Source of the DNA: Parapedobacter composti
GTDB lineage: Bacteria > Bacteroidota > Bacteroidia > Sphingobacteriales > Sphingobacteriaceae
Assembly (NCBI RefSeq): GCF_900112315.1
Contig: NZ_FOLL01000003.1
Span: 124,001-188,000, forward strand
Direction: 5' to 3'
DNA length: 64,000 bases
Below are positions 1 to 64,000 of this stretch, one piece after another (positions within the stretch are counted from its first letter, which is position 1; every line of letters starts with the position of its first letter). The notes beneath the pieces were generated by a model that ran no database searches, was not told the origin of the DNA, and saw only the letters and a list, made by a program, of their open reading frames with translations. The position numbers and the translations under genes are program-made.

Positions 1-28
1 GGCCATATCCGATTATCAATATCCGCCG

Positions 29-36
29 CAAAGATA
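29..36 (-). promoter_or_regulatory. Minus-7 promoter box for a gene left of the window
   Basis: The plus strand reads CAAAGATA, so the minus strand reads TATCTTTG, a perfect match to the Bacteroidota minus-7 box TAnnTTTG. It points left, out of the window. The gene it would serve is not visible, and no clear TTG sits 19-20 bp upstream. Confidence 0.4.
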
Positions 37-57
37 CGGAAAATCAACCATATGGAT

Positions 58-1239
58 TTATTGCAGTTTCTGGTGGGTCTTCCACCATAGATCGGGCATC
101 TCGCCCGACACGGCGGTCTGATAGTCTTCGTAGCGGCAGGGAACCAGGTAATAGCGTTCGTTAACGGATTTGGACCCCCAATAGGGTACTTGCATCCACC
201 AGCGATCGGATTTCTTGCTCTTGATGAACACCAGCTCGTAAGCATCGTCATGCAATGTGGTTCGGTAGGTGATGTAGGCCGACTTGGGCACCAGCGGCGC
301 ATCGTGCTTGCGGTTATAGAATCCGTCGATGAAGTACCAAACCATTTCGGCCATAAGCAGGGCGGTTTGCCCGCGTTGATCAAGCGAAGGGTTGTATTCG
401 TAAAAGCCGATGGAGGTGAGCTTGTCACTCATGCCGGCATAGCGGCAAATCTGGCAGGCCTCATGGCCGAACAGACCATTCGGTGTGGTGTGGGCACTTC
501 CAGGGGCATCGGAAAAACGCAGGGCACCCATGTCGAAACTCACCATATCGGCCGCCCGGATAATGGGTTCGATGTGATCGAGCTTGCCAGCAATAGCCCC
601 CAGCCGCATCGTGTTGAAATACAGCTTATCATACATGGCGATGGATTCTTTGCTGACGAAATAGGTTTGATAAGCGAGGCTGTTTAAGTTGAACAGGTAG
701 TCCGGTTGGTGCAGGATAATATGGTTGAGATAGGTCTGCGAATTAAGCGGAGCGCTTTCGGTTTGCTCCTGATCCAAGTCAAACCGGGAATCTATAACGG
801 ATACTTCTACCTTTTGCTCCAGCGGCTCGTATCCAAGGTATTGGGCATAAGTAATGTCTTGCCCGCCCCCCAGGATGATGGGCACGATGCCGTCCCTGAT
901 CAGTTCGCTGACGACCGTCTTTACCGCGGCATAGGTATCTGTTACCGTTTCTCCGGCCCGGATATTGCCCAAATCGGCAAGGCGCACGTTGTAATCGCCC
1001 TGGTATAGGGTATATAGATAGTTACGCACGGCGTGGGCCGCTTCGGCACACCCCCTATTGCCAATCGCCATGCGGTCGTCCAGCACCCCAAAGATGGCCA
1101 AATCCGGCTTGTCGTCTTCCAAATCCGGAAAGTTCTGCTCATAGGCGCGTACTACGGCACCCAGCTGTGAGCGGAAAAACCCAGTATCGGGCGTAAAGTC
1201 CGCCAGGGAAACAGGCGAAAAGAAAACGGATAGGGACAT
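58..1239 (-). CDS. Arginase-fold (ureohydrolase family) protein with degenerate metal site
   Basis: A protein of 393 residues from the ATG at 1239. A second in-frame ATG at 1254 lies upstream of a minus-7-like box (GATATTTG, 1244-1251), so 1239 is preferred. The fold is recognised from the order of the arginase metal motifs, and Bacteroidota homologues are often labelled formimidoylglutamase. The residues do not support that activity. The GGxHS motif reads GGGQD (His to Gln), the DAHxD motif reads DSRFD (His to Arg), and the SxDxDxxDP motif reads SFDMGAL (second Asp to Gly). Three of the six usual manganese ligands are therefore missing. It may be a non-catalytic or altered ureohydrolase. The next gene diverges from it. 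Confidence 0.75.
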   Translation of the reverse strand: MSLSVFFSPVSLADFTPDTGFFRSQLGAVVRAYEQNFPDLEDDKPDLAIFGVLDDRMAIGNRGCAEAAHAVRNYLYTLYQGDYNVRLADLGNIRAGETVTDTYAAVKTVVSELIRDGIVPIILGGGQDITYAQYLGYEPLEQKVEVSVIDSRFDLDQEQTESAPLNSQTYLNHIILHQPDYLFNLNSLAYQTYFVSKESIAMYDKLYFNTMRLGAIAGKLDHIEPIIRAADMVSFDMGALRFSDAPGSAHTTPNGLFGHEACQICRYAGMSDKLTSIGFYEYNPSLDQRGQTALLMAEMVWYFIDGFYNRKHDAPLVPKSAYITYRTTLHDDAYELVFIKSKKSDRWWMQVPYWGSKSVNERYYLVPCRYEDYQTAVSGEMPDLWWKTHQKLQ

Positions 1240-1263
1240 GGTGCAAATATCCATTTATTACCT

Positions 1264-1271
1264 TACTTTTG
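1264..1271 (+). promoter_or_regulatory. Minus-7 promoter box for the epimerase gene
   Basis: TACTTTTG matches TAnnTTTG exactly. It lies in the divergent gap and places transcription start near 1275. That is downstream of the ATG at 1238 and supports the GTG at 1301 as the start of the epimerase. No clear minus-33 TTG is seen. Confidence 0.45.
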
Positions 1272-1300
1272 AAAGCGTTATTGTCAACTATTCTACGGCG

Positions 1301-2284
1301 GTGGTTTTAGTAACTGGAGGAACAGGTTTTCTGGGTTCGATATTGATTAAGCGGCTGATAGCGTCAGGCGTGCGGGTACGTGCCACGAAACGGGAATCAT
1401 CGTTGGTGCCGGCCGATTTGGTGGGGGCAGCGGGGCTGGAGTGGGTAAACGCGGATATCAATGACTTTTTTGCCTTGGAGGATGTGTTTGAGGGCATCAC
1501 CAAGGTATACCACTGCGCGGCCAAAATCTCCTACCATGCGGCTGATCGGGAACTGCTGATGAAGGTAAATGTAGAGGGGACGGCCAACGTGGTGACGCTC
1601 GCGCTGGAGCGCGGTGCACGGCTGCTGCACGTGAGCTCCATTGCTGCGCTGGGCAGGGCCAAGGACGGTCAGGAAACCACGGAAAGCGACCTTTGGGAAT
1701 TCCATGCAAGGCAACCGGGCTATGCCATATCGAAATACGAGGCCGAGATGGAAGTTTGGCGCGGCATTGCCGAGGGACTGGATGCCGTTATCGTCAATCC
1801 CTCATTGGTGATCGGCGCTTCGGCACGGATGGAGGGTGGTGACAGCGGCGGCGCGATCTTTTCCTTGCTTCACAGGGGCCTTAGGTTTTACGCGACCGGC
1901 TGGGTGGGGCTCATCGATGTGGAGGATGTGGCCAAGGCCATGGTGCTGCTGATGGAAAATCCGTCGGTCAGTGGAGAGCGTTTTCTGCTGAACAACGTTA
2001 ATATGAGCAGCAAAGAGCTGCTGGAGCGATGCAGCAGGTACCTTGGACGACCGGCGCCGCAATACCGGGCGACACCTTTTCTGTTGGGTATTGCGTGGCG
2101 TGCCGCCTACCTGGCATCACTCCTTTCGGGCAAGCGTCCCCTGCTGACCCGTGAGACGGCTCATTCAGCCAGTAGCAGGGTCCGTTTTTCGAACAAAAAG
2201 CTGATTGAGGTAACCGGCATGGCGCTCAAACCGATAGACGAAACGCTGCGCGAAATCTGTATTACACTGAAAAAAACAGCATAA
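1301..2284 (+). CDS. NAD-dependent epimerase/dehydratase (extended SDR)
   Basis: A Rossmann-fold oxidoreductase of 327 residues from a GTG start. The nucleotide-binding motif GGTGFLGS follows the first strand directly, as is normal for the family. The catalytic Tyr and Lys are seen in YAISK, with the usual Ser in HVSSIA before it. An ATG at 1238 is in frame but adds 21 residues with no family match and lies upstream of the likely promoter. The substrate, probably a nucleotide sugar or a dihydroflavonol-like compound, cannot be told from sequence. The stop is one base before the serB start, so the two genes are probably co-transcribed. Confidence 0.85.
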   Translation: MVLVTGGTGFLGSILIKRLIASGVRVRATKRESSLVPADLVGAAGLEWVNADINDFFALEDVFEGITKVYHCAAKISYHAADRELLMKVNVEGTANVVTLALERGARLLHVSSIAALGRAKDGQETTESDLWEFHARQPGYAISKYEAEMEVWRGIAEGLDAVIVNPSLVIGASARMEGGDSGGAIFSLLHRGLRFYATGWVGLIDVEDVAKAMVLLMENPSVSGERFLLNNVNMSSKELLERCSRYLGRPAPQYRATPFLLGIAWRAAYLASLLSGKRPLLTRETAHSASSRVRFSNKKLIEVTGMALKPIDETLREICITLKKTA

Positions 2285-2285
2285 A

Positions 2286-3578
2286 TTGAAGAACTATTAC
2301 ATCATTGACTTTGACAGTACCTTCACGCAGGTGGAGGCGCTGGATGAGCTGGCCCGCATTTCGCTGGCCGACCATCCGGCAAAAGAATTGATTTATGAAG
2401 AGATCAGCAAGCTTACCGACTTGTCGATGAACGGAGAGCTCTCGTTCCGCGAAAGCCTATCCAGGCGGGTACGGCTGCTGGAGGCCAACCGTGAGCACCT
2501 GAAAAAGCTGGTGTCTATCCTGCGGAGGAGGGTTTCCACTTCGTTTTCGCGTAACCGGGAGTTTTTCAAGAAGCATAGCGACAGTGCGCTGATTGTTTCC
2601 GGGGGGTTCAAGGAGTTCATCGTGCCCGTGGTAAGCCGTTATCACATTAAACCGGAAAACGTGTATGCCAACACCTTCACGTTTGATGAAGCGGGTAACA
2701 TCACCGGCTATGACGAGGGCAACCCGCTGTCAGAAGAAGGCGGGAAGGTGAAGCTGCTCCGGCAGCTGCAGCTGCCGGGAAGGATATATGGCATCGGCGA
2801 TGGTTACTCTGACTTCCAGCTAAAGGAATCGGGGCTAATAGCGCGTTTTTTTGCGTTTACGGAGAACATTGAGCGAAAGAGCGTGTCAGAGAAAGCCGAC
2901 CACGTGACGCCCAGCTTCGATGAATTTCTGTATGTAAACGACCTGCCGCGTGCCATCTCCTATCCGAAGAACCGCATCCTGTGCCTGATTGTAGGCGATG
3001 TACCGGAAATAGCCGCGCATATCCTTAAGCGCGACGGGTTCTCTATCCGCGTGAAAGCCACTTTTGAAGAGAAGTACGTGAAAGACGTGGGCATGCTGCT
3101 GCTCGGCAAAGGGGAGCAGCTGGCCGATGAGCAGCTGGCGCGGGCGGATAAACTGAAAACCATCGGCTACCTCGGCGATAGCAAACACCGCGTAAACCGG
3201 GAAATCTGCAATGAGAAGGGCATCGTGCTGTTTGACGACAAGAAAGAGAAAAAACGGAACAGCGAGTTCATTCCCCGGCGGATGGCCGACTTCATCAATA
3301 AGGGGGATACGTATATGAGCCGTAATTTCCCGAACCTGCAGCTGCCGAAAATTGAAAAAGCCCACCGCCTGCTCCACATACACAGGAATGTGCCCGGCGT
3401 GATGGCGCAGATTAACCAGGTGTTTGCCGACAACAGCATCAATATTGTGGCTCAATTCCTGATGACGAAGGGGAACATTGGCTATGCGGTGACCGACGTT
3501 GACACGCAATACGACAAACAGCTGCTCAAACAGCTCCGGCAAATCGATAATACGGTTAAATTCAGGGTGCTGTATTAG
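2286..3578 (+). CDS. serB: Phosphoserine phosphatase fused to SerA-like lobe and ACT domain
   Basis: A protein of 430 residues with a TTG start one base after the previous stop. Residues 1-205 form a HAD-IB phosphatase: D8 and D10 in DFDST are the nucleophile and acid/base, S105-G107 in VSGGF is motif II, and GDGYSD (D172, D176) is the magnesium site. It should release serine from phosphoserine. Residues 229-320 resemble the substrate-binding lobe of D-3-phosphoglycerate dehydrogenase (ADKLKTIGYLG, then KGIVLFD). Residues 361-430 match the SerA ACT domain (HRNVPGVMAQINQVF, ending VKFRVLY). The NAD-binding domain that should lie between them is absent. The ACT domain suggests serine control. 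The 3' end overlaps the convergent cyclo-ligase gene by 17 bp. Confidence 0.85.
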   Translation: MKNYYIIDFDSTFTQVEALDELARISLADHPAKELIYEEISKLTDLSMNGELSFRESLSRRVRLLEANREHLKKLVSILRRRVSTSFSRNREFFKKHSDSALIVSGGFKEFIVPVVSRYHIKPENVYANTFTFDEAGNITGYDEGNPLSEEGGKVKLLRQLQLPGRIYGIGDGYSDFQLKESGLIARFFAFTENIERKSVSEKADHVTPSFDEFLYVNDLPRAISYPKNRILCLIVGDVPEIAAHILKRDGFSIRVKATFEEKYVKDVGMLLLGKGEQLADEQLARADKLKTIGYLGDSKHRVNREICNEKGIVLFDDKKEKKRNSEFIPRRMADFINKGDTYMSRNFPNLQLPKIEKAHRLLHIHRNVPGVMAQINQVFADNSINIVAQFLMTKGNIGYAVTDVDTQYDKQLLKQLRQIDNTVKFRVLY

Positions 3579-4161
3579 CGTCGAATTGCCAGATGCGATA
3601 AGGGGTGACGCAGCGGTCGAGGCGGACGTCAAATGCGTTCACGTCGCTGATGCGGGGTGTCGCATCGAACAGCGAAAGGCCGATTTTTTGTGTATCGGCC
3701 CGGCAGGCCCGGAGGAAGCGGTCGTAAAACCCTTTGCCATAGCCTACGCGGTTGCCATGGGTATCAAAAGCCAGGAGCGGCACCAGCACGGCGTCTATCG
3801 CTGCCGGCTCAATGGGCGTGCCGTTTTGCGGCTCGGGGATACCCCATCGGTTAGGTGTCAAAACCGTAGCCTCATCCCACAGAACATGTTGCATCCCGGC
3901 AGTGGCGCTATCGCTCCTCGATATGGCCAGACGGATTGCCGGATATTGCTGTTTTAACCAGGCGGCAACGGCAAAAGTGTCCGGCTCACGGTTACCCAGT
4001 ATGGGCAGGAAGAGGTGAACGAGGGCATATCCGGAGAAATCCAGCTGCTTCAATTGTGTTAATAACTGCCCGTTCAGTCGTACAAACTCGGTGTCTGACA
4101 AGTTTATCCGCTTTTCGCGATACTGTTTGCGGAGCTCAGACTTGGTTGCTGGGAGCGTCAT
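3562..4161 (-). CDS. 5-formyltetrahydrofolate cyclo-ligase
   Basis: A cytosolic enzyme of 199 residues that uses ATP to turn 5-formyl-THF into 5,10-methenyl-THF. The N-terminus has the basic RKQYREKR helix. The C-terminal half has the family motif GNRVGYGKGFYDRFL and, before it, VPLLAFDTHG. The ATG at 4161 is chosen because an upstream in-frame start would add 21 residues lying over a promoter box and a terminator. The minus-7 box ends 6 bases before this ATG, so the mRNA should have almost no leader. The family symbol varies (fau, ygfA), so none is assigned. Confidence 0.9.
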   Translation of the reverse strand: MTLPATKSELRKQYREKRINLSDTEFVRLNGQLLTQLKQLDFSGYALVHLFLPILGNREPDTFAVAAWLKQQYPAIRLAISRSDSATAGMQHVLWDEATVLTPNRWGIPEPQNGTPIEPAAIDAVLVPLLAFDTHGNRVGYGKGFYDRFLRACRADTQKIGLSLFDATPRISDVNAFDVRLDRCVTPYRIWQFDANTAP

Positions 4162-4167
4162 GTACTG

Positions 4168-4195
4168 CAAATGTACACAACGGGTGTTATACAAA
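4168..4195 (-). promoter_or_regulatory. Promoter of the cyclo-ligase gene
   Basis: The minus-7 box is TACATTTG (4168-4175). A TTTG at 4192-4195 lies 16 bp upstream, somewhat closer than the 19-20 bp seen elsewhere here. That TTTG is formed by the T-tract of the efp terminator, so terminator and promoter share bases. Confidence 0.6.
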
Positions 4196-4230
4196 AAAAT
4201 CGGCCTCGAGGCGGGGAGCCCCAAGACCGA
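4193..4230 (-). terminator. Rho-independent terminator of efp
   Basis: On the minus strand a 12-pair stem with three G-U pairs (arms 4219-4230 and 4200-4211, loop 4212-4218) is followed by seven T. It starts 31 bases after the efp stop codon. Confidence 0.85.
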
Positions 4231-4261
4231 ATAATCAACCTAAACCTAAAAATTTGAACTC

Positions 4262-4822
4262 TTATTTCACGCGCTCGATGTAGTCACCGGAGCGGGTATC
4301 AACTTTTACTTTATCTCCCTGGTTGACAAACAGCGGAACCTTGATTTCCACGCCTGTCTCCACGGTAGCACTTTTCAGTGCATTGGTGGATGTGTCACCT
4401 TTCACGGCCGGTTCGGTATACGTCACTTCCAGCTCCACCGTCGTTGGCGCCTGCGCCATGATGGGTTCTTCACTTTCCATGGCTACCAGCACCTGCATAC
4501 CTTCTTTCAAAAAGCGTGCCGAATCCCCAAAAAGATGTTTCGGTATGTTAAATTGATCAAAGGTATTGTTGTCCATTACCACAAAGAAATCTCCGTCTTC
4601 ATAGAGGTATTGGTAGTCGTTGGTTTCTACACGTGCAATTTCGACTTCTTCGTCGGTACGGAAGCGGTATTCCACGAGCTTCCCGGTTTTTACGTTGCGC
4701 ATTTTGGCTTGGTAAAACGCCCGCAGGTTTCCGGGAGTGCGGTGTATGTATTCCTCTACAGCTACCAGTTCACCGTTGAAGCGCAAGATGTTACCGGTTT
4801 TTACGTCTGAAGCTTTGGCCAT
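4262..4822 (-). CDS. efp: Translation elongation factor P
   Basis: EF-P of 186 residues, the normal length. It binds ribosomes stalled on proline runs and promotes peptide bond formation. The N-terminal KOW-like domain has the loop EYIHRTPGNLRAF. The modifiable-residue position is R31 in RTPGN rather than the lysine of E. coli EF-P, and I see no modification gene nearby. The C-terminal OB domain ends GDKVKVDTRSGDYIERVK, the family signature. It is a single-gene unit with a strong promoter and a strong terminator. Confidence 0.97.
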   Translation of the reverse strand: MAKASDVKTGNILRFNGELVAVEEYIHRTPGNLRAFYQAKMRNVKTGKLVEYRFRTDEEVEIARVETNDYQYLYEDGDFFVVMDNNTFDQFNIPKHLFGDSARFLKEGMQVLVAMESEEPIMAQAPTTVELEVTYTEPAVKGDTSTNALKSATVETGVEIKVPLFVNQGDKVKVDTRSGDYIERVK

Positions 4823-4847
4823 ATTAGTACGATAATTTAATTGGCCA

Positions 4848-4879
4848 CAAAGATACGAAAGCGGCGGTCAATCACCAAA
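4848..4879 (-). promoter_or_regulatory. Promoter of efp
   Basis: The minus-33 TTTG (4876-4879) and minus-7 TATCTTTG (4848-4855) are separated by 20 bp, an exact fit to the Bacteroidota sigma-A consensus. The leader to the ATG at 4822 is about 20 bases. Confidence 0.85.
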
Positions 4880-4983
4880 TGCGGCTGGGCACATTTACCT
4901 GCTTACTTTTCGGCAAGGCTCGCTGTGCAACAGGCGTGAAACCATGCAGCGAAGCGCTTTTGGGCGCCAATAAACAGCCACGT

Positions 4984-5006
4984 GGCGCACCGAAAGGTGT
5001 TACGCC
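4984..5006. other. Hairpin in the efp / ABC gene gap
   Basis: GGCG-CACC-GAAA-GGTG-TTA-CGCC can fold into a two-part stem closed by a GAAA tetraloop, with a three-base bulge. It lies 20 bases past the stop of the minus-strand ABC gene and could be its 3' end structure. There is no T-tract. The rest of the 4880-5026 gap shows no convincing gene. Confidence 0.3.
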
Positions 5007-5026
5007 GCGGGCGCTTTCGCATTTGG

Positions 5027-5647
5027 CTAGGTTTTATAGTCTGTTATGTACAAATGATGATCGCAAAAACTGTATTCCCTTTCCTGATTAGAACAGATGA
5101 TCAGCAGCCGGCCGTGCGCAGTACGTTCCACCAGGCGCAGGTACCAATTCACGCCCGGCTCATCGAGGTTGCTGGTAGGCTCATCAAGCAGAATCAGGGG
5201 AGTGTCTGCACAGCAGGCCAGCACCAGTTTAACCCGCTGTTTCATTCCGGAAGAAAAATGCCTTAGCTGTTTGTCTTTTGCGGCGTGCAGCTCCAAAAAG
5301 TCAATAATCGCCTGTTCGTTGAACCCTGCAAGGTAGTTTTTGTGGCTGAAATGGAAGCGGAGCTGCTCCCGGAGCGAAAACTCTTCGATGAGTTCGATGT
5401 ATGGTGCGGCCAATGCAAGATAACGGTACATCTCATCCGGTTCAACGGCCTTACCTGCCAGCCGGTAGGTGATATGCCCGGCTGAGGGGGTAAGGCTGGA
5501 TGCGACGACCTGGAGCAGCGTAGACTTTCCTGAGCCGTTCGGCCCAAGGATGGCATAGCGCTGCCCAGCCGTAAAGCGGTAGTCCAGGTGCCGGAAAATC
5601 CAGTCCCGGTTGAAGCGCCTGCCGATGCCCTCGAGGATGATTTCCAT
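5027..5647 (-). CDS. ABC transporter ATP-binding protein, partner unknown
   Basis: A single ABC ATPase domain of 206 residues. It has Walker A GPNGSGKST, signature SSGMKQR (a variant of LSGGQ) and Walker B LILLDEPTSNLD. The short length and the variant signature resemble CcmA-type or gliding-type exporter ATPases. It is the last gene of the lpx operon, three bases after lpxA, and no permease gene is next to it. A role with an envelope lipid or polysaccharide exporter encoded elsewhere is possible from context, but is only inference. Confidence 0.85.
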   Translation of the reverse strand: MEIILEGIGRRFNRDWIFRHLDYRFTAGQRYAILGPNGSGKSTLLQVVASSLTPSAGHITYRLAGKAVEPDEMYRYLALAAPYIELIEEFSLREQLRFHFSHKNYLAGFNEQAIIDFLELHAAKDKQLRHFSSGMKQRVKLVLACCADTPLILLDEPTSNLDEPGVNWYLRLVERTAHGRLLIICSNQEREYSFCDHHLYITDYKT

Positions 5648-5650
5648 CGT

Positions 5651-6445
5651 CTAAAGCAGCCCCTTGCTTTGACCGAACCCTTTCATGACGCCCCGGTTGG
5701 AGTTGCGTACGAAATCCAGTATTTCATCACGTATTTCCGTAGGTTTGTATTCAGCCTCGATAACATCGAGTGCTTTGGCCAGGTTGTTATTTTTTACGAA
5801 CAGCACCCGGTAAATGTCTTGAATCTCGTTGATCTGGCCGGACGAGAATCCCCGCCGCCGTAAGCCTACGGAGTTGATGCCTGCATAGGACAAAGGTTCA
5901 CGGGCGGCTTTAACGAAGGGGGGCACGTCTTTGCGAACCAGCGATCCGCCGGCAATGAAGGCGTGCGAGCCGATATGGCAGAACTGGTGAACAGCCACGA
6001 GGCCTGCCAGTACGACATAGTCGCCCACGGTAATGTGGCCCGCCAGCGTGCTGCTGTTGGAAAAAATACAGTTATCGCCTACGATGCAATCGTGGGCGAT
6101 ATGGCTATAGGCTTGGATAAGGCAATTTTTACCGATAACGGTTTTCCAACGGTCCTTGGTGCCCCGGTTTACGGTAACGCATTCCCTGATGGTGGTATTA
6201 TCGCCGATTTCTGCGGTGGTGTCTTCCCCTTCAAACTTGAGATCCTGCGGAATGCCTGAAATGACAGCCCCCGGGAATATGCGGCAGTTTTTGCCGATGC
6301 GTGCACCGTTCATGATGGTGACGTTAGAGCCAATCCACGTGCCTTCTTCGATAATGACGTCTTTGTGGATGGTTACAAACGGCTCGATGACCACATTGCC
6401 GGCAATTTTTGCTTGAGGATGTATATATGCTAAGGGCTGTATCAT
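5651..6445 (-). CDS. lpxA: UDP-N-acetylglucosamine acyltransferase LpxA
   Basis: A cytosolic trimeric enzyme of 264 residues that performs the first step of lipid A synthesis, moving a hydroxyacyl chain from acyl carrier protein to the 3-OH of UDP-GlcNAc. The first 190 residues are hexapeptide repeats forming a left-handed beta helix, starting IHPQAKIAGNVVIEPFVTI. The catalytic His lies in YSHIAHDCIVGDN. The helical C-terminal domain carries the SYAGINSVGLRRRGF motif of LpxA. The start ATG overlaps the lpxC-fabZ stop by four bases (ATGA), which indicates translational coupling. Confidence 0.95.
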   Translation of the reverse strand: MIQPLAYIHPQAKIAGNVVIEPFVTIHKDVIIEEGTWIGSNVTIMNGARIGKNCRIFPGAVISGIPQDLKFEGEDTTAEIGDNTTIRECVTVNRGTKDRWKTVIGKNCLIQAYSHIAHDCIVGDNCIFSNSSTLAGHITVGDYVVLAGLVAVHQFCHIGSHAFIAGGSLVRKDVPPFVKAAREPLSYAGINSVGLRRRGFSSGQINEIQDIYRVLFVKNNNLAKALDVIEAEYKPTEIRDEILDFVRNSNRGVMKGFGQSKGLL

Positions 6446-7857
6446 GCTTGACCTTCTTTACCTTCTTTAACTTTTACGATTTGTGCCATCAGCTCGGCCT
6501 CAACAACAATTTTTTCACCGACCATTCCCACGCCTTTCATCTGTGCGATGCCCCGGCGTATTGGCTCCAGCAGGTCACAGCGGAAGATGATGGTATCTCC
6601 CGGGTTTACCTGCGCTTTGAACCTTGCGTTTTCGATTTTGAGGAACAGGGTGAGGTAATTCTCCGGGTCGGGCACGGTGCTGAGTACCAGGATGCCGCCG
6701 GTTTGGGCCATGGCTTCGATTTGCAATACTCCGGGGAATACGGGTGCACCGGGGAAGTGGCCCATGAACAAATCTTCGTTCATGGTTACGTTTTTCAGGC
6801 CCACCACATGGGATTTGGTGAGTTCCAGGATTTTGTCGATCATGAGGAAAGGTTGCCTGTGCGGCAATATTTTCATGATCTGCACCGTATCGTACAGGGG
6901 AGGCATGTTTGGGTCGTAAACCTTCACGTACTTGCGGCTTTTCTCGCGTTTGATCTGTGCGCGGATTTTTTTGGCGAAAGCAACGTTGGCGGCGTGTCCC
7001 GGCCTTGCGGCCATAATATGACCCTTGATGGGGCGCCCCACGAGCGCCAAGTCGCCGATCATGTCCAGCAGTTTATGCCGCGCGGGCTCGTTTTGGTGGC
7101 GGAGTTCGATATTGTCCAATATCCCTTCTTTGGCCACGTCAATGTCTTCGCGGTTGAACAGCTTGGCAAGGTGCCGCAGCTGTTCTTTGCTCACTTCTTT
7201 ATCGACCACAACAATGGCATTATTGAGGTCGCCCCCTTTGATGAGGTTGTGCTGGAGCAGCATCTCCAGTTCGTGCAAAAAGCAGAACGTGCGGGAAGAA
7301 GCAATGTCTTTCGAAAACTCGTCAATGTTGCTGATGGAGGCATGCTGGCTGCCCAATACGGGCGAATTGAAGTCGATCATGCAGGTAAAGCGGTATCCAT
7401 CCAGCGGCATGGCCACCATTTCCACTTTTCTTTCGGGTTCGGTATGGTGGATGTTATGGGGTATTTCGTAATAGTCACGATCAGCCCCCTGGTCGACATA
7501 GCCGGTTTGCTCGAGGGCTTTGACGAAGGGTGCCGAGCTGCCGTCCATGATGGGCACTTCGGGGCCGTCAATATCGATAAGCACATTGTCGATTTGCAGG
7601 CCTACCAAAGCGGCCATGAGGTGCTCAATGGTGCTCACGCTGGCTCCGTTTTGGGAAATGGTTGTGCCGCGGGATGTGTCTGAAACGTTGTCGGCATCTA
7701 CCAATACGGTGGGTTGATCGGGCAGGTCAATGCGCCGGAATTTGTACCAATGGTGTTCCGGCGCTGGTTTCAAGGTCATGGTTACGGGCTTGCCGGTATG
7801 TAGCCCTACTCCCGAGATGGTAATTTCTGATTTGATGGTTCGTTGTTTTACATTCAT
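6442..7857 (-). CDS. lpxC/fabZ: Bifunctional LpxC deacetylase / FabZ dehydratase
   Basis: A fusion of 471 residues typical of Bacteroidota. Residues 1-300 are UDP-3-O-acyl-GlcNAc deacetylase (LpxC), the committed step of lipid A synthesis. Zinc ligands are visible in TIEHLMAAL and RHKLLDMIGD, and the catalytic His in RPGHAANVAF. Residues 320-471 are 3-hydroxyacyl-ACP dehydratase (FabZ): LPHRQPFLMIDKI, then the active-site region GHFPGAPVFPGVLQIEAMAQ. The fusion ties membrane lipid and lipid A supply together, since both use hydroxyacyl-ACP. It lies 17 bp after lpxD and overlaps lpxA. Confidence 0.96.
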   Translation of the reverse strand: MNVKQRTIKSEITISGVGLHTGKPVTMTLKPAPEHHWYKFRRIDLPDQPTVLVDADNVSDTSRGTTISQNGASVSTIEHLMAALVGLQIDNVLIDIDGPEVPIMDGSSAPFVKALEQTGYVDQGADRDYYEIPHNIHHTEPERKVEMVAMPLDGYRFTCMIDFNSPVLGSQHASISNIDEFSKDIASSRTFCFLHELEMLLQHNLIKGGDLNNAIVVVDKEVSKEQLRHLAKLFNREDIDVAKEGILDNIELRHQNEPARHKLLDMIGDLALVGRPIKGHIMAARPGHAANVAFAKKIRAQIKREKSRKYVKVYDPNMPPLYDTVQIMKILPHRQPFLMIDKILELTKSHVVGLKNVTMNEDLFMGHFPGAPVFPGVLQIEAMAQTGGILVLSTVPDPENYLTLFLKIENARFKAQVNPGDTIIFRCDLLEPIRRGIAQMKGVGMVGEKIVVEAELMAQIVKVKEGKEGQA

Positions 7858-7874
7858 TAGCGCGATAGCTTATC

Positions 7875-8915
7875 CTATTTCAAGAGTTCTTTGGTTAATA
7901 ATAGTTGTTCGAGTTCTTCAAGGCGGCGTTCGAGTTCGGGCAGGCGGGAGTATACGACCTGTGAGCGCATCTGTGCGCTGTAAGGCGCTGCGGGGGTGCC
8001 CGACCATTTTTTGCCGGTTTCGGCGATGGTACGGTTTACGCCCGACTGGGCCTGAATCTGGCTGCCATTGGCGATGGAAATGTGTCCGACAATGCCTACT
8101 TGCCCGCCGATAACCGCATGTTCGCCGATTTTGGTGCTGCCTGAAATACCGGATTGGGCAGCGATGACCGTATTCTTGCCGATTTCGACGTTGTGGGCTA
8201 CCTGGATGAGGTTGTCCAGCTTCACCCCTTTGCGAATAATGGTTGAGCCCATGGTGGCACGGTCAATAACCGTATTGGCGCCGATTTCGACATCGTCTTC
8301 AATCAGCACGTTGCCGATCTGGCTGATTTTGGTGTAGGTACCGTCTTCCTGGGGCGCAAACCCGAAGCCGTCACTGCCGATAACGGTTCCGGAGTGGATG
8401 ACCGCTCGCTGGCCAATGACACAATCAAAATAAACGGTCACCCCCGAAAACAGGGTGGTATCATCGCCGATTTGGGCATTTTCGCCGATGTATACATGGG
8501 GATAGATTTTGCAGTTATCGCCGATGACGACGTCCTTATCGATGTAAGCAAAGGCGCCGATATAAGCGTTTTTGCCAATTTTAGCGCTCGGATGGATGAA
8601 TACAGGCTCCTCAATGCCGACCCGTTGAAGGCGCATTTGGTTATAAAGCTCCAGCAATGTGGAAAATGCGGTATACGCATTCTTGGCACGGATGATGGTG
8701 GCCTGTACCGGCCGATCTATTTTTAGATCCTCATTGACAATGACAATAGATGCCTTTGTGGTGTAAAGGTATTGTTCGTATTTCGGGTTGGATAAAAAAG
8801 AAAGGCTGCCACTTGAGGCTTCCTCGATTTTAGCAAGCTGGTCGACCATCACATCGGGATCCCCTTCTACGGAACCGTTGACGAGCGTTGCTATTTGATG
8901 TGCGGAAAATTGCAT
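7875..8915 (-). CDS. lpxD: UDP-3-O-acylglucosamine N-acyltransferase LpxD
   Basis: The third lipid A enzyme, 346 residues from the ATG at 8915. An N-terminal uridine-binding domain ([17 protein letters not shown], then [11 protein letters not shown]) precedes a hexapeptide beta helix ([19 protein letters not shown]). The catalytic His is in the region [20 protein letters not shown]. The C-terminal helix ends [15 protein letters not shown]. The minus-7 box ends only three bases before the ATG, so the operon mRNA probably starts at or very near the start codon. It is the first gene of lpxD, lpxC-fabZ, lpxA and an ABC ATPase. Confidence 0.95.
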
Positions 8916-8918
8916 CTG

Positions 8919-8950
8919 CAAATGTATAAGTTTATAAAAGTATATTCAAA
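8919..8950 (-). promoter_or_regulatory. Promoter of the lpxD operon
   Basis: Minus-33 TTTG (8947-8950), a 20 bp spacer and minus-7 TACATTTG (8919-8926) form a consensus promoter. The box ends three bases before the lpxD ATG, leaving no room for a ribosome binding site. Confidence 0.85.
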
Positions 8951-8967
8951 TTTTTTGCTCTTGGCTA

Positions 8968-10218
8968 TCAATCGATTGAGGATCCGGCAGAAGCCAGTAG
9001 CTCCTTGGGGAAGGAAATGGCAAATTTCTGCACTTTCCTGGACAATGTTTCCAAGTTGGAAAGGTCTGATGCCTCGGCGATATCCTGTATGCTCCCGTTT
9101 TTCATGAGTATTTTGATGGTACTGGTGTTGGGCTCGTAAGCACTGTTCTCAATCGATTGCGTCCATACATAATAATCCACGTCGGCTGCGCTGATACCGA
9201 AGTATGCGATCGCCCGTTGTTTCAGTTCCTGGAGCAACGTATCGTCCGGCACCGAGTTATGCAGCTCCGTGCGGTATAGCGACCGGGCCATCAGCCGTGA
9301 GCATAACATCGAAAGGATGGGATCATCATGGTGAGCCCATGTCTTTACCGCCGACAGGATGTCTGTATCGTCAAGACGTGAAAAGTGCATCAAATGCGAC
9401 CCGCTTTCTGTGAAATTTTCGCGTGTGATGGTGTTTCGCAAAAAATGTTCCAACGATGGGGAGGCGAAGAGCGATACGCCCGACTCATAGAGGGCTTTTG
9501 CGCGTTGGAGGATTTTGAGCAGCATCTGTTCGGCGCTGAGCACGGTTTTATGGAGGTATACCTGCCAATACATCAGCCGACGAGCAATCAAAAATTTTTC
9601 TACCGAATAAATGCCTTTTTGCTCAACCACAAGTTCATTGTCGACCACGTGGAGCATCTTAATGATGCGATCAAAGCTGATAACGCCTTCGGCAACTCCG
9701 GTGAAGAAGCTGTCGCGGCTGAGGTAATCCATGCGGTCGATATCCAGTTGCCCGGAAACCAGCTGGTGCAGGAACCTGCGGGGGTAGCGATCATTGAAAA
9801 TCGTGATGGCCAGCTCGAGCTTCCCCTCGAATGTCCGGTTTAGCTCATCCATCATAAGCGCGGAAAGCATTTCGTGAGAAACGCCCTCAACAAGGGTATG
9901 CTCCAGTGAATGGGAGAACGGGCCATGACCGATATCGTGCAGCAGGATGGCAGCCAACACGGCCTCTTCCTCTTCCGCCGTGATGGGCACGCCTTTACTG
10001 CGCAACGTTTCTATGGCCAGTACCATAAGGTGCATGGCTCCCAGGGCATGCTGGAAACGGGTGTGCAATGCACCGGGGTAAACCAGGTGGGTCATGCTCA
10101 CCTGCTTGATGTACCGGAGCCGTTGGAAATACGGATGCTGTACCAGGTCGAAAATGAAACCCGATGGGATGGCTATGAATCCGTAAACGGGGTCGTTGAT
10201 GATCTTCTTTTTATTCAA
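8968..10218 (-). CDS. HD-domain phosphohydrolase (dGTPase/SAMHD1-like)
   Basis: A metal-dependent HD hydrolase of 416 residues, of the type often called deoxyguanosinetriphosphate triphosphohydrolase-like. The N-terminus holds the substrate-site region HPYFQRLRYIKQ and then HTRFQHALGAMHL. The HD pair with its metal ligands is in LLHDIGHGPFSHSLEH, and the last ligand is in DIDRMDYLSRDSFFTGV. I choose the TTG at 10218 because it gives the family N-terminus NKKKIINDPVYGF. A second TTG at 10239 is possible and no in-frame ATG fits. Its cytosolic substrate, likely a nucleoside triphosphate, is not proven. Confidence 0.82.
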   Translation of the reverse strand: MNKKKIINDPVYGFIAIPSGFIFDLVQHPYFQRLRYIKQVSMTHLVYPGALHTRFQHALGAMHLMVLAIETLRSKGVPITAEEEEAVLAAILLHDIGHGPFSHSLEHTLVEGVSHEMLSALMMDELNRTFEGKLELAITIFNDRYPRRFLHQLVSGQLDIDRMDYLSRDSFFTGVAEGVISFDRIIKMLHVVDNELVVEQKGIYSVEKFLIARRLMYWQVYLHKTVLSAEQMLLKILQRAKALYESGVSLFASPSLEHFLRNTITRENFTESGSHLMHFSRLDDTDILSAVKTWAHHDDPILSMLCSRLMARSLYRTELHNSVPDDTLLQELKQRAIAYFGISAADVDYYVWTQSIENSAYEPNTSTIKILMKNGSIQDIAEASDLSNLETLSRKVQKFAISFPKELLASAGSSID

Positions 10219-10266
10219 TTTCAGTAGCTGTTCATGCAAAGGGCAACACCCTTGTATGCCACGTTG

Positions 10267-10274
10267 CAAAGATA
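10267..10274 (-). promoter_or_regulatory. Minus-7 promoter box for the HD-domain gene
   Basis: TATCTTTG on the minus strand matches TAnnTTTG exactly. Transcription should start near 10263, giving a leader of about 45 bases to the TTG at 10218. No minus-33 TTG at the usual distance. Confidence 0.5.
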
Positions 10275-10329
10275 CGGCTCTGCCCTGTTAATTTTTGTTA
10301 AAAATGACATCTTCAGCCAAACTTTTCGC

Positions 10330-10337
10330 TATGTTCG
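10330..10337 (+). promoter_or_regulatory. Possible minus-7 box for porX
   Basis: TATGTTCG matches TAnnTTTG with one mismatch and lies 22 bases before the porX ATG. No minus-33 element is evident. Confidence 0.3.
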
Positions 10338-10359
10338 CACTTAATCTGATTAAAGAAGC

Positions 10360-11913
10360 ATGCAAGAAACCAACATATTATGGGCAGATGATGAGATCGA
10401 TTTGCTGAAACCGCACATCATGCTGCTGAATGAAAAAGGGTATGGCGTGAAAACGGTGACCAACGGGAATGATGCCGTGGAGGCTTTCAAAAAGGGTTTT
10501 TATGACCTGGTGTTCCTGGATGAGAACATGCCGGGCCTTACGGGACTTGAAACACTGTTCGAGCTGAAAAACATCAACCCTGCCGTTCCGATGGTGTTGG
10601 TAACCAAAAATGAAGAAGAACACCTCATGGAGGACGCCATCGGCTCAAAGATAGACGATTACCTGATAAAGCCCGTTAACCCCAAGCAGATCCTGCTCAC
10701 GATCAAGAAGCTCACCGAAAATAAGCGGCTGATCAGCGAAAAGACCTCTATGGCTTATCAACAGGATTTCCGTAACCTGGGCATGATCCTGAATGACAAC
10801 CTGGATTATGAGCAGTGGGCGGATGTTTACAAAAAGCTGATATACTGGGAGCTTTCGTTGGAAAAGTTGGAAGATGCGGGCATGCATGAGGTGCTGACGC
10901 TGCAGAAAGCGGAGGCGAACATGCAGTTTTCCAAATTTATGGAAAAGCAGTACCTGACTTGGGTGAAGGAGCCGGACAAAGGGCCTATCATGTCACATCA
11001 GTTATTCCGAAAGAAGGTGTTTCCGGCTTTGCAGGATAACAGGCCCACGTTTTTTTTCCTCATCGATAACCTGCGTTACGACCAATGGAAGGTTATCAAT
11101 GATGTAATTACCAACTACTTCCGGCTGGAAGAGGAAGACAGCTATTACAGCATCCTGCCCACGGCGACGCAATATGCCCGTAATGCGATATTCAGTGGGC
11201 TAATGCCCTTGGAGATGGAACGGCGCTACCCGGATCTCTGGCAGAACGATGAAGATGAGGGAGGCAAGAACCTGCATGAAGACGCATTTTTAGCTGACCA
11301 AATTAAGCGTCTTTACCGAAAGGAATGCAAACATACCTATACCAAGGTACTGACGCTTGAACAGGGACGCGATGTGGCTGACAACCTGAGCAACCTGATG
11401 GGCAATGATTTGAATGTGCTGGTGTACAACTTCGTGGATATGCTTTCCCATGCGCGCACCGATATGGCCATGATTCGCGAGCTGGCTAATGATGAAGCGG
11501 CTTACCGCTCCCTCACCCTTTCATGGTTTGAGCATTCGCCGTTGCTGGATGCGCTGAAATGGTTATCGCAGAAGCAAGTGCGCGTGGTGATTACCACCGA
11601 TCACGGCACCATCCGCGTGAAGCATGCCAGCAAGGTCATTGGCGATCGGAATACCAATACCAACCTGCGTTATAAGCAGGGTAAAAATTTGAACTTCATC
11701 GCTAAAGACGTGCTGCACATCAAGAATCCGCATGACGCCATGCTGCCGAAGCTGCATGTGAGTTCCAGCTTCATCTTCGCAAAAGAAGATACTTATTTTG
11801 TTTACCCGAACAATTACAACCACTTCGTTAACTATTTCAATGAAACATTCCAGCATGGCGGCATATCGCTGGAGGAAGTGATAATCCCCTACGCAACCTA
11901 TACCACCAAATAA
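10360..11913 (+). CDS. porX: PorX-type response regulator with PglZ/alkaline phosphatase domain
   Basis: A protein of 517 residues, the usual PorX length. Residues 1-120 are a receiver domain with acidic pocket D10-D11, phosphoacceptor D54 in FLDENMPG and the conserved Lys in LIKP. Residues 200-510 are a PglZ-type alkaline phosphatase-superfamily domain, with DNLRYDQW, PTATQYARNAIFSG and the metal-binding TTDHG visible. In Porphyromonas and Flavobacterium PorX works with the PorY kinase to control the type IX secretion system and was reported to act with an ECF sigma factor, SigP. No kinase gene is adjacent, but an ECF sigma gene lies 500 bp downstream. Confidence 0.92.
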   Translation: MQETNILWADDEIDLLKPHIMLLNEKGYGVKTVTNGNDAVEAFKKGFYDLVFLDENMPGLTGLETLFELKNINPAVPMVLVTKNEEEHLMEDAIGSKIDDYLIKPVNPKQILLTIKKLTENKRLISEKTSMAYQQDFRNLGMILNDNLDYEQWADVYKKLIYWELSLEKLEDAGMHEVLTLQKAEANMQFSKFMEKQYLTWVKEPDKGPIMSHQLFRKKVFPALQDNRPTFFFLIDNLRYDQWKVINDVITNYFRLEEEDSYYSILPTATQYARNAIFSGLMPLEMERRYPDLWQNDEDEGGKNLHEDAFLADQIKRLYRKECKHTYTKVLTLEQGRDVADNLSNLMGNDLNVLVYNFVDMLSHARTDMAMIRELANDEAAYRSLTLSWFEHSPLLDALKWLSQKQVRVVITTDHGTIRVKHASKVIGDRNTNTNLRYKQGKNLNFIAKDVLHIKNPHDAMLPKLHVSSSFIFAKEDTYFVYPNNYNHFVNYFNETFQHGGISLEEVIIPYATYTTK

Positions 11914-11922
11914 GGAAAAACG

Positions 11923-11930
11923 TATTTTTG
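11923..11930 (+). promoter_or_regulatory. Minus-7 promoter box for tsaE
   Basis: TATTTTTG fits TAnnTTTG exactly and ends five bases before the tsaE ATG, in the 22 bp gap after porX. It would give tsaE its own near-leaderless transcript besides any read-through from porX. Confidence 0.5.
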
Positions 11931-11935
11931 CCGCT

Positions 11936-12352
11936 ATGGACATAGCGATAGCAGACATAGCGGCATTGCCGTCGGCTGCGGCGCAGGTGCTGGCTGCAGC
12001 CGGCGAACGCCGCGTTTTCCTGTTCTATGGAGAGATGGGCGCCGGAAAGACCACCTTCATCAAGGCGATTTGCAAGGAGTTGGGGGTGACGGACGCCGTT
12101 TCAAGTCCCACCTTTGCTATCGTGAACGAGTATGTTTCGCCACATGGGCCGGTGTACCATTTCGATTTCTACCGTATCAAGTCTGAACAGGAGGCCATGG
12201 ATATGGGCTATGAGGAGTATTTTTACTCCGGCCGGTATTGCTTGGTAGAGTGGCCCGAGAAAATCGCCGGCCTCCTTCCTTCCGGTGCCGTAGCGCTCCA
12301 CCTTACGGTTTCGGCCGACGGGGGGCGGAACGTCAAGCTGGATATCCGGTAA
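11936..12352 (+). CDS. tsaE: tRNA threonylcarbamoyladenosine biosynthesis ATPase TsaE
   Basis: A P-loop ATPase of 138 residues that works with TsaB and TsaD to place the t6A modification at position 37 of ANN-decoding tRNAs. The Walker A motif GEMGAGKTTF is followed by SSPTFAIVNEY and YHFDFYRI, and then by VEWPEKI, all standard for TsaE. The two partner genes are not in the window. Confidence 0.95.
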   Translation: MDIAIADIAALPSAAAQVLAAAGERRVFLFYGEMGAGKTTFIKAICKELGVTDAVSSPTFAIVNEYVSPHGPVYHFDFYRIKSEQEAMDMGYEEYFYSGRYCLVEWPEKIAGLLPSGAVALHLTVSADGGRNVKLDIR

Positions 12353-12372
12353 AAAAAAATTTCCATACTCAT

Positions 12373-12400
12373 GCAACCTTTCGGCGATGAGAATCATCAT
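12373..12400 (+). promoter_or_regulatory. Possible ECF-type promoter of the sigma operon
   Basis: GCAACCTT at 12373-12380 has the AAC core common in ECF minus-35 elements, and CATCAT lies about 15 bp downstream. The gap before the sigma gene has no TAnnTTTG box, which fits transcription by an alternative, perhaps self-activating, sigma factor. This is a pattern reading only. Confidence 0.3.
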
Positions 12401-12420
12401 AGCCATAAATACACGCAAAA

Positions 12421-12978
12421 TTGGAGCGAACGGTTACCATTGATAAACTGTATGAGGGCTGCAGGGCGGGCAGCCGCCAAGCGCAGGAGGAGCTATACCG
12501 TGCCCTGGCCCCCAAGATGATGGGCGTGTGCATGCGCTATGCCAAAAGTACGTTTGAAGCGGAAGACATGCTGCAAGCCGGATTTATCAAAGTGTTCACC
12601 CACGTGGGGAGCTACCGGGGCGAGGGCTCGTTTGAAGGCTGGATACACCGGATTATGGTTAATACGGCGATAGAAGCTTATCGGCGGAATGTGCGTGGCG
12701 GGCCGCACATTGCCATCGACGAAGTGTATGATGATGTCCAGCATACGTTTTCTATGGACAGGCTGGAATGCGAGGATTTGATTCAGGTTATACGGGAATT
12801 ACCCGATGGCTACCGCATGGTGTTTAACATGTATGCCCTGGAAGGGTATTCGCACAAAGAGATTGCCGAGGCCCTGAACATCAGCGAAGGGGCATCCAAG
12901 TCGCAATTGTCGCGGGCGCGGGCTTGGCTTAAGGAAAAGATAAAACAACTGGAAGGAGGAGCGTATGAAACGAGATAA
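12421..12978 (+). CDS. ECF RNA polymerase sigma factor
   Basis: A sigma-70 family factor of 185 residues with only regions 2 and 4. Region 2 reads YAKSTFEAEDMLQAGFIKVF and continues to FEGWIHRIMVNTAIEAYRR. Region 4 is a helix-turn-helix, YSHKEIAEALNISEGASKSQ. The start must be the TTG at 12421, because an in-frame stop lies at 12406-12408 with no other start codon between. It overlaps the next gene, a probable anti-sigma factor, by 14 bp. The position just after porX and tsaE raises the possibility of a SigP-like role with PorX, but similar sigma factors are numerous in this phylum. Confidence 0.9.
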   Translation: MERTVTIDKLYEGCRAGSRQAQEELYRALAPKMMGVCMRYAKSTFEAEDMLQAGFIKVFTHVGSYRGEGSFEGWIHRIMVNTAIEAYRRNVRGGPHIAIDEVYDDVQHTFSMDRLECEDLIQVIRELPDGYRMVFNMYALEGYSHKEIAEALNISEGASKSQLSRARAWLKEKIKQLEGGAYETR

Positions 12979-13771
12979 AGAAGACAAGTTTGACCGCCAG
13001 CTGCGGGAGAAATTTGACGGCTTCACGCCAGAAGTTCCGCCGGGGCTCTGGGGTAAGATCGCGGAGCAGTTGGGGGAGGAAAAACAACAGCCGTTAAGGG
13101 GAAAGAAGCGCCGGATATCCACGTGGTGGATGGCGGTGGCAGCCACACTGGTGGTGGTCTGCGGATTGACCTATTGGTTCAACCGCCCGGTGGAGGTTAC
13201 CTACCTGCACGGCGGGGCCGCGTTGCCGGAGATGGAGGGCCCGAAACCCGCGCCGGTGAGCGAGCCGGAGAAGGAAATTTCCCCCGCACCCGAACCCTTG
13301 GACGCGGAGCGGGTAAAGCGGCTGTTTGCCAAACGCACGGATAAGGCAGGCAATAGGCTTGCGAAAATAACTGCTGCCAACACTGACGAAGGAACAGCCG
13401 CGCGGGGAGTGGCGGTAACGGCATCCGCGGGGTCTGGCAGCGCCAAGGAAGAGGAGATCCTGCCCGTGGAACAGCCAGCCGGGAGATCGGCCCGCCTGGA
13501 GGAGGCCGCGGTGGCGTTGGAAGAACCTGTATTGGCAGGTGTTCCCGATATACAGCCGCCCGTGGTGCTGGACGACGTGGAGGATACGATGCTGGCGGTG
13601 GCGCCCAGCGAAAAGCCGTCGTTTGGTGTGAGCAGTATACTCAACTACGTGGTGGGGGCGGTAGACCAGCGCGAGGAAAAACTGGTTACCTTCTCCAATG
13701 ACGAAGAGGGTTCACTGAAGCTGGATTTCAACTTTAGCTTGGCGAGAAACAAAAAGAAAAAAATAAAATAA
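12965..13771 (+). CDS. Probable anti-sigma factor, single-pass membrane protein
   Basis: A protein of 268 residues. The first 45 are charged and could bind a sigma factor (DRQLREKFDGFTPEVPPGLW is a common start in such proteins). One transmembrane segment lies at about 51-72. The remainder is a low-complexity periplasmic region rich in Ala, Glu and Pro, ending in a basic tail KKKKIK. The anti-sigma call rests on the 14 bp overlap with the ECF gene and the topology. No conserved zinc motif is seen. Confidence 0.65.
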   Translation: MKRDKEDKFDRQLREKFDGFTPEVPPGLWGKIAEQLGEEKQQPLRGKKRRISTWWMAVAATLVVVCGLTYWFNRPVEVTYLHGGAALPEMEGPKPAPVSEPEKEISPAPEPLDAERVKRLFAKRTDKAGNRLAKITAANTDEGTAARGVAVTASAGSGSAKEEEILPVEQPAGRSARLEEAAVALEEPVLAGVPDIQPPVVLDDVEDTMLAVAPSEKPSFGVSSILNYVVGAVDQREEKLVTFSNDEEGSLKLDFNFSLARNKKKKIK

Positions 13772-13792
13772 CGACTAAATAAACAAGCAGAA

Positions 13793-14665
13793 ATGAAACA
13801 GATAAGCCTTACCTTATTATGCTGTGCCGCCACGTTGGCAGCAGCGGCACAGGAAGTCCGCACGATTACCGCAGACACGGTGATTATGGAGGATGTAAAA
13901 ACAGGAGAAAAGCGGAAAGTACGTATCATCATCCCCGGCAAGGATGAAGGCGTTATCACCATTGAGACGGATAAAACTTACCGGATTGACAGTACGGAAG
14001 CCAAAACGGAGAAGCGCGAGGAGGCCGCTGAACGGAAAGGAGGGCGCCCCATTTATGGTATCACGTTTTCACGGATAGATCTTGGCTTGGCTAAACTGAT
14101 GGACAACGGCAGCTTTACGTTATCGGACAATAACCGGGATTTTAGGTACCGCCCCGGGAAGACGGTAAATTTTGGGTTTGACGTACTGCAGGCAGGCTAC
14201 CGTTTCAACAACCATTTCCGTGTTTTCCTTTCGGGCGGCTTTGACTGGACGTATATCCGTTTGCGGGAAGACATCGACTTTCTGGAAAACACCACGCCGC
14301 TAACGTGGGAGCGCTCTGGCGTGGATTACGACAAAAACCGGCTCACATCTACCTATCTGCGCCTGCCGCTGACGTTTGAATGGCGCAGCAAGCGTTATAG
14401 CGGTTTGGGCCGCGTTCGGTTTGCCGCGGGGCCGGAAGGAGGCTTTCTGCTGAAGGGCACCCAGCGGTTCAAAAGCGACGAGCTGGGTAAGCAGAAGTTT
14501 AAAGATGACTATAACTTCACGCAGTTCCGCTATGGGGCCTTTGCACGGTTCGGTGTGGGGGGATTGGGCATCTACGCCAAATATTATTTCAACGATATCT
14601 TTGAAAACAGTCCTGCTCAGGCAGGGCTGCAGAACTTTACCTTCGGGCTCATGCTGGGCTTTTAA
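13793..14665 (+). CDS. Outer-membrane beta-barrel protein of unknown function
   Basis: A protein of 290 residues with a signal peptide (first 20 residues, cut after LAAAAQ). From residue 85 on the pattern is alternating amphipathic strands rich in Tyr, Phe and Arg (YGITFSRIDLGLAKL, then the barrel end GLQNFTFGLMLGF with a terminal Phe). It resembles PorT-like or outer-membrane protein beta-barrel families. It is the last gene of the sigma operon, 21 bp after the anti-sigma gene, and may be what that system senses or controls. Confidence 0.7.
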   Translation: MKQISLTLLCCAATLAAAAQEVRTITADTVIMEDVKTGEKRKVRIIIPGKDEGVITIETDKTYRIDSTEAKTEKREEAAERKGGRPIYGITFSRIDLGLAKLMDNGSFTLSDNNRDFRYRPGKTVNFGFDVLQAGYRFNNHFRVFLSGGFDWTYIRLREDIDFLENTTPLTWERSGVDYDKNRLTSTYLRLPLTFEWRSKRYSGLGRVRFAAGPEGGFLLKGTQRFKSDELGKQKFKDDYNFTQFRYGAFARFGVGGLGIYAKYYFNDIFENSPAQAGLQNFTFGLMLGF

Positions 14666-14688
14666 TCGCCATACCGATATATTTTTTG

Positions 14689-14696
14689 TAATTTCG
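14689..14696 (+). promoter_or_regulatory. Possible minus-7 box for the TOBE-type ABC gene
   Basis: TAATTTCG matches TAnnTTTG with one mismatch. Start of transcription would be near 14700, at the foot of the terminator hairpin, so that hairpin would form the whole leader of the ABC mRNA. Confidence 0.3.
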
Positions 14697-14698
14697 CA

Positions 14699-14727
14699 CC
14701 GTCCCGATACTTCCGGGACGGTTTTTT
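14699..14727 (+). terminator. Rho-independent terminator of the sigma operon
   Basis: A perfect 8 bp stem (CCGTCCCG / CGGGACGG, loop ATACTTC) is followed by six T. It lies 33 bases after the beta-barrel stop. The ATG of the next gene comes right after the T-tract. Confidence 0.9.
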
Positions 14728-15783
14728 ATGGCATTAACCCATACCCATCCGCCGTCATGCTCGGTGCCCCACGACGTGCATCGGGAAGGCCTGCCCTTAA
14801 TCCATGGGGAGGGCCTGAGCCGTGCGTTTGGTGAGGGGAAAGAACCGGTTGCGGCGGTCAGCGACCTCACCTTTGGCATCAATGAGGGGAAAATTACGGC
14901 CATTATCGGTGAAAGCGGCAGCGGGAAAAGCACGTTGCTGCGCCTTATCTATGGCCTGCTGGAACCCGACAGCGGAGCCGTACGTTACCGGGGGTGGCGG
15001 GTGCCGACCCCCCGGGAGAAACTGATTCCCGGCCATGATGCCATGCGCATGGTATCACAAGGGTTTGACGACCTGAATACCTATGCCAATGTATGGGACA
15101 ATGTAGCGTCACAGCTGCCCAATACGGATTTGGACTCCAAATACGGCAAAACGACGGAAACCTTACAGCGTTTGCGGATTGACCACTTGGCGAAGCAGCG
15201 TATTGCCGATTTGAGTGGCGGGGAAAAGCAGCGGGTGGCGATATCGCGGGCGCTGGTGAACGAGCCGGAGGTATTGCTGCTGGACGAGCCGTTCAATCAG
15301 GTAGACGCTTCGTTTAGGGAGGCGTTGCAGGAAGACATCCGCGGCATCGTGGAAAAAACCGGACTGACGGTAGTGCTGGTTTCGCATGATCCGGCAGAGG
15401 TACTTTCCATGGCCGATGAATTGATTGTGTTGAAACAGGGACGCCTGGTGGCCTCGGCAAAACCCACCCTGCTTTACCGGTTTCCTCCTAATGCCTATAC
15501 CGCCCGACTCTTAGCCAAGAGTAATATCTTCAGTGCCGCTGATGCGGGTACGTTGGGCATCAACAGCCGTGTCGCTTTGGCCGTGCATCCCGAGTGGCTG
15601 GAGCTCAATGCCCGTCCGGAGGCCGGGTTTATGGTGCAGGACGTGCGGTTTAAAGGTTTTTACGAAGAATTGCTGGTTAGCAACGGCACGTTGCGGGTGA
15701 TTGCCATCAACCCGCAACCCGGCGCATTTCCCATGGGTACGCGCGTGGATGTGAAGGTCAGGCAGTATCATCCGTTGCGCTAA
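14728..15783 (+). CDS. ABC transporter ATP-binding protein with TOBE domain
   Basis: A protein of 351 residues. The ATPase domain has Walker A GESGSGKST, signature LSGGEKQR and Walker B LLLDEPFNQVD, then the His switch in VSHDP. Residues from about 275 on form a TOBE-like domain (RVALAVHPEWLEL through RVDVKVRQYHPL), as in importers of the FbpC/PotA/CysA class. No permease or binding protein is adjacent. The ATG at 14728 follows a terminator T-tract immediately. The first 25 residues are not conserved in such ATPases, so a later start is possible, though no internal Met fits well. Confidence 0.82.
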   Translation: MALTHTHPPSCSVPHDVHREGLPLIHGEGLSRAFGEGKEPVAAVSDLTFGINEGKITAIIGESGSGKSTLLRLIYGLLEPDSGAVRYRGWRVPTPREKLIPGHDAMRMVSQGFDDLNTYANVWDNVASQLPNTDLDSKYGKTTETLQRLRIDHLAKQRIADLSGGEKQRVAISRALVNEPEVLLLDEPFNQVDASFREALQEDIRGIVEKTGLTVVLVSHDPAEVLSMADELIVLKQGRLVASAKPTLLYRFPPNAYTARLLAKSNIFSAADAGTLGINSRVALAVHPEWLELNARPEAGFMVQDVRFKGFYEELLVSNGTLRVIAINPQPGAFPMGTRVDVKVRQYHPLR

Positions 15784-15820
15784 CATCAAGGCTATAAGCG
15801 GATTGTAAGATGCCGGACAG

Positions 15821-16504
15821 CTACCGAGCCACCCGGTGTTTAAGCGTATCGGCATAAGAGGCCCCGATGGGCAGAAAACTTCCGTTGACGGTCAGTTGAT
15901 GCCGCTCCATCTTCTCGATTTTGGCGATGGATACAATAAATGAGCGATGAATGCGCGCGAAACGCTCGGCGGGCAGGAGCGTTTCGCATTCGGTAATCGT
16001 CATCCGGCTGAGGATATGGCGATGACCCAAAACAAAGTTTACGTAGTTGCCCGTGGCTTCAAGGTAATCGATATCGTCGAAAACCACTTTTACCTGTTCA
16101 TATCCCGTTTTGATGAATACGTATTGGGGTTTCGTTTCGCTGCTGCGTAACTGGAGCCATTCTTGCGCTTTATTGCAAGCCTTGAGGAAGCGGGCTAACG
16201 AAAACGGTTTAAGTAGGTAATCCACGGCATCAAGCTCAAAACCGGCTACGGCGTGTTCGGAATAGGCGGTGGTAAAAATAACCAGCGGCTTTTTGCTGAG
16301 ACTCCGGAAAAATTCGATGCCCGAAATGTCGGGCATCTTGATATCAAGGAATAATAAATCCACCGGATGCTGCCGCAAGTAGTCCATCGCTTCAAATGCA
16401 TTAGTGAAGGTAGCCTTTAATTCCAAAAAAGGCACTTTGGCCGCGTGGTTTGCTACTACATCAAGCGCTATGGGTTCGTCGTCTATGGCTATGGCGGTAA
16501 TCAT
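15821..16504 (-). CDS. LytTR-family response regulator
   Basis: A protein of 227 residues. A receiver domain (acidic pocket D8-D9, phosphoacceptor D54 in FLDIKMPDISG, Lys in LLKPFSLARF) is followed by a LytTR DNA-binding domain (VFDDIDYLEATGNYVNF, then RIHRSFIVSIAKIEKM). It is the last gene of a minus-strand operon whose first gene is the LytS-like kinase. Two thioredoxin-like genes separate it from its likely partner. Confidence 0.93.
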   Translation of the reverse strand: MITAIAIDDEPIALDVVANHAAKVPFLELKATFTNAFEAMDYLRQHPVDLLFLDIKMPDISGIEFFRSLSKKPLVIFTTAYSEHAVAGFELDAVDYLLKPFSLARFLKACNKAQEWLQLRSSETKPQYVFIKTGYEQVKVVFDDIDYLEATGNYVNFVLGHRHILSRMTITECETLLPAERFARIHRSFIVSIAKIEKMERHQLTVNGSFLPIGASYADTLKHRVAR

Positions 16505-16522
16505 CTCCCTAAGGTACCAAGT

Positions 16523-17782
16523 TTACAGGAGTTGGTCAAGTAGTTGGCGTACCTCATCGGCAGTGGGGTTGATTGCCAGAATTTCACCCTGTTGGTCAAT
16601 CAGCAACATCAGACCCGCCGCGTTGCTCATGCCATACTTCTTCCAGATGCCCTGTTGATCATCCAACTCGACCAGATTAACCCACGTAAATGCCTCCTGC
16701 TCCAAACGCGCACGCAGTGCATGAGTATCTCCAAATTCCCTTGCAATGCCAACGATGCCGAAACCCTTGCCGTGATATGCTTCGTACACGGGTACCATCG
16801 TCCGGGTTTTGGCAATGCATGGGCCACACCATGAACCCCAGAAATCGATCAGCAGCACTTTCTCGGTCAGCAAGTCGGAAAGCCGATGATATGCGTCTGC
16901 CAAATCGGGTGCTTCGAAGTCAATGATGTGACCACCTACGACGACGCCCAGCACACCCCTCAACATCTCTTCCAGCGCTGACGTATAGGGATGGTTTGGA
17001 AAATGTGCCGCATAATCGGGATAAATGGCGGCGATAGCCTGTACGATGGCAGGATTCTCTCGTTGGTAATAAAGGTCGGTCACCAAAAGAAATAGCGATA
17101 CCGGCGATGGTCTTTCGGCGATATAATCATATCTCCAGGTAACCGTTTCCTGCTGCAAGGCCGCTATCACATCACGCAACCGGTTGCCATCCTCGGTAAG
17201 ATCGAGCTTTGCGTTCTCCAGGGAATCCCGCTGGCGAAACAGCACCACCCGCCGGTCGCTATCCGCACTGTTCAGCTCTTCCATCATTGCGCTGTATCGC
17301 TCAGTGTAGAAGTTGCCTGCTTTATAGAGTGAATCCCGGGTAGCGTACAATAAGCTGAAACGAGCGTCAAATGCGTTGACAAAAGACGTATTGAACGCCC
17401 ACAATTCGTCATTCAATTGTCCTCCCGAAATGCGGTTTTCATTAAACCGTTCTGTCGGATAAAGCAGAAAGTCTATGGTGTCCCGGTCAAGGAAAAAGTC
17501 AATCGACCGGAACGCACCCCGCGCCAACTCACTTCCAAAGATTAGTTTACGAACGGATTCGGGTTCTCCTTCAAACGTATGCTCAAAAGCCCCATCCCTA
17601 ATTCGGACGGAGTCGTGTTGCTTGTCGAAGCGCCCGAAAGGTTCCGCCAATAGCAGTTCGCTATCATCGCGGTCAATAACTTGCCCTCTAATCACGAACT
17701 GTCGATGCTGCTGGGCATGAGCAGCGTGCTGAAAAACAAGGGCAATAACAAAAAGCAATGTCTTCTGTATGATCTTCTTCAT
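16523..17782 (-). CDS. TlpA-like thioredoxin-family protein
   Basis: An exported protein of 419 residues. A signal peptide covers about residues 1-24 (cut after AAHAQ). The N-terminal half is a beta-rich domain like those of DUF4369 proteins. The C-terminal thioredoxin fold has the active site WCGPC (C319, C322) in LIDFWGSWCGPC, followed by the usual cis-Pro region replaced by SNAAGLMLL. It likely reduces or isomerises disulfides outside the cytoplasm. It is paralogous to the next gene upstream and sits inside the kinase-regulator operon. Confidence 0.85.
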   Translation of the reverse strand: MKKIIQKTLLFVIALVFQHAAHAQQHRQFVIRGQVIDRDDSELLLAEPFGRFDKQHDSVRIRDGAFEHTFEGEPESVRKLIFGSELARGAFRSIDFFLDRDTIDFLLYPTERFNENRISGGQLNDELWAFNTSFVNAFDARFSLLYATRDSLYKAGNFYTERYSAMMEELNSADSDRRVVLFRQRDSLENAKLDLTEDGNRLRDVIAALQQETVTWRYDYIAERPSPVSLFLLVTDLYYQRENPAIVQAIAAIYPDYAAHFPNHPYTSALEEMLRGVLGVVVGGHIIDFEAPDLADAYHRLSDLLTEKVLLIDFWGSWCGPCIAKTRTMVPVYEAYHGKGFGIVGIAREFGDTHALRARLEQEAFTWVNLVELDDQQGIWKKYGMSNAAGLMLLIDQQGEILAINPTADEVRQLLDQLL

Positions 17783-17831
17783 ATATGAAATGTTAATGTT
17801 AGTCGAACTTTTTGTAATACCATCACCAAGC

Positions 17832-19307
17832 CTACAGATATTCCTCCAGTTGTTTCACCAAATCCTTCCCGTCACTTGGTCGTTTGATCTCGCCAGCCAC
17901 TAAACTTCCGTGCCTGTCGAATATAAAATAGGTCGGATAACGGCCGTGTTTGGAAGGGTCATCGGGCAGCAATTCGTTCCAGATGGCTTGTATATCTTCA
18001 TTGTTTTTCCTCAGGTGCACACCGGTAACCGCATTTGCCTGGATATATTCCCGCCACTTACCGTCATCGGCATCGTCGTCCATATCCAGGTACAGGAATA
18101 CGATATCCTGTCCCTCCATTTGTTCTTTGATCGCCGGTACATATTGCATCTCTACTTTGCACGGACCACACCACGTGCCCCAGATATCCAGGTATATTAC
18201 TTTGCCTTTAAATTGCTGTATGAATGCTTTAATGCTGGTAAAAGTCCGGTAGTCTTCAGGAACAATGATATCGTTATTCACGGTTGCCATTCGCTTCATC
18301 AGCGATGCGCGCATACTTGCCAACGTGTCCAGGTAGGCACTGTTCCGATTATGCCGTTCAAGAGCGTCAAGCAGACGGTTACCGGTAGAAACTTCCCCGT
18401 CGCGGTATTTTACCTTGACCTGCTGAGCCAGATAACGCTCGGTTGTGCTCGCATCAAATGCCCGCTTCACCGCCATGCAGTTGAGGAATGTTTCACCATG
18501 TGCACGAGCTATAGCCATCAGGCTATCAAAACTGCCCACACCGTATACCGATTCCAATGATTCGGCAAATTTTGTCGGGTCATCGCGGTTGGAAAACGCA
18601 CGGCTTGCTAAAAAACCAACGTATGCATCGATAAATGCATAGTACATCGGCCCCTGTAATGCCGATTTGGGTTGAGGGGATTCCCTTTGCATAAATGCGA
18701 TGATAAAATTTGACCACACATCCCGCGGCCAACGGGCGGTACGCACATACAGGTCAACGTAGGCAACGAAATGATAGTGGAGCTCGGCTTTCAGAAATTC
18801 CTTTTCCGAAGGTGTGAGCGGGCTGGCATCAATCTGGGCCATTTTAGCGGCCAGCTGTTTCAGGCAGGGTTGGATAATAGCGGCTTCCATTTCGTTGGCT
18901 GCTACCCGCTTGCTGTCGGTAAAGAACGGCGGGGCTTTCCGCAATTCCAGTTTGTGAAGCAGCGCATTCGCTTCAGCCATACCACCGCCGAAAGCGATTT
19001 GGCCGTAGGAGCCGTCCAGTTCCACGGTCAAGTCCGTGCGGGGCCTCATCCATAGGAAAGCCTCGTGATCTCCCCAACGCAGGTAGCCAATCTTCTCTTC
19101 GTCCAAAGCTAATGTAATGCTGAAATTCCCGTATTCGTCGGTGGTCAATGACGTATTCATGTCATCAAAATACCCATATACAAAAGGCACATTCACCATC
19201 ACGGCCTCCCCTGTGGGGAGGTTTTTGATATGCCCCTTCAGGTCAAATTGCGCGCACGAAAATAAGTAGCCACACACGGCCACAACGGTCAGTATGATTC
19301 TTTTCAT
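17832..19307 (-). CDS. TlpA-like thioredoxin-family lipoprotein
   Basis: A protein of 491 residues from the ATG at 19307. The signal sequence ends in the lipobox LFSC, so a lipid anchor is likely. The N-terminal 110 residues look like a beta-sandwich or DUF4369-like domain, a helical region follows, and the thioredoxin domain carries WGTWCGPC near residue 380 and the cis-Pro region GRYPTYFIFD. An in-frame ATG at 19319 overlaps the kinase stop by 7 bp and is a possible start. It adds four residues before the same signal sequence. Confidence 0.85.
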   Translation of the reverse strand: MKRIILTVVAVCGYLFSCAQFDLKGHIKNLPTGEAVMVNVPFVYGYFDDMNTSLTTDEYGNFSITLALDEEKIGYLRWGDHEAFLWMRPRTDLTVELDGSYGQIAFGGGMAEANALLHKLELRKAPPFFTDSKRVAANEMEAAIIQPCLKQLAAKMAQIDASPLTPSEKEFLKAELHYHFVAYVDLYVRTARWPRDVWSNFIIAFMQRESPQPKSALQGPMYYAFIDAYVGFLASRAFSNRDDPTKFAESLESVYGVGSFDSLMAIARAHGETFLNCMAVKRAFDASTTERYLAQQVKVKYRDGEVSTGNRLLDALERHNRNSAYLDTLASMRASLMKRMATVNNDIIVPEDYRTFTSIKAFIQQFKGKVIYLDIWGTWCGPCKVEMQYVPAIKEQMEGQDIVFLYLDMDDDADDGKWREYIQANAVTGVHLRKNNEDIQAIWNELLPDDPSKHGRYPTYFIFDRHGSLVAGEIKRPSDGKDLVKQLEEYL

Positions 19308-19312
19308 ATCGG

Positions 19313-20722
19313 TTAGCATACGATGGTCAAATGCACAAAATACTCCTGCGTGGTTTCCCGGATCACCAAGTCATATTTGCCGGGATACAGCATCGCCAGG
19401 CGCTGCTTCACATTTTCCAGGCCGACGCCCGGATGGCCGCGCTCCGGATCGGCTTCGGGCTTCCGGTGTATGCTGTTATGAACATCGAAATACACCTTCC
19501 CTTCCGATTCGTAAAGGCTGACATTTATCCATGATTTTTCCCGCAGGCTGATGCCGTGTTTGAACGCGTTCTCCACAAATGGGATGAGGAGCATCGGCGC
19601 AATGTAGGTGCTTTCCAACGCGTCCGCGATATCGCATTCCACAATAATCCCTTTGGAAGTAGCGGTTCGCAACAGCTGCAGGTCGATGTAATTGCGGAGA
19701 TACTCGATTTCGCGAGCCAGCAGAATGCGATCCTGGTTATTTTCATGCAGCATGAAACGCATCATATCCCCCAATTTTTGGATGCCGGAAGCTGTGCGCT
19801 CAGCATGTTCCTGCAGCGCCGTACCATAAAGCGTGTTGAGGATATTGAACAGGAAATGGGGGTTGATCTGCGACCGGAGGAAACTTAAATTCGCTGACGC
19901 TTGGCCTAGTTCCATCTTAAGGTTGACCAATTGCGCTATGCGCTCTTTTTGGCGTTGATATATATAGTGAGACAAGGGTAAGATGACCAATGTGATAGCG
20001 AACCAGATGATGAAGAACACCAGTCCATCGGATTTGGTGACACCCAGGAAAAGAGCACCGAAAGGAATAAATGCTACAAAGGAAACGGGAATAGCCATCA
20101 GGAGATATTTTCCCAAATCGTCGTGGCGTTTCTCTGAAAAAGGTGTGAGCCAATAAGTGTTTAATGCAAATAGCAAATAAGCGTAAGGAATGGAGACCAA
20201 CCAAAGGGCTGACAGGTCCCGATCAACACTTAGTAAGGGAAGTAATATAAGCAAACCGACGCCCAACACAATGAGGCTCTCTTGAAAGATGCGGGACGCA
20301 AGGCCGTTGTTTTTGGCCTGTACGTAGCGGACAAGACGCTTGATTCCCTCATAGGCAAAGATGAGCAGAAATACCAAAGCGGTTACACCCAGCGCCTGCC
20401 CGTGGGTGAGATAATGCTGGAAATCGTTGCCCCTATAGGAATGATAGCCTTGTATCCAAAGGCAGGCTGCCAATCCCATCCAAGCAGCAAAAAACAGCAG
20501 CAAGGTCAGCGCTATGCCAGTATCTACTTTTCGCTTGATAAAAAATGCAGGTGATATCCATTGTATAAACACCAAAACGGTGCCGTAAATGACGGTGCTG
20601 TAAGCCATCCAGGACGCCAATGCGCGTTTGCTTTCATGCGGTGCGCCAGTGCTATACAAGACTATCAAGATAAAAATGAAAATGGCTGTCGCCAAGATAA
20701 ATTCGATACGTCTGAACTTCAT
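19313..20722 (-). CDS. LytS-like sensor histidine kinase
   Basis: A membrane kinase of 469 residues. About seven or eight hydrophobic segments occupy residues 8-255. A short coiled region leads to the His_kinase domain, with the phosphoacceptor H289 in QINPHFLFNILNTLYG. The ATPase domain has LIPFVENAFKHGI and ends with GHPGVGLENVKQRL. This class pairs with LytTR regulators, and one is encoded three genes downstream in the same direction. The signal sensed is unknown. The thioredoxin-like proteins in the operon suggest an envelope redox or stress cue, which is inference. Confidence 0.93.
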   Translation of the reverse strand: MKFRRIEFILATAIFIFILIVLYSTGAPHESKRALASWMAYSTVIYGTVLVFIQWISPAFFIKRKVDTGIALTLLLFFAAWMGLAACLWIQGYHSYRGNDFQHYLTHGQALGVTALVFLLIFAYEGIKRLVRYVQAKNNGLASRIFQESLIVLGVGLLILLPLLSVDRDLSALWLVSIPYAYLLFALNTYWLTPFSEKRHDDLGKYLLMAIPVSFVAFIPFGALFLGVTKSDGLVFFIIWFAITLVILPLSHYIYQRQKERIAQLVNLKMELGQASANLSFLRSQINPHFLFNILNTLYGTALQEHAERTASGIQKLGDMMRFMLHENNQDRILLAREIEYLRNYIDLQLLRTATSKGIIVECDIADALESTYIAPMLLIPFVENAFKHGISLREKSWINVSLYESEGKVYFDVHNSIHRKPEADPERGHPGVGLENVKQRLAMLYPGKYDLVIRETTQEYFVHLTIVC

Positions 20723-20742
20723 AACCGTTTATTTTGTCGTGG

Positions 20743-20773
20743 CAATGTTAGGCAATCCACGACCATAGTCCAA
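20743..20773 (-). promoter_or_regulatory. Promoter of the LytS kinase operon
   Basis: Minus-33 TTG (20771-20773) and minus-7 TAACATTG (20743-20750, one mismatch to TAnnTTTG) are separated by exactly 20 bp. The leader to the ATG at 20722 is about 17 bases. Confidence 0.55.
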
Positions 20774-20822
20774 CCGTACGGGACGAAAACAGGAATATAT
20801 GTGATGAACAAGTATTGAGTCT

Positions 20823-21908
20823 TTATTCGCTATAAAGCAGTGCCTTTTGCCTTTCGATGCCCTGCCGCACCTTAGTGTCGCTTATGCCGTCCATGATGGC
20901 TATTTCTGCATCGCGGTCTTTACCGGAGCGGTGATTATCAACTGTTTGCTGATTTTGCAGGGCAATGTCATAAGCATCCCTGGCACTCATCAGCTTCACG
21001 AACACCGGCAGGCATTCAAAGAAAATAAACAGGAGCATAATAAACATGATGGACCAATAGTTGGCCTCATTTACGGTGCCGTCGGGATGATACTTCAGGT
21101 CACCGAGCGCGGCGTTCCGGTCGGCAAAACCGGCATTGTTTACGGCACTGTCGAGCTGCGCACCGGTTAGTAATTGTTCATCCAGCAGGCCTTCAAATTG
21201 CTTGCGTTGCGCAATAAAGGCTTCCTGTTGCCGGATAGATGCCCTGAGTGTATCCAAATACCGCTCCTGCTTTTCCAGATCGGCTTGCCGCTGCTTGGCG
21301 TAAGGGCCATAACCGACGATGCCGGAGGTTTCGACGGTTTTTTCGCCGAAGGTTTCCATCTTCAGCTTGATGCGGTCGGTCTTGATGGACGCTTCCAAGG
21401 AGTCCCGCTCCGATTTCAATTCGGCCAGCTTTCCGAGTTCGATTGCATACTTGCTGTCAAATGCTTTGTTAAGTGTGTCGATATTGGCCCGTTGGCGGTC
21501 GAGGTACGTAACCCGCAGTTGGTCGCGGATTTCCTTATCAAACACCTTAAGTTCCAGGGGGCGGGCAATAACAATGCCGATGAGAACGGCCAGCAGGATA
21601 CGGGGCGTTGCCTGGAGGAATTGCCTGAAGCCCGGTGCATTTTTATTGATGCTGGATACGATATACCTATCCATGTTGAAGATGGCCAGGCCCCACAGCA
21701 GGCCGAACAGCACCGCATATAAAGGCGCGAAAAGGCTGCCGCTGAAGACGAAATAAAGGGCATATCCGCCTGATAACGCCGCAAAAAGGCCGGTGAAAAA
21801 GATGGTTGCACCAATGCCCACATATTTGCTATGCTCAGCGGGGTATTTTTCCAAGGTTTCCCGGTGTGCCCCGCTGCACCACCAAAAGAACCGCGTAAGT
21901 TGCTCCAT
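20823..21908 (-). CDS. DUF4407 membrane protein
   Basis: A protein of 361 residues from the ATG at 21908, which gives the family N-terminus (MEQLTRFFWWCSGA). Two hydrophobic segments follow at roughly 30-75, then the conserved FNMDRYIVSS and a third segment at about 100-117. A long, charged, probably coiled-coil region fills residues 120-250. One more membrane segment (YWSIMFIMLLFIFFECLPVF) is near 285-305. Function is not known for this family, which is found beside other envelope genes in Bacteroidota. Confidence 0.85.
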   Translation of the reverse strand: MEQLTRFFWWCSGAHRETLEKYPAEHSKYVGIGATIFFTGLFAALSGGYALYFVFSGSLFAPLYAVLFGLLWGLAIFNMDRYIVSSINKNAPGFRQFLQATPRILLAVLIGIVIARPLELKVFDKEIRDQLRVTYLDRQRANIDTLNKAFDSKYAIELGKLAELKSERDSLEASIKTDRIKLKMETFGEKTVETSGIVGYGPYAKQRQADLEKQERYLDTLRASIRQQEAFIAQRKQFEGLLDEQLLTGAQLDSAVNNAGFADRNAALGDLKYHPDGTVNEANYWSIMFIMLLFIFFECLPVFVKLMSARDAYDIALQNQQTVDNHRSGKDRDAEIAIMDGISDTKVRQGIERQKALLYSE

Positions 21909-21977
21909 CACGTTTGATATCCATGGATAAGACGGACTGTGTCCCAATTTGTTACATGCTTTCTTGTTCGTCGCTGG

Positions 21978-21985
21978 CAAAAGTA
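21978..21985 (-). promoter_or_regulatory. Minus-7 promoter box for the DUF4407 gene
   Basis: TACTTTTG on the minus strand is a perfect TAnnTTTG box. It gives a leader of about 65 bases to the ATG at 21908. No minus-33 TTG at the usual distance. Confidence 0.45.
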
Positions 21986-21997
21986 ATGCTTGTGTGA

Positions 21998-22144
21998 TTA
22001 ATAGAATGATGGTTGGGATGAAACTGCTGAAATATGGGATGAAACCATTGTTCGATCCATAGTGCGGCATTGCGCCCAGCAGGGATATCCGGTTCTCACC
22101 AGCAGCGCAAGCAGGAGGTAAAAGACGGTGTTCACGCTTTTCAT
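21998..22144 (-). CDS. Possible small exported peptide (48 residues), doubtful
   Basis: A short frame starting MKSVNTVFYLLLALLV, like a signal peptide with a possible cut after CWAQ. Five bases before its ATG lies CATCTTTG, one mismatch from a minus-7 box. The remainder is Ser-rich and unremarkable. It fills much of the 328 bp gap between the DUF4407 and ABC genes. It may be a small gene, the remnant of a longer exported protein, or chance. I do not recognise a family. Confidence 0.2.
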   Translation of the reverse strand: MKSVNTVFYLLLALLVRTGYPCWAQCRTMDRTMVSSHISAVSSQPSFY

Positions 22145-22162
22145 GCCGCAAAGATGAACACC
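22127..22162. repeat. Inverted repeat between DUF4407 and ABC genes
   Basis: GGTGTTCA (22127-22134) and TGAACACC (22155-22162) are exact 8 bp inverted arms 20 bp apart. They could be a regulator site for the divergent genes or a weak hairpin. There is no T-tract. Confidence 0.3.
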
Positions 22163-22220
22163 GCGGATAGCCCGTTAAAGGAATCTCCGACGAGTGGTAG
22201 GAATTGTCGGACGAATGGGG

Positions 22221-22228
22221 TATTTTAG
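22221..22228 (+). promoter_or_regulatory. Possible minus-7 box for the ABC exporter operon
   Basis: TATTTTAG matches TAnnTTTG with one mismatch and ends eight bases before the ATG at 22237. Confidence 0.35.
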
Positions 22229-22236
22229 CCGGATAC

Positions 22237-23019
22237 ATGAACGAGTACACCCAACCACCGATTATCAGCATGTCGGGCCTGGAGAAATGGTACGGCAGCA
22301 AGCACATCCTGAAAGGCATTGATCTGGATATCTATCCGGGGCAGATCATCGGCTACATCGGCCCGAATGGAGCAGGCAAATCCACGACGGTAAAAATCCT
22401 CTGCGGGCTTGTGGGCGACTTCAAGGGGGCGGTAACGGTAGACGGGATCGATCTGCGCCAAAATCCATTGGCCGTAAAGGCCAAGATAGGCTACGTGCCC
22501 GAGAATGCCGAACTGTACGATGTACTGACCCCTATGGAGTACCTTGACTTTGTCGGCAAACTTTATGGCATGCAAGAGGAAACCATCCGCACAAGGGCTG
22601 AACGGCTGCTCACCAGCTTTGGGTTGGGTGACAATAAGAACAAACGCATGGACACCTTTTCCAAAGGTATGCGGCAAAAGGTATTGCTGATAGCCGGCAT
22701 TATCCACAACCCCAGCATTATCGTATTGGACGAGCCGTTGTCGGGACTGGACGCCAATGCTGTCATCACCGTCAAAGAACTGATTTCCCTGCTGGCCCAA
22801 GAGGGCAAAACCATCTTCTATTGCTCGCATATGATGGACGTGGTGGAGAAAATTTCGGACCGTATCCTCCTGATCAACGAAGGCAGTATCGTAGCGGATG
22901 GCACATTCGAATCGCTGAAGAATGAACATGGCGACACATTGGAGCGTATTTTCGCGCGGCTTACCGGAGGGACTGACGCAGGAACGGGTGCAGCGCAGAT
23001 CTTATCGGCCCTGGATTGA
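22237..23019 (+). CDS. ABC transporter ATP-binding protein
   Basis: An ATPase subunit of 260 residues from the ATG at 22237. It has Walker A GPNGAGKST, Q-loop region IGYVPENAELYDVLTP, a signature shifted to FSKGMRQK and Walker B IIVLDEPLSGLD, then the switch His in YCSHMMD. This is the DRI/ABC-2 exporter type (Bcr/Nat/Ccm-like). The membrane partner is the next gene, 11 bp downstream. The cargo is unknown. Confidence 0.92.
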   Translation: MNEYTQPPIISMSGLEKWYGSKHILKGIDLDIYPGQIIGYIGPNGAGKSTTVKILCGLVGDFKGAVTVDGIDLRQNPLAVKAKIGYVPENAELYDVLTPMEYLDFVGKLYGMQEETIRTRAERLLTSFGLGDNKNKRMDTFSKGMRQKVLLIAGIIHNPSIIVLDEPLSGLDANAVITVKELISLLAQEGKTIFYCSHMMDVVEKISDRILLINEGSIVADGTFESLKNEHGDTLERIFARLTGGTDAGTGAAQILSALD

Positions 23020-23030
23020 TACCATCGCAC

Positions 23031-24716
23031 ATGAACCGACTCATTCTCAAACTGCTGCTCGCGCCCACCTTTCTCTGGAAGCGCATGGGCGTTGATCCGG
23101 AAAAGCTACGCCTCATCCTTAGTGTCAAGTTGACCATCGACGACCGCAGGCCGCTTACCGCTTTTCGCAATAGCCAAAAGAAGAAGGAGTCCTCCGGAAG
23201 CAACATTTGGCAATTCATCATTATGGCCATCATGGGCTCGGTTTTCCTGATCTACTTCCTGTTTTTGAACGACCCGTATGTAGCGTATTCCTTCTATTTT
23301 TTTTCGTTAATGTGCGTGCTTGGCCTGATGCTTATCGCAGATTTGTCGACCATTCTTATCGATACCCGGGACCACTACATTATTCTTCCCCGCCCGGTGG
23401 ATGACCGCACGTTTGCAGTAAGCCGTGTCTTGCATATCGGGATATTGCTGTTGGGATTGCTGGTGGCTCTTGCGCTGCCGGGATTGATCTATACCGGCAT
23501 TAAGTATGGTATCGGCTTGGCCATCCTTTTTCTGTTACAGGCGTTGATAACGGGTATATTGACCCTGTTGCTGGTCAACCAGTTTTACCTGATGATGATC
23601 AGGTGGCTGCCTGCACAGCGGTTGAAAGACCTGATAGCGATGGTCCAGGTTGTATTTTCTGTCGCGGTTTTCGCCTCTTACTACTTCGGCCCGGTTGTAT
23701 TGCGTACCTCTTGGGCGCAGCAGCTTCACATCGAAAGCGCCCCTTGGTCATGGGTATTTCCCCCGGTCTGGGTAGCGTCGCTTCAGCAGCTTGCTACACA
23801 ATCATTGACGTGGCTGGTCATCGTCTTGAGCCTTTTGGGGCTTATCGCACCCTTGGTGGCGCTGTGGCTGGTCATCCGCATCTTTTCAGCGGGATTCAAC
23901 GATAAACTGGCTGCCTTGGCTGGTGGGGATGAGTCTACTTCAACCCGGAATTCCGCGGCCGGCATTAAACGGACCTGGGGCGACCGCCTGTCTTCCGCAC
24001 TCACACGCCATCCATTGGAAAGCGCGGGGTTCCGTATTGTATGGCTGATCACCGGACGCTCGCGCGAGTTTAAGCAAAAGCTGTACCCCACGATGGCTTA
24101 TATTCCGGTGTATTTCGTGTTTTTCTTTTTTTTCGGGTTCGGCAACCGTGAGTCGCCCAGGTCATTTGGCGACAGGTTGGAGCAAATGCGGGAAGGCGGA
24201 GCATTTATCGTTCTGTTTTACCTGTCTTTGTTTACGCTCATGACCGTCTTTCAGTTCATTGCGCAAAACGATCGGTTTAAAGCAGCCTGGATATATAAAG
24301 CAGCGCCCATAGCCGCTCCGGGGATGTTGATGGCCGGTGTATTGAAGGCTGCACTGACCAAATTTTTCTTTCCGTTTATCATCGTGCTGGCTTTGGTGGG
24401 GATTCCCGTCGTCGGCCCGGAGGTTGTCAATGACGCCTTGCTGGCTGCGGCCATCGGTAGTATTGAAGCTGTGCTGATTGCGCTATTCATGATGAAAGCC
24501 TACCCATTTTCACAGCCGGTGAAACAGACCGGCGGCAACTTGGTCACCACGCTGTTGGTTATGAGTTTTGTCGGCTTACTGGGATACGGCCACTACTTCA
24601 TCATGTCGTATGAGCTTTTCGTGTGGGCAGCATGCCTGGCGGCCTGGGGTGCTTTTGCCGTCATGCTCCACTATTTCCGCAAGGATAGCTGGCAAGTGCT
24701 GCAAACCCAAGACTAA
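23031..24716 (+). CDS. ABC transporter membrane protein
   Basis: A membrane protein of 561 residues from the ATG at 23031. An in-frame TTG at 23016 overlaps the previous stop and is less likely. About ten hydrophobic segments are visible, in blocks near residues 60-110, 130-200, 210-300, 345-365, 395-415 and 435-550. A cytosolic loop holds the region around LSSALTRHPLESAGFRI. It is the likely permease of the upstream ATPase. No substrate-binding protein is present, so export is more likely than import. Confidence 0.85.
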   Translation: MNRLILKLLLAPTFLWKRMGVDPEKLRLILSVKLTIDDRRPLTAFRNSQKKKESSGSNIWQFIIMAIMGSVFLIYFLFLNDPYVAYSFYFFSLMCVLGLMLIADLSTILIDTRDHYIILPRPVDDRTFAVSRVLHIGILLLGLLVALALPGLIYTGIKYGIGLAILFLLQALITGILTLLLVNQFYLMMIRWLPAQRLKDLIAMVQVVFSVAVFASYYFGPVVLRTSWAQQLHIESAPWSWVFPPVWVASLQQLATQSLTWLVIVLSLLGLIAPLVALWLVIRIFSAGFNDKLAALAGGDESTSTRNSAAGIKRTWGDRLSSALTRHPLESAGFRIVWLITGRSREFKQKLYPTMAYIPVYFVFFFFFGFGNRESPRSFGDRLEQMREGGAFIVLFYLSLFTLMTVFQFIAQNDRFKAAWIYKAAPIAAPGMLMAGVLKAALTKFFFPFIIVLALVGIPVVGPEVVNDALLAAAIGSIEAVLIALFMMKAYPFSQPVKQTGGNLVTTLLVMSFVGLLGYGHYFIMSYELFVWAACLAAWGAFAVMLHYFRKDSWQVLQTQD

Positions 24717-24765
24717 AAATCGGAATAGGCCGTGGGCTACAATAACACTCATATTTCAACAGTTA

Positions 24766-24796
24766 TTGCCATAAACATAATGAATGCCTTACTTTG
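24766..24796 (+). promoter_or_regulatory. Promoter of the aldo/keto reductase gene
   Basis: Minus-33 TTG (24766-24768), a 20 bp spacer, then TTACTTTG (24789-24796), one mismatch to TAnnTTTG. The same TTACTTTG variant with a TTTG 19 bp upstream precedes the tRNA-Gly gene, which supports it as functional. The leader is about 48 bases. Confidence 0.65.
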
Positions 24797-24847
24797 TAGG
24801 GCGATGCTAAAAAGAATCAAAAGCGGTTACAAATAAACGTTGACACT

Positions 24848-25843
24848 ATGCGATATAGAACATTAGCAGGAACCGACTTAAGCCTACCGGTCATCACGTT
24901 TGGGGCATGGGCTGCCGGTGGATGGATGTGGGGCGGAACCGAACGTAAAGACGCGGTGGAGGCCATGCGGGCATCCTTTGATTTAGGGGTAAATGCGATT
25001 GATACGGCTCCTATCTACGGACAGGGAACCAGTGAGGAACTGGTGGGCGAAGCCATCCGCGGTATTCCACGCGACAAGGTGTACATTTTGACCAAGTTTG
25101 GTATGCGGTGGGACTTGGCAAAGGGGGATTTCGCTTTCCATAGTAAAGACAATATGGGCAAGGCTATTGATATTTATCGGTATGCCGGTAAGGAAAGCAT
25201 CATAAAGGAGTGCGAAGATAGCCTACGCCGTTTGGGCACCGATTACATCGACCTTTATCAAATTCACTGGCCTGATAGTACCACACCCATTCAGGAATCT
25301 ATGGAAGCGGTTGCCCAGCTTATTCAGCAGGGTAAGGTGCGGTATGCCGGGGTATGCAATTACAGCGCGGCCCAGTTGGAAGAAGCCAACAGGTACGTAG
25401 ACGTAGTCTCCAACCAGGTGCCGTATAGCATGGTGAAACGGGGCATAGAGGCGGAATTGGTGCCCTATTGCCTGGAGCAGGGAAAATCCATTCTCGCATA
25501 CAGCCCTATGGAGCGCGGACTGCTCACCGGAAAGCTAAAGCCCGGACACCGGTTTGGGGAGGGTGACCATCGGGCCAATCTTTATTTTTTCAGTGATGAA
25601 AATTTGCGGCGGACGAATGCCTTTCTGGAAAAGGTTAAACCCATCGCCGATGGAAAAGGGATTTCGTTAGGGCAGCTGGTGTTGCTATGGACATTGGAGC
25701 AGCCGGGCATCACCGTTGCCTTGGCGGGTGCACGGAATACGGAGCAGGCCATACAGAACGCCAAAGCGACCGATGCTGAACTGAGTTCAGAAGAGGTTGC
25801 TTTCATTACGGCTGAGCTGAATGAGCTGGAGCTGGTCAAGTAA
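24848..25843 (+). CDS. Aldo/keto reductase
   Basis: A cytosolic NADPH-type oxidoreductase of 331 residues with a TIM-barrel fold. The catalytic tetrad is visible: Asp in NAIDTAP, Tyr in PIYGQG, Lys in ILTKFG and His in YQIHWPD. The cofactor end carries VALAGARNTEQA. It resembles the YajO/IolS-type group, but the substrate is unknown. It stands alone with its own promoter. The convergent amidase gene ends two bases after it. Confidence 0.93.
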   Translation: MRYRTLAGTDLSLPVITFGAWAAGGWMWGGTERKDAVEAMRASFDLGVNAIDTAPIYGQGTSEELVGEAIRGIPRDKVYILTKFGMRWDLAKGDFAFHSKDNMGKAIDIYRYAGKESIIKECEDSLRRLGTDYIDLYQIHWPDSTTPIQESMEAVAQLIQQGKVRYAGVCNYSAAQLEEANRYVDVVSNQVPYSMVKRGIEAELVPYCLEQGKSILAYSPMERGLLTGKLKPGHRFGEGDHRANLYFFSDENLRRTNAFLEKVKPIADGKGISLGQLVLLWTLEQPGITVALAGARNTEQAIQNAKATDAELSSEEVAFITAELNELELVK

Positions 25844-25845
25844 GA

Positions 25846-26730
25846 TTACTGCTTACGGTACAGGTTATATAGCACCCGAAGGTCATGCTCCGTCAGCTCG
25901 GGTGTGATGTCCTGCTGGATGTAATGCAACTTGAACGCCCTGATGGCTGCTTGCAGGTTACTTGTGTCATAGCCGATGATGCGCAAAGCATCCTCCGGGT
26001 TGAAGTTCTCCGGCGGATCGACCAGTACTTCGTCCGGCCAAAGGCCGAAACCGTGTTCGGCCAGCCGTTTCCAAGGGAAGAGCGCACTCGGATCCACTTT
26101 GCGGGCAGGAGCGATATCTGCATGGGCAATGAAATTGGCCGTGGGGATGTTGTATTTCTTTTTAAGGGAGTCCAGTAGTTTCAGCAGGCTGTGGAGCTGT
26201 GCTTCGGGAAACGGTTCACGGCCGTTATTGTCCAGCTCAATGCCTAACGACACGGAGTTGAGGTCGGTAATACTCCCCCACTTGCCTGCACCGGCATGCC
26301 ATCCACGGAGATAGTCGTTCAGCATCTGGTACACTTCGCCATCCCGGCCGATGACATAGTGGGCGCTTACCTGTGCATGTGGTACGGTGAAGGTACGCAG
26401 CGTTTGCTCCACGCTGTCCTGCGCGGTATGGTGGATGATAACGTAGTTGGGCTTGCGGAGGTTGAAATGGATAGCGCCTACCCAATGGGCGTCTCGGCTG
26501 GTTTGCGGGATCTCCGACACGATGGCATTGCCGGCCGTATCATAGGTGGTGACCAAACGTGGCGTAGCGTAGGGTAACGGTTGGCGGATTTCGTCTGTAA
26601 CGGCTTTTACCTGCCGTTTATACTGTTTATTGGTCTTCGCATAGCGGTTCGTGGAACACCCTCCGCCAATGAAGGAAGCCAATATCAGCAGGACTGTGGT
26701 ATGCCTTAGCGAAATGTTGACACTTGCCAT
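25846..26730 (-). CDS. N-acetylmuramoyl-L-alanine amidase, lipoprotein
   Basis: A zinc amidase (Amidase_2/AmpD type) of 294 residues. The ATG at 26730 gives a signal sequence ending in the lipobox IGGGC, so it is probably anchored in the outer membrane, facing the cell wall. Zinc ligands are in VIIHHTAQD and NFIAHADIAP, and the third is Asp in KVDPS. HYVIGRDGEVYQM and GIELDNNG are further family motifs. It cuts the bond between muramic acid and the stem peptide. The start is one base after the DUF3078 stop, so the two are one transcript. Confidence 0.92.
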   Translation of the reverse strand: MASVNISLRHTTVLLILASFIGGGCSTNRYAKTNKQYKRQVKAVTDEIRQPLPYATPRLVTTYDTAGNAIVSEIPQTSRDAHWVGAIHFNLRKPNYVIIHHTAQDSVEQTLRTFTVPHAQVSAHYVIGRDGEVYQMLNDYLRGWHAGAGKWGSITDLNSVSLGIELDNNGREPFPEAQLHSLLKLLDSLKKKYNIPTANFIAHADIAPARKVDPSALFPWKRLAEHGFGLWPDEVLVDPPENFNPEDALRIIGYDTSNLQAAIRAFKLHYIQQDITPELTEHDLRVLYNLYRKQ

Positions 26731-26731
26731 G

Positions 26732-27718
26732 TTATTTTGGAAGTTGGTAACGGAGGCCCAATGCCAGTGTTTGGCTGATCTGAACATCGTCGTGCTGACG
26801 GCTATCGTACAATAGGATGCCGCTCAACGTGACGTTCACTAAGCGGGTGACCGAAGCGGTGAGGGTAGCATCCAGCCGGTGGGCAGGGTCGCTAAGCTCT
26901 TCGTAATTGGCAAATAGGTTATACCGGCTTTTCAGGTTGAGGTTCGGCGCAAGGTTACGATCCAGATTGGCCGTGAGCTGGAACGCCAGATCATTGCGGA
27001 AATGCTTCCCATCGTCCACGCCGAACCGCTGGCCATCCCGATTGAGGGGAATGCGGTCGTCAAAGACCAATGTTTGCCGGGCGGTGCCGGTACCGAAGCG
27101 CACGGAGAAGGTGTTATCCGGCTTATACTCGATACCGAGGGATTCCGTCAGGTAGCCCGGGGCCATAAAGTTGGAGATGATGCCGGTAATGCTGTCTCTC
27201 CCTTCGCTGTCTCTGCCATAGCTGTAGCCGACATCGAATTGGCTTTCAAAGGTAAACGACGTAAACAGCGACCAGTTCTTTGATATTTTCAAGGACAGCT
27301 TGTTATCCCAGAAAATCCGGTCGCGGTTTTTGCGCGGCAATTGTTCCTTGTTTTTGACCTTGCCGTATTCTAAGCCGACCTCTGTGACGAAATTGAAATT
27401 ATTGCGTGTATAGTCTGATTTATGGGTGATAAGAGCGCTCCCGGAAATGGAATTCACCCCCCCGCCCTGCCAGTTCTCGCTAAAAGAGGCCTGATTGGCA
27501 TTGATGCCGAATGACGACCAGTGCCGCCAGTAAATTACCCGTAAATCCAATGCCGACAGGGGGATGGTGACCGGCCGTATGTCGGCCTCAGGTTTTTCGA
27601 CCTTCAGGCTGTTGGGGTCCGGCTTCCGGCGTAATTCATCCAAGTCATAGATTTGGGCTTGTGCGATGGAAACCCCGCATAGCAGGGTGGCAAGCAAAAA
27701 GTAAAACCGTTGTCTCAT
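26732..27718 (-). CDS. DUF3078 outer-membrane barrel protein
   Basis: A protein of 328 residues with a signal peptide (cut after IAQAQ) and a barrel-like pattern. The family N-terminus is visible as WRHWSSFGINANQASFSENWQ... with GGGVNSISGSA after it. It ends with a strand rich in Leu and Tyr (LALGLRYQLPK). The function of DUF3078 is not known. Here it is co-transcribed with a lipoprotein amidase, which hints at a link with the cell wall. Confidence 0.85.
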   Translation of the reverse strand: MRQRFYFLLATLLCGVSIAQAQIYDLDELRRKPDPNSLKVEKPEADIRPVTIPLSALDLRVIYWRHWSSFGINANQASFSENWQGGGVNSISGSALITHKSDYTRNNFNFVTEVGLEYGKVKNKEQLPRKNRDRIFWDNKLSLKISKNWSLFTSFTFESQFDVGYSYGRDSEGRDSITGIISNFMAPGYLTESLGIEYKPDNTFSVRFGTGTARQTLVFDDRIPLNRDGQRFGVDDGKHFRNDLAFQLTANLDRNLAPNLNLKSRYNLFANYEELSDPAHRLDATLTASVTRLVNVTLSGILLYDSRQHDDVQISQTLALGLRYQLPK

Positions 27719-27726
27719 ATCTGCGG

Positions 27727-27743
27727 CTAAATTAGCAAATATC
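27727..27743 (-). promoter_or_regulatory. Candidate minus-7 boxes for the DUF3078-amidase operon
   Basis: Two overlapping candidates on the minus strand: TAATTTAG (27727-27734, eight bases before the ATG) and GATATTTG (27736-27743). Each has one mismatch to TAnnTTTG. I cannot choose between them. Confidence 0.35.
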
Positions 27744-27754
27744 GTGCTGTTTTT

Positions 27755-28504
27755 CTATTTCTCTGTTGTGGGGAAGGGCGGTTGCCTTCGCGCACCGGGG
27801 TTTTGCCTGTACTGGATAAGCGCCGAACGGATGTAAAAGGCCAGGTTATAGTCGTTGGCGCCGAGGATAAAATAATAAGACGGGCGGTACTGGCGCATAA
27901 AGTCTACCAGCGTGGGGCCAGTGAGCCCGGTTACCCTGCTGACCAGTTCGGGGGTGAAGCGGTAATCGATGACCGATTCACGGTAATCCCGTTCGATGAT
28001 TTCCTGTAGTTTACGGGCGTTTTTACCTTCGCGGCTGATGAGTTTGTATAGGGCATCGATACTGAGTCCTGCGCCTGATGGCCCTACGGAAAAGATGGAT
28101 CCTGCGTTGCCCTTGGTGTAGGCGGTGCTGTATTCCTTTTTGTTTTCCAGCAGTTGCTCTTCAGGGCTGCGCCGGGCAATGACAGAGACCTCGTCCAGCC
28201 ATATGGTGGATCGCTCCATGTTGAATAACACTACTTTTTGGTTGGATACGATCAGCGTATCGGGGTGATACCCTTTGGCGGCTGCTATCAGGATGTCGCC
28301 CGGACTGGCCTGGATACTGAATTCGCCCCGTGTATTGTTGTAGCCGCCCTGATCATTGGCGGTGTTATAGACATATACCTGAGAAATGCGCTGCTTGGTG
28401 TGGTTGTCAAATACGATGCCCTGGATGGCCGTTTGAGCCACCGCGAAACCGACGGTCAGGCTGCCGGAAAACAGCCACAGAAAAAAACGGCCAACTTGTT
28501 TCAC
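27755..28504 (-). CDS. Exported protein with carboxypeptidase-regulatory-like domain
   Basis: A protein of 249 residues. A signal peptide covers about 1-23 (cut after AVAQ). Residues 25-105 form a CarboxypepD_reg-like beta-sandwich (IQGIVFDNHTKQRISQVYV, then NTRGEFSIQASPGD and LIAAAKGY). The C-terminal half is helical with no domain I recognise. Similar small proteins are common in Bacteroidota and their role is unclear. On the minus strand TAGTTTTA (28510-28517) sits five bases before the ATG and may be a weak minus-7 box. Confidence 0.75.
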   Translation of the reverse strand: MKQVGRFFLWLFSGSLTVGFAVAQTAIQGIVFDNHTKQRISQVYVYNTANDQGGYNNTRGEFSIQASPGDILIAAAKGYHPDTLIVSNQKVVLFNMERSTIWLDEVSVIARRSPEEQLLENKKEYSTAYTKGNAGSIFSVGPSGAGLSIDALYKLISREGKNARKLQEIIERDYRESVIDYRFTPELVSRVTGLTGPTLVDFMRQYRPSYYFILGANDYNLAFYIRSALIQYRQNPGARRQPPFPTTEK

Positions 28505-28561
28505 TGTCGTAAAACTACGGTTAAGTTTGCAGTTGGCGAAAAATTTAACATCATTTTACAG

Positions 28562-29413
28562 TTATTTCGGGACCAGGATAAGCTGTCCGATAAAAAGCGA
28601 TTCTGTCTTCAGGCCGTTTAAATCTTTCAATTCTGTGGTAGAGAGGCCGTATTTCCGGGCGATGGCGGATAGCGTTTCTCCCTGCCGTACTTCGTGGATA
28701 TCAATGCTGACGGGTGCCTTGGCCTGGGCGATCTGCTGCTCCTGCGGTTTGTTTTCAACAATCTCTTCCTGCACAACCGCTTCGCGCCGGATTTTGGCTT
28801 GCCGGCTTTCGGGGCGGTCATATTGATGCAGTTCATACCGTTCAATCAGATCGATCAACAGATCGGCATACCGCGGATTGGTGGCATATCCCGCAGCCTT
28901 CAGACCCCTCGCCCACCCTTTATAATCGTCTTTATCCAGCTCAAAGAGTGCGGCGTAACGTTTACGCAACAAGAATTGCGAGTGATCTTTGAAGGAGTCT
29001 TCCGGCTGTGCGTAAACCCGGAAGCAGTCGTCGCGCCGATCGTCGTCTTTGTATGTTTTGCCCCCTACCCACTCGGGCGTACATTTGATGCCGAAGTGGT
29101 TGTTTGCCTCGCGGGCGAGCGAGCTGTTGCCGTTTCCAGACTCCAGTAGGGCTTGGGCGAGCTTAATGCTTGCAGGAATGCCGTACCGCTCCATCTCGGT
29201 GATGGCAATGTCTTTATAACGTTCGATATACTGATGGCCCGAAAGGCTGGTAGCGGCCGGGCGCTTGTTTTCGCCGGTTGAGGACGGCGGCACGGATGAA
29301 GGTGTACGTACCGGGCCGGGTCGTGTGTGAACACGCGGATTTTGCAGCACCTCGTGTTTAGAGAGGCAGGAAGCACATGTGAAGAGCGCGATTAGCGCGT
29401 ATAGCGTTCTCAT
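28562..29413 (-). CDS. Glucosaminidase (GH73-like) lipoprotein with LysM domain
   Basis: A protein of 283 residues. The signal sequence ends in lipobox TCASC. A GH73-like glucosaminidase domain lies at about 60-210 (YIERYKDIAITEMERYGIPA, then the catalytic Glu region ALLESGNGNSSLA and NNHFGIKC). A LysM domain is at the C-terminus (VRQGETLSAIARKYGLST, then LKDLNGLK). It should bind and cut peptidoglycan glycan chains. It is a tandem paralogue of the next gene, whose stop codon touches this start codon with no base between. Confidence 0.92.
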   Translation of the reverse strand: MRTLYALIALFTCASCLSKHEVLQNPRVHTRPGPVRTPSSVPPSSTGENKRPAATSLSGHQYIERYKDIAITEMERYGIPASIKLAQALLESGNGNSSLAREANNHFGIKCTPEWVGGKTYKDDDRRDDCFRVYAQPEDSFKDHSQFLLRKRYAALFELDKDDYKGWARGLKAAGYATNPRYADLLIDLIERYELHQYDRPESRQAKIRREAVVQEEIVENKPQEQQIAQAKAPVSIDIHEVRQGETLSAIARKYGLSTTELKDLNGLKTESLFIGQLILVPK

Positions 29414-30085
29414 CTACAGGATAAGTTGTTGTCCGATGCGTAACCGGGCATCGGTAAGTCCGTTGATACGTTGTATGGCCTTAACCGTGGTGCCGTGTTT
29501 GCGGGCCAGGTCGTATAATGTGTCGCCCTTTTTTACCGTGTACTGGGTGGCCGGTGCGGACTCGGATTCCGCCGCTGCCGCCGCGGTGACCTCGGGTTGT
29601 TTATCCAGCTCGTGCAGGCTGTATTTTTCAATCGTACCGATTACTTTCGATGCCCAGGATGTACTATGTGCGTAGCCCGAACGTGCAATACCCTGCACCC
29701 ATCGTTTATATTCGTGGGGTTGACAGAGATCAAACAACCGCTGCGTACTTTTGCGCCGCTTTAACAGGGCAATAAAATCTTCATATGATTGTTCTACGGA
29801 AGCATATCCCTTATATGCCGAACGGATTTCCTTGCTGTTGTTCGGGCCTTTGATGCCGAAATGGTTGTTAAGGTAGCGGGCCACCTTGCTGCTTCCGTAT
29901 GCGCTCTCGTGGATGGCAACGGCCAGGATAAGGCTCGCCGGGCATCCATGAGTTTCCATGTACTGGACGGCCATGTCTTTATACGTTTCGATATAGTGTT
30001 GGGGGGAACTGTATTGAGCGAAAACTTGTCCCACTGGGGTCAACGTGAAGCTTAGGCATGAAACGATTAACCAAGTTCTTTTCAT
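29414..30085 (-). CDS. Secreted glucosaminidase (GH73-like) with LysM domain
   Basis: A protein of 223 residues with a cleavable signal peptide (cut after QVFAQ), so soluble rather than lipid-anchored. The glucosaminidase domain covers about 30-150 (HYIETYKDMAVQYMETHGCPA, catalytic Glu in AIHESAYGSSKVA, then NNHFGIKGP). One LysM domain is at the C-terminus (VKKGDTLYDLARKHGTTVKA, then IQRINGL). It lies four bases after the O-methyltransferase stop and directly before the lipoprotein paralogue. Confidence 0.92.
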   Translation of the reverse strand: MKRTWLIVSCLSFTLTPVGQVFAQYSSPQHYIETYKDMAVQYMETHGCPASLILAVAIHESAYGSSKVARYLNNHFGIKGPNNSKEIRSAYKGYASVEQSYEDFIALLKRRKSTQRLFDLCQPHEYKRWVQGIARSGYAHSTSWASKVIGTIEKYSLHELDKQPEVTAAAAAESESAPATQYTVKKGDTLYDLARKHGTTVKAIQRINGLTDARLRIGQQLIL

Positions 30086-30089
30086 GATG

Positions 30090-30740
30090 TTACAGTTGGG
30101 GGTGATGTCGCTTGCGGAGCAGGAATAGTCCGTCGCGGACGGGAAGGATTAATTTGTCTACGCGTTCATCAGCGGCGAGCCGCTCGTTCAATGCGGCCAC
30201 TTGCTGCGTTTGCGCGTCAGTAGCTCCTGCTACGACTTTACCTTTCCATAATACATTATCTATCAGAATCAAGCTCCCGGCGCGGCTCTTCTCCAGCGCC
30301 AGTTCGTAATAGCGTAGGTTGCTCTTTTTGTCGGCGTCAATAAAAACAAGGTCAAACGGGCCGGGCAAATCCGGCATAATGGCAGCTGCATCGCCGATAT
30401 GGCAATGAATGCTTCCTGCCAGTCCGGCCTCTTGGAAATATTGGCGAACGCGGTCTTCCCGCTCGGCATTGTTGTCGATGGTGTGGATTTCCCCGCCAGG
30501 CTGCAGTCCCTCGGCAAGGCACAGTGTGGCATAACCGGTAAATGTGCCCACTTCGAGGATCTTCTGTGGGCCAACCAGCTTGCTCAGCATAGCCAACAGC
30601 CTTCCCTGATAGTGGCCCGACAGCATGTGGGGCATCGTTTCTTTCAGGTAAGTCTCCCTGTTGATGTGCCGCAGCAATGGCGGCTCAGTATCACAGGCCT
30701 TTTCCAGATAGCTCGTCAGCATGTCATCGAACATATCCAT
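30090..30740 (-). CDS. SAM-dependent O-methyltransferase
   Basis: A class I, metal-dependent methyltransferase of 216 residues (catechol/caffeoyl-CoA O-methyltransferase family). The SAM-binding motif is ILEVGTFTGYAT. Metal ligands are expected in VFIDADKK and IDNVLW. The small-molecule substrate is unknown. The ATG at 30740 is chosen because the minus-7 box ends six bases before it. An in-frame start further upstream lies inside the promoter. The divergent typA gene shares the gap. Confidence 0.93.
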   Translation of the reverse strand: MDMFDDMLTSYLEKACDTEPPLLRHINRETYLKETMPHMLSGHYQGRLLAMLSKLVGPQKILEVGTFTGYATLCLAEGLQPGGEIHTIDNNAEREDRVRQYFQEAGLAGSIHCHIGDAAAIMPDLPGPFDLVFIDADKKSNLRYYELALEKSRAGSLILIDNVLWKGKVVAGATDAQTQQVAALNERLAADERVDKLILPVRDGLFLLRKRHHPQL

Positions 30741-30746
30741 TGCACG

Positions 30747-30777
30747 CAAATGTAAGGAAGATGGTTGAAAGTGCAAA
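30747..30777 (-). promoter_or_regulatory. Promoter of the O-methyltransferase operon
   Basis: Minus-33 TTTG (30774-30777), 19 bp spacer, minus-7 TACATTTG (30747-30754). The box ends six bases before the ATG, predicting an almost leaderless mRNA. Confidence 0.8.
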
Positions 30778-30795
30778 AATGTCGCGGATTTTCAA

Positions 30796-30803
30796 TACCT
30801 TTG
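30796..30803 (+). promoter_or_regulatory. Minus-7 promoter box for typA
   Basis: TACCTTTG fits TAnnTTTG exactly, giving a leader of about 30 bases to the typA ATG. A minus-33 TTG at the usual spacing is not seen. Confidence 0.5.
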
Positions 30804-30835
30804 CGCCCTTAAATTACACAAAATATCCTGAAGGG

Positions 30836-32641
30836 ATGCAGAAAATCAGAAACATAGCAATCATTGCGCACGTAGACCATGGCAAAACCACCTTGGTAGA
30901 CAAAATCCTTCACTTCACCAATCTTTTCCGTGACCATGAAGAGGTGGGTGAGTTGATATTGGACAACAACGATCTGGAACGTGAGCGGGGTATTACCATT
31001 GTCTCCAAGAACGTTTCAGTACGGTATAAAGACGTTAAAATCAATATTATCGATACCCCGGGGCACGCCGATTTCGGCGGAGAGGTGGAGCGGGTGCTTA
31101 AAATGGCTGACGGCGTAATCTTGTTGGTAGACGCTTTTGAAGGGCCTATGCCGCAGACCCGCTTTGTTACCCAAAAGGCGCTTGGTCTGGGGCTTAAGCC
31201 GATTGTGGTGGTTAATAAGGTGGATAAGGAAAACTGTCGACCGGATGAGGTTTACGAAGCAGTGTTCGAGTTGTTTTTCAACCTTGATGCGACCGAGGAA
31301 CAACTGGATTTTCCGGTGCTGTACGGCTCATCCAAACAGGGATGGATGTCGACCGACTGGAAACAGCCGGCCCAGGATTTCACGGCCCTGCTGGATGCTA
31401 TATTGGAACATATCCCTGCTGCGCCGTATGTGGATGGCACGTTACAGATGCAGGTAACATCATTAGACTATTCTTCTTTTGTGGGCCGTATCGCCATCGG
31501 CCGCGTAGCACGAGGCACCATCAAGGAGAGCCAGCCCGTATCCCTGGTGAAGCGCGACGGCAAAGTGGTGAAAGCGCGGGTGAAAGAACTCCATACCTTC
31601 GAAGGGCTGGGCCGCGTGAAGGTACAAGAAGTAAAGGCTGGCGACATCTGCGCCGTGGTGGGCATCGATGGGTTCGACATCGGCGATACGATTGCCGATT
31701 TTGATAATCCGGAACAGCTGGAGGTCATCAAAATCGATGAACCGACGATGAACATGCTGTTTACGATCAACAACTCTCCATTCTTCGGCAAGGAAGGTAA
31801 ATTCGTAACGTCGCGTCACCTGCACGACCGCCTGCATAAGGAGATGGAGAAAAACCTGGCATTGAAGGTCGTTCCCACGGAGTCGCCTGACGCATTCCTT
31901 GTGTATGGCCGGGGCATCCTTCACCTGTCGGTTCTTATTGAAACCATGCGGCGGGAAGGTTATGAATTGCAGGTGGGCCAGCCGCAGGTTATCATCAAAG
32001 AGATAGATGGCGTGAAGTGCGAGCCTATTGAGACGCTGGTGGTAGACGTACCAGCAGAAGTATCGGGCAAGGTTATTGAACTGGTGACCCAGCGGAAAGG
32101 CGAATTGTTGGTGATGGAAACCAAGGGCGATATGCAGCACCTGGAGTTTGACATCCCATCGCGCGGGATCATCGGCCTACGAAACAACGTGCTCACCGCC
32201 ACGGCCGGCGAAGCGGTGATGGCCCACCGGTTCAAGGCCTATGAGCCTTGGAAAGGAACCATACCGGGCCGTTTGGCTGGTGTGCTGGTGTCTATGGAAA
32301 AAGGCCAGACGACGGCCTATGCCATCGACAAGTTACAGGACCGGGGCCGTTTCTTCGTGGAACCCGGCGTGGAGATTTACGAAGGGCAGATCGTGGGCGA
32401 ACATATCCGCGATAACGACTTGGTGGTTAATCTGGTGAAGGGCAAGCAGCTGACCAACATGCGGGCATCGGGCAGTGATGACAACATGCGTATCGCACCG
32501 GCGATTAAGTTTTCACTGGAGGAATCCATGGAGTATATCCAGGCGGATGAATATATTGAGGTGACGCCCAAAAGCATCCGTTTACGTAAGATTTACCTTA
32601 CGGAAAACGAGCGGAAAATTAACGCCAAGAAGTTCCAGTAG
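30836..32641 (+). CDS. typA: Ribosome-associated GTPase TypA/BipA
   Basis: A translational GTPase of 601 residues, the normal length. G1 is [11 protein letters not shown]2 lies in RERGITI, G3 is [12 protein letters not shown] and G4 is VVNKVDK. The EF-G-like domains and the TypA-specific C-terminal domain ([12 protein letters not shown], then [14 protein letters not shown]) are present. It aids 50S assembly and growth under cold or stress. The ATG at 30836 has GAAGG just before it. An upstream in-frame start lies within the divergent gene and is ruled out by the family N-terminus [19 protein letters not shown]. Confidence 0.97.
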
Positions 32642-32652
32642 GCATCTGCCTG

Positions 32653-32668
32653 CTGGCTCAGTAGCCAG
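32653..32668. other. Hairpin between typA and susD
   Basis: CTGGCT-CAGT-AGCCAG is a perfect 6 bp stem with a four-base loop. It covers the stop codon of the convergent susD gene and lies 12 bases after typA. It has no T-tract, so termination is only possible. Confidence 0.3.
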
Positions 32669-34124
32669 GGTTCGGCTCCAGCATCGGGTTGGTTCTCCGT
32701 TCGCTTTCGGGGATGGGCATCAATAAGTACTTGGTATCGAACCTCAAAGCACCTCCGCCCTCTTCGGGGCGGGCCAGAAAGGTGTTCATGATTGCCGTTG
32801 CCTTTTCGGGTCCCTGGCGTACAATATCAAACCAACGCAACGCTTCGCAGGCAAATTCCAGCCTGCGTTCGGTGAACAGCGCCTCGCGGAACGCGGCCTG
32901 GTCTGGCGCGTCTGCGGCCTTCAGGCTGTCCACCCCGGCGCGTGTGCGCACCGCATTGAGCAAATCAAACGCTTCGCCATCGGCGACATAACCTTGTTCG
33001 TTGAGTACTTCGGCATACATGAGCTGTACGTCTGTGATGCGCACGATCGGGAAGTTTACATCGTTGTCCACGGCATTGGCCGGCACGGTGCCGTGCGAAA
33101 ACTTAACGAAGAGCAGTGTAAGGCTGTCTACCACATTGTTGCTGGTGGTAAATCCTTTCTGGACGGCGACATCGCGGCGTAGATCGCCCTCTTCATAGGC
33201 TTCATATAAGTCGTTAGACACCGCGACCCAAGTGGAGCGTCCGCCCTGCGGAAACTGTTCGGAACGTAGGTTTTCTGGCACAAGTGAATAAACTAAGGGG
33301 TTGCCTTGGCTGTTCAACCCCGAGGTATACTGGATTTGGAAAACGTGTTCGGAGCCATTATCCCTGGTGTTCAGGAAGCAGTCGGCAAACGTTTCGTAAG
33401 GCCGGAACCCCTCATAGGCCAATATTTCTTCCAGCAGCGGACTGGCCGCTTCGAAGTCTTTCATGAACAGGTGCAGGCGTGCCAGGATGGCCAGCGCGGC
33501 ATACCGCGTGGCACGGCCCAGGTTATCGCCTCCATGCTGGTCGGGCAGTGCGGTTGCAGCGGCATGCAGGTCGGTCATGGCAAAGGCGAACGTCTCCTGT
33601 TGGGTACTTCGGGGTATCGTAACCAGTTCCTCGGCGCTCATTACCCGGTCTATCAGCGGCATACCGCCGAATATCCATCCCAGCTGGAAATAGCAATAAC
33701 CCCGGATGAACTGCGCTTCGCCCCGCATGATGTTCCGGGTTTCCTCGCTGGGAAATTCGCCGGCATCGATTTGGTCAAGGATGTTGTTAGTCCGGTTAAT
33801 CACGCTCCAGTACGCGGCCCAAACCCCCAGTATGCGGTCGTCGCCGGGCGTAAACCCGAAGCGGGCCAAAGGGTTGTTGGTGGTATTCTGTAAGGTGTTG
33901 ACATTGTCACTCAGGCTTTCCATCATCATGGGATAGTCAAAGCCATGCACCGCGCGGAGCCCCCCATAAGCACCGAACAAAGCCTGACGGAAGTCGTTTA
34001 CCGACTTATAAAAATCTTCGGTATTGTATGCCGACTCCGGCGTGAGCTCCAGATTTTTATTGCAGGCCGAGCAAAGCAAAGCGACAGCTGTGCCGAGGAT
34101 GTGTAGAAAAGGGTATGTTTTCAT
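32658..34124 (-). CDS. SusD/RagB nutrient-binding outer-membrane lipoprotein (pair 1)
   Basis: A surface lipoprotein of 488 residues with lipobox LCSAC. The N-terminal TPR-type core (YNTEDFYKSVNDFRQALFGAY..., EAQFIRGYCYFQL) and the C-terminal SusD motifs (RRLEFACEALRWFDIVRQG, ending RRTNPMLEPNPGY) are clear. It caps the SusC transporter encoded 22 bp upstream and binds an oligosaccharide or other ligand. No degradative enzyme is encoded with this pair, so the ligand cannot be told. Confidence 0.95.
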   Translation of the reverse strand: MKTYPFLHILGTAVALLCSACNKNLELTPESAYNTEDFYKSVNDFRQALFGAYGGLRAVHGFDYPMMMESLSDNVNTLQNTTNNPLARFGFTPGDDRILGVWAAYWSVINRTNNILDQIDAGEFPSEETRNIMRGEAQFIRGYCYFQLGWIFGGMPLIDRVMSAEELVTIPRSTQQETFAFAMTDLHAAATALPDQHGGDNLGRATRYAALAILARLHLFMKDFEAASPLLEEILAYEGFRPYETFADCFLNTRDNGSEHVFQIQYTSGLNSQGNPLVYSLVPENLRSEQFPQGGRSTWVAVSNDLYEAYEEGDLRRDVAVQKGFTTSNNVVDSLTLLFVKFSHGTVPANAVDNDVNFPIVRITDVQLMYAEVLNEQGYVADGEAFDLLNAVRTRAGVDSLKAADAPDQAAFREALFTERRLEFACEALRWFDIVRQGPEKATAIMNTFLARPEEGGGALRFDTKYLLMPIPESERRTNPMLEPNPGY

Positions 34125-34146
34125 CGTTTTTGCAAGTTTTGTCCCA

Positions 34147-37100
34147 TTAAAAAGAAGCCATCACCCCCATGGTAAATCGCTTAGACAGCGGGTAACCACC
34201 ATAGTCGGTGCCCGGCTGCGTGTTTTCTCCCGTTCCTGATCCGCCTGCGTTGTTAGCTTCGGGGTTCGCTCCCGGATACCGCGTGAAGGTATGTAGGTTA
34301 TCGGCCATGACGTACAGCCGGACAGTGCTTACCCCCCACCGCTTCAGCGCCGCGTGGGCGAAATTATAGCCCAGCGTTACGTTGCGAATGCGCACGAAGG
34401 TGGCGTCGTATATCCAGGTGTCGTTATAGACCGGGTTGACGCCCACTACGCTTGGTGTTTCGCCGTCCCAGTCCATCGCTATACCTTCAGGGATATTGGC
34501 CGCAAACCGCGCTGGCTTATAGGCATGCAGCCAATCGCGGTATTGATTGGTGCCTTCGCCCAATCCATTGTTGAAGCCCCGCCTGCCCAGGTAAAACAAC
34601 TGGCCCCCTTGCTGTCCTTGGATATCAAAGCTGAAATCGAATCCGCTATACGTCAGCCTGTTGGACAGTCCCCAGAGAAAGTTGGGCTGCGCATTGCCAA
34701 CAACGGTGTGATCCTGTTCGTTGATTTCTCCGTCGTTGTTGAGGTCGACGATTTTTACATTACCCTCCAGTTGCCCATTGATGACAGGCACCAGCGGGTT
34801 GCCCGCGGCATCGAAGTCTTCCGGCATGAGCAGGCCATCGGTTTTGTACATGTAGAAGCTGCCGATGGGCTCGCCCACGATGGTGGCGTATGCATTGAAG
34901 TCATTCAGCGTGGTGAGCATGATCAGTTGGTTAATGCCGGGTGCGAGAGCTGACACCTTGTTGCGGTTTCTGGAGAAGTTCACGGAGGTGGTCCAACTAA
35001 AAGATTCCGTCTGAATGTTCTGTGTGGTGAGCTCCAGCTCTATCCCTCTGTTTTCCACCTCACCCACGTTCCGCCTGATGGACGAGAAGCCGCTTACCCG
35101 CGTTACGGGCACATTGAGCAGCAGGTCGGTTGTTTTATTGAAATATACATCGGCGGTAAGCCGGATACGGTCGTCCAGCAGCCAGAAGTCCAGTCCGATA
35201 TCCCGCGACAGCGTGGTTTCCCAGCTCAGGTTCCGGTTAGCGATATTGGTGGGGACAAGCCCGTTGACTAGCTTACCGTTCAGGTTGTAGTCTTGCCTGC
35301 CTAACAGCGAGATATGCTCGTAGTTTCCGATCCGGTCGTTACCCGCCTTACCGATGGCTGCCCGTATTTTCAGCAGTGATAGCCACTCAACATCCCGGAG
35401 GAACGGCTCTTCATTCAGTTTCCATCCCGCCGAAACCGCCGGAAACAGGCCCCACTTATTGTTCGGGCCGAAACGGGAAGACCCGTCATACCGTGCGCTG
35501 ACGGACAGCAGGTATTTATCGCGGAACTGATATTGCGCCCTACCGAAGAAGGAGGTAACGGCACTCTCACCGATGGTGGTGCTTGCGAGCGTGGGGTTGT
35601 TGGCGTTGTTTAACGTGGGTAGCAGGTCATTGGGATAACCATCCCCAGCCGCCGCGAGGATTTCTTGCCGCGTATGCTCATAGCTTTGGCCCAGTAACAG
35701 TTCCAACGCATGATCCTCACCCAGAATCGGCCGGTATGTGGCTGTATTCTGCAAGCTGAAGACGTAGTTGTCTGTACTGGATGCATAGCCGTTGGCTTGT
35801 GCGCCCCGGTTTACGTTGGCGGGAGTAAATTCGTTGTAAGCAGCATGGGCTGATATATACCCCAGTTGGGTGCGCAATGTTAACCCCTCTGTAGGAACAT
35901 ACTCGGCGAAACTATTGATTTGCAATTCACTCGCTTTGGCGCGGGCGGTCATTTCGCGGAGGCGGGCCAAGGGATTCACATACGTCTGGGCCGGTGAATA
36001 GCCGGTGGCTTCGGTATTCTGGTCGATGCCGACCACCGGCGGCATCGCTAATGCATAGTGTGCATTGCTCTCCTTGCCATCGGTTTCGGGGTCGTCCATG
36101 CGATTGAATGATGCGGCCACATTGGTACCCAGCCTTATCCTTTCACCGACATTGAAGCTGGTGTTGGCCCGCAGGTTATATCGCTCAAAGCCTGTATAAC
36201 GCATGACTCCGTCCTGCTTGAGGTAGGAGCCGGACAGCAGGAAGGTGCCCACGTCGCCACCCCCCGATACGGTGAGCGCATAATTCTGCATGGGGGCCCG
36301 TTGGTAAACCACGTCCTGCCAGTTGTTGTTGGGTAAGGAGGCCGGATTAAGGTAGCTTTCGGGGTACTGGTATTCCGCCGGGCGACTGGATAAGGGGGCC
36401 GACAGGTCGCCTCCGATTTGTTGGAACCGCGAATCGCGCAGATAGCGGATGTAAGCGGTGTACTCATAAGTATCCATCATCGGCAGGAAGCGATCCACCT
36501 GCTGGAAACCGGCATAACTGCTGAAATCGACTTTGGTGGTACCGGCCGTTCCGGATTTGGTGGTGATGACGATTACGCCGTTACCGCCCCGTGCGCCGTA
36601 GATAGCGGCGGAAGAAGCGTCTTTCAACACCTCGATTGACGCAATATCGCGAGGGTTTACATTGCGCATGTGGTCTTGTGGAATACCGTCGATGACGTAC
36701 AGCGGATTGCTTGAGGCGGTGATGGAATTGAGCCCGCGGATTTTGATGTTTGCTGCCCTGCCCGGGGCGCCGGAGGTCTGGCTTACGCGTACCCCCGCAA
36801 TTTTGCCGGCAATGCCCTCTTCGGTATTGGTGATGGCATTGTTCTGAAAGGCACTGCCCTGCAACGAGCTTACAGCGCCCGTAAGGTTTTCGCGCTGCAC
36901 CGTACCATAACCGATAACCACTACCTCGTCAAGCGTTTGTGCCGCCGCAGGGGTTAATACGATGGTCTGCCCGTTGGCAATACTCACGGGGATTTCAAAA
37001 GGTTCGAACCCCAGCATGGAGAACTCCAGCATGGCCGATGTGTCTGCCGGCACCTGAACTTCAAATCCGCCGTCGCTACCCGTCTGCGTAAGGGGCTGCT

Positions 37101-37344
37101 GCCCTTTTAATTGGACGGTGACACCGGTAAGCGGCCGTTCTTGCGGGTCGGTTACTTTCCCACGGATGACTTTCAGGCTATCCTGTTGGTTAGATGGAGC
37201 CTGCTGGGGGTCGGCCGCTTGCGTGGTGGTGTCCTGTTGGAAAGATGACCCATATGCGTATAAAGGAGCGCCGGCTGGCGGGAGCAGAACATAGAGGCCA
37301 ATGCTGATGAGTGTGAAGAGCAGCTGCTTTTTTGGGGTGTCCAT
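34147..37344 (-). CDS. SusC/RagA TonB-linked outer-membrane transporter (pair 1)
   Basis: A protein of 1065 residues. A signal sequence is followed by a low-complexity Gln/Thr stretch, then a carboxypeptidase-regulatory domain at about 58-130 (IRGKVTDPQERPLTGVTV). A TonB-box-like region (DEVVVIGYGTVQREN), the plug (KIRGLNSITASSNPLYVIDG, EVLKDASSAAIYGARGGNGV) and a 22-strand-type barrel ending in FTMGVMASF complete it. With SusD it imports a ligand using TonB energy. It diverges from the hybrid sensor gene across a 258 bp gap. A weak TATCTTTT box at 37470-37477 might be its promoter. Confidence 0.96.
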   Translation of the reverse strand: MDTPKKQLLFTLISIGLYVLLPPAGAPLYAYGSSFQQDTTTQAADPQQAPSNQQDSLKVIRGKVTDPQERPLTGVTVQLKGQQPLTQTGSDGGFEVQVPADTSAMLEFSMLGFEPFEIPVSIANGQTIVLTPAAAQTLDEVVVIGYGTVQRENLTGAVSSLQGSAFQNNAITNTEEGIAGKIAGVRVSQTSGAPGRAANIKIRGLNSITASSNPLYVIDGIPQDHMRNVNPRDIASIEVLKDASSAAIYGARGGNGVIVITTKSGTAGTTKVDFSSYAGFQQVDRFLPMMDTYEYTAYIRYLRDSRFQQIGGDLSAPLSSRPAEYQYPESYLNPASLPNNNWQDVVYQRAPMQNYALTVSGGGDVGTFLLSGSYLKQDGVMRYTGFERYNLRANTSFNVGERIRLGTNVAASFNRMDDPETDGKESNAHYALAMPPVVGIDQNTEATGYSPAQTYVNPLARLREMTARAKASELQINSFAEYVPTEGLTLRTQLGYISAHAAYNEFTPANVNRGAQANGYASSTDNYVFSLQNTATYRPILGEDHALELLLGQSYEHTRQEILAAAGDGYPNDLLPTLNNANNPTLASTTIGESAVTSFFGRAQYQFRDKYLLSVSARYDGSSRFGPNNKWGLFPAVSAGWKLNEEPFLRDVEWLSLLKIRAAIGKAGNDRIGNYEHISLLGRQDYNLNGKLVNGLVPTNIANRNLSWETTLSRDIGLDFWLLDDRIRLTADVYFNKTTDLLLNVPVTRVSGFSSIRRNVGEVENRGIELELTTQNIQTESFSWTTSVNFSRNRNKVSALAPGINQLIMLTTLNDFNAYATIVGEPIGSFYMYKTDGLLMPEDFDAAGNPLVPVINGQLEGNVKIVDLNNDGEINEQDHTVVGNAQPNFLWGLSNRLTYSGFDFSFDIQGQQGGQLFYLGRRGFNNGLGEGTNQYRDWLHAYKPARFAANIPEGIAMDWDGETPSVVGVNPVYNDTWIYDATFVRIRNVTLGYNFAHAALKRWGVSTVRLYVMADNLHTFTRYPGANPEANNAGGSGTGENTQPGTDYGGYPLSKRFTMGVMASF

Positions 37345-37552
37345 GATGATGATCCTTAAAGACAGTTATGTGAAATGGCGATATAAAACCTGCTTATTTT
37401 TTTAAGGTATCCGGACATCGTTATATACACACCATCTGACGATTTGTTTGCTATACTGTTTTGTTCTGCAAAAGATAGTGGGTTAGCGATTTCCTGCATG
37501 CTCGGGCGACCAAGCCTCTGGATAGCGGCATATAGCCAGCGCCCGGGATCAG

Positions 37553-37583
37553 TTGTTTTTTGCTGAAATTAGTTGTAGGTTTG
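37553..37583 (+). promoter_or_regulatory. Promoter of the hybrid sensor gene
   Basis: Minus-33 TTG (37553-37555), 20 bp spacer and minus-7 TAGGTTTG (37576-37583), a full match to consensus. Leader of about 16 bases. Confidence 0.7.
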
Positions 37584-37602
37584 AGTTCGGGACTTTAAAA
37601 TC

Positions 37603-40600
37603 ATGCAACGCTTTTGGGGAATATCGTTGGTTATGTGCTGTTGGCTGCGGTGTATTCCGTTGCCGGCCCAGTCCATACAATTTCAGCAATTGAGCATCGC
37701 CGAAGGATTGTCTCACAACCATGTAACGGCAATTGTGAAAGATTTTCAGGGGTTTATGTGGTTTGGAACCCCGGCGGGCCTTAATCGCTATGACGGGCAC
37801 GAAATCAAAATTTACCGGCACGCCCGCGGGGATGAAAACAGCCTGATGGATAACAGTATCAACCAGCTCTTCCTCGGGCCGGGCGGCAGGCTATGGGTGG
37901 GCACCGGATCGGGTTTCTGCGTTTATGACCCGAACACCGATCAATTTATCCGGCAGGCAGACAGCTTATTATCCGCAATGGGGATACCGGGGGGCGAGTT
38001 GCTGTCAATAGCACATGACGAAGCGGGTAGGTTTTATTTTTTGCATCATAACGGAACGTTATATCAGTATGATACGCGCCGGAAAAAACTGAGTGGATAT
38101 ACGGACAGCCTGTCGGCTCCGTTTAGCGGAATGGCGCTGGACAAGAACGGAGAAGTGTGGTTGGCCAATGCGTCTGGACACGTCAGACGGATTGAACCGG
38201 AAGGACTTACGATCCGATGGTCGGCGTCCATTCATGCGCCCGGCGAGGAGGTGTTGGCGCACTATCAGATTTTTGTTGACGGGGCTTTCCGGCCGTGGGT
38301 GTATGCCAAAAACCTGCCGATCGGAGTATATTGGTGGGCAGATACGCTAAAACGTCCTCGGCATATACACACGGGGTCCGGTAATATGAGGCTTAACAAT
38401 AATCTTGTGTTCAATATTGCGGAAGACCAAGAAGGCCGCGTTTGGCTGGCCACAGACCACGGAGGCATAAACCTGCTTGTGCCTGATACGGATGGTGCCG
38501 ATTACTTGGTAAACGATGAATTTAACGACCGTAGTTTGGCGCACAACAGTGTGACGGCGCTTTATCATGACCGCGAAGGAGGGATGTGGGTTGGCACGTT
38601 TAAGGGCGGCTTAAGCTATCATCACCCGCATCAGATCCAGTTTGCGTTGTACAAACATCAACGGGGGGCTCCAAGGAGCATTCCCTTTGATGACATTAAT
38701 CGCTTTGTTGAAGACGAGAAAGGCAATATCTGGATAGGTACCAATGGCGGCGGGTTGATTTACTTTGACCGGGCGGCAAACCAGTTTTCGCAGTACCGCC
38801 ATAATCCGGCGGATCCGCGTAGCCTAGGCAGCGATGTGATAGTTAGTCTTTACATTGACCGTGAGCACACGTTGTGGGTGGGCACCTACCATGGCGGGCT
38901 CAACCGCTTTGACGGGAAGGGGTTTGTCCGGTATACATACCAACCGCATGATTCGGGAAGTATCAGTGATAACAGTGTCTGGGAAATCTATGAAGACAGC
39001 GAGGGCCGGTTTTGGGTGGGGACGTTGGCCGGCGGACTTAACTTGCTGGATAGGCAACGGGGAATATTCACCCGGTTAGCTTACGGGCCGGACCAACGGT
39101 TCCGTTCTTCTTATATCTCTGCCATCATGGAAGATCATCTCGGGCATATCTGGATAGGTACGGCAACGGGGATTGAAGTCTGGGAACCTAAATCGGGCCG
39201 CTGCCGTTATTACTCCTACGACCGAAACAATCCAAATAGCCTGAGTAATGACTATGTGACGGCCATCTGCCAGGATAGGCAACAACGGATATGGGTGGCC
39301 ACACGGGAAGGGCTTAACCGCTATTTGCCAGATACAGACAGTTTTGAGGTATTCACGGAGGAAGACGGCCTGCCCGAAAATACCGTGCTTACCATTGTGG
39401 AAGACTTGGAGGGAACCCTTTGGTTGAGTACATCGCGGGGGCTTTCAGCACTCACGGAAAAAGCGGGAAAGGTGCCGGCATGGCGTATTCGGAATTATAA
39501 CCGGAATAACGGCTTGCAGCATGCAGTGTTCAATGAGAATGCGGCGCTTTGTCTTTCCAGCGGAGAGGTGGTCTTCGGAGGGCCAACCGGGTTCAATATC
39601 ATTAACCCTTACCATATTGTTGAGGCCGCGTTGACTGCGAGACCCAAGTTGACAGACTTTCAACTGTTTAACAGCAGTACGCCAAGCGCCTTATGGGTAG
39701 GAAAAGACGAGATAGCCCTTTCGCATGATCAGGACGTGCTCAGTTTTGTGGTGGCTTCCTTGCAGTTCGTGCAGACCGACAGGGTGTATTTCCAGTATAA
39801 GCTGGAGGGGTTTGACGAACAGTGGCTGGTGATGGACAGGCATACCCGGAAAGCCACCTACACCAACCTGGATCCCGGGGGCTATCGTTTTCAAATGCGT
39901 GTATCGCTGGATAATGAAACGTGGAGCGAGCCCTATGCATTGGCCAATATAACCATAGCGCCACCTTTTTGGAAAACAACATGGGCATATTCTCTTTACT
40001 GTGGCTTGTTTCTGCTGGTTCTTTGGTCCGTTCGGCATATCGAGCGGAGACGTGAGAAAACCCGGTTTGCGCTGCAACGCGAACGGGAAGAGGCCCGCCG
40101 CATCCGGGAGCTGGACCAGTTGAAAACGCGGTTTTTTACCAATGTGAGCCATGAATTCCGCACCCCGATAAACCTGATACTGACGCCCTTGGACAAACTG
40201 GAACAGTGTTTACCGGACCTGGCCATGAAAAGGCACCTTGACGTGGTGCGGCGCAATACGAAGCGGTTGCTTAACCTGGTTAATCAGCTGCTGGATTTCC
40301 GGAAGATGGATACCGGGGCGCTGAAGCCGAACATGGCTGCGGGCGATGTCGCCGAGGCGATCCGTGAGCATTTCAACTCGTTTATCGATCTGGCCGAGAG
40401 CAAGCAAATAGCCTATCACCTCACGATGACGGAAGACCGGGTGGACGCCTGGTTTGATCCGGATAAGCTGGAACGTATCCTGTTCAACTTGCTTTCGAAC
40501 GCCTTTAAATTCACGCCGGTAAGTGGCGCGGTTTATTTGGATGTTTCATTTATGCCCGCGAACGGGAACCCCAAGCGGGAGGTAACCATCGTGGTGCGGG

Positions 40601-41631
40601 ATACCGGTATAGGCATACCTGCTGAAGACCAGTCCAGGATATTTGCCCCGTACTTCCAGCATTCAACACCAACGGATCTGCTCAATCAGGGCAGCGGTAT
40701 CGGGCTAGCTATTGTGAAGGAATATGTGCAGTTGTTAGGGGGACGCATCGCTGTGGCCAGTGCTGCGGGCTCGGGCAGTACCTTTACCGTGGTGCTGCCC
40801 CTGGATTCGCCGGCCCAGGGCCAGCCTGCAGAGGATGTGCCCAAGCAACCGGAGCGAAAGATTGTGGCAGCGCACCAGCGCAAACGCGTATTGCTGGTGG
40901 AAGACGATTGCGATTTCCGGTTTTACCTCAAAGACAACCTGCGTGAGTTTGCCACGATACAGGAAGCCTCGGATGCCCGGGAGGGGTGGGCGCAGGCATT
41001 GGCCTTCCGCCCGGATATTATTATCGCGGATGTGAGCATGCCCGGTGATGACGGCGTTTCCCTGTGCCGGCGGCTGAAAGGCGACAGCCGGACCAAGCAT
41101 ATACCGGTGATACTGGTTACGGCTATGGTTGATGAAAGCACGCAGTTAGCGGGCATCAATGCTGGTGCTGCCGATTGCATAACCAAACCGTTCAGCTTTG
41201 AATTGCTGCGCTCAAAAATAGACAGCCTGCTCCGGCAGAAGGATACCATGGAACAGACGTTCAAAAAGCGCCTGGAGGTACGGCCGGCAGATGTCGCAAC
41301 GGAATCTATGGACGAGCGGTTCATGCGTAAAGCCCTTGATTTGGTGGAGCAGCATATGGGCGATCCGGATTTCTCCGTGGAGCGCCTATCATCGTTGCTG
41401 AACATGAGCCGGGTAGCATTGTATAAAAAAATATTAGCCCTTACGGGACATACTCCTTCTGAATTTATCCGGAATGTGCGGCTGCGGCGGGCTGCAACTT
41501 TGCTGGAGCACTCGGGCATGAATGTGGCCGAAGCGGCTTATGAAGTAGGCTTTAGCAGTCCCAAGCAGTTTAGCCGTTATTTTAAGGCGCTTTACAACAC
41601 GCTTCCATCTAATTTTCGCAAAGAGGCATAG
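37603..41631 (+). CDS. Hybrid two-component system sensor/regulator (HTCS)
   Basis: A one-protein signalling system of 1342 residues. Signal peptide at 1-24. A periplasmic two-propeller sensor follows, built of repeats such as GFMWFGTPAGLNRYDG and NIWIGTNGGGLIYF. Next come a Y_Y_Y domain (about 715-785), a membrane segment (about 793-812), HisKA with H850 in NVSHEFRTP, an ATPase domain (LLSNAFKFTP, GSGIGLAIV), a receiver with D1143 in IIADVSMPGDDG, and an AraC-type helix-turn-helix at the C-terminus (MNVAEAAYEVGFSSPKQFSR). Such proteins bind an oligosaccharide in the periplasm and activate the adjacent polysaccharide locus. The downstream enzymes suggest a xyloglucan fragment. Confidence 0.96.
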   Translation: MQRFWGISLVMCCWLRCIPLPAQSIQFQQLSIAEGLSHNHVTAIVKDFQGFMWFGTPAGLNRYDGHEIKIYRHARGDENSLMDNSINQLFLGPGGRLWVGTGSGFCVYDPNTDQFIRQADSLLSAMGIPGGELLSIAHDEAGRFYFLHHNGTLYQYDTRRKKLSGYTDSLSAPFSGMALDKNGEVWLANASGHVRRIEPEGLTIRWSASIHAPGEEVLAHYQIFVDGAFRPWVYAKNLPIGVYWWADTLKRPRHIHTGSGNMRLNNNLVFNIAEDQEGRVWLATDHGGINLLVPDTDGADYLVNDEFNDRSLAHNSVTALYHDREGGMWVGTFKGGLSYHHPHQIQFALYKHQRGAPRSIPFDDINRFVEDEKGNIWIGTNGGGLIYFDRAANQFSQYRHNPADPRSLGSDVIVSLYIDREHTLWVGTYHGGLNRFDGKGFVRYTYQPHDSGSISDNSVWEIYEDSEGRFWVGTLAGGLNLLDRQRGIFTRLAYGPDQRFRSSYISAIMEDHLGHIWIGTATGIEVWEPKSGRCRYYSYDRNNPNSLSNDYVTAICQDRQQRIWVATREGLNRYLPDTDSFEVFTEEDGLPENTVLTIVEDLEGTLWLSTSRGLSALTEKAGKVPAWRIRNYNRNNGLQHAVFNENAALCLSSGEVVFGGPTGFNIINPYHIVEAALTARPKLTDFQLFNSSTPSALWVGKDEIALSHDQDVLSFVVASLQFVQTDRVYFQYKLEGFDEQWLVMDRHTRKATYTNLDPGGYRFQMRVSLDNETWSEPYALANITIAPPFWKTTWAYSLYCGLFLLVLWSVRHIERRREKTRFALQREREEARRIRELDQLKTRFFTNVSHEFRTPINLILTPLDKLEQCLPDLAMKRHLDVVRRNTKRLLNLVNQLLDFRKMDTGALKPNMAAGDVAEAIREHFNSFIDLAESKQIAYHLTMTEDRVDAWFDPDKLERILFNLLSNAFKFTPVSGAVYLDVSFMPANGNPKREVTIVVRDTGIGIPAEDQSRIFAPYFQHSTPTDLLNQGSGIGLAIVKEYVQLLGGRIAVASAAGSGSTFTVVLPLDSPAQGQPAEDVPKQPERKIVAAHQRKRVLLVEDDCDFRFYLKDNLREFATIQEASDAREGWAQALAFRPDIIIADVSMPGDDGVSLCRRLKGDSRTKHIPVILVTAMVDESTQLAGINAGAADCITKPFSFELLRSKIDSLLRQKDTMEQTFKKRLEVRPADVATESMDERFMRKALDLVEQHMGDPDFSVERLSSLLNMSRVALYKKILALTGHTPSEFIRNVRLRRAATLLEHSGMNVAEAAYEVGFSSPKQFSRYFKALYNTLPSNFRKEA

Positions 41632-41638
41632 CAAAATT

Positions 41639-41663
41639 GGGCTTGTTGTTAACGAAACAACCC
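41639..41663 (+). terminator. Possible terminator hairpin after the hybrid sensor
   Basis: GGG-C-TTGTT / AACAA-CCC can pair with one bulged C and an eight-base loop, eight bases after the stop. No T-tract follows, so it is weak. Confidence 0.25.
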
Positions 41664-41707
41664 GATATTGTAAACATAACACACCCCCGTGAGGAAGGGC
41701 GGGTCGC

Positions 41708-41715
41708 TACTTTTG
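41708..41715 (+). promoter_or_regulatory. Minus-7 promoter box for the GH31 operon
   Basis: TACTTTTG matches TAnnTTTG exactly, about 93 bases before the GH31 ATG. No TTG is seen at the usual distance, as expected if the hybrid sensor must activate the promoter. Confidence 0.5.
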
Positions 41716-41808
41716 TGCTTAAGCTAACCGTTGCCGGTATCAATGACGCCGGACGGATGGACCAATTGTTACCGCGGATACAAGCCGAGACTATATTGAT
41801 TAGAAACC

Positions 41809-44661
41809 ATGAAGCTGACACTTATTGCATTATTATTGCTTTTCAATGTCGTTATGCCATCGTTGGCAAACGATGAAATCGCCGCGTTCAGGCGCACGGA
41901 CACTGGGGTGTCTATCGTATATCAGGGATTACCAACATCGATTGACCAGCGCGTATCGCTTGAAGTTATTGCCGACGGCATTATCCACGTTGCTTCGGCA
42001 CCACTGAACAGCCAAGCCCCTGTCCGGAAGTCGCTGATTACGGTAGACACACTACGCAGCATGGCCAGCGACTGGACCATGGAAGCAATCGGCGATACGC
42101 TCATATTGCGTACGGCAACACTGCTGGCGAAGGTGTCTTTGCGTACGGGCGTCGTGGATTTCCGCGACCGGCATGACCGCCCGATAGTGGCCGAACAACG
42201 GCGCGACAGCCGGACGTTTGCAGCGGATGCTTATGACGGTGATGCCTTTTACCGGATCCGCCAGGGATTCCGCGTATCGGAAAACGAAGGGCTGTACGGG
42301 CTGGGCCAGCACCAGAACGGCGTGATGAACTATCAGGGGCGCCAGGTAACCCTGCTCCAGTACAATACCATGATAGCCATTCCGTTTTTGCTATCTACCA
42401 AAAACTACGGTATTCTGTGGCATAATTATTCAATTACGAAAGCCGGCGACATCCGGCCTCTAATGCCGCTTTCGGCATTTAAACTGCACGCCGCCGATGG
42501 GCAGCAGGGCTGGTTAACCGCTACATACCGTGACAGGCGCGAGCCGGAGAAGCTGTGGTTAACCCGTCCGGAATCGGATATTGCATACCTGTATCTGAGC
42601 GACCAGCATAAGTTACCCCAGGAGGTAGACTTGGCGAATGCGCTGGTTGAATACGAAGGCAAAATCGAATCACCTTATACCGGTTTGCATCGCCTGCATT
42701 TTACATACTCGGGATATGTCAGCGTGTGGGTGAACGGCGAACTCAAGGAAGATCGCTGGCGCGAATCCTGGAACGCGGGCTCTTTTGAAATCGATATGCC
42801 CATGGTTGCGGGCGAACAACACTCCGTGCGCATTGAATGGCGGCCGGATGGCGGACAGGCCTATTTGGGCGTCCAATGGCAACGGCCCATCAGTGAGTCC
42901 GATAAGACGCTGTTTTCATTCGGTTCAGAGGCGGGGGATGCCGTGGATTATTATTTCATAGCAGGCAATGACATGGATGAGGTGATTGGTGGATACCGTC
43001 AACTTACCGGCCGTGCGCCCATCATGCCCCGGTGGTCGTTCGGGTTTTGGCAGAGCCGTGAGCGCTATAAGACCCAGCAAGAACTGGAAGACGTGGCCGC
43101 GGAGTTCCGTAAGCGGCGCATCCCTATTGATAACATGGTTCAGGATTGGTCGTACTGGCGCGAACACGATTGGGGAAGCCACGACTTCGATCCCGAGCGT
43201 TTCCCCGATCCGGAAGGCATGGTAAAGCGCCTACACCGCAATAATTTCAGGGTAATGATTTCGGTATGGCCTAAAATCAACGAAGCGTCCAGTGTATACC
43301 AGCGGTTCAAAGATAAGGGGTGGCTGTATATGCGAAACATTTATGACGGGCGCAAAGACTGGATAGGCAAGGGATATACATCCACGTTTTATGATCCGTT
43401 CAACCCCGAAGCGCGGCAGGGATTTTGGGAACTGATGAATGAGAAATTGTATAAGAAAGGCTTCGATGCCTGGTGGATGGATGCGAGCGAGCCGGATATC
43501 CATTCTAACATCAACATCAACGAGCGCAAATCGGTGATGCAGCCGGCCATCGGCTCGTCGGTTCGGTACTACAATGCCTACCCCCTGGAGAATGCGCGAA
43601 GTATTTATGAGGGCCAGCGGCAGACGGATCCTAACAGGCGGGTATTCATTCTCACTCGTTCGTATTTTGCCGGTCAGCAGCGTTATGCCGCTGCGGCGTG
43701 GAGCGGTGATATTTCTTCCCGTTGGCACGATATGAGCGATCAGATTGCGGCCGGTGTCAATTTTTCAATGTCTGGCGCGCCGTACTGGACAATGGATGCT
43801 GGCGGATTTTTGGTTGAAAAGCGGTTTCACCGGCCGAACACGGACGATCTGGAGGAGTGGCGTGAGCTGAACGCGCGATGGTACCAATTCGGAGCGTTCT
43901 TGCCTGTGTTCAGGGCGCATGGGCAGTTTCCGTTCCGTGAACCGTTCAACATTGCTCCTGAAGGGCATCCCGCTTATAACAGCATGCTGTACTATATCAG
44001 CCTGCGCTACCGTTTGCTGCCCTATATTTATTCCCTGGCGGGGAAAACATACGTTGACAATTATACCATGATCAGGGGGTTGGCCATGGATTTTGGCGAT
44101 GACGAGCGCGTCTTGGATATCAATGACCAATATCTGTTCGGCGCTTCGTTACTCGTCAACCCGGTTACCGAAAAAGGGGCTACATCCCGGACGGTGTATC
44201 TGCCTAAAGGGCCGGGCTGGTATGATTTCCATGGCGGCGGTTATCATGCCGGGGGCCAAACAATAACTGCCGCTGCACCGTATGAGCGTATGCCGCTTTT
44301 TGTAAAGGCCGGCAGCATTATTCCGGTGGGTCCTCCGTTGCAGTATACCGATGAGAAGCCGCCCAAAGAAATTACGCTGCTGGTTTATGCAGGAGCCGAC
44401 GCCTCCTTTACGCTTTATGAAGATGAAGGCACCAATTACGATTATGAGCGTGGGCAGTACAGCACCATATCGTTTACTTACGACGATGAGGGACGGCAGC
44501 TCGTGATTAGCGACCGCAAGGGAAACTATAAGGGCATGTTGAAGAACCGGAGGTTCAATGTGGTATATGTGGATGCGCGGCAAGCGCAAGGGTTTGACAA
44601 TGCCCCCCGGAAGGCCAAAGCCATCACATACAGTGGAAAGGAGAAACGAATAGCATTATAA
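41809..44661 (+). CDS. GH31 alpha-xylosidase-like enzyme with PA14 insert
   Basis: A glycoside hydrolase of 950 residues. A signal peptide (1-20) is followed by the N-terminal beta-sandwich. A PA14 domain is inserted at about 265-362 (LHRLHFTYSGYVSVWVNGEL, HSVRIEWRPDGG). The catalytic barrel has nucleophile D558 in WWMDASEPD and acid/base D634 in AWSGDISSRW. GH31 enzymes with a PA14 insert in xyloglucan loci (for example BoGH31 and CjXyl31A) are alpha-xylosidases, so removal of xylose from imported xyloglucan oligosaccharides is the best guess. Alpha-glucosidase activity is the main alternative. The likely place is the periplasm. Confidence 0.92.
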   Translation: MKLTLIALLLLFNVVMPSLANDEIAAFRRTDTGVSIVYQGLPTSIDQRVSLEVIADGIIHVASAPLNSQAPVRKSLITVDTLRSMASDWTMEAIGDTLILRTATLLAKVSLRTGVVDFRDRHDRPIVAEQRRDSRTFAADAYDGDAFYRIRQGFRVSENEGLYGLGQHQNGVMNYQGRQVTLLQYNTMIAIPFLLSTKNYGILWHNYSITKAGDIRPLMPLSAFKLHAADGQQGWLTATYRDRREPEKLWLTRPESDIAYLYLSDQHKLPQEVDLANALVEYEGKIESPYTGLHRLHFTYSGYVSVWVNGELKEDRWRESWNAGSFEIDMPMVAGEQHSVRIEWRPDGGQAYLGVQWQRPISESDKTLFSFGSEAGDAVDYYFIAGNDMDEVIGGYRQLTGRAPIMPRWSFGFWQSRERYKTQQELEDVAAEFRKRRIPIDNMVQDWSYWREHDWGSHDFDPERFPDPEGMVKRLHRNNFRVMISVWPKINEASSVYQRFKDKGWLYMRNIYDGRKDWIGKGYTSTFYDPFNPEARQGFWELMNEKLYKKGFDAWWMDASEPDIHSNININERKSVMQPAIGSSVRYYNAYPLENARSIYEGQRQTDPNRRVFILTRSYFAGQQRYAAAAWSGDISSRWHDMSDQIAAGVNFSMSGAPYWTMDAGGFLVEKRFHRPNTDDLEEWRELNARWYQFGAFLPVFRAHGQFPFREPFNIAPEGHPAYNSMLYYISLRYRLLPYIYSLAGKTYVDNYTMIRGLAMDFGDDERVLDINDQYLFGASLLVNPVTEKGATSRTVYLPKGPGWYDFHGGGYHAGGQTITAAAPYERMPLFVKAGSIIPVGPPLQYTDEKPPKEITLLVYAGADASFTLYEDEGTNYDYERGQYSTISFTYDDEGRQLVISDRKGNYKGMLKNRRFNVVYVDARQAQGFDNAPRKAKAITYSGKEKRIAL

Positions 44662-44730
44662 ACCGTAATAAACCATTACCCGGAGCCACCGGCGGCAACG
44701 GACAAATAACCAATATTAACTGATAATGAT

Positions 44731-47700
44731 ATGATAACAAAAGAACGACTAAAAAGGAAGCTATGGCTTGCTGTATTGCTTTCTGTTGCCGGCACCGCTG
44801 TATTCGCTCAGTCGATTACCGGCAGCGTATTATCCTCGGACGATGGCAGCCCCATTGCGGGGGCGAGTGTGCAGGTGAAGGAGGGGGCAGACGCGGCAAT
44901 GACCGATGAGCGCGGGCGGTTCATCATCACCGCACAGCCCGGTGACCCGCTTATCGTAAGTTTTGTAGGCTACATCACACAGGAGCTGGCTGCGCGGGAC
45001 GGGATGGTTGTTCGCCTGGAGCCATCGGTGTCAGACCTGGAGGAAGTGGTGGTGGTTGGTTATGGTGTGCAGAAGAAGAAGTTGCTTACCGGAGCCAACT
45101 TTCAGGTGTCTGGCGAAGACATCCAGCAACGAAACCAGTTGAATCCGCTACAGGCGCTGCAAGGGCAGTCGCCGGGTGTAACCATCCTCTCCACCTCCGG
45201 TCAGCCCGGAGCCGATATGAAGGTTACCATCCGCGGGCTGGGGACCATCGGAGACGCTAGTCCGCTTTACATCATTGACGGGGTGCCCGGTGATATCAAC
45301 ATTCTGAACCCGGCGGATATTGAATCCATCGACGTATTGAAAGATGCAGCGTCGGCGGCGATTTACGGTGCCCAAGCCGCCAATGGCGTGGTGTTGGTTA
45401 CCACCAAATCCGGTGCAAGCGGCCGTGGGCAGGTTTCGTTTGATGCCTTCAAAGGGGCGCAACAGATAGCCCGGTATGCCCGGCTGTTGAATGCTGAGCA
45501 ATATAAGGTCATCATGAACGAGCAGGCGGTCAATTCCGGCGTGGCGCCATACGACTTCAACGCGATGGAAGGGCTTGGCGACACTGACTGGCTGAGCCAT
45601 ATGTTTAAAGACAACGCCAATATGGAAAACTATTCATTGAACATTGGTGGTGGATCTGAAACGTCAACCTATGCCCTGTCATTGAACTATATTACCCAGG
45701 AAGGGATTGTGGGTGGCAAAGATGTATCGAACTACGATCGCTACGGTTTTCGTATCAACAGCGAACATAAGTTGTATAAAGACGTGCTGAAGGTTGGCCA
45801 GCACCTGAACCTCAACTTTATCCGGAATACAGGCATTGCCGTGGGCAACCAATATAACAACACGTTGAGAGGTGCATTTTCTACTTCGCCACTTACCCCC
45901 GTTTATGGCGATAATAACCGCTTCGGCAGCCCCTATTATGATTCCAGTTTTTCACCGTGGTACAAGTCTGATGGCAACCCTTACGGCATGATGATGACCA
46001 CCACGAACAACATCAACGATGCTCAACGGCTAATGGCCGACGTGTACGCCGAATTGCAGCCTATTGAAAGGCTTCGTATCCGATCAGTGCTGGGCATTAA
46101 TTATTACGCCAATGAGTACCGGAACTTTACGCCGTTGTATCAGTTTTCTGAACTTAGTTATAATGTAGACCACACCACCGCTTTGCAGAACATAGGCAAA
46201 GGCCATACCATTACTGCCATCAATACGGCAAGTTATGATTTCCTTTTGGATGGTGGGCATACTTTCGGCGCATTGATAGGTATGGAAGCACAGCGCTACC
46301 AGGGCACGTTTCTACAAGGGTCGAATTGGAACCTGCTCTCACAGTTCAATGATTTTGCCCACGCTTACCTGGATAACACCACGGGGCAGGCTCATTTAGA
46401 CGATGAGGGTAATATTGTGGAGACCCGGCAGGTAAGCGGTCGGCCGGAAAACCTTTACCGCAGGGTATCCTATTTCGGGCGTCTGGATTACAATTATCAG
46501 GAAAAATACCTGTTCAATGCAACGTTACGGGCCGACGGCTCATCCCGGTTTTCCAGGGGCAACCGGTGGGGATACTTCCCTTCGTTTGCCGTGGGCTGGG
46601 TGGTCACCAACGAGGCGTTTTTCAATGAAGCGGGATTAGGGTGGCTTGATTTCCTGAAATTCCGCGGAAGTTGGGGGCAGGTAGGTAATCAAAACGTGGG
46701 AGATTTCCAGTTTGCCGCGCCCATCAATACCTCAACGGGCTATTCCGCAGATAATCCGGCGGCATTCTATGTCTTTGGTACGGGCAATGTCAATGTGCCT
46801 GGGGCATACCCCAGCCGCCTCTCCAATCCGGGACTACGGTGGGAAACATCTGAACAGACCAACGTGGGCCTGGATGCTCGTTTGTTCAATAACCGGTTAG
46901 GTGTGGTGGCCGATTACTACGTGAAGCACACCAAGGATTGGCTCGTACAGGCTCCCGTCTTGGCCACTGCCGGGGCGCTGCCTCCTTTCATCAACGGCGG
47001 AAGCGTGAAGAACACGGGCGTGGAACTCGCACTGAATTGGAACGACCGGCAGGGTGAGGTGGGATACAGCCTGGGTATCAATGGCGCTTATAATAAGAAT
47101 ACTGTGGGCCAGATACCTACCCAGGACGGGATCATCCATGGGCAGACCAATATGCTTTATGCGAATGCTGATGAATTTTACCGTGCAGAAAACGGCCATC
47201 CCATTGGCTATTTCTGGGGCTTCAAGACCGACGGTATCTTCCAGAATCAGGCAGAAATTGATGCATGGCGTGATGCAGGCTATGGCATCCTGCAGAGCGA
47301 TGTGCGGCCGGGCGATGTCAGGTATGTAGACGTAAACCACGATGGGGTGATCAACCAGTACGACAAAGTGAATTTGGGCAAGGGAATGCCGGATTTTACC
47401 TATGGCATCAACTTGGGGTTGAGTTACAAAGGAGCGGATTTTTCGGTCAATGCCTACGGTGTGGCCGGCAATGAACTGGTACAAGCCTATCGGGATCCGG
47501 GAACGCGGCAGGCCAATTATACTACTGCCATCCTGGAGCGGTGGACCGGCGAGGGAACCTCGAACCGGATACCGCGCGTGACTGAAACCAACATCAATTG
47601 GCGCTTTTCTGACCTGTATCTTCAGGACGGCAGTTTCCTGCGGGTGAGCAACATCACCCTCGGATATGATATTTCAAAGCTCGTTCGGTGGTCTTATCTC

Positions 47701-47868
47701 GGACAAGCCAGGATTTATTTCCAGGCCCAGAATCCGTTTACGTTTACCAAATACGACGGTATGGATCCCGAAATCGGATATGGCACGGATGGCTGGGCGC
47801 CGGGCATCGATCTGGGCTACTACCCGCGGCCACGGGTGCTGATGATAGGGACAAACATCAAATTCTAA
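44731..47868 (+). CDS. SusC/RagA TonB-linked outer-membrane transporter (pair 2)
   Basis: A protein of 1045 residues. Signal peptide (cut after AVFAQ), carboxypeptidase-regulatory domain (ITGSVLSSDDGSPIAGASV), TonB-box-like region (EEVVVVGYGVQKKKL), plug (TIRGLGTIGDASPLYIIDGV, DVLKDAASAAIYGAQAANGV) and a large barrel that ends in VLMIGTNIKF. It lies 70 bp after GH31 and ten bases before its SusD. It should import oligosaccharides released at the surface by the GH5 enzyme of the same operon. Confidence 0.96.
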   Translation: MITKERLKRKLWLAVLLSVAGTAVFAQSITGSVLSSDDGSPIAGASVQVKEGADAAMTDERGRFIITAQPGDPLIVSFVGYITQELAARDGMVVRLEPSVSDLEEVVVVGYGVQKKKLLTGANFQVSGEDIQQRNQLNPLQALQGQSPGVTILSTSGQPGADMKVTIRGLGTIGDASPLYIIDGVPGDINILNPADIESIDVLKDAASAAIYGAQAANGVVLVTTKSGASGRGQVSFDAFKGAQQIARYARLLNAEQYKVIMNEQAVNSGVAPYDFNAMEGLGDTDWLSHMFKDNANMENYSLNIGGGSETSTYALSLNYITQEGIVGGKDVSNYDRYGFRINSEHKLYKDVLKVGQHLNLNFIRNTGIAVGNQYNNTLRGAFSTSPLTPVYGDNNRFGSPYYDSSFSPWYKSDGNPYGMMMTTTNNINDAQRLMADVYAELQPIERLRIRSVLGINYYANEYRNFTPLYQFSELSYNVDHTTALQNIGKGHTITAINTASYDFLLDGGHTFGALIGMEAQRYQGTFLQGSNWNLLSQFNDFAHAYLDNTTGQAHLDDEGNIVETRQVSGRPENLYRRVSYFGRLDYNYQEKYLFNATLRADGSSRFSRGNRWGYFPSFAVGWVVTNEAFFNEAGLGWLDFLKFRGSWGQVGNQNVGDFQFAAPINTSTGYSADNPAAFYVFGTGNVNVPGAYPSRLSNPGLRWETSEQTNVGLDARLFNNRLGVVADYYVKHTKDWLVQAPVLATAGALPPFINGGSVKNTGVELALNWNDRQGEVGYSLGINGAYNKNTVGQIPTQDGIIHGQTNMLYANADEFYRAENGHPIGYFWGFKTDGIFQNQAEIDAWRDAGYGILQSDVRPGDVRYVDVNHDGVINQYDKVNLGKGMPDFTYGINLGLSYKGADFSVNAYGVAGNELVQAYRDPGTRQANYTTAILERWTGEGTSNRIPRVTETNINWRFSDLYLQDGSFLRVSNITLGYDISKLVRWSYLGQARIYFQAQNPFTFTKYDGMDPEIGYGTDGWAPGIDLGYYPRPRVLMIGTNIKF

Positions 47869-47877
47869 CCGAAAACA

Positions 47878-49506
47878 ATGAAGATTATGAAACCTTTATT
47901 TTTCCATATAGCCGCATTTTTCGGGCTTGCCTTTGGGTCGGGCTGTTCAGGCAGCTTTCTGGACATCGATCCGATGACGAGCATCCTTGACCAGAATTTC
48001 TATAAAGATATCAACGATGCCGAAATGGCCCTGATAGGGTGTTACGACGGCTATCAACGGACCGCTTCAAATGGGAGTTTTGCCTTTCCTGTGGTTTCTG
48101 AGGTGCTGTCTGACAACTGTTTCGGGGGCACTGGCCATGGCGACGGTCGCAATTATCAAGTGTTGGATCGCTTTGACCAAGCACAGTCTTCGGCAGATGA
48201 GAACATTTTCAATGGCACATGGACCGATTACTACGCCGGTATCTTCCGATGCAACACGCTGCTATCGAAATTGGACGGTACGGACTTCAGTGGCAATCAG
48301 GCCGCGCGCAACCGTATTGAGGGGGAAACCAGGTTTTTGCGGGCCTTGATGTATTTCGATATGGTGCGTCTTTTTGAACGTATTCCGCTGCTCACCGAGC
48401 CTACCACGGAAAACCTGCCGCAAGCTGACCCTACAGATACGTATAAGCTCATTGTGGAGGATTTGCTGTTTGCTGCGGACAATATTCCGGCGGACGCTTA
48501 TCCAAAGGCCAGTGCGGCGCAAAATGACGGACGCGTAACACCTTACGCCGCCAAAGCACTGCTGGCGAGGGTATACCTGTTTTACACTGGCTATTACGGG
48601 CGGGATGACCTGGGCGTTAGCAAGGCTCAGGTGTTGCAGGGCGTTGAAGATATCATTACCAGCAACGAATATAGGCTGGTGGACGACTTTAAGTCGCTCT
48701 GGCCGGCAGCCAGCTATGTGCCGGAGCCAGAAACGAACACCCTAGATCGTTCTGGCTATGCCGGCAAGGGAAACAGTGAAGTGGTGTTTGCCCAAAAATT
48801 CAACAACACCCAGAATTACAGCGGCATGGTAGACGGAAATGCGTGGCTCGTTTTGCTGGGGCTGCGGCAGACCCGCTTTTCGCCCTATGGGATTGGCTGG
48901 GGGGCCTGCACGGTCAATCCCCGGTTGGTCAACGCGTTTTCTGCCAACGATCCTCGCCGGAACGCTTCCATCTTGGATATCGTTGCGGAAGGGGTGCCTA
49001 CACGGGATTTGTTGCCTGAGCAGCGGGAATATACCGGTTATATGAACAAAAAATATATGCCCACGGCCTTGCCGGACGGCACCGACGATGTGGGCGGCGA
49101 AGGCGACTTCATGATTTCACAGGATCAAGACTACATCGTAATCCGCTATGCCGATGTGCTGCTGATGGCCGCGGAATTGGGGTCACACAATGCCCAGGAG
49201 TATTTTGACCAAGTGCGTGGACGCTTGGGGCTGGGAAGCAGGCCCGTATCGCAGGAAGCGATTATGGAAGAGCGGCGGCTGGAGTTTGCGTTTGAAGGTA
49301 TCCGGTACTGGGATTTGTTAAGACAGGGGCTGAACACCGCCGCGGCCACCATTGCGCAAACTCAGCATGTGTTGAGCGGCAATGCTCCTGATCAGGTGGT
49401 TATAGAGGGCGCGAAAATCCAGCAAAAGCGCGGATTTATGCAGATTCCGATGACGCAGATTACGCTGTCTAAAGGCGTGCTGACACAAAACGAAGGATGG
49501 AATTAA
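47878..49506 (+). CDS. SusD/RagB nutrient-binding outer-membrane lipoprotein (pair 2)
   Basis: A surface lipoprotein of 542 residues with the lipid-anchor Cys in FGSGCSG. SusD features include LDIDPMTSILDQNFYKDIND at the N-terminus, GETRFLRALMYFDMVRLFE in the TPR region and ERRLEFAFEGIRYWDLLRQG near the end. It forms the lid of the preceding SusC and binds glycan. A second in-frame ATG seven bases in (47887) is also possible. Confidence 0.95.
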   Translation: MKIMKPLFFHIAAFFGLAFGSGCSGSFLDIDPMTSILDQNFYKDINDAEMALIGCYDGYQRTASNGSFAFPVVSEVLSDNCFGGTGHGDGRNYQVLDRFDQAQSSADENIFNGTWTDYYAGIFRCNTLLSKLDGTDFSGNQAARNRIEGETRFLRALMYFDMVRLFERIPLLTEPTTENLPQADPTDTYKLIVEDLLFAADNIPADAYPKASAAQNDGRVTPYAAKALLARVYLFYTGYYGRDDLGVSKAQVLQGVEDIITSNEYRLVDDFKSLWPAASYVPEPETNTLDRSGYAGKGNSEVVFAQKFNNTQNYSGMVDGNAWLVLLGLRQTRFSPYGIGWGACTVNPRLVNAFSANDPRRNASILDIVAEGVPTRDLLPEQREYTGYMNKKYMPTALPDGTDDVGGEGDFMISQDQDYIVIRYADVLLMAAELGSHNAQEYFDQVRGRLGLGSRPVSQEAIMEERRLEFAFEGIRYWDLLRQGLNTAAATIAQTQHVLSGNAPDQVVIEGAKIQQKRGFMQIPMTQITLSKGVLTQNEGWN

Positions 49507-49525
49507 TCATAAATGGACATACATT

Positions 49526-51475
49526 ATGAAAAAGTTAATAAAGAGATCTGCCGGGTTGCTACTTCTGGCGATGGCAGTTTTTGGCTGTTCGCCCGAGGAC
49601 TTCGACCTCGGTGCGGTGGACGTGAAGCCCGAAGATCTGGTGCCGGGCCTCGCCTTTACCATAGAGCACGATTCGGAAAACCCGAATATCGTATACTTGA
49701 CCTCGTTGATGGACAAACGGTATACGCCACTGTGGGAACATCCGCAAGGACGGAGCCAGGATGCCCGGGTAACCCTGCGCATTCCATTCGAAGGTATTTA
49801 TGAAGTGAGGTTTGGTGTGCAAACGCGGGGAGGTGCCGTTTACGGCGAGCCGGTGACGTTTACGATAGATGAGTTTTATGCTGGGTTTGTGGAGCATGAA
49901 CTATGGACCCTACTCACCGGGGGCATCGGGCAATCCAAAACGTGGATACATGACAATGGGCAGTATGGCCTCGCCAGCGGAGAATTGGATTATGCCGATC
50001 CATCTACCACGGTGGAGTGGAACAACTTTACCCCAAACTGGTCGCCCGGCCGCGGCCATACCGGCGATCCCAACATCTGGGAAAGCTCGATGACCTTTTC
50101 GCTGAAGGACGGCGCTTTTTACAATGTAACCAATAAAACGGCCGATGGCGCCGTAGAACAGTCGGGCACGTTCATGCTGGATATGGATAACCATACGCTC
50201 ACCATTACCGGAGCGGACCTTATGCATACACAGGGGTGGCACAACAAAACGACGAATTGGTCCAGAGGCCTGAAGCTGCTGACGTTGACCGAAAACCAAC
50301 TGCGGGTAGCTGTGCTCCGGGAAGAGATATCCGGTGAAAGCGAGTGGTGGTTAATCTGGAATTTTGTAGCCAAGGAGTACGCCGATAATTATGTGCCGGA
50401 GGAACGGCCGGATCCTGTGCCCCCCATTGATGGCAACGGGCAGGATGTTATTTCAACCACCCGGACGAAAACATGGGTGCTCTCTCCGGAAACGCCCTAT
50501 GACTGGGCGGATCTGGAGGGCAACCTGCTGAATAATTTCTCTGGGCCGGAAGCTTACCTCTCTTCCGAATGGGCAGCTTACAACTTAGACATGATAAACG
50601 CCACCAAGCTCACGTTTAGTGCGCTGTCTGCCACCACCGGTAGATTCGTGTTCACGTCGTATGACGGTGAGCCGGTGGAAGGCGAATATACCGTCGACCA
50701 GAATAACGATATCGATTTTGGCCAGCCATTGAATGCGGTGATCAGCGAATCCGATTTTGGCTGGATAAGCACGATGAGACTGGGAACCTCTGCCGAGAAC
50801 AAATTACGTATCGTTAAGACGAAGGCCGATGCATTTGGCAACGTTACCGACATGTGGCTGGGGCAGCGGTCGGCTGAAAAAGAGGAATACATGGTTTTTC
50901 ACTTTGTGATAGGCAGCGGCGGCGGATCTACGGATCCCTTGCAGGGCTGGAAGAGCGCGCTGGCAGGAAAAACCTTTAAGCCAGACGTCAACTGGTTTGT
51001 GGATTGGGTGGGATTCCCCCCCGGCTTTGAAGGCGGGTGGACATCCGCTAGCACGTTCGGCAACGACTTTACGTCGAATTCCTGGGTCTGGGATGCTAAT
51101 GTCCGGGCCGTAGCTGAAAGCGCGTCTCTACGCTTTTTCATGGCAGGTGACCAGATGAAAGTAGAGCTGATACAGACCAAGGCGGGTCAGCCGCATAGCG
51201 CTGTTGGCAGCGTTAACATTGATACGGAAAACAATATACTGAACATCGATATCCCGTTGGTAGACTATGCCGGCACGGTGGCCGGCTGGTTGGGTACGAC
51301 CAATGATAAATCGATTACCGGGAGCACGAACGACTGGTATTTTGTGCCGCACGGTGGGTCTAACCTGAGTAATATTGCCACCAATGGTTTTTGGTTGGGA
51401 CGTGTGGCCAACTCCACAGCAGCGGGGGATGATAACGACGAAATTTTAATTTTCCATTATGTGCTGGTCAATTAA
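49526..51475 (+). CDS. Putative surface glycan-binding lipoprotein with three repeated modules
   Basis: A lipoprotein of 649 residues (lipid-anchor Cys21 in AVFGC). It takes the position of the surface glycan-binding protein in SusC/SusD operons. Residues 35-115 form an immunoglobulin/PKD-like domain (RIPFEGIYEVRFGVQTRGG). Three Trp-rich modules follow, at about 127-285, 310-463 and 473-649. Each opens with a KTW or KTF motif (QSKTWIHD, TKTWVLSP, GKTFKPDV) and closes with a hydrophobic strand (WWLIWNFV, YMVFHFVIG, ILIFHYVLVN). The closing strands look lipocalin- or beta-sandwich-like. I do not recognise a named family. It overlaps the GH5 gene by 17 bp. Confidence 0.75.
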   Translation: MKKLIKRSAGLLLLAMAVFGCSPEDFDLGAVDVKPEDLVPGLAFTIEHDSENPNIVYLTSLMDKRYTPLWEHPQGRSQDARVTLRIPFEGIYEVRFGVQTRGGAVYGEPVTFTIDEFYAGFVEHELWTLLTGGIGQSKTWIHDNGQYGLASGELDYADPSTTVEWNNFTPNWSPGRGHTGDPNIWESSMTFSLKDGAFYNVTNKTADGAVEQSGTFMLDMDNHTLTITGADLMHTQGWHNKTTNWSRGLKLLTLTENQLRVAVLREEISGESEWWLIWNFVAKEYADNYVPEERPDPVPPIDGNGQDVISTTRTKTWVLSPETPYDWADLEGNLLNNFSGPEAYLSSEWAAYNLDMINATKLTFSALSATTGRFVFTSYDGEPVEGEYTVDQNNDIDFGQPLNAVISESDFGWISTMRLGTSAENKLRIVKTKADAFGNVTDMWLGQRSAEKEEYMVFHFVIGSGGGSTDPLQGWKSALAGKTFKPDVNWFVDWVGFPPGFEGGWTSASTFGNDFTSNSWVWDANVRAVAESASLRFFMAGDQMKVELIQTKAGQPHSAVGSVNIDTENNILNIDIPLVDYAGTVAGWLGTTNDKSITGSTNDWYFVPHGGSNLSNIATNGFWLGRVANSTAAGDDNDEILIFHYVLVN

Positions 51476-53204
51476 ACAAACCGGCCTGTCGGTCTGGCGC
51501 CCCCGCTATCCGGCATGGGCGCCGGCCTGGATTTTCGGATTGGTGTTTATACTTCTTAGTGCGAGCTGCTCCAAAAAGGCGGATGTTCCCGAGCCGGAGC
51601 TTAAAGTTTCTACGGATGCCCTCCATCTGGATGCCGACGGAGGCGAAACTTTCTTTCATGTAGCGGTCAATATGAACTGGAGCGCTTCCAGTTCGGACCT
51701 TTGGTGCATATTACCTGTCACGGCGGGCGATGCGGGGACCACGAAGGTGGCGGTGCAGATTGCCCCGAACGCCGGCGTGGAGCCACGGAATGCGACCATC
51801 ACCGTGAATGCCGGCGCGCTCAGCCAGCAGATTAAGGTTACGCAGGAGGGCGCGATTACGCTGGATGTTGAGCAAGATGAATATGAAATAGGAGCAGCCG
51901 GCGGAGCGATAGCCGTTGGTGTAATGGCTTCGGAGGCTTTTCAAGTGGAAGCGGATTCCGACTGGATTGAGAAGGCGGCCGAGCCGGATGCTGCCGGCAC
52001 GGCGAAATTCATCATTAAACCGAATCCCTCCGTGCTGGAGCGCCAAGGTCTAATCCGCTTTGTACTGGCAGGGCTTATTCGAAATGTAACGGTACGTCAA
52101 TCGGGACAGGAAGCCGAAATTCCTGCAGACAAAAGCGGGGTGGAGCGTGACGCCCCGGCGCTGGTGCGACAGATGACGGTAGGCTGGAACCTCGGCAACG
52201 CGCTGGAGGCTGGCAGCAGCCCCCTTGTGGCCGATGAAACGCTCTGGGGTAACCCCAGGACTACCAAAGCCCTGATTGACGCGGTTAAGCACGCCGGATT
52301 CAATGCCGTGCGCATCCCCTGCGCTTGGAGCGGTTACATGGAAGACCAGGCCAGCTACCGGATAAGAGAGGACTGGCTGGCGCGGGTTAAGGAAGTGGTG
52401 GATTATTGCCTGGATAACGACATGTATGCCATTATCAACACCCATTGGGACGGTGGGTGGCTGGAAGAACACCCGCTGTATGCGCACCAGGAAGCGGTGA
52501 ACCGAAAGTTCGGTGCCCTGTGGAAGCAGGTTGCGGTTTACTTCAGGGATTACGACGAGCGACTGCTTTTTGCCGGAACGAACGAAGTGCGAGCTAATTA
52601 TGACGCGCCTACGGCCGAGCACATCGCCGTGCAGCTTTCTTATAACCAGACGTTTGTGAATACGGTGCGGGCCACCGGCGGAAGAAACGCCTACCGCAAC
52701 CTCGTTGTACAGGCATACAACACGAATATTGAACACGCTGTTAACCACCTGCGGTTGCCTGACGATAGCGAACCCGACCGGCTGATTGTGGAAGTGCACT
52801 ATTACGATCCCTACGACTTCACATTAGACCAGAATAGTGACAAGTACCTTTGGGGCAGCGAATACCGGGGGCATGCACAGGTTTCGTCCTGGGGCCAGGA
52901 AGAGTGGGTGGATCAGACGTTCGCTAAGATGAAAACTCACTTTATCGACAAAGGTGTCCCGGTTATTCTCGGCGAATACGGTGTGATGCGGCGCGCGGCG
53001 CCTGCGGGCATACTGGCGGACCATGTGCGGTCCAGAAACAGTTATCTGCGGTATGTGACGAGGGCGGCCCGGCTAAGCGGAATGGTTCCGTTTTACTGGG
53101 ATAGTGGCCATACCGGCAACAACGCCTCGGGACTGTTTAACCGTGGTGCAGCTACCCCTGTTCATCAGGATGCCATTTCGGCCATTGTGGGCGCGGTACC
53201 TTAG
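51459..53204 (+). CDS. BACON-GH5 endo-glucanase, probable endo-xyloglucanase
   Basis: A surface lipoprotein of 581 residues. The signal sequence has a long basic start and the lipobox LSASC. Two BACON domains lie at about 45-130 and 133-215 (DADGGETFFHVAVNMNWSAS; GAAGGAIAVGVMASEAFQVE). The GH5 barrel runs from about 225 to 580, with GWNLGNALEA, the acid/base E376 in AGTNEV and the nucleophile E506 in ILGEYG. The wording around these residues fits subfamily GH5_4. BACON plus GH5_4 is the layout of BoGH5A, the surface endo-xyloglucanase of Bacteroides ovatus. Other beta-glucans are possible. The ATG overlaps the previous gene by 17 bp. Confidence 0.92.
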   Translation: MCWSIKQTGLSVWRPRYPAWAPAWIFGLVFILLSASCSKKADVPEPELKVSTDALHLDADGGETFFHVAVNMNWSASSSDLWCILPVTAGDAGTTKVAVQIAPNAGVEPRNATITVNAGALSQQIKVTQEGAITLDVEQDEYEIGAAGGAIAVGVMASEAFQVEADSDWIEKAAEPDAAGTAKFIIKPNPSVLERQGLIRFVLAGLIRNVTVRQSGQEAEIPADKSGVERDAPALVRQMTVGWNLGNALEAGSSPLVADETLWGNPRTTKALIDAVKHAGFNAVRIPCAWSGYMEDQASYRIREDWLARVKEVVDYCLDNDMYAIINTHWDGGWLEEHPLYAHQEAVNRKFGALWKQVAVYFRDYDERLLFAGTNEVRANYDAPTAEHIAVQLSYNQTFVNTVRATGGRNAYRNLVVQAYNTNIEHAVNHLRLPDDSEPDRLIVEVHYYDPYDFTLDQNSDKYLWGSEYRGHAQVSSWGQEEWVDQTFAKMKTHFIDKGVPVILGEYGVMRRAAPAGILADHVRSRNSYLRYVTRAARLSGMVPFYWDSGHTGNNASGLFNRGAATPVHQDAISAIVGAVP

Positions 53205-53228
53205 GCGGTTGGTGTCCCGCCTACTTTT
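53202..53228 (+). terminator. Likely terminator at the end of the polysaccharide operon
   Basis: A perfect 7 bp stem, TAGGCGG / CCGCCTA, with an eight-base loop, is followed by a short T-tract. The stem begins at the GH5 stop codon itself. Confidence 0.5.
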
Positions 53229-53239
53229 CGCCAGATGGG

Positions 53240-53271
53240 TTTGTTTTTATAGCCTACTTTGGCTAAGTTTG
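53240..53271 (+). promoter_or_regulatory. Promoter of the DUF4293 gene
   Basis: Minus-33 TTTG (53240-53243), 20 bp spacer, minus-7 TAAGTTTG (53264-53271): a full consensus promoter. Leader of about 23 bases. Confidence 0.8.
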
Positions 53272-53297
53272 CGCTAAATGCATAGAAAGACAACCGC

Positions 53298-53771
53298 ATG
53301 ATTCAGCGCATCCAAAGTATCTGGCTTTTTTTAGCGTCGGCAACGATTTTTGCCTTGTTCCTCTTCCCCTATCTGCAATATGCCGATTTCGGAGGTATGG
53401 GTAAGGCATTGAAGGTTACGGGCGTGTACTATGGCCTGGAAGGGCAGGCCATCCGCGAAAAGTTTTTTATCCTGCAAACGGTAGCGACGGTACTGCTCGG
53501 CGCTTTTCCACTCTTTATCCTCTTCAGGTTCCGTAACCGCAAGCAGCAGATCCAGTTGGTTCTATTGGAAATTGTGCTTTTGCTGCTGTTTGGCGTATGG
53601 CTTTATGTTACAGCGAGCACGGTCTTGACGGGAGCTAACCAGTTCCTTTCGGCGAGGAACATCGGGGTAGGCTTTTTCTTGCTGCCCATCAGCATCATTT
53701 TCTTGTTGATGGCCCTGGGTGGTATCCGTAAAGATGAACGGCTTATCAAGTCGGCAGACCGGCTGCGATAA
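53298..53771 (+). CDS. DUF4293 membrane protein
   Basis: A small protein of 157 residues with four hydrophobic segments, at about 8-24, 55-76, 85-105 and 118-140. It starts MIQRIQSIWLFLAS, the recognised N-terminus of DUF4293. No function is known for the family. It is transcribed alone, and the convergent neighbour ends four bases after it. Confidence 0.88.
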   Translation: MIQRIQSIWLFLASATIFALFLFPYLQYADFGGMGKALKVTGVYYGLEGQAIREKFFILQTVATVLLGAFPLFILFRFRNRKQQIQLVLLEIVLLLLFGVWLYVTASTVLTGANQFLSARNIGVGFFLLPISIIFLLMALGGIRKDERLIKSADRLR

Positions 53772-53775
53772 TTTT

Positions 53776-54312
53776 TTACCGATACCTGATCTGTTGGCGA
53801 TCCATCAGGCCCATCTGGTCTTTCATCAGCTTGATTTGGTCAGCCAATAATTTGTTTTTATCCGCCCGTTTCGCCTCCTGCAAATATTTGGTAGCCTCCC
53901 GTTTGTTCCGTTTTGCCATGGCGATGCCGGCAAGGCTGAGCTTCGCCAGCGCTACGTTATGGCTCATGTGCAGGCCGAGAGAAAGGGCTTTCTTGAAGTA
54001 TTTTTCCGATTGCATGGGCGACTTCTGCGATTCCATAAGCCCCAGGAGCAGGTGGTAATACCCGTGCTGGGCCCGGATAAGTTGCTTTTCATAATTCGTG
54101 ATCCGCGCTAACCACTGGGCCGCTTTGGCCATGTTTTCTTTGCGGAGATAGAACTGCGCAATCAGCATATTTTCGTTGAAGAAAACGGTCAGAAACGCGA
54201 TGAGTGTAAGTAGAATCCCAAGAATGCCCCAGCCCCATTCACCATAGAAAAACAGGGCGACAGTGCCGATAAGGATTAGCGAAGATATGATGATTCGAAC
54301 CAGGTTAGACAT
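53776..54312 (-). CDS. Membrane protein with TPR-like helices, unknown function
   Basis: A protein of 178 residues. Two hydrophobic segments (about 5-24 and 27-45) are followed by a helical cytosolic part that reads like two tetratricopeptide repeats (AQHGYYHLLLGLMESQ, SEKYFKKALSLGLHMSHNVA). The tail is basic. I recognise it as a common hypothetical in Sphingobacteriaceae, without known role. Confidence 0.78.
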   Translation of the reverse strand: MSNLVRIIISSLILIGTVALFFYGEWGWGILGILLTLIAFLTVFFNENMLIAQFYLRKENMAKAAQWLARITNYEKQLIRAQHGYYHLLLGLMESQKSPMQSEKYFKKALSLGLHMSHNVALAKLSLAGIAMAKRNKREATKYLQEAKRADKNKLLADQIKLMKDQMGLMDRQQIRYR

Positions 54313-54350
54313 GCGATATGATTTAATTCCCGATGTGTTAAATAACCGTG

Positions 54351-54381
54351 CAAATATCCGTTAATTTGAGCGCTTTAACAA
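54351..54381 (-). promoter_or_regulatory. Promoter of the TPR-like membrane protein gene
   Basis: Minus-33 TTG (54379-54381) and minus-7 GATATTTG (54351-54358, one mismatch) are 20 bp apart. The leader is about 35 bases. Confidence 0.55.
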
Positions 54382-54410
54382 CTGGTAAGGCTATATTTTA
54401 CAATAAAGTG

Positions 54411-54418
54411 TACTTTTG
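54411..54418 (+). promoter_or_regulatory. Minus-7 promoter box for ung
   Basis: TACTTTTG matches TAnnTTTG exactly and ends four bases before the ung ATG at 54423, predicting a leaderless or almost leaderless mRNA. Confidence 0.6.
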
Positions 54419-54422
54419 TGAT

Positions 54423-55094
54423 ATGAGCATACAAATGGAAAGCGGCTGGAAGACGATTCTGGAACCTGAATTTGAAAAACCCTATATGCAGGCGCTCAAA
54501 CGTTTTCTCCAGACTGAAAAAAAACAACATGCTGTATTTCCTCCGGGAAGCCTCATTTTCAATGCCTTTAATCATACCCCTTTTGATCAGGTGAAGGTGG
54601 TAATCCTGGGGCAGGATCCCTACCATAACGTGGGGCAGGCACACGGGCTGTCCTTTTCGGTGCCCCGGGGCGTAGCCATTCCGCCGTCGCTGCGTAATAT
54701 GTATGTTGAATTGCACGCGGACATTCCCCGATTCCGGATTCCGGACCATGGCGATCTGACCGAGTGGGCGAACCGTGGGGTGTTATTGCTTAACGCGACG
54801 CTAACGGTGAGGGCACATGAGGCGGGTTCGCATCAGGGCAAAGGCTGGGAAGTGTTTACCGACAAGGCTATCGCGGAGCTATCTGCTCGAAGAACCGGCA
54901 TAGTATTCTTGCTTTGGGGCCGGTATGCTAAAAACAAGGCGGCCCTTATCGACCATCGTAAGCATCACATTCTTACCGCTGCGCATCCCTCGCCCCTCTC
55001 GGCACACAATGGCTTTTTCGGGTGCAAGCACTTTTCCAGGGCCAATGGCTTTCTGGAGGCACAGCGGCAGAACCCGATTGACTGGCAGGTATAG
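54423..55094 (+). CDS. ung: Uracil-DNA glycosylase
   Basis: A family 1 uracil-DNA glycosylase of 223 residues that removes uracil from DNA as the first step of base excision repair. The water-activating motif is GQDPYHNVGQAHG, the second motif is HPSPLSAHNGFFG, and FNAFNHTPFDQVKVVIL comes before them. The ATG at 54423 is the start that matches the family. An upstream in-frame ATG at 54348 would run through the promoter. Confidence 0.96.
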   Translation: MSIQMESGWKTILEPEFEKPYMQALKRFLQTEKKQHAVFPPGSLIFNAFNHTPFDQVKVVILGQDPYHNVGQAHGLSFSVPRGVAIPPSLRNMYVELHADIPRFRIPDHGDLTEWANRGVLLLNATLTVRAHEAGSHQGKGWEVFTDKAIAELSARRTGIVFLLWGRYAKNKAALIDHRKHHILTAAHPSPLSAHNGFFGCKHFSRANGFLEAQRQNPIDWQV

Positions 55095-55096
55095 GG

Positions 55097-55567
55097 TCAG
55101 TATTCCATCGGAACGATGGGTTCCTTTTTGCTGGTAGACATGATCATCATGGTCTGGAATGTTTTCACGTAAGGGATTTTACTGATTTTCTCCATGATGA
55201 CAGCCTCATAGGCTTTGATGTCTTTCACATATACTTTCAGGATAAAATCACATTGCCCCGTTACATGGTGGCATTCCGTTACCTCTTTGATGTTTTTTAC
55301 CGCTTCTACAAACGCCGGGATGGCGTTGTGTGTGTGGAAATCGAGCGATACCTGAATAAACGACTTGATGCCCAAACCGAGCTTCTCTTCATCAACAAAT
55401 GCATGATAGCTTTTGATATAGCCCGAGTTTTCGAGCTTTCGCACCCGCTCTAATGTGGGTGCAGGCGAAAGTCCGATACTGGACGCCAGTTGCAGATTGG
55501 TAATTCGACCATTTTCCTGCAATAACTTAAGGATTTTAAAGTCTGTCTTGTCGGGTTGGAACGGCAT
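55097..55567 (-). CDS. Lrp/AsnC family transcriptional regulator
   Basis: A DNA-binding protein of 156 residues. The N-terminal helix-turn-helix reads ITNLQLASSIGLSPAPTLER, and the C-terminal RAM (AsnC ligand) domain covers about 70-145 with TECHHVTGQCDFILKVYVKD. It is of the feast-famine type, often answering to amino acids. Symmetric sequences upstream of its own start suggest self-regulation. It diverges from sufBCD across a 283 bp gap. Confidence 0.94.
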   Translation of the reverse strand: MPFQPDKTDFKILKLLQENGRITNLQLASSIGLSPAPTLERVRKLENSGYIKSYHAFVDEEKLGLGIKSFIQVSLDFHTHNAIPAFVEAVKNIKEVTECHHVTGQCDFILKVYVKDIKAYEAVIMEKISKIPYVKTFQTMMIMSTSKKEPIVPMEY

Positions 55568-55573
55568 GTGTTA

Positions 55574-55630
55574 TCGTATTTTAACCAAATTATATTTGGC
55601 AATAATACGATTTATTTTCCAAATAATTTG
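55574..55630. promoter_or_regulatory. Probable operator of the Lrp-type regulator (two palindromes)
   Basis: Site 1 is CCAAAT-TAT-ATTTGG (55585-55599), nested exactly inside outer arms TCGTATT (55574-55580) and AATACGA (55604-55610), all centred on 55592. Site 2 is CAAAT-A-ATTTG (55620-55630), centred on 55625. The centres are 33 bp apart, three helical turns, as expected for Lrp multimers binding one face of DNA. Site 1 lies 7 bp before the regulator start codon. Confidence 0.5.
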
Positions 55631-55783
55631 TGCCAAGGCGTTGTTTGGCGGACCGCTTTTGGCGGGTATTTGCATTGCAGACCGCAGCGACCTCATTATC
55701 ACTACTTTGTAAAAATATGAAAGGAAATACCTTTCAACCAAAGGAATAGCCGAAATATGCGAGGTTTATTGCCACTTAAATCG

Positions 55784-55791
55784 TACCTTTG
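55784..55791 (+). promoter_or_regulatory. Minus-7 promoter box for sufBCD
   Basis: TACCTTTG is an exact TAnnTTTG match about 60 bases before the sufB ATG. No TTG is present at 19-20 bp, so the promoter may need an activator. Confidence 0.5.
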
Positions 55792-55850
55792 CAGTTCTAA
55801 AGTTCGAAGGTAGCTTGTCTACTTGGTTTTACACGTTGTGAAGGTGTGTT

Positions 55851-57302
55851 ATGAGTACAAAAGACGATGAATTGCTAAGAGAGCTGGCGCTCGAAGAATA
55901 TAAATACGGATTCACCACGGATATTGAAATGGATATAGCCCCAAAGGGGCTTACTGAAGATACCGTGCGGTTGATTTCGGCCAAGAAAAATGAACCGGAG
56001 TGGTTGCTGGAATGGCGGTTGAAAGCCCTGCGGCACTTTTTCAAGATGGAGATGCCTGCCTGGCAGAATTTTGAGCATCCTGAAGTGGATTTCCAGGACA
56101 TTTCCTATTACGCCGCGCCGAAGGCTAAGCCAAAGCTGAACAGCCTTGATGAAGTGGATCCTGAATTGCTTTCTACTTTTGAGAAGCTGGGCATTCCGTT
56201 GGATGAGCAGAAAGTGTTGGCCGGTGTGGTGGCAGTAGATGCGGTGTTTGATAGTGTGTCGGTAAAAACCACATTCAGAGAAAAGCTGAAAGAGCAAGGT
56301 GTTATTTTCTGCTCGTTCGGCGAAGCTGTACAAGAGCACCCGGAGTTGGTAAAGCAGTACCTGGGCACGGTGGTGCCGCAGACCGATAATATTTATGCGG
56401 CACTGAATTCGGCGGTGTTTTCAGACGGTTCGTTTGTGTATATACCGAAGGGAGTGCGCTGCCCGATGGAGCTTTCGACCTATTTCCGCATCAATGCAGA
56501 AAATACCGGGCAGTTTGAGCGCACACTGATTATTGCCGATGAAGGCGCTTATGTAAGTTATCTTGAGGGGTGTACCGCGCCCATGCGTGACGAGAACCAG
56601 CTACACGCCGCCGTGGTGGAACTGGTGGCGCTTAAAGATGCTGAAATCAAATACTCTACCGTACAGAACTGGTATCCCGGCGACAAAGATGGCAAAGGCG
56701 GTATTTATAATTTCGTGACCAAGCGCGGCTTGTGCAAAGGCGATAACAGCAAGATATCCTGGACACAGGTAGAAACCGGTTCGGCCATTACGTGGAAGTA
56801 TCCGGGCGTTATCCTGAAGGGTGATCACTCCGTCGGCGAGTTTTATTCGGTAGCGCTTACCCGCAACCGGCAGTTGGCCGATACGGGCACCAAGATGGTT
56901 CACCTGGGAAAAAACACACGCAGCAAAATCGTGTCCAAAGGGATTTCAGCCGGGGTAAGCCACAACAGTTACCGGGGGCTGGTCAAAATCGGGCCGGGTG
57001 CAGAAAATGCACGTAATTTCACGCAGTGCGATTCATTGCTGATTGGCGATCGCTGCGGCGCCCATACGTTTCCGTATATCGAGAGCCGGAACAAGACCGC
57101 CACGTTGGAGCATGAAGCGACCACGTCCAAAATCGGTGAAGACCAACTGTTTTACCTGACGCAGCGCGGCATTGACCCAGAAAAAGCGGTAGGTCTTATT
57201 GTCAATGGCTACGCGAAGGAAGTATTGAATCAACTGCCCATGGAGTTTGCCGTGGAAGCACAGAAACTATTGGCCATATCCCTCGAAGGCAGCGTGGGGT
57301 AA
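55851..57302 (+). CDS. sufB: Fe-S cluster assembly scaffold SufB
   Basis: A cytosolic scaffold subunit of 483 residues, the normal length. Its core is a beta helix. Conserved stretches include [20 protein letters not shown]-like [25 protein letters not shown] (with its conserved Cys), [15 protein letters not shown] and [17 protein letters not shown]. It forms SufBC2D with the next two gene products and builds Fe-S clusters for transfer. It is the first gene of sufBCD. Confidence 0.96.
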
Positions 57303-57332
57303 CGGATAAGTATATAAAAGAGTAAAGTAACC

Positions 57333-58097
57333 ATGTTAAGTATACGGAATTTACACGCATCAGTAGAAGATAAAGCAATATTAAAAGGCTTAGACCTGGA
57401 GGTGAAGGCGGGCGAAGTGCACGCCATCATGGGGCCCAATGGCTCCGGAAAAAGCACGTTGGGAAACGTGCTGGCTGGCAGGGAATCGTACGAGGTTACC
57501 GAAGGAGAGGTACTGCTGGATGGGAAAGATCTGTTGGATTTGGCACCCGAAGACCGGGCACGGGAAGGTGTTTTCTTGGCGTTCCAGTATCCGGTGGAAA
57601 TACCGGGGGTGTCCAACATCAACTTCCTTAAAACGGCGCTGAATGAAATACGGGAATATAAAGGTTTGCCGCCTATGGAAGCCCGGGATTTTCTGAATAG
57701 GGTCAAGGAAAAGCAGAAATTAGTGGAGTTTGATGCTAAGCTGGCTAACCGTTCGTTGAACGAAGGCTTTTCCGGCGGTGAGAAGAAGCGTAACGAGATT
57801 TTTCAGCTGGCTATGCTGGATCCTAAGTTGGCTATTCTTGACGAGACGGATTCAGGGCTGGATATCGATGCGCTGCGCATTGTAGCCCGGGGCGTCAACC
57901 AATTGCGGTCCAAAGACAACGCGTTTATCGTGATTACCCACTACCAACGGCTACTGGAGTATATCGTGCCCGATTTCGTGCATGTCTTGTACAACGGCCG
58001 TATCGTGCGGTCCGGTACCAAAGAGCTGGCATTGGAGCTGGAAGAGAAGGGATACGATTGGATTAAGGAAACGGTTGATGCCGAAGGAGCGGTTTGA
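57333..58097 (+). CDS. sufC: Fe-S cluster assembly ATPase SufC
   Basis: A soluble ABC-type ATPase of 254 residues. Walker A is GPNGSGKST, the signature is FSGGEKKR, and Walker B is LAILDETDSGLD, with the Suf-type ThrAsp wording in place of GluPro. It drives shape changes of the SufBCD complex. It lies 30 bp after sufB. Confidence 0.96.
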   Translation: MLSIRNLHASVEDKAILKGLDLEVKAGEVHAIMGPNGSGKSTLGNVLAGRESYEVTEGEVLLDGKDLLDLAPEDRAREGVFLAFQYPVEIPGVSNINFLKTALNEIREYKGLPPMEARDFLNRVKEKQKLVEFDAKLANRSLNEGFSGGEKKRNEIFQLAMLDPKLAILDETDSGLDIDALRIVARGVNQLRSKDNAFIVITHYQRLLEYIVPDFVHVLYNGRIVRSGTKELALELEEKGYDWIKETVDAEGAV

Positions 58098-58114
58098 ACA
58101 ACCAAACAGACATC

Positions 58115-59425
58115 ATGATTACACAAGTAAGCGACTCACTATATACTCAGTTAGTAAAAACCTACGAAGGAAACCTGCCTACATCGGAGCCGCATTCGCT
58201 CGATGAAATCCGTCGGCAGGCTTTTGATCGGTTCAAAAGCCAGGGATTCCCCACAGTGAAGCGAGAAGACTGGAAATACACCAACGTGCAGCCGCTGGTA
58301 GGGCGGGGTTACGCCTTTGAAGCTGAGCCTGCTGCGCTTGATGAAGCAACCATCGAAGCGGCGGCAATTCCCGGTCTCGACGCCTACCGCGTGGTGCTGG
58401 TGGACGGTATATACCGGGCCGATCTGTCTACCGCGAAAGACGTGCCGGGCTTATCCGTTATGCCTATCACGGAAGCGTTTGAGCGGCTCTGTTTTGCCAA
58501 GTATTTCTCAGAATACGCCGATAAAACAGACAACCCTTTCGTAGCGCTTAACACAGCGCTGTTCACCCAAGGTTTATTTATTGAAGTGGGCAAGAACCAG
58601 CAGCTGGACAAGCCCATACACATCATACACGTGGCGGTTACTGATCGACCGCTGTTTACCCAGGTGCGCAACCTGTATGTGATGAGTACGTTTGCAGAAG
58701 CAGAGATTATTGAGTCATTCGTCACCCAAACCGGGGCCGATCATAATCTCAACAACGTGGTCAGCGAGCTGGTGGTGCGTGAGAATGCCAAATTGCAGCA
58801 TTACTACCTTCAACTTGGTAGCGCACAGAGCCACTACCTGACACATACGGAAATTTATCAGGAAAAGCACAGTTTATATAACCATTACAACTGCACATTT
58901 CCCGGGGCCACTTTTGTGCGCAACAATATCAATGTGCGTTTAGGCGATAGCGAGGTGGAGAGCCATCTGTATGGTGTGACGCTGACAGCCGAAAACCAGT
59001 TTGTAGACAACCATACCATCGTTGACCACCTTAAACCCCATTGCGAGAGCTACGAATGGTATAAAAACATTACACAGGATACCTCTACCGCTGTGTTCAA
59101 CGGTAAGATCTTCGTGCGCCAAGATGCACAGAAGACCAATGCCTTTCAGCAGAACAATAATATGCTTATCGGCGAGAAATCGGCGGTGTACACCAAGCCG
59201 CAGTTGGAGATTTTCGCTGACGATGTAAAATGCAGTCATGGATGTACCATTGGCCAGTTTGACAACGAAGCGCTGTTCTACTTGCGCGCCCGGGGTATCA
59301 GCGAAGCCCAGGCACGTGTACTGCTGGTGCATGCATTTGCGTTTGACGTTACAAGCCGCTTCGCCAATACCACGGTGAGGGCATACGTAGAGCACCTTGT
59401 TGAAAAGGGGTTGAAGGTCGGTTAA
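58115..59425 (+). CDS. sufD: Fe-S cluster assembly protein SufD
   Basis: A protein of 436 residues and the beta-helix partner of SufB. Motifs include WKYTNVQPL near the N-terminus, FNGKIFVRQDAQKTNAFQ and CSHGCTIGQFDNEALFYLRAR at the C-terminus. The ATG at 58115 is chosen. A TTG overlapping the sufC stop by four bases is possible. The usual next genes, sufS and sufE, are not here: a tRNA and a minus-strand gene follow instead. Confidence 0.94.
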   Translation: MITQVSDSLYTQLVKTYEGNLPTSEPHSLDEIRRQAFDRFKSQGFPTVKREDWKYTNVQPLVGRGYAFEAEPAALDEATIEAAAIPGLDAYRVVLVDGIYRADLSTAKDVPGLSVMPITEAFERLCFAKYFSEYADKTDNPFVALNTALFTQGLFIEVGKNQQLDKPIHIIHVAVTDRPLFTQVRNLYVMSTFAEAEIIESFVTQTGADHNLNNVVSELVVRENAKLQHYYLQLGSAQSHYLTHTEIYQEKHSLYNHYNCTFPGATFVRNNINVRLGDSEVESHLYGVTLTAENQFVDNHTIVDHLKPHCESYEWYKNITQDTSTAVFNGKIFVRQDAQKTNAFQQNNNMLIGEKSAVYTKPQLEIFADDVKCSHGCTIGQFDNEALFYLRARGISEAQARVLLVHAFAFDVTSRFANTTVRAYVEHLVEKGLKVG

Positions 59426-59433
59426 AAAAACAG

Positions 59434-59506
59434 AGCGAAAGACGAGGCTCGAACTCGCGACCCTCAGCTTGGGAAGCTGATGCTCTACCAACTGAGCTAC
59501 TTTCGC
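59434..59506 (-). tRNA. tRNA-Gly (anticodon CCC)
   Basis: A 73-base cloverleaf on the minus strand. The acceptor stem GCGAAAG pairs with CTTTCGC and is followed by discriminator U. The D arm is GCTC...GAGC, the anticodon stem TCAGC/GCTGA with loop TTCCCAA (anticodon CCC), and the T loop TTCGAGC. The 3' CCA is not encoded (CTG instead). Seven T at 59424-59430 follow the gene and may end transcription, tail to tail with sufD. Confidence 0.97.
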
Positions 59507-59516
59507 TTGGTAAACA

Positions 59517-59547
59517 CAAAGTAAAGTGATCCTTTTGAATTTTCAAA
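59517..59547 (-). promoter_or_regulatory. Promoter of tRNA-Gly
   Basis: Minus-33 TTTG (59544-59547), 19 bp spacer and TTACTTTG (59517-59524, one mismatch). It ends ten bases before the tRNA. The minus-33 element lies inside the 3' end of the FAD oxidoreductase gene. Confidence 0.75.
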
Positions 59548-61087
59548 GCGGTATTGCGTCGGCGCAATTCATCCCATCAATGGCGGCCGATACGATGCCT
59601 CCGGCATATCCAGCCCCTTCGCCACAGGGATAAAGGCCTGTTAGTTGGGGGTGCTGCAGGGTCAGCTTATCGCGGGGAATGCGGATGGGCGACGACGTGC
59701 GCGACTCCACCCCTACCAGGATAGCTTCATTGGTAAAATACCCTTTCATCTTTTTACCGAACAACGGCAACGCCTGTTTCAGGGCGTCGTGTATAAACGG
59801 GGGCAAGACCTCTGAAAGCGGTGCGCTGCGGGTGCCCGGCTTATAGGAGTTGATGGGCAGGGTGTCTGACAGCTTGCCGTGGACGAAATCTACCATCCGC
59901 TGGGCCGGAGCCACCAAGCGCCCCCCGCCTATCACATCAGCGCGCTCCTCCACTTCATGCTGAAAGTCTAACATGGCAAAGGGATAACGGGCGGTTTGCG
60001 GTACATCGGAAAGATTAACCTGCACCACTGTTCCGGAATTGGCAAACGGGTTATTGCGCTTGGAGGGAGACCAGCCATTGACCACCACTTCGCCTTTATC
60101 TGTGGCACAGGGGGCAATGATGCCGCCGGGGCACATGCAGAATGAGAATACACCCCGGGCGCCTACCTGTTCTACCAGGCTGTAATAAGCTGGCGGAAGG
60201 TGCGGATCCCGCACGGCACAGTGGTATTGGGCCTGGTCGATGATTTCCTGTGGATGCTCAATGCGTACACCCAGCGCAAAAGGCTTTGGCTCCACCAGCC
60301 AGCCTTTGCGGTGAAACAGCTCAAAGAGATCCCGGGCAGAATGCCCCGTAGCGAGGATCACATCATCCGCGGTGATAGAGGCGCCGTTGGCCAGTTTAAC
60401 GCCGCGGACACGCCCGAAGCTTTCGAGGATATCTATTACCCGGCTGTTAAAATGGATTTCACCGCCCTGATTAAGAATGGTGTGGCGGATGGCCTGGATG
60501 ATATGCGGTAGTTTGTTGGTGCCGATGTGTGGCCTTGCATCCACGAGGATATCTTCCGTGGCACCGTGAGCAACCAGTACCTGCAGCACGTGCTGTACAT
60601 CACCCCGCTTGTTGGAGCGGGTATATAACTTGCCATCGGAATAGGTGCCTGCTCCACCTTCACCAAAGCAATAGTTGGAGTCCGGATTTACGATGCCTTC
60701 TTTATTCAGCCGGGCCAGGTCGCGGCGCCTTTCCTGCACGTTTTTTCCGCGCTCCACGATGATGGGGCGCAGTCCTTTTTCGAGGCAGCGTAGTGCGGCA
60801 AAGAGACCTGCCGGGCCGGCGCCAACGATAACGACGGGCTTGCCGCCTGCAACATTGGCATAGCGTACATTGTAGATATCAGGCGTTGGAGCTTCATCGA
60901 TGAAGAAGATGACACGAATACGGAACACCACCTGTTTCTTGCTCCGCGCATCGATAGATCGCTTGCGTATTTTCAGTCCTTTGACGCGGGAGGGCGCGAT
61001 TTTCAGCTGCTCGGCTCCCTTATGGATAATATGGGCTTCATCGGCAATGTGCTCGGGAAGGACGCTTAATTCAATCTCGTGTTGCAT
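59543..61087 (-). CDS. FAD-dependent oxidoreductase (COG2509-type)
   Basis: A protein of 514 residues from the ATG at 61087. A small N-terminal domain (about 1-80, basic, KIRKRSIDARSKKQ) precedes the FAD-binding Rossmann motif VIVGAGPAGLFAALRCLEKG. The second nucleotide region carries VILATGHSARDLF. The C-terminus ends GLYPCGEGAGYAGGIVSAA, typical of this group, which is annotated only as an FAD-dependent dehydrogenase. The substrate is unknown. The start is set by the minus-7 box at 61121-61128 and the conserved MQHEIELSV start. Confidence 0.92.
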   Translation of the reverse strand: MQHEIELSVLPEHIADEAHIIHKGAEQLKIAPSRVKGLKIRKRSIDARSKKQVVFRIRVIFFIDEAPTPDIYNVRYANVAGGKPVVIVGAGPAGLFAALRCLEKGLRPIIVERGKNVQERRRDLARLNKEGIVNPDSNYCFGEGGAGTYSDGKLYTRSNKRGDVQHVLQVLVAHGATEDILVDARPHIGTNKLPHIIQAIRHTILNQGGEIHFNSRVIDILESFGRVRGVKLANGASITADDVILATGHSARDLFELFHRKGWLVEPKPFALGVRIEHPQEIIDQAQYHCAVRDPHLPPAYYSLVEQVGARGVFSFCMCPGGIIAPCATDKGEVVVNGWSPSKRNNPFANSGTVVQVNLSDVPQTARYPFAMLDFQHEVEERADVIGGGRLVAPAQRMVDFVHGKLSDTLPINSYKPGTRSAPLSEVLPPFIHDALKQALPLFGKKMKGYFTNEAILVGVESRTSSPIRIPRDKLTLQHPQLTGLYPCGEGAGYAGGIVSAAIDGMNCADAIPL

Positions 61088-61120
61088 GAAATTATGTCGG
61101 GTTTTTATCCCGAAGTGTAA

Positions 61121-61128
61121 CAAAGGTA
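61121..61128 (-). promoter_or_regulatory. Minus-7 promoter box for the FAD oxidoreductase gene
   Basis: TACCTTTG on the minus strand is an exact match, giving a leader of about 30 bases to the ATG at 61087. It is divergent from lemA. Confidence 0.5.
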
Positions 61129-61149
61129 TGAATTTTGCCATCAAAGTGC

Positions 61150-61157
61150 TACATTAG
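61150..61157 (+). promoter_or_regulatory. Possible minus-7 box for the lemA operon
   Basis: TACATTAG has one mismatch to TAnnTTTG. It ends eight bases before an ATG at 61166 and 29 bases before the preferred lemA ATG at 61187. Confidence 0.35.
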
Positions 61158-61186
61158 TCGCAACAATGCATTTAAACTCAATCATC

Positions 61187-61768
61187 ATGAAAAGAAGATT
61201 ATTCGTTGCAGTGGTGGGCCTGCTTGCCGCCTTTTCGTTCAGTTCGTGCGGTTACAACACCATGGTTGACCTCGAGGAAAACGTTAAAAGCAAATGGGCG
61301 CAGGTAGAAAATGCCTACCAACGGCGTGCGGATTTGATACCTAACTTGGTCAATACGGTGAAAGGCGCTGCCAATTTCGAGCAGGAGACGCTTACGCAGG
61401 TTATCGAGGCCAGGGCCAAAGCAACGTCGGTGACGGTCGACCCGGAAAATTTAACACCGGAAGCTATACAGCAGTTCCAGCAGTCGCAAGATGCTTTGTC
61501 GCAATCGCTGGGCCGCTTGTTGGTCAGTGTTGAGCGTTACCCTGAGCTGAAAGCCAATCAGAATTTCCTGGAACTGCAAGCGCAATTGGAAGGTACGGAA
61601 AACCGTATCAGCACAGAACGGCGGGCTTTCAATGAGGCTACGCAGCAATACAATTCGGCGGTTCGGCGGTTCCCGAACAACATTATGGCTGGCATCTTCG
61701 GATTCAAGCAAAAGGGATACTTTACGGCCGAAGCAGGAGCAGAGCGCGCGCCTGAAGTGCAGTTTTAA
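61187..61768 (+). CDS. lemA: LemA family lipoprotein
   Basis: A protein of 193 residues from the ATG at 61187, with a signal sequence ending in the lipobox FSSC. The LemA helical core is clear (NAYQRRADLIPNLVNTVKGA, then RFPNNIMAGIFGFKQKGYF). An in-frame ATG at 61166 would add seven residues and cannot be excluded. LemA proteins often pair with TPM-domain proteins, as here. The function is not established, though envelope stress is suspected. Confidence 0.93.
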   Translation: MKRRLFVAVVGLLAAFSFSSCGYNTMVDLEENVKSKWAQVENAYQRRADLIPNLVNTVKGAANFEQETLTQVIEARAKATSVTVDPENLTPEAIQQFQQSQDALSQSLGRLLVSVERYPELKANQNFLELQAQLEGTENRISTERRAFNEATQQYNSAVRRFPNNIMAGIFGFKQKGYFTAEAGAERAPEVQF

Positions 61769-61810
61769 TAAGAGGTGAATGGTATCAGGTATGCGTGAGA
61801 GACGGTAACT

Positions 61811-62248
61811 ATGGAGCAATTTACAGAAGAACAACAGGAGCGGATTGTGCTGGCTATCCAGGCGGCGGAAGCCCGTACTTCGGGCGAGATCCGCTTGGTA
61901 GTGGAGCTACGGTGTAAGGGTGAACCGCTGGACAGGGCGGCGGAGTATTTCCGGCAGTTGGGCATGGATCAAACTGCTCAGCATAATGGCGTGCTCATTT
62001 ATATCGCAACGGAAGATCATCAATTCGCTATCATCGGCGACCAAGGCATCAATGCCCGAGTTCCCGGCGATTTTTGGGAAGAAACCAAGGAACTGATGGT
62101 GCAGCATTTTAAGCGGGGCGATCTGGTGCAAGGGCTCATAGAAGGGATAAACCATGCCGGAGAACAACTTCATCAGCTTTTCCCGAGGGAAGCGGATGAT
62201 GTGAATGAATTACCCAATGATATTGTCTTCGGTAATGATAAAGACTAA
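61811..62248 (+). CDS. TPM-domain protein, short form
   Basis: A protein of 145 residues consisting of one TPM domain without signal peptide (SGEIRLVVELRCKG, HNGVLIYIATEDHQFAIIGD, then FKRGDLVQGLIEGI). TPM domains were named for phosphatase activity in some members. Here only the fold is supported. It lies 42 bp after lemA and overlaps the next gene by 14 bp, which suggests coupled translation of two related proteins. Confidence 0.9.
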   Translation: MEQFTEEQQERIVLAIQAAEARTSGEIRLVVELRCKGEPLDRAAEYFRQLGMDQTAQHNGVLIYIATEDHQFAIIGDQGINARVPGDFWEETKELMVQHFKRGDLVQGLIEGINHAGEQLHQLFPREADDVNELPNDIVFGNDKD

Positions 62249-63026
62249 ATTTTCACTCCTGATAACCTTTTTGTTGCTGTGCGTGTCGTTTGGGCGGGCA
62301 CAGGATTTCCCACCTACACCGAACCGATTGGTCAACGACTATACCAACACGCTGACAACCGCGGAGGTGGAACGCCTGGAGCGAAAGCTGGTGGCCTTTG
62401 ATGACAGTACCTCCACTCAGATTGCGGTGGTACTGATGCAATCGACCGGCTCCTATGACATTGCGGACTACGGCGTGCGGCTGGCACAGCGATGGGGCAT
62501 CGGCGGCAAGGAAAACGACAACGGCATCTTACTGCTCGTGGCGCTGGGCGACAGGGCAGTGACCATCCAAACCGGCTATGGGGTGGAAGGCGCCGTGCCC
62601 GACGCTATTGCGTACCGTATCATTGAGAATGAAATAAAACCGCCTTTCCGGCAGGGCGACTACTTTTCCGGCATTGACAGGGCTACGGACGCGCTGATAG
62701 CTTATACCAAAGGGGAGTATAAAGCTGCCCCGAGGAGAAAGGGCGAAGGTGGCGGTGGTATTGTGCTGCTCATTATCATCATCTTCATTATTATAGCCCT
62801 CTTCAGCCGTGGAGGGGGGCGCGGCGGCGGTAAGGTGCTGGGTGGCCGGGGTGCTTCCGACGTGTTTTGGTGGACGCTTCTCAGCGGTATGGGCCGAGGT
62901 GGCCGTGGCGGCGGTTTTGGTGGTGGCTTTGGCGGCGGCAGCGGCGGTTTCGGTGGTGGTTTCGGCGGTTTCGGCGGTTTCGGCGGAGGCGGTTTCGGTG
63001 GCGGGGGTGCCAGCGGCCGGTGGTAA
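62235..63026 (+). CDS. TPM-domain membrane protein with Gly-rich tail (YgcG-like)
   Basis: A protein of 263 residues from the ATG at 62235. A signal peptide (cut after GRAQ) leads to a periplasmic TPM domain at about 28-160 (LVNDYTNTLTTAEVERLERK, then ENDNGILLLVALGDRAVTIQ). One membrane segment follows (GIVLLIIIIFIIIALFS, about 175-192). The last 70 residues are mostly Gly and Phe, ending in Gly-Arg-Trp. The Gly-rich cytosolic tail is normal for this family. It completes the lemA-TPM-TPM operon. Confidence 0.92.
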   Translation: MIKTKFSLLITFLLLCVSFGRAQDFPPTPNRLVNDYTNTLTTAEVERLERKLVAFDDSTSTQIAVVLMQSTGSYDIADYGVRLAQRWGIGGKENDNGILLLVALGDRAVTIQTGYGVEGAVPDAIAYRIIENEIKPPFRQGDYFSGIDRATDALIAYTKGEYKAAPRRKGEGGGGIVLLIIIIFIIIALFSRGGGRGGGKVLGGRGASDVFWWTLLSGMGRGGRGGGFGGGFGGGSGGFGGGFGGFGGFGGGGFGGGGASGRW

Positions 63027-63154
63027 TGGCATAGAAAATTAGACCGTCTGGCTGGCGGGTACGTTGCCCGGGCTGTGTTTACCGCAACGGCGCTGGTCTG
63101 CTGCGACTTCCGTAAAAATGTGTTTATAAATGACCCCGTTCCATAAAAATATGG

Positions 63155-63162
63155 CATATTTG
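63155..63162 (+). promoter_or_regulatory. Possible minus-7 box for the last gene
   Basis: CATATTTG has one mismatch to TAnnTTTG, and the leader to 63239 would be about 73 bases. That leader includes an imperfect stem, CCGTC-GTAAGT-GACGG. The rest of the 212 bp gap shows nothing clear. Confidence 0.3.
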
Positions 63163-63238
63163 CGGTTACAGCAAATTTGCACAAACCGGATGTGAACCCG
63201 TCGTAAGTGACGGTTTCATGCCGGCAAATAAATTACAG

Positions 63239-64000
63239 ATGAAGAAAGCGGTTTTGATAGTGATGGCGGCGTTGCCTGTTGTGGGTTTCGGCCAAGAGGA
63301 TTTTACGATTACAGGCAAGGTTGGGGCACTCAATGCGCCGGCCATGGCTTACCTGAGTTATCGCACGGAGGCGGGGGCGGTATTGGACTCTGCAACGGTA
63401 TCCCGCGGGGCGTTTAAGTTTAATGGCAGTGTGGCCACGCCATCCCGCGCGCTGGTACTGCTCGCCCATAAAGGCGAAGACGTGCGGGGGATGGAAGATC
63501 CCGACCGGGTGGAGATTTACCTGGAGAAAGGAGCTATCCGGATTTCGGCGAAGGATTCTTTAGTGAACGCTACCGTAAAGGGAAGAAAGGTGAATAAAGA
63601 CTTTGCCGTTTACCAGAAGCAACGGAGCGCCCCGCTCGCAAAGATGGAACAGCTCATGTCCCGCTATGCCGGTGCTACCGATGAGCAAAAGCAGGATCCG
63701 GATTTTATAGGGGGCCTGCAAACCGAAGCCATGGCAATACAGAGCGAACAGAAAGCTATTGATTTTGCCTTTATCCGAGACAATCCCGGCAGTGTGGTGA
63801 GCCTTGATCTGCTTATGCCTTATGTTGGATCGGAACCCACGGCAGACGTGGTGGAACCTGCGTTTAACCGTTTGTCAGCTGCCCTGAAGAATTCAGAAAA
63901 AGGGAAAGCCATCAGTGCGCAGCTGGAGCAGCTTAAGCGAATCGATATCGGCGCCGTAGCCCCTGATTTTACACAGCCTGACACGGCGGGCAATCCAATA
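63239..64000 (+). CDS. DUF4369/TlpA-type thioredoxin-family protein, cut by the window edge
   Basis: The first 254 residues are visible and no stop occurs before the edge. A signal peptide (cut after GFGQ) is followed by a DUF4369-type beta domain (ITGKVGALNAPAMAYLSYRT, TVSRGAFKFNGSV) and a helical linker. The last visible residues (IGAVAPDFTQPDTAGNPI) are the usual entry to an AhpC/TSA-thioredoxin domain. The active-site Cys pair must lie beyond 64000. It is probably another envelope disulfide reductase, related to the two at 16.5-19.3 kb. Confidence 0.85.
   Translation, partial: MKKAVLIVMAALPVVGFGQEDFTITGKVGALNAPAMAYLSYRTEAGAVLDSATVSRGAFKFNGSVATPSRALVLLAHKGEDVRGMEDPDRVEIYLEKGAIRISAKDSLVNATVKGRKVNKDFAVYQKQRSAPLAKMEQLMSRYAGATDEQKQDPDFIGGLQTEAMAIQSEQKAIDFAFIRDNPGSVVSLDLLMPYVGSEPTADVVEPAFNRLSAALKNSEKGKAISAQLEQLKRIDIGAVAPDFTQPDTAGNPI

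Follow-up and report, generated by a model that had tools for sequence, protein, structure and literature searches.

The closest described system to the locus reported here is the xyloglucan utilization locus (XyGUL) of Bacteroides ovatus, in which a BACON-GH5_4 endo-xyloglucanase and a PA14-containing GH31 enzyme are combined with a SusC/SusD pair and a second surface binder, and which we take to include an HTCS-type hybrid sensor as well. For the GH31 enzyme, BoGH31, parts of PMC4967831 describe Asp553 as the nucleophile, Asp630 as making contact, and Trp316 and Trp513 as surrounding the PA14 site. The GH5 enzyme, BoGH5A, is placed together with CjGH5D in GH5_4 subclade 2D, with Trp252 tied to full xyloglucan activity, in parts of PMC11892949. 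The same parts of that paper describe the XyGUL of an environmental member of the Bacteroidota, Flavobacterium johnsoniae (Fjoh_0772-0782), which likewise has a subclade 2D GH5_4 with Trp252 and a SusCD pair, and a locus type that additionally has GH39 and CE20, among others; our likening to it is by description. As regards glycan capture, the laminarin-binding SusD of Gramella (GMSusD, 6gcz) is described in part of PMC11351036, and SGBP-B of B. fluxus (7kv5-7) was solved with laminaritriose and mixed-linkage glucotriose.

We analysed a stretch of 64,000 nucleotides of the Parapedobacter composti genome, hereafter the window. Six open reading frames on its forward strand, at 37603-53204, form the locus, and a divergent pair absent from the original prediction adjoins it:

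37603..41631, + strand: HTCS (Pfam: Reg_prop, Y_Y_Y, HisKA, HATPase_c, Response_reg, HTH_18)
41809..44661, + strand: predicted GH31 alpha-xylosidase with PA14 insert (Pfam; 955 bits against BoGH31A, 5jou)
44731..47868, + strand: SusC-type TonB-dependent transporter (TIGR04056, 835.7 bits; Pfam plug and carboxypeptidase-regulatory domains)
47878..49506, + strand: SusD-type surface lipoprotein (Pfam; top solved match 6gcz)
49526..51475, + strand: predicted surface glycan-binding lipoprotein, SGBP (matches 5jmb and 7kv5-7)
51459..53204, + strand: BACON-BACON-GH5_4 lipoprotein, predicted endo-xyloglucanase (Pfam; top solved match BoGH5A, 3zmr)
32658..37344, - strand: adjoining SusD/SusC pair, divergent from the HTCS gene

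The positions of the open reading frames and the Pfam domains agree with the gene order, single strand and domains first proposed. From the HTCS through the SGBP gene the spacing is 177, 69, 9 and 19 bases, and the SGBP and GH5 genes overlap at 51459-51475. The HTCS unites a propeller, Y_Y_Y, kinase, receiver and AraC-type HTH on a single chain. TAnnTTTG is a promoter motif of Bacteroidota, and a raw count, made without a chance control, found one site each in the gap before the HTCS gene, in the gap before the GH31 gene and past the GH5 gene. Inspected by eye, the N-termini of SusD, SGBP and GH5 carry a lipobox-like Cys, and that of GH31 a signal peptide without lipobox, which fits a GH31 in the periplasm and a GH5 on the surface.

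Both enzymes point to xyloglucan. The best solved matches of the GH31 were BoGH31A (5jou, 955 bits), 7kmp (914) and 2xvg (880); each of these three is an alpha-xylosidase according to its deposition, and so is the fourth match at 296 bits. Its PA14 domain occupies residues 270-360, ahead of the barrel at 404-743 (Pfam), and the residues aligned with BoGH31 Asp553, Asp630, Trp316 and Trp513 are all kept (the solved-chain numbering being that of PMC4967831 plus one); the PA14 insert with the counterparts of Asp553, Asp630 and Trp316 places it among xyloglucan alpha-xylosidases of the PA14-bearing GH31 type. The best solved matches of the GH5, a full-length lipoprotein in which the catalytic glutamates of the TNE and GEYG motifs are both kept, were BoGH5A (3zmr, 335 bits) and then CjGH5D (5oyc, 309 bits). 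Trp stands at both candidate positions for BoGH5A Trp252 (query 330 and 334), in an HW-GGW stretch also present in all seven GH5 proteins of relatives that were read. Which of the two equals Trp252 depends on a numbering offset that we in part assume. Based on the nearest solved matches, the two glutamates and the Trp site, the enzyme is assigned to GH5_4 subclade 2D, and the membership in subfamily 4 on which the original prediction depended is thus borne out at the level of sequence.

It was also proposed that the GH5 has two BACON modules where BoGH5A has one. The difference holds, with a weak second module (E 0.00086 and 19.7 bits for a hand-typed piece scored alone, against a Pfam cut-off of 25), but it is not distinctive. 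By eye, five of the seven GH5 proteins of relatives have two BACON modules (L004, with an unclear start, among them), that of L034 has one and that of L006 none, and we therefore rejected the double BACON as a novelty.

The binding half of the locus has other affinities. Among solved structures the SusD matched GMSusD at E 1e-49 and the B. ovatus xyloglucan SusD, BACOVA_02651, at 4e-16. The SGBP, with a PKD/Ig-like N-terminal domain followed by more beta-rich stretches, had no Pfam family above the cut-off, and its sequence matches were limited to 5jmb, entitled as the N-terminal domain of a novel cellulase of B. coprocola (residues 34-122), and B. fluxus SGBP-B (residues 1-200), the nearest solved relative after the single domain 5jmb. 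Its structural model (mean pLDDT 65.9, pTM 0.44) was trusted only where structure and sequence matches agreed. Close kinship to SGBP-A/B of the B. ovatus type was found for neither protein, and with 6gcz, 5jmb and SGBP-B as nearest relatives the capture part is of a lineage other than that of B. ovatus. In Flavobacterium, stretch L007 carries a related SusC-SusD-SGBP set beside GH2, a 30% identical GH31, GH97 and GH3 (Pfam), so the transporter type does not seem to be bound to xyloglucan; L008 and L009 resemble it in the related set and a 30% identical GH31, as seen without a Pfam scan, and the glycan target of all three is likely to differ.

Of 151 family genomes, 20 have the SGBP, a count that includes the own genome, and stretches were taken from 13 of the 19 others. 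GH31-SusC-SusD-SGBP was present in all 13, and the window locus is, judged by homology, an ordinary XyGUL core. The HTCS gene lies upstream in 12, an A1 gene (see below) intervening in G055. Past the SGBP gene, GH5 follows in four (G102, G019, G090 and G003) and A1 in three (G087, G058 and G004); G055 has A1 ahead of GH31, and five show neither. The SGBP of G003 (G003:C104:17216-19269; L014, L036) is represented by two open frames, one matching the query over residues 1-484 (40%) and the other over 443-648 (71%), either by a frameshift or by exchange of the C-terminal domain. GH2 occurs in 11 of the 13 loci, and some also have GH3, GH43 or GH95; none was seen for GH2 in G003 and G087, which belong to the genus of the window. 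Outside this set, a Cytophagales MAG (L004) has a similar set with GH95, and a Bacteroides MAG (L005) has GH5-GH31-GH2-GH3 on a stretch that starts inside SusD. In the Prevotella stretch L006, a 696-aa protein with no Pfam match above the cut-off (L006:11843-13930) lies between the SGBP and GH5 genes.

GH31 orthologs of more than 70% identity are present in seven of nine genus genomes, the own one counted. The form of the window, with the locus beside BipA, is common to three genus members (the window, G003 and G087), with an HTCS ortholog ahead of GH31 in G003 (60%) and G087 (62-70%, split in two pieces); on the other flank G003 matches the window and for G087 no match was seen. Four other genus members have HTCS-GH31-SusC-SusD at sites without a visible BipA, with a SusC of only 44-45% identity and no match to GH5, A1 or GH2 within the stretch read. 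Unlike the B. ovatus XyGUL, the window locus lacks GH2, GH3, GH9 and GH43, and no gene of these families or of GH95 was noticed in the window (Pfam for the locus and a few neighbours, lists of open reading frames by eye for the remainder). The locus had been described as minimal, and this description stands; G003 and G087 share the minimal form. Exo-enzymes encoded elsewhere had also been foreseen: the own genome holds, above the cut-off, three GH3, six GH2 and four GH95 genes, besides three GH5 including that of the locus, so that GH2, GH3 and GH95 genes do exist elsewhere, with substrates that can only be predicted.

A1 is a family of approximately 580 aa, mostly lipoproteins, distantly similar to GH51; examples at the GH5 position of GH31 loci are L043:8001-9782 (G087), L040:11525-13267, L044:7816-9561 and L065-L094. 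Four members (one partial) gave nothing above the cut-off against Pfam searched to E 10, and three gave a weak NCBIfam arabinosylfuranosidase match (E 1e-7 to 1.6e-4). Alignments of 3, 24 and 35 rows were made. With the 24-row profile the sole solved matches at E <=0.01 were arabinofuranosidases, at least partly labelled GH51 (best 1.2e-8), and the 3-row profile also matched the hyaluronoglucuronidase 7eyo (E 3.4e-4). Glu256 and Glu395 (L043 numbering), in NE and EWN motifs, are invariant in all 35 rows. A1 had no match among viral contigs, nor the A1 of G087 among plasmids, where the GH5 had a single distant match; the titles and abstract openings of open-licence literature yielded nothing on A1 or an alternative endo-xyloglucanase. 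Tandem A1 pairs occur in L123, L124, L125 and L127; in L124 and L125 the second copy is shorter and without the N-terminal lipobox Cys, so that the two are perhaps surface and periplasmic forms.

In G087, which shares the BipA-side flank with the window and has a 73% identical GH31, A1 stands where the window has GH5. We searched 301 family genomes for the GH31 ortholog (E 1e-200) and for GH5_4-like and A1 genes (E 1e-50), and detected them in 77, 32 and 47 genomes, respectively; absences are soft, as at most two to four candidates were scored per genome. Among the 77 GH31-positive genomes, 20 had a GH5_4-like gene, 16 had A1, 41 had neither and none had both, against 4.2 expected (hypergeometric 0.004, kinship ignored). 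The best A1 was on the GH31 contig in 16 of 16, at 0.07-14.7 kb, and the GH31-A1 gap was 6.1-6.4 kb in 12 of them, as compared with 6.6-7.0 kb between GH31 and GH5 where these two are adjacent, which is so in nine genomes. In these nine, GH5 lies within 7 kb of GH31; in four others of the 20 the distance is 18-23 kb, and in the remaining seven GH5 is remote or on a different contig. Mapped on a 28-row GH31 tree (from which L042 was omitted, its genome being that of L132), the content of the position required 8 changes, with a minimum of 2 and a shuffled mean of 12.9, whereas the GH5 label alone required 6 against 6.4 shuffled and thus clustered no more than by chance.

One reading of these patterns is that the place of the surface enzyme is an exchangeable slot, and that A1 is an undescribed family of surface endo-xyloglucanases substituting for GH5_4; we put this forward tentatively, as a possibility with somewhat less than even chances. 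Against exclusivity, A1 and GH5 co-occur in 10 GH31-negative genomes, and this GH31 type appears in only nine of the 20 A1 stretches that were read (mostly the best-scoring), the other 11 being without it (L126 has one just beyond the stretch). Against an endo function, the kinship with GH51 suggests that A1 may be an arabinofuranosidase; the 41 GH31-positive genomes without either gene also count against it, as does the GH39 of Flavobacterium loci, for which PMC11892949 reports a proposed role on arabinose side chains.

The nearest solved relatives of the SusD and SGBP of the window locus bind laminarin or hold laminari- and mixed-linkage oligosaccharides, which would suit a locus aimed at a different beta-glucan of plants, either mixed-linkage or beta-1,3, with the GH5 as a broad beta-glucanase. 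It is hard to see, however, what a BoGH31A-type alpha-xylosidase would do on a glucan that bears no substituents, the GH5 keeps the Trp site linked to xyloglucan activity, and loci of relatives contain GH2 and, in two cases, GH95; such a target therefore seems very improbable to us. The locus could also chiefly scavenge xyloglucan oligosaccharides freed by other organisms, the surface GH5 being accessory. This would agree with the 41 of 77 GH31-positive genomes, since at the thresholds used the transport and GH31 part can occur apart from GH5_4-like and A1 genes, but among endo-enzymes that count covers these two families, and the window GH5 is full-length, lipidated by prediction and catalytically intact in both glutamates, so we hold scavenging as the main role to be unlikely.

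The adjoining SusD/SusC pair, being adjacent and divergent in both the window and G087, might belong to the same regulon and import a second xyloglucan product. Orthologs of its SusC (34147-37344) at 66-84% identity occur in six of eight other genus genomes. G045, however, has the pair beside BipA in a genome without an ortholog of the window GH31, G003 lacks it in the BipA-HTCS interval, and in G028, G068, G078 and G093 the SusC orthologs are approximately 150 kb from GH31 or on a separate contig. No glycosidase gene was seen on the BipA side of the pair. On account of G045, G003 and the scattered placement we rejected the pair as a part of the xyloglucan core and judge it to be an independent locus; there is little to recommend a shared regulon.

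We consider it very likely, on present sequence comparisons, that the window carries a minimal xyloglucan utilization locus, as was originally proposed: SusC/SusD, a PA14-GH31 and a putative surface endo-xyloglucanase constitute the XyGUL core by homology, and this reading draws on the solved structures closest to the two enzymes, the kept residues and the presence of GH2, and in some cases GH3, GH43 or GH95, in loci of relatives. The window locus has none of these four in place and is read as a minimal variant, since enzyme sets differ among loci. The gene content is observed directly; from it, the substrate, the sites of the proteins, their induction and the part played by distant enzymes may be predicted as follows. 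At the cell surface the lipoprotein GH5_4 would cleave xyloglucan, with the chain held by the SGBP and SusD, and SusC would take in the oligosaccharides; GH2, GH95 and GH3 enzymes from elsewhere in the genome would strip galactose, fucose and backbone glucose, and the HTCS would detect an oligosaccharide and switch the operon on.

The window most probably holds a pared-down version of a locus type already known, a version that two or more further species of the genus also have. In some relatives its GH5 position is taken by A1, an unnamed enzyme-like family. With xyloglucan-type enzymes standing beside beta-glucan-type binders, the binding and cutting parts of such loci seem to be separately recruited.
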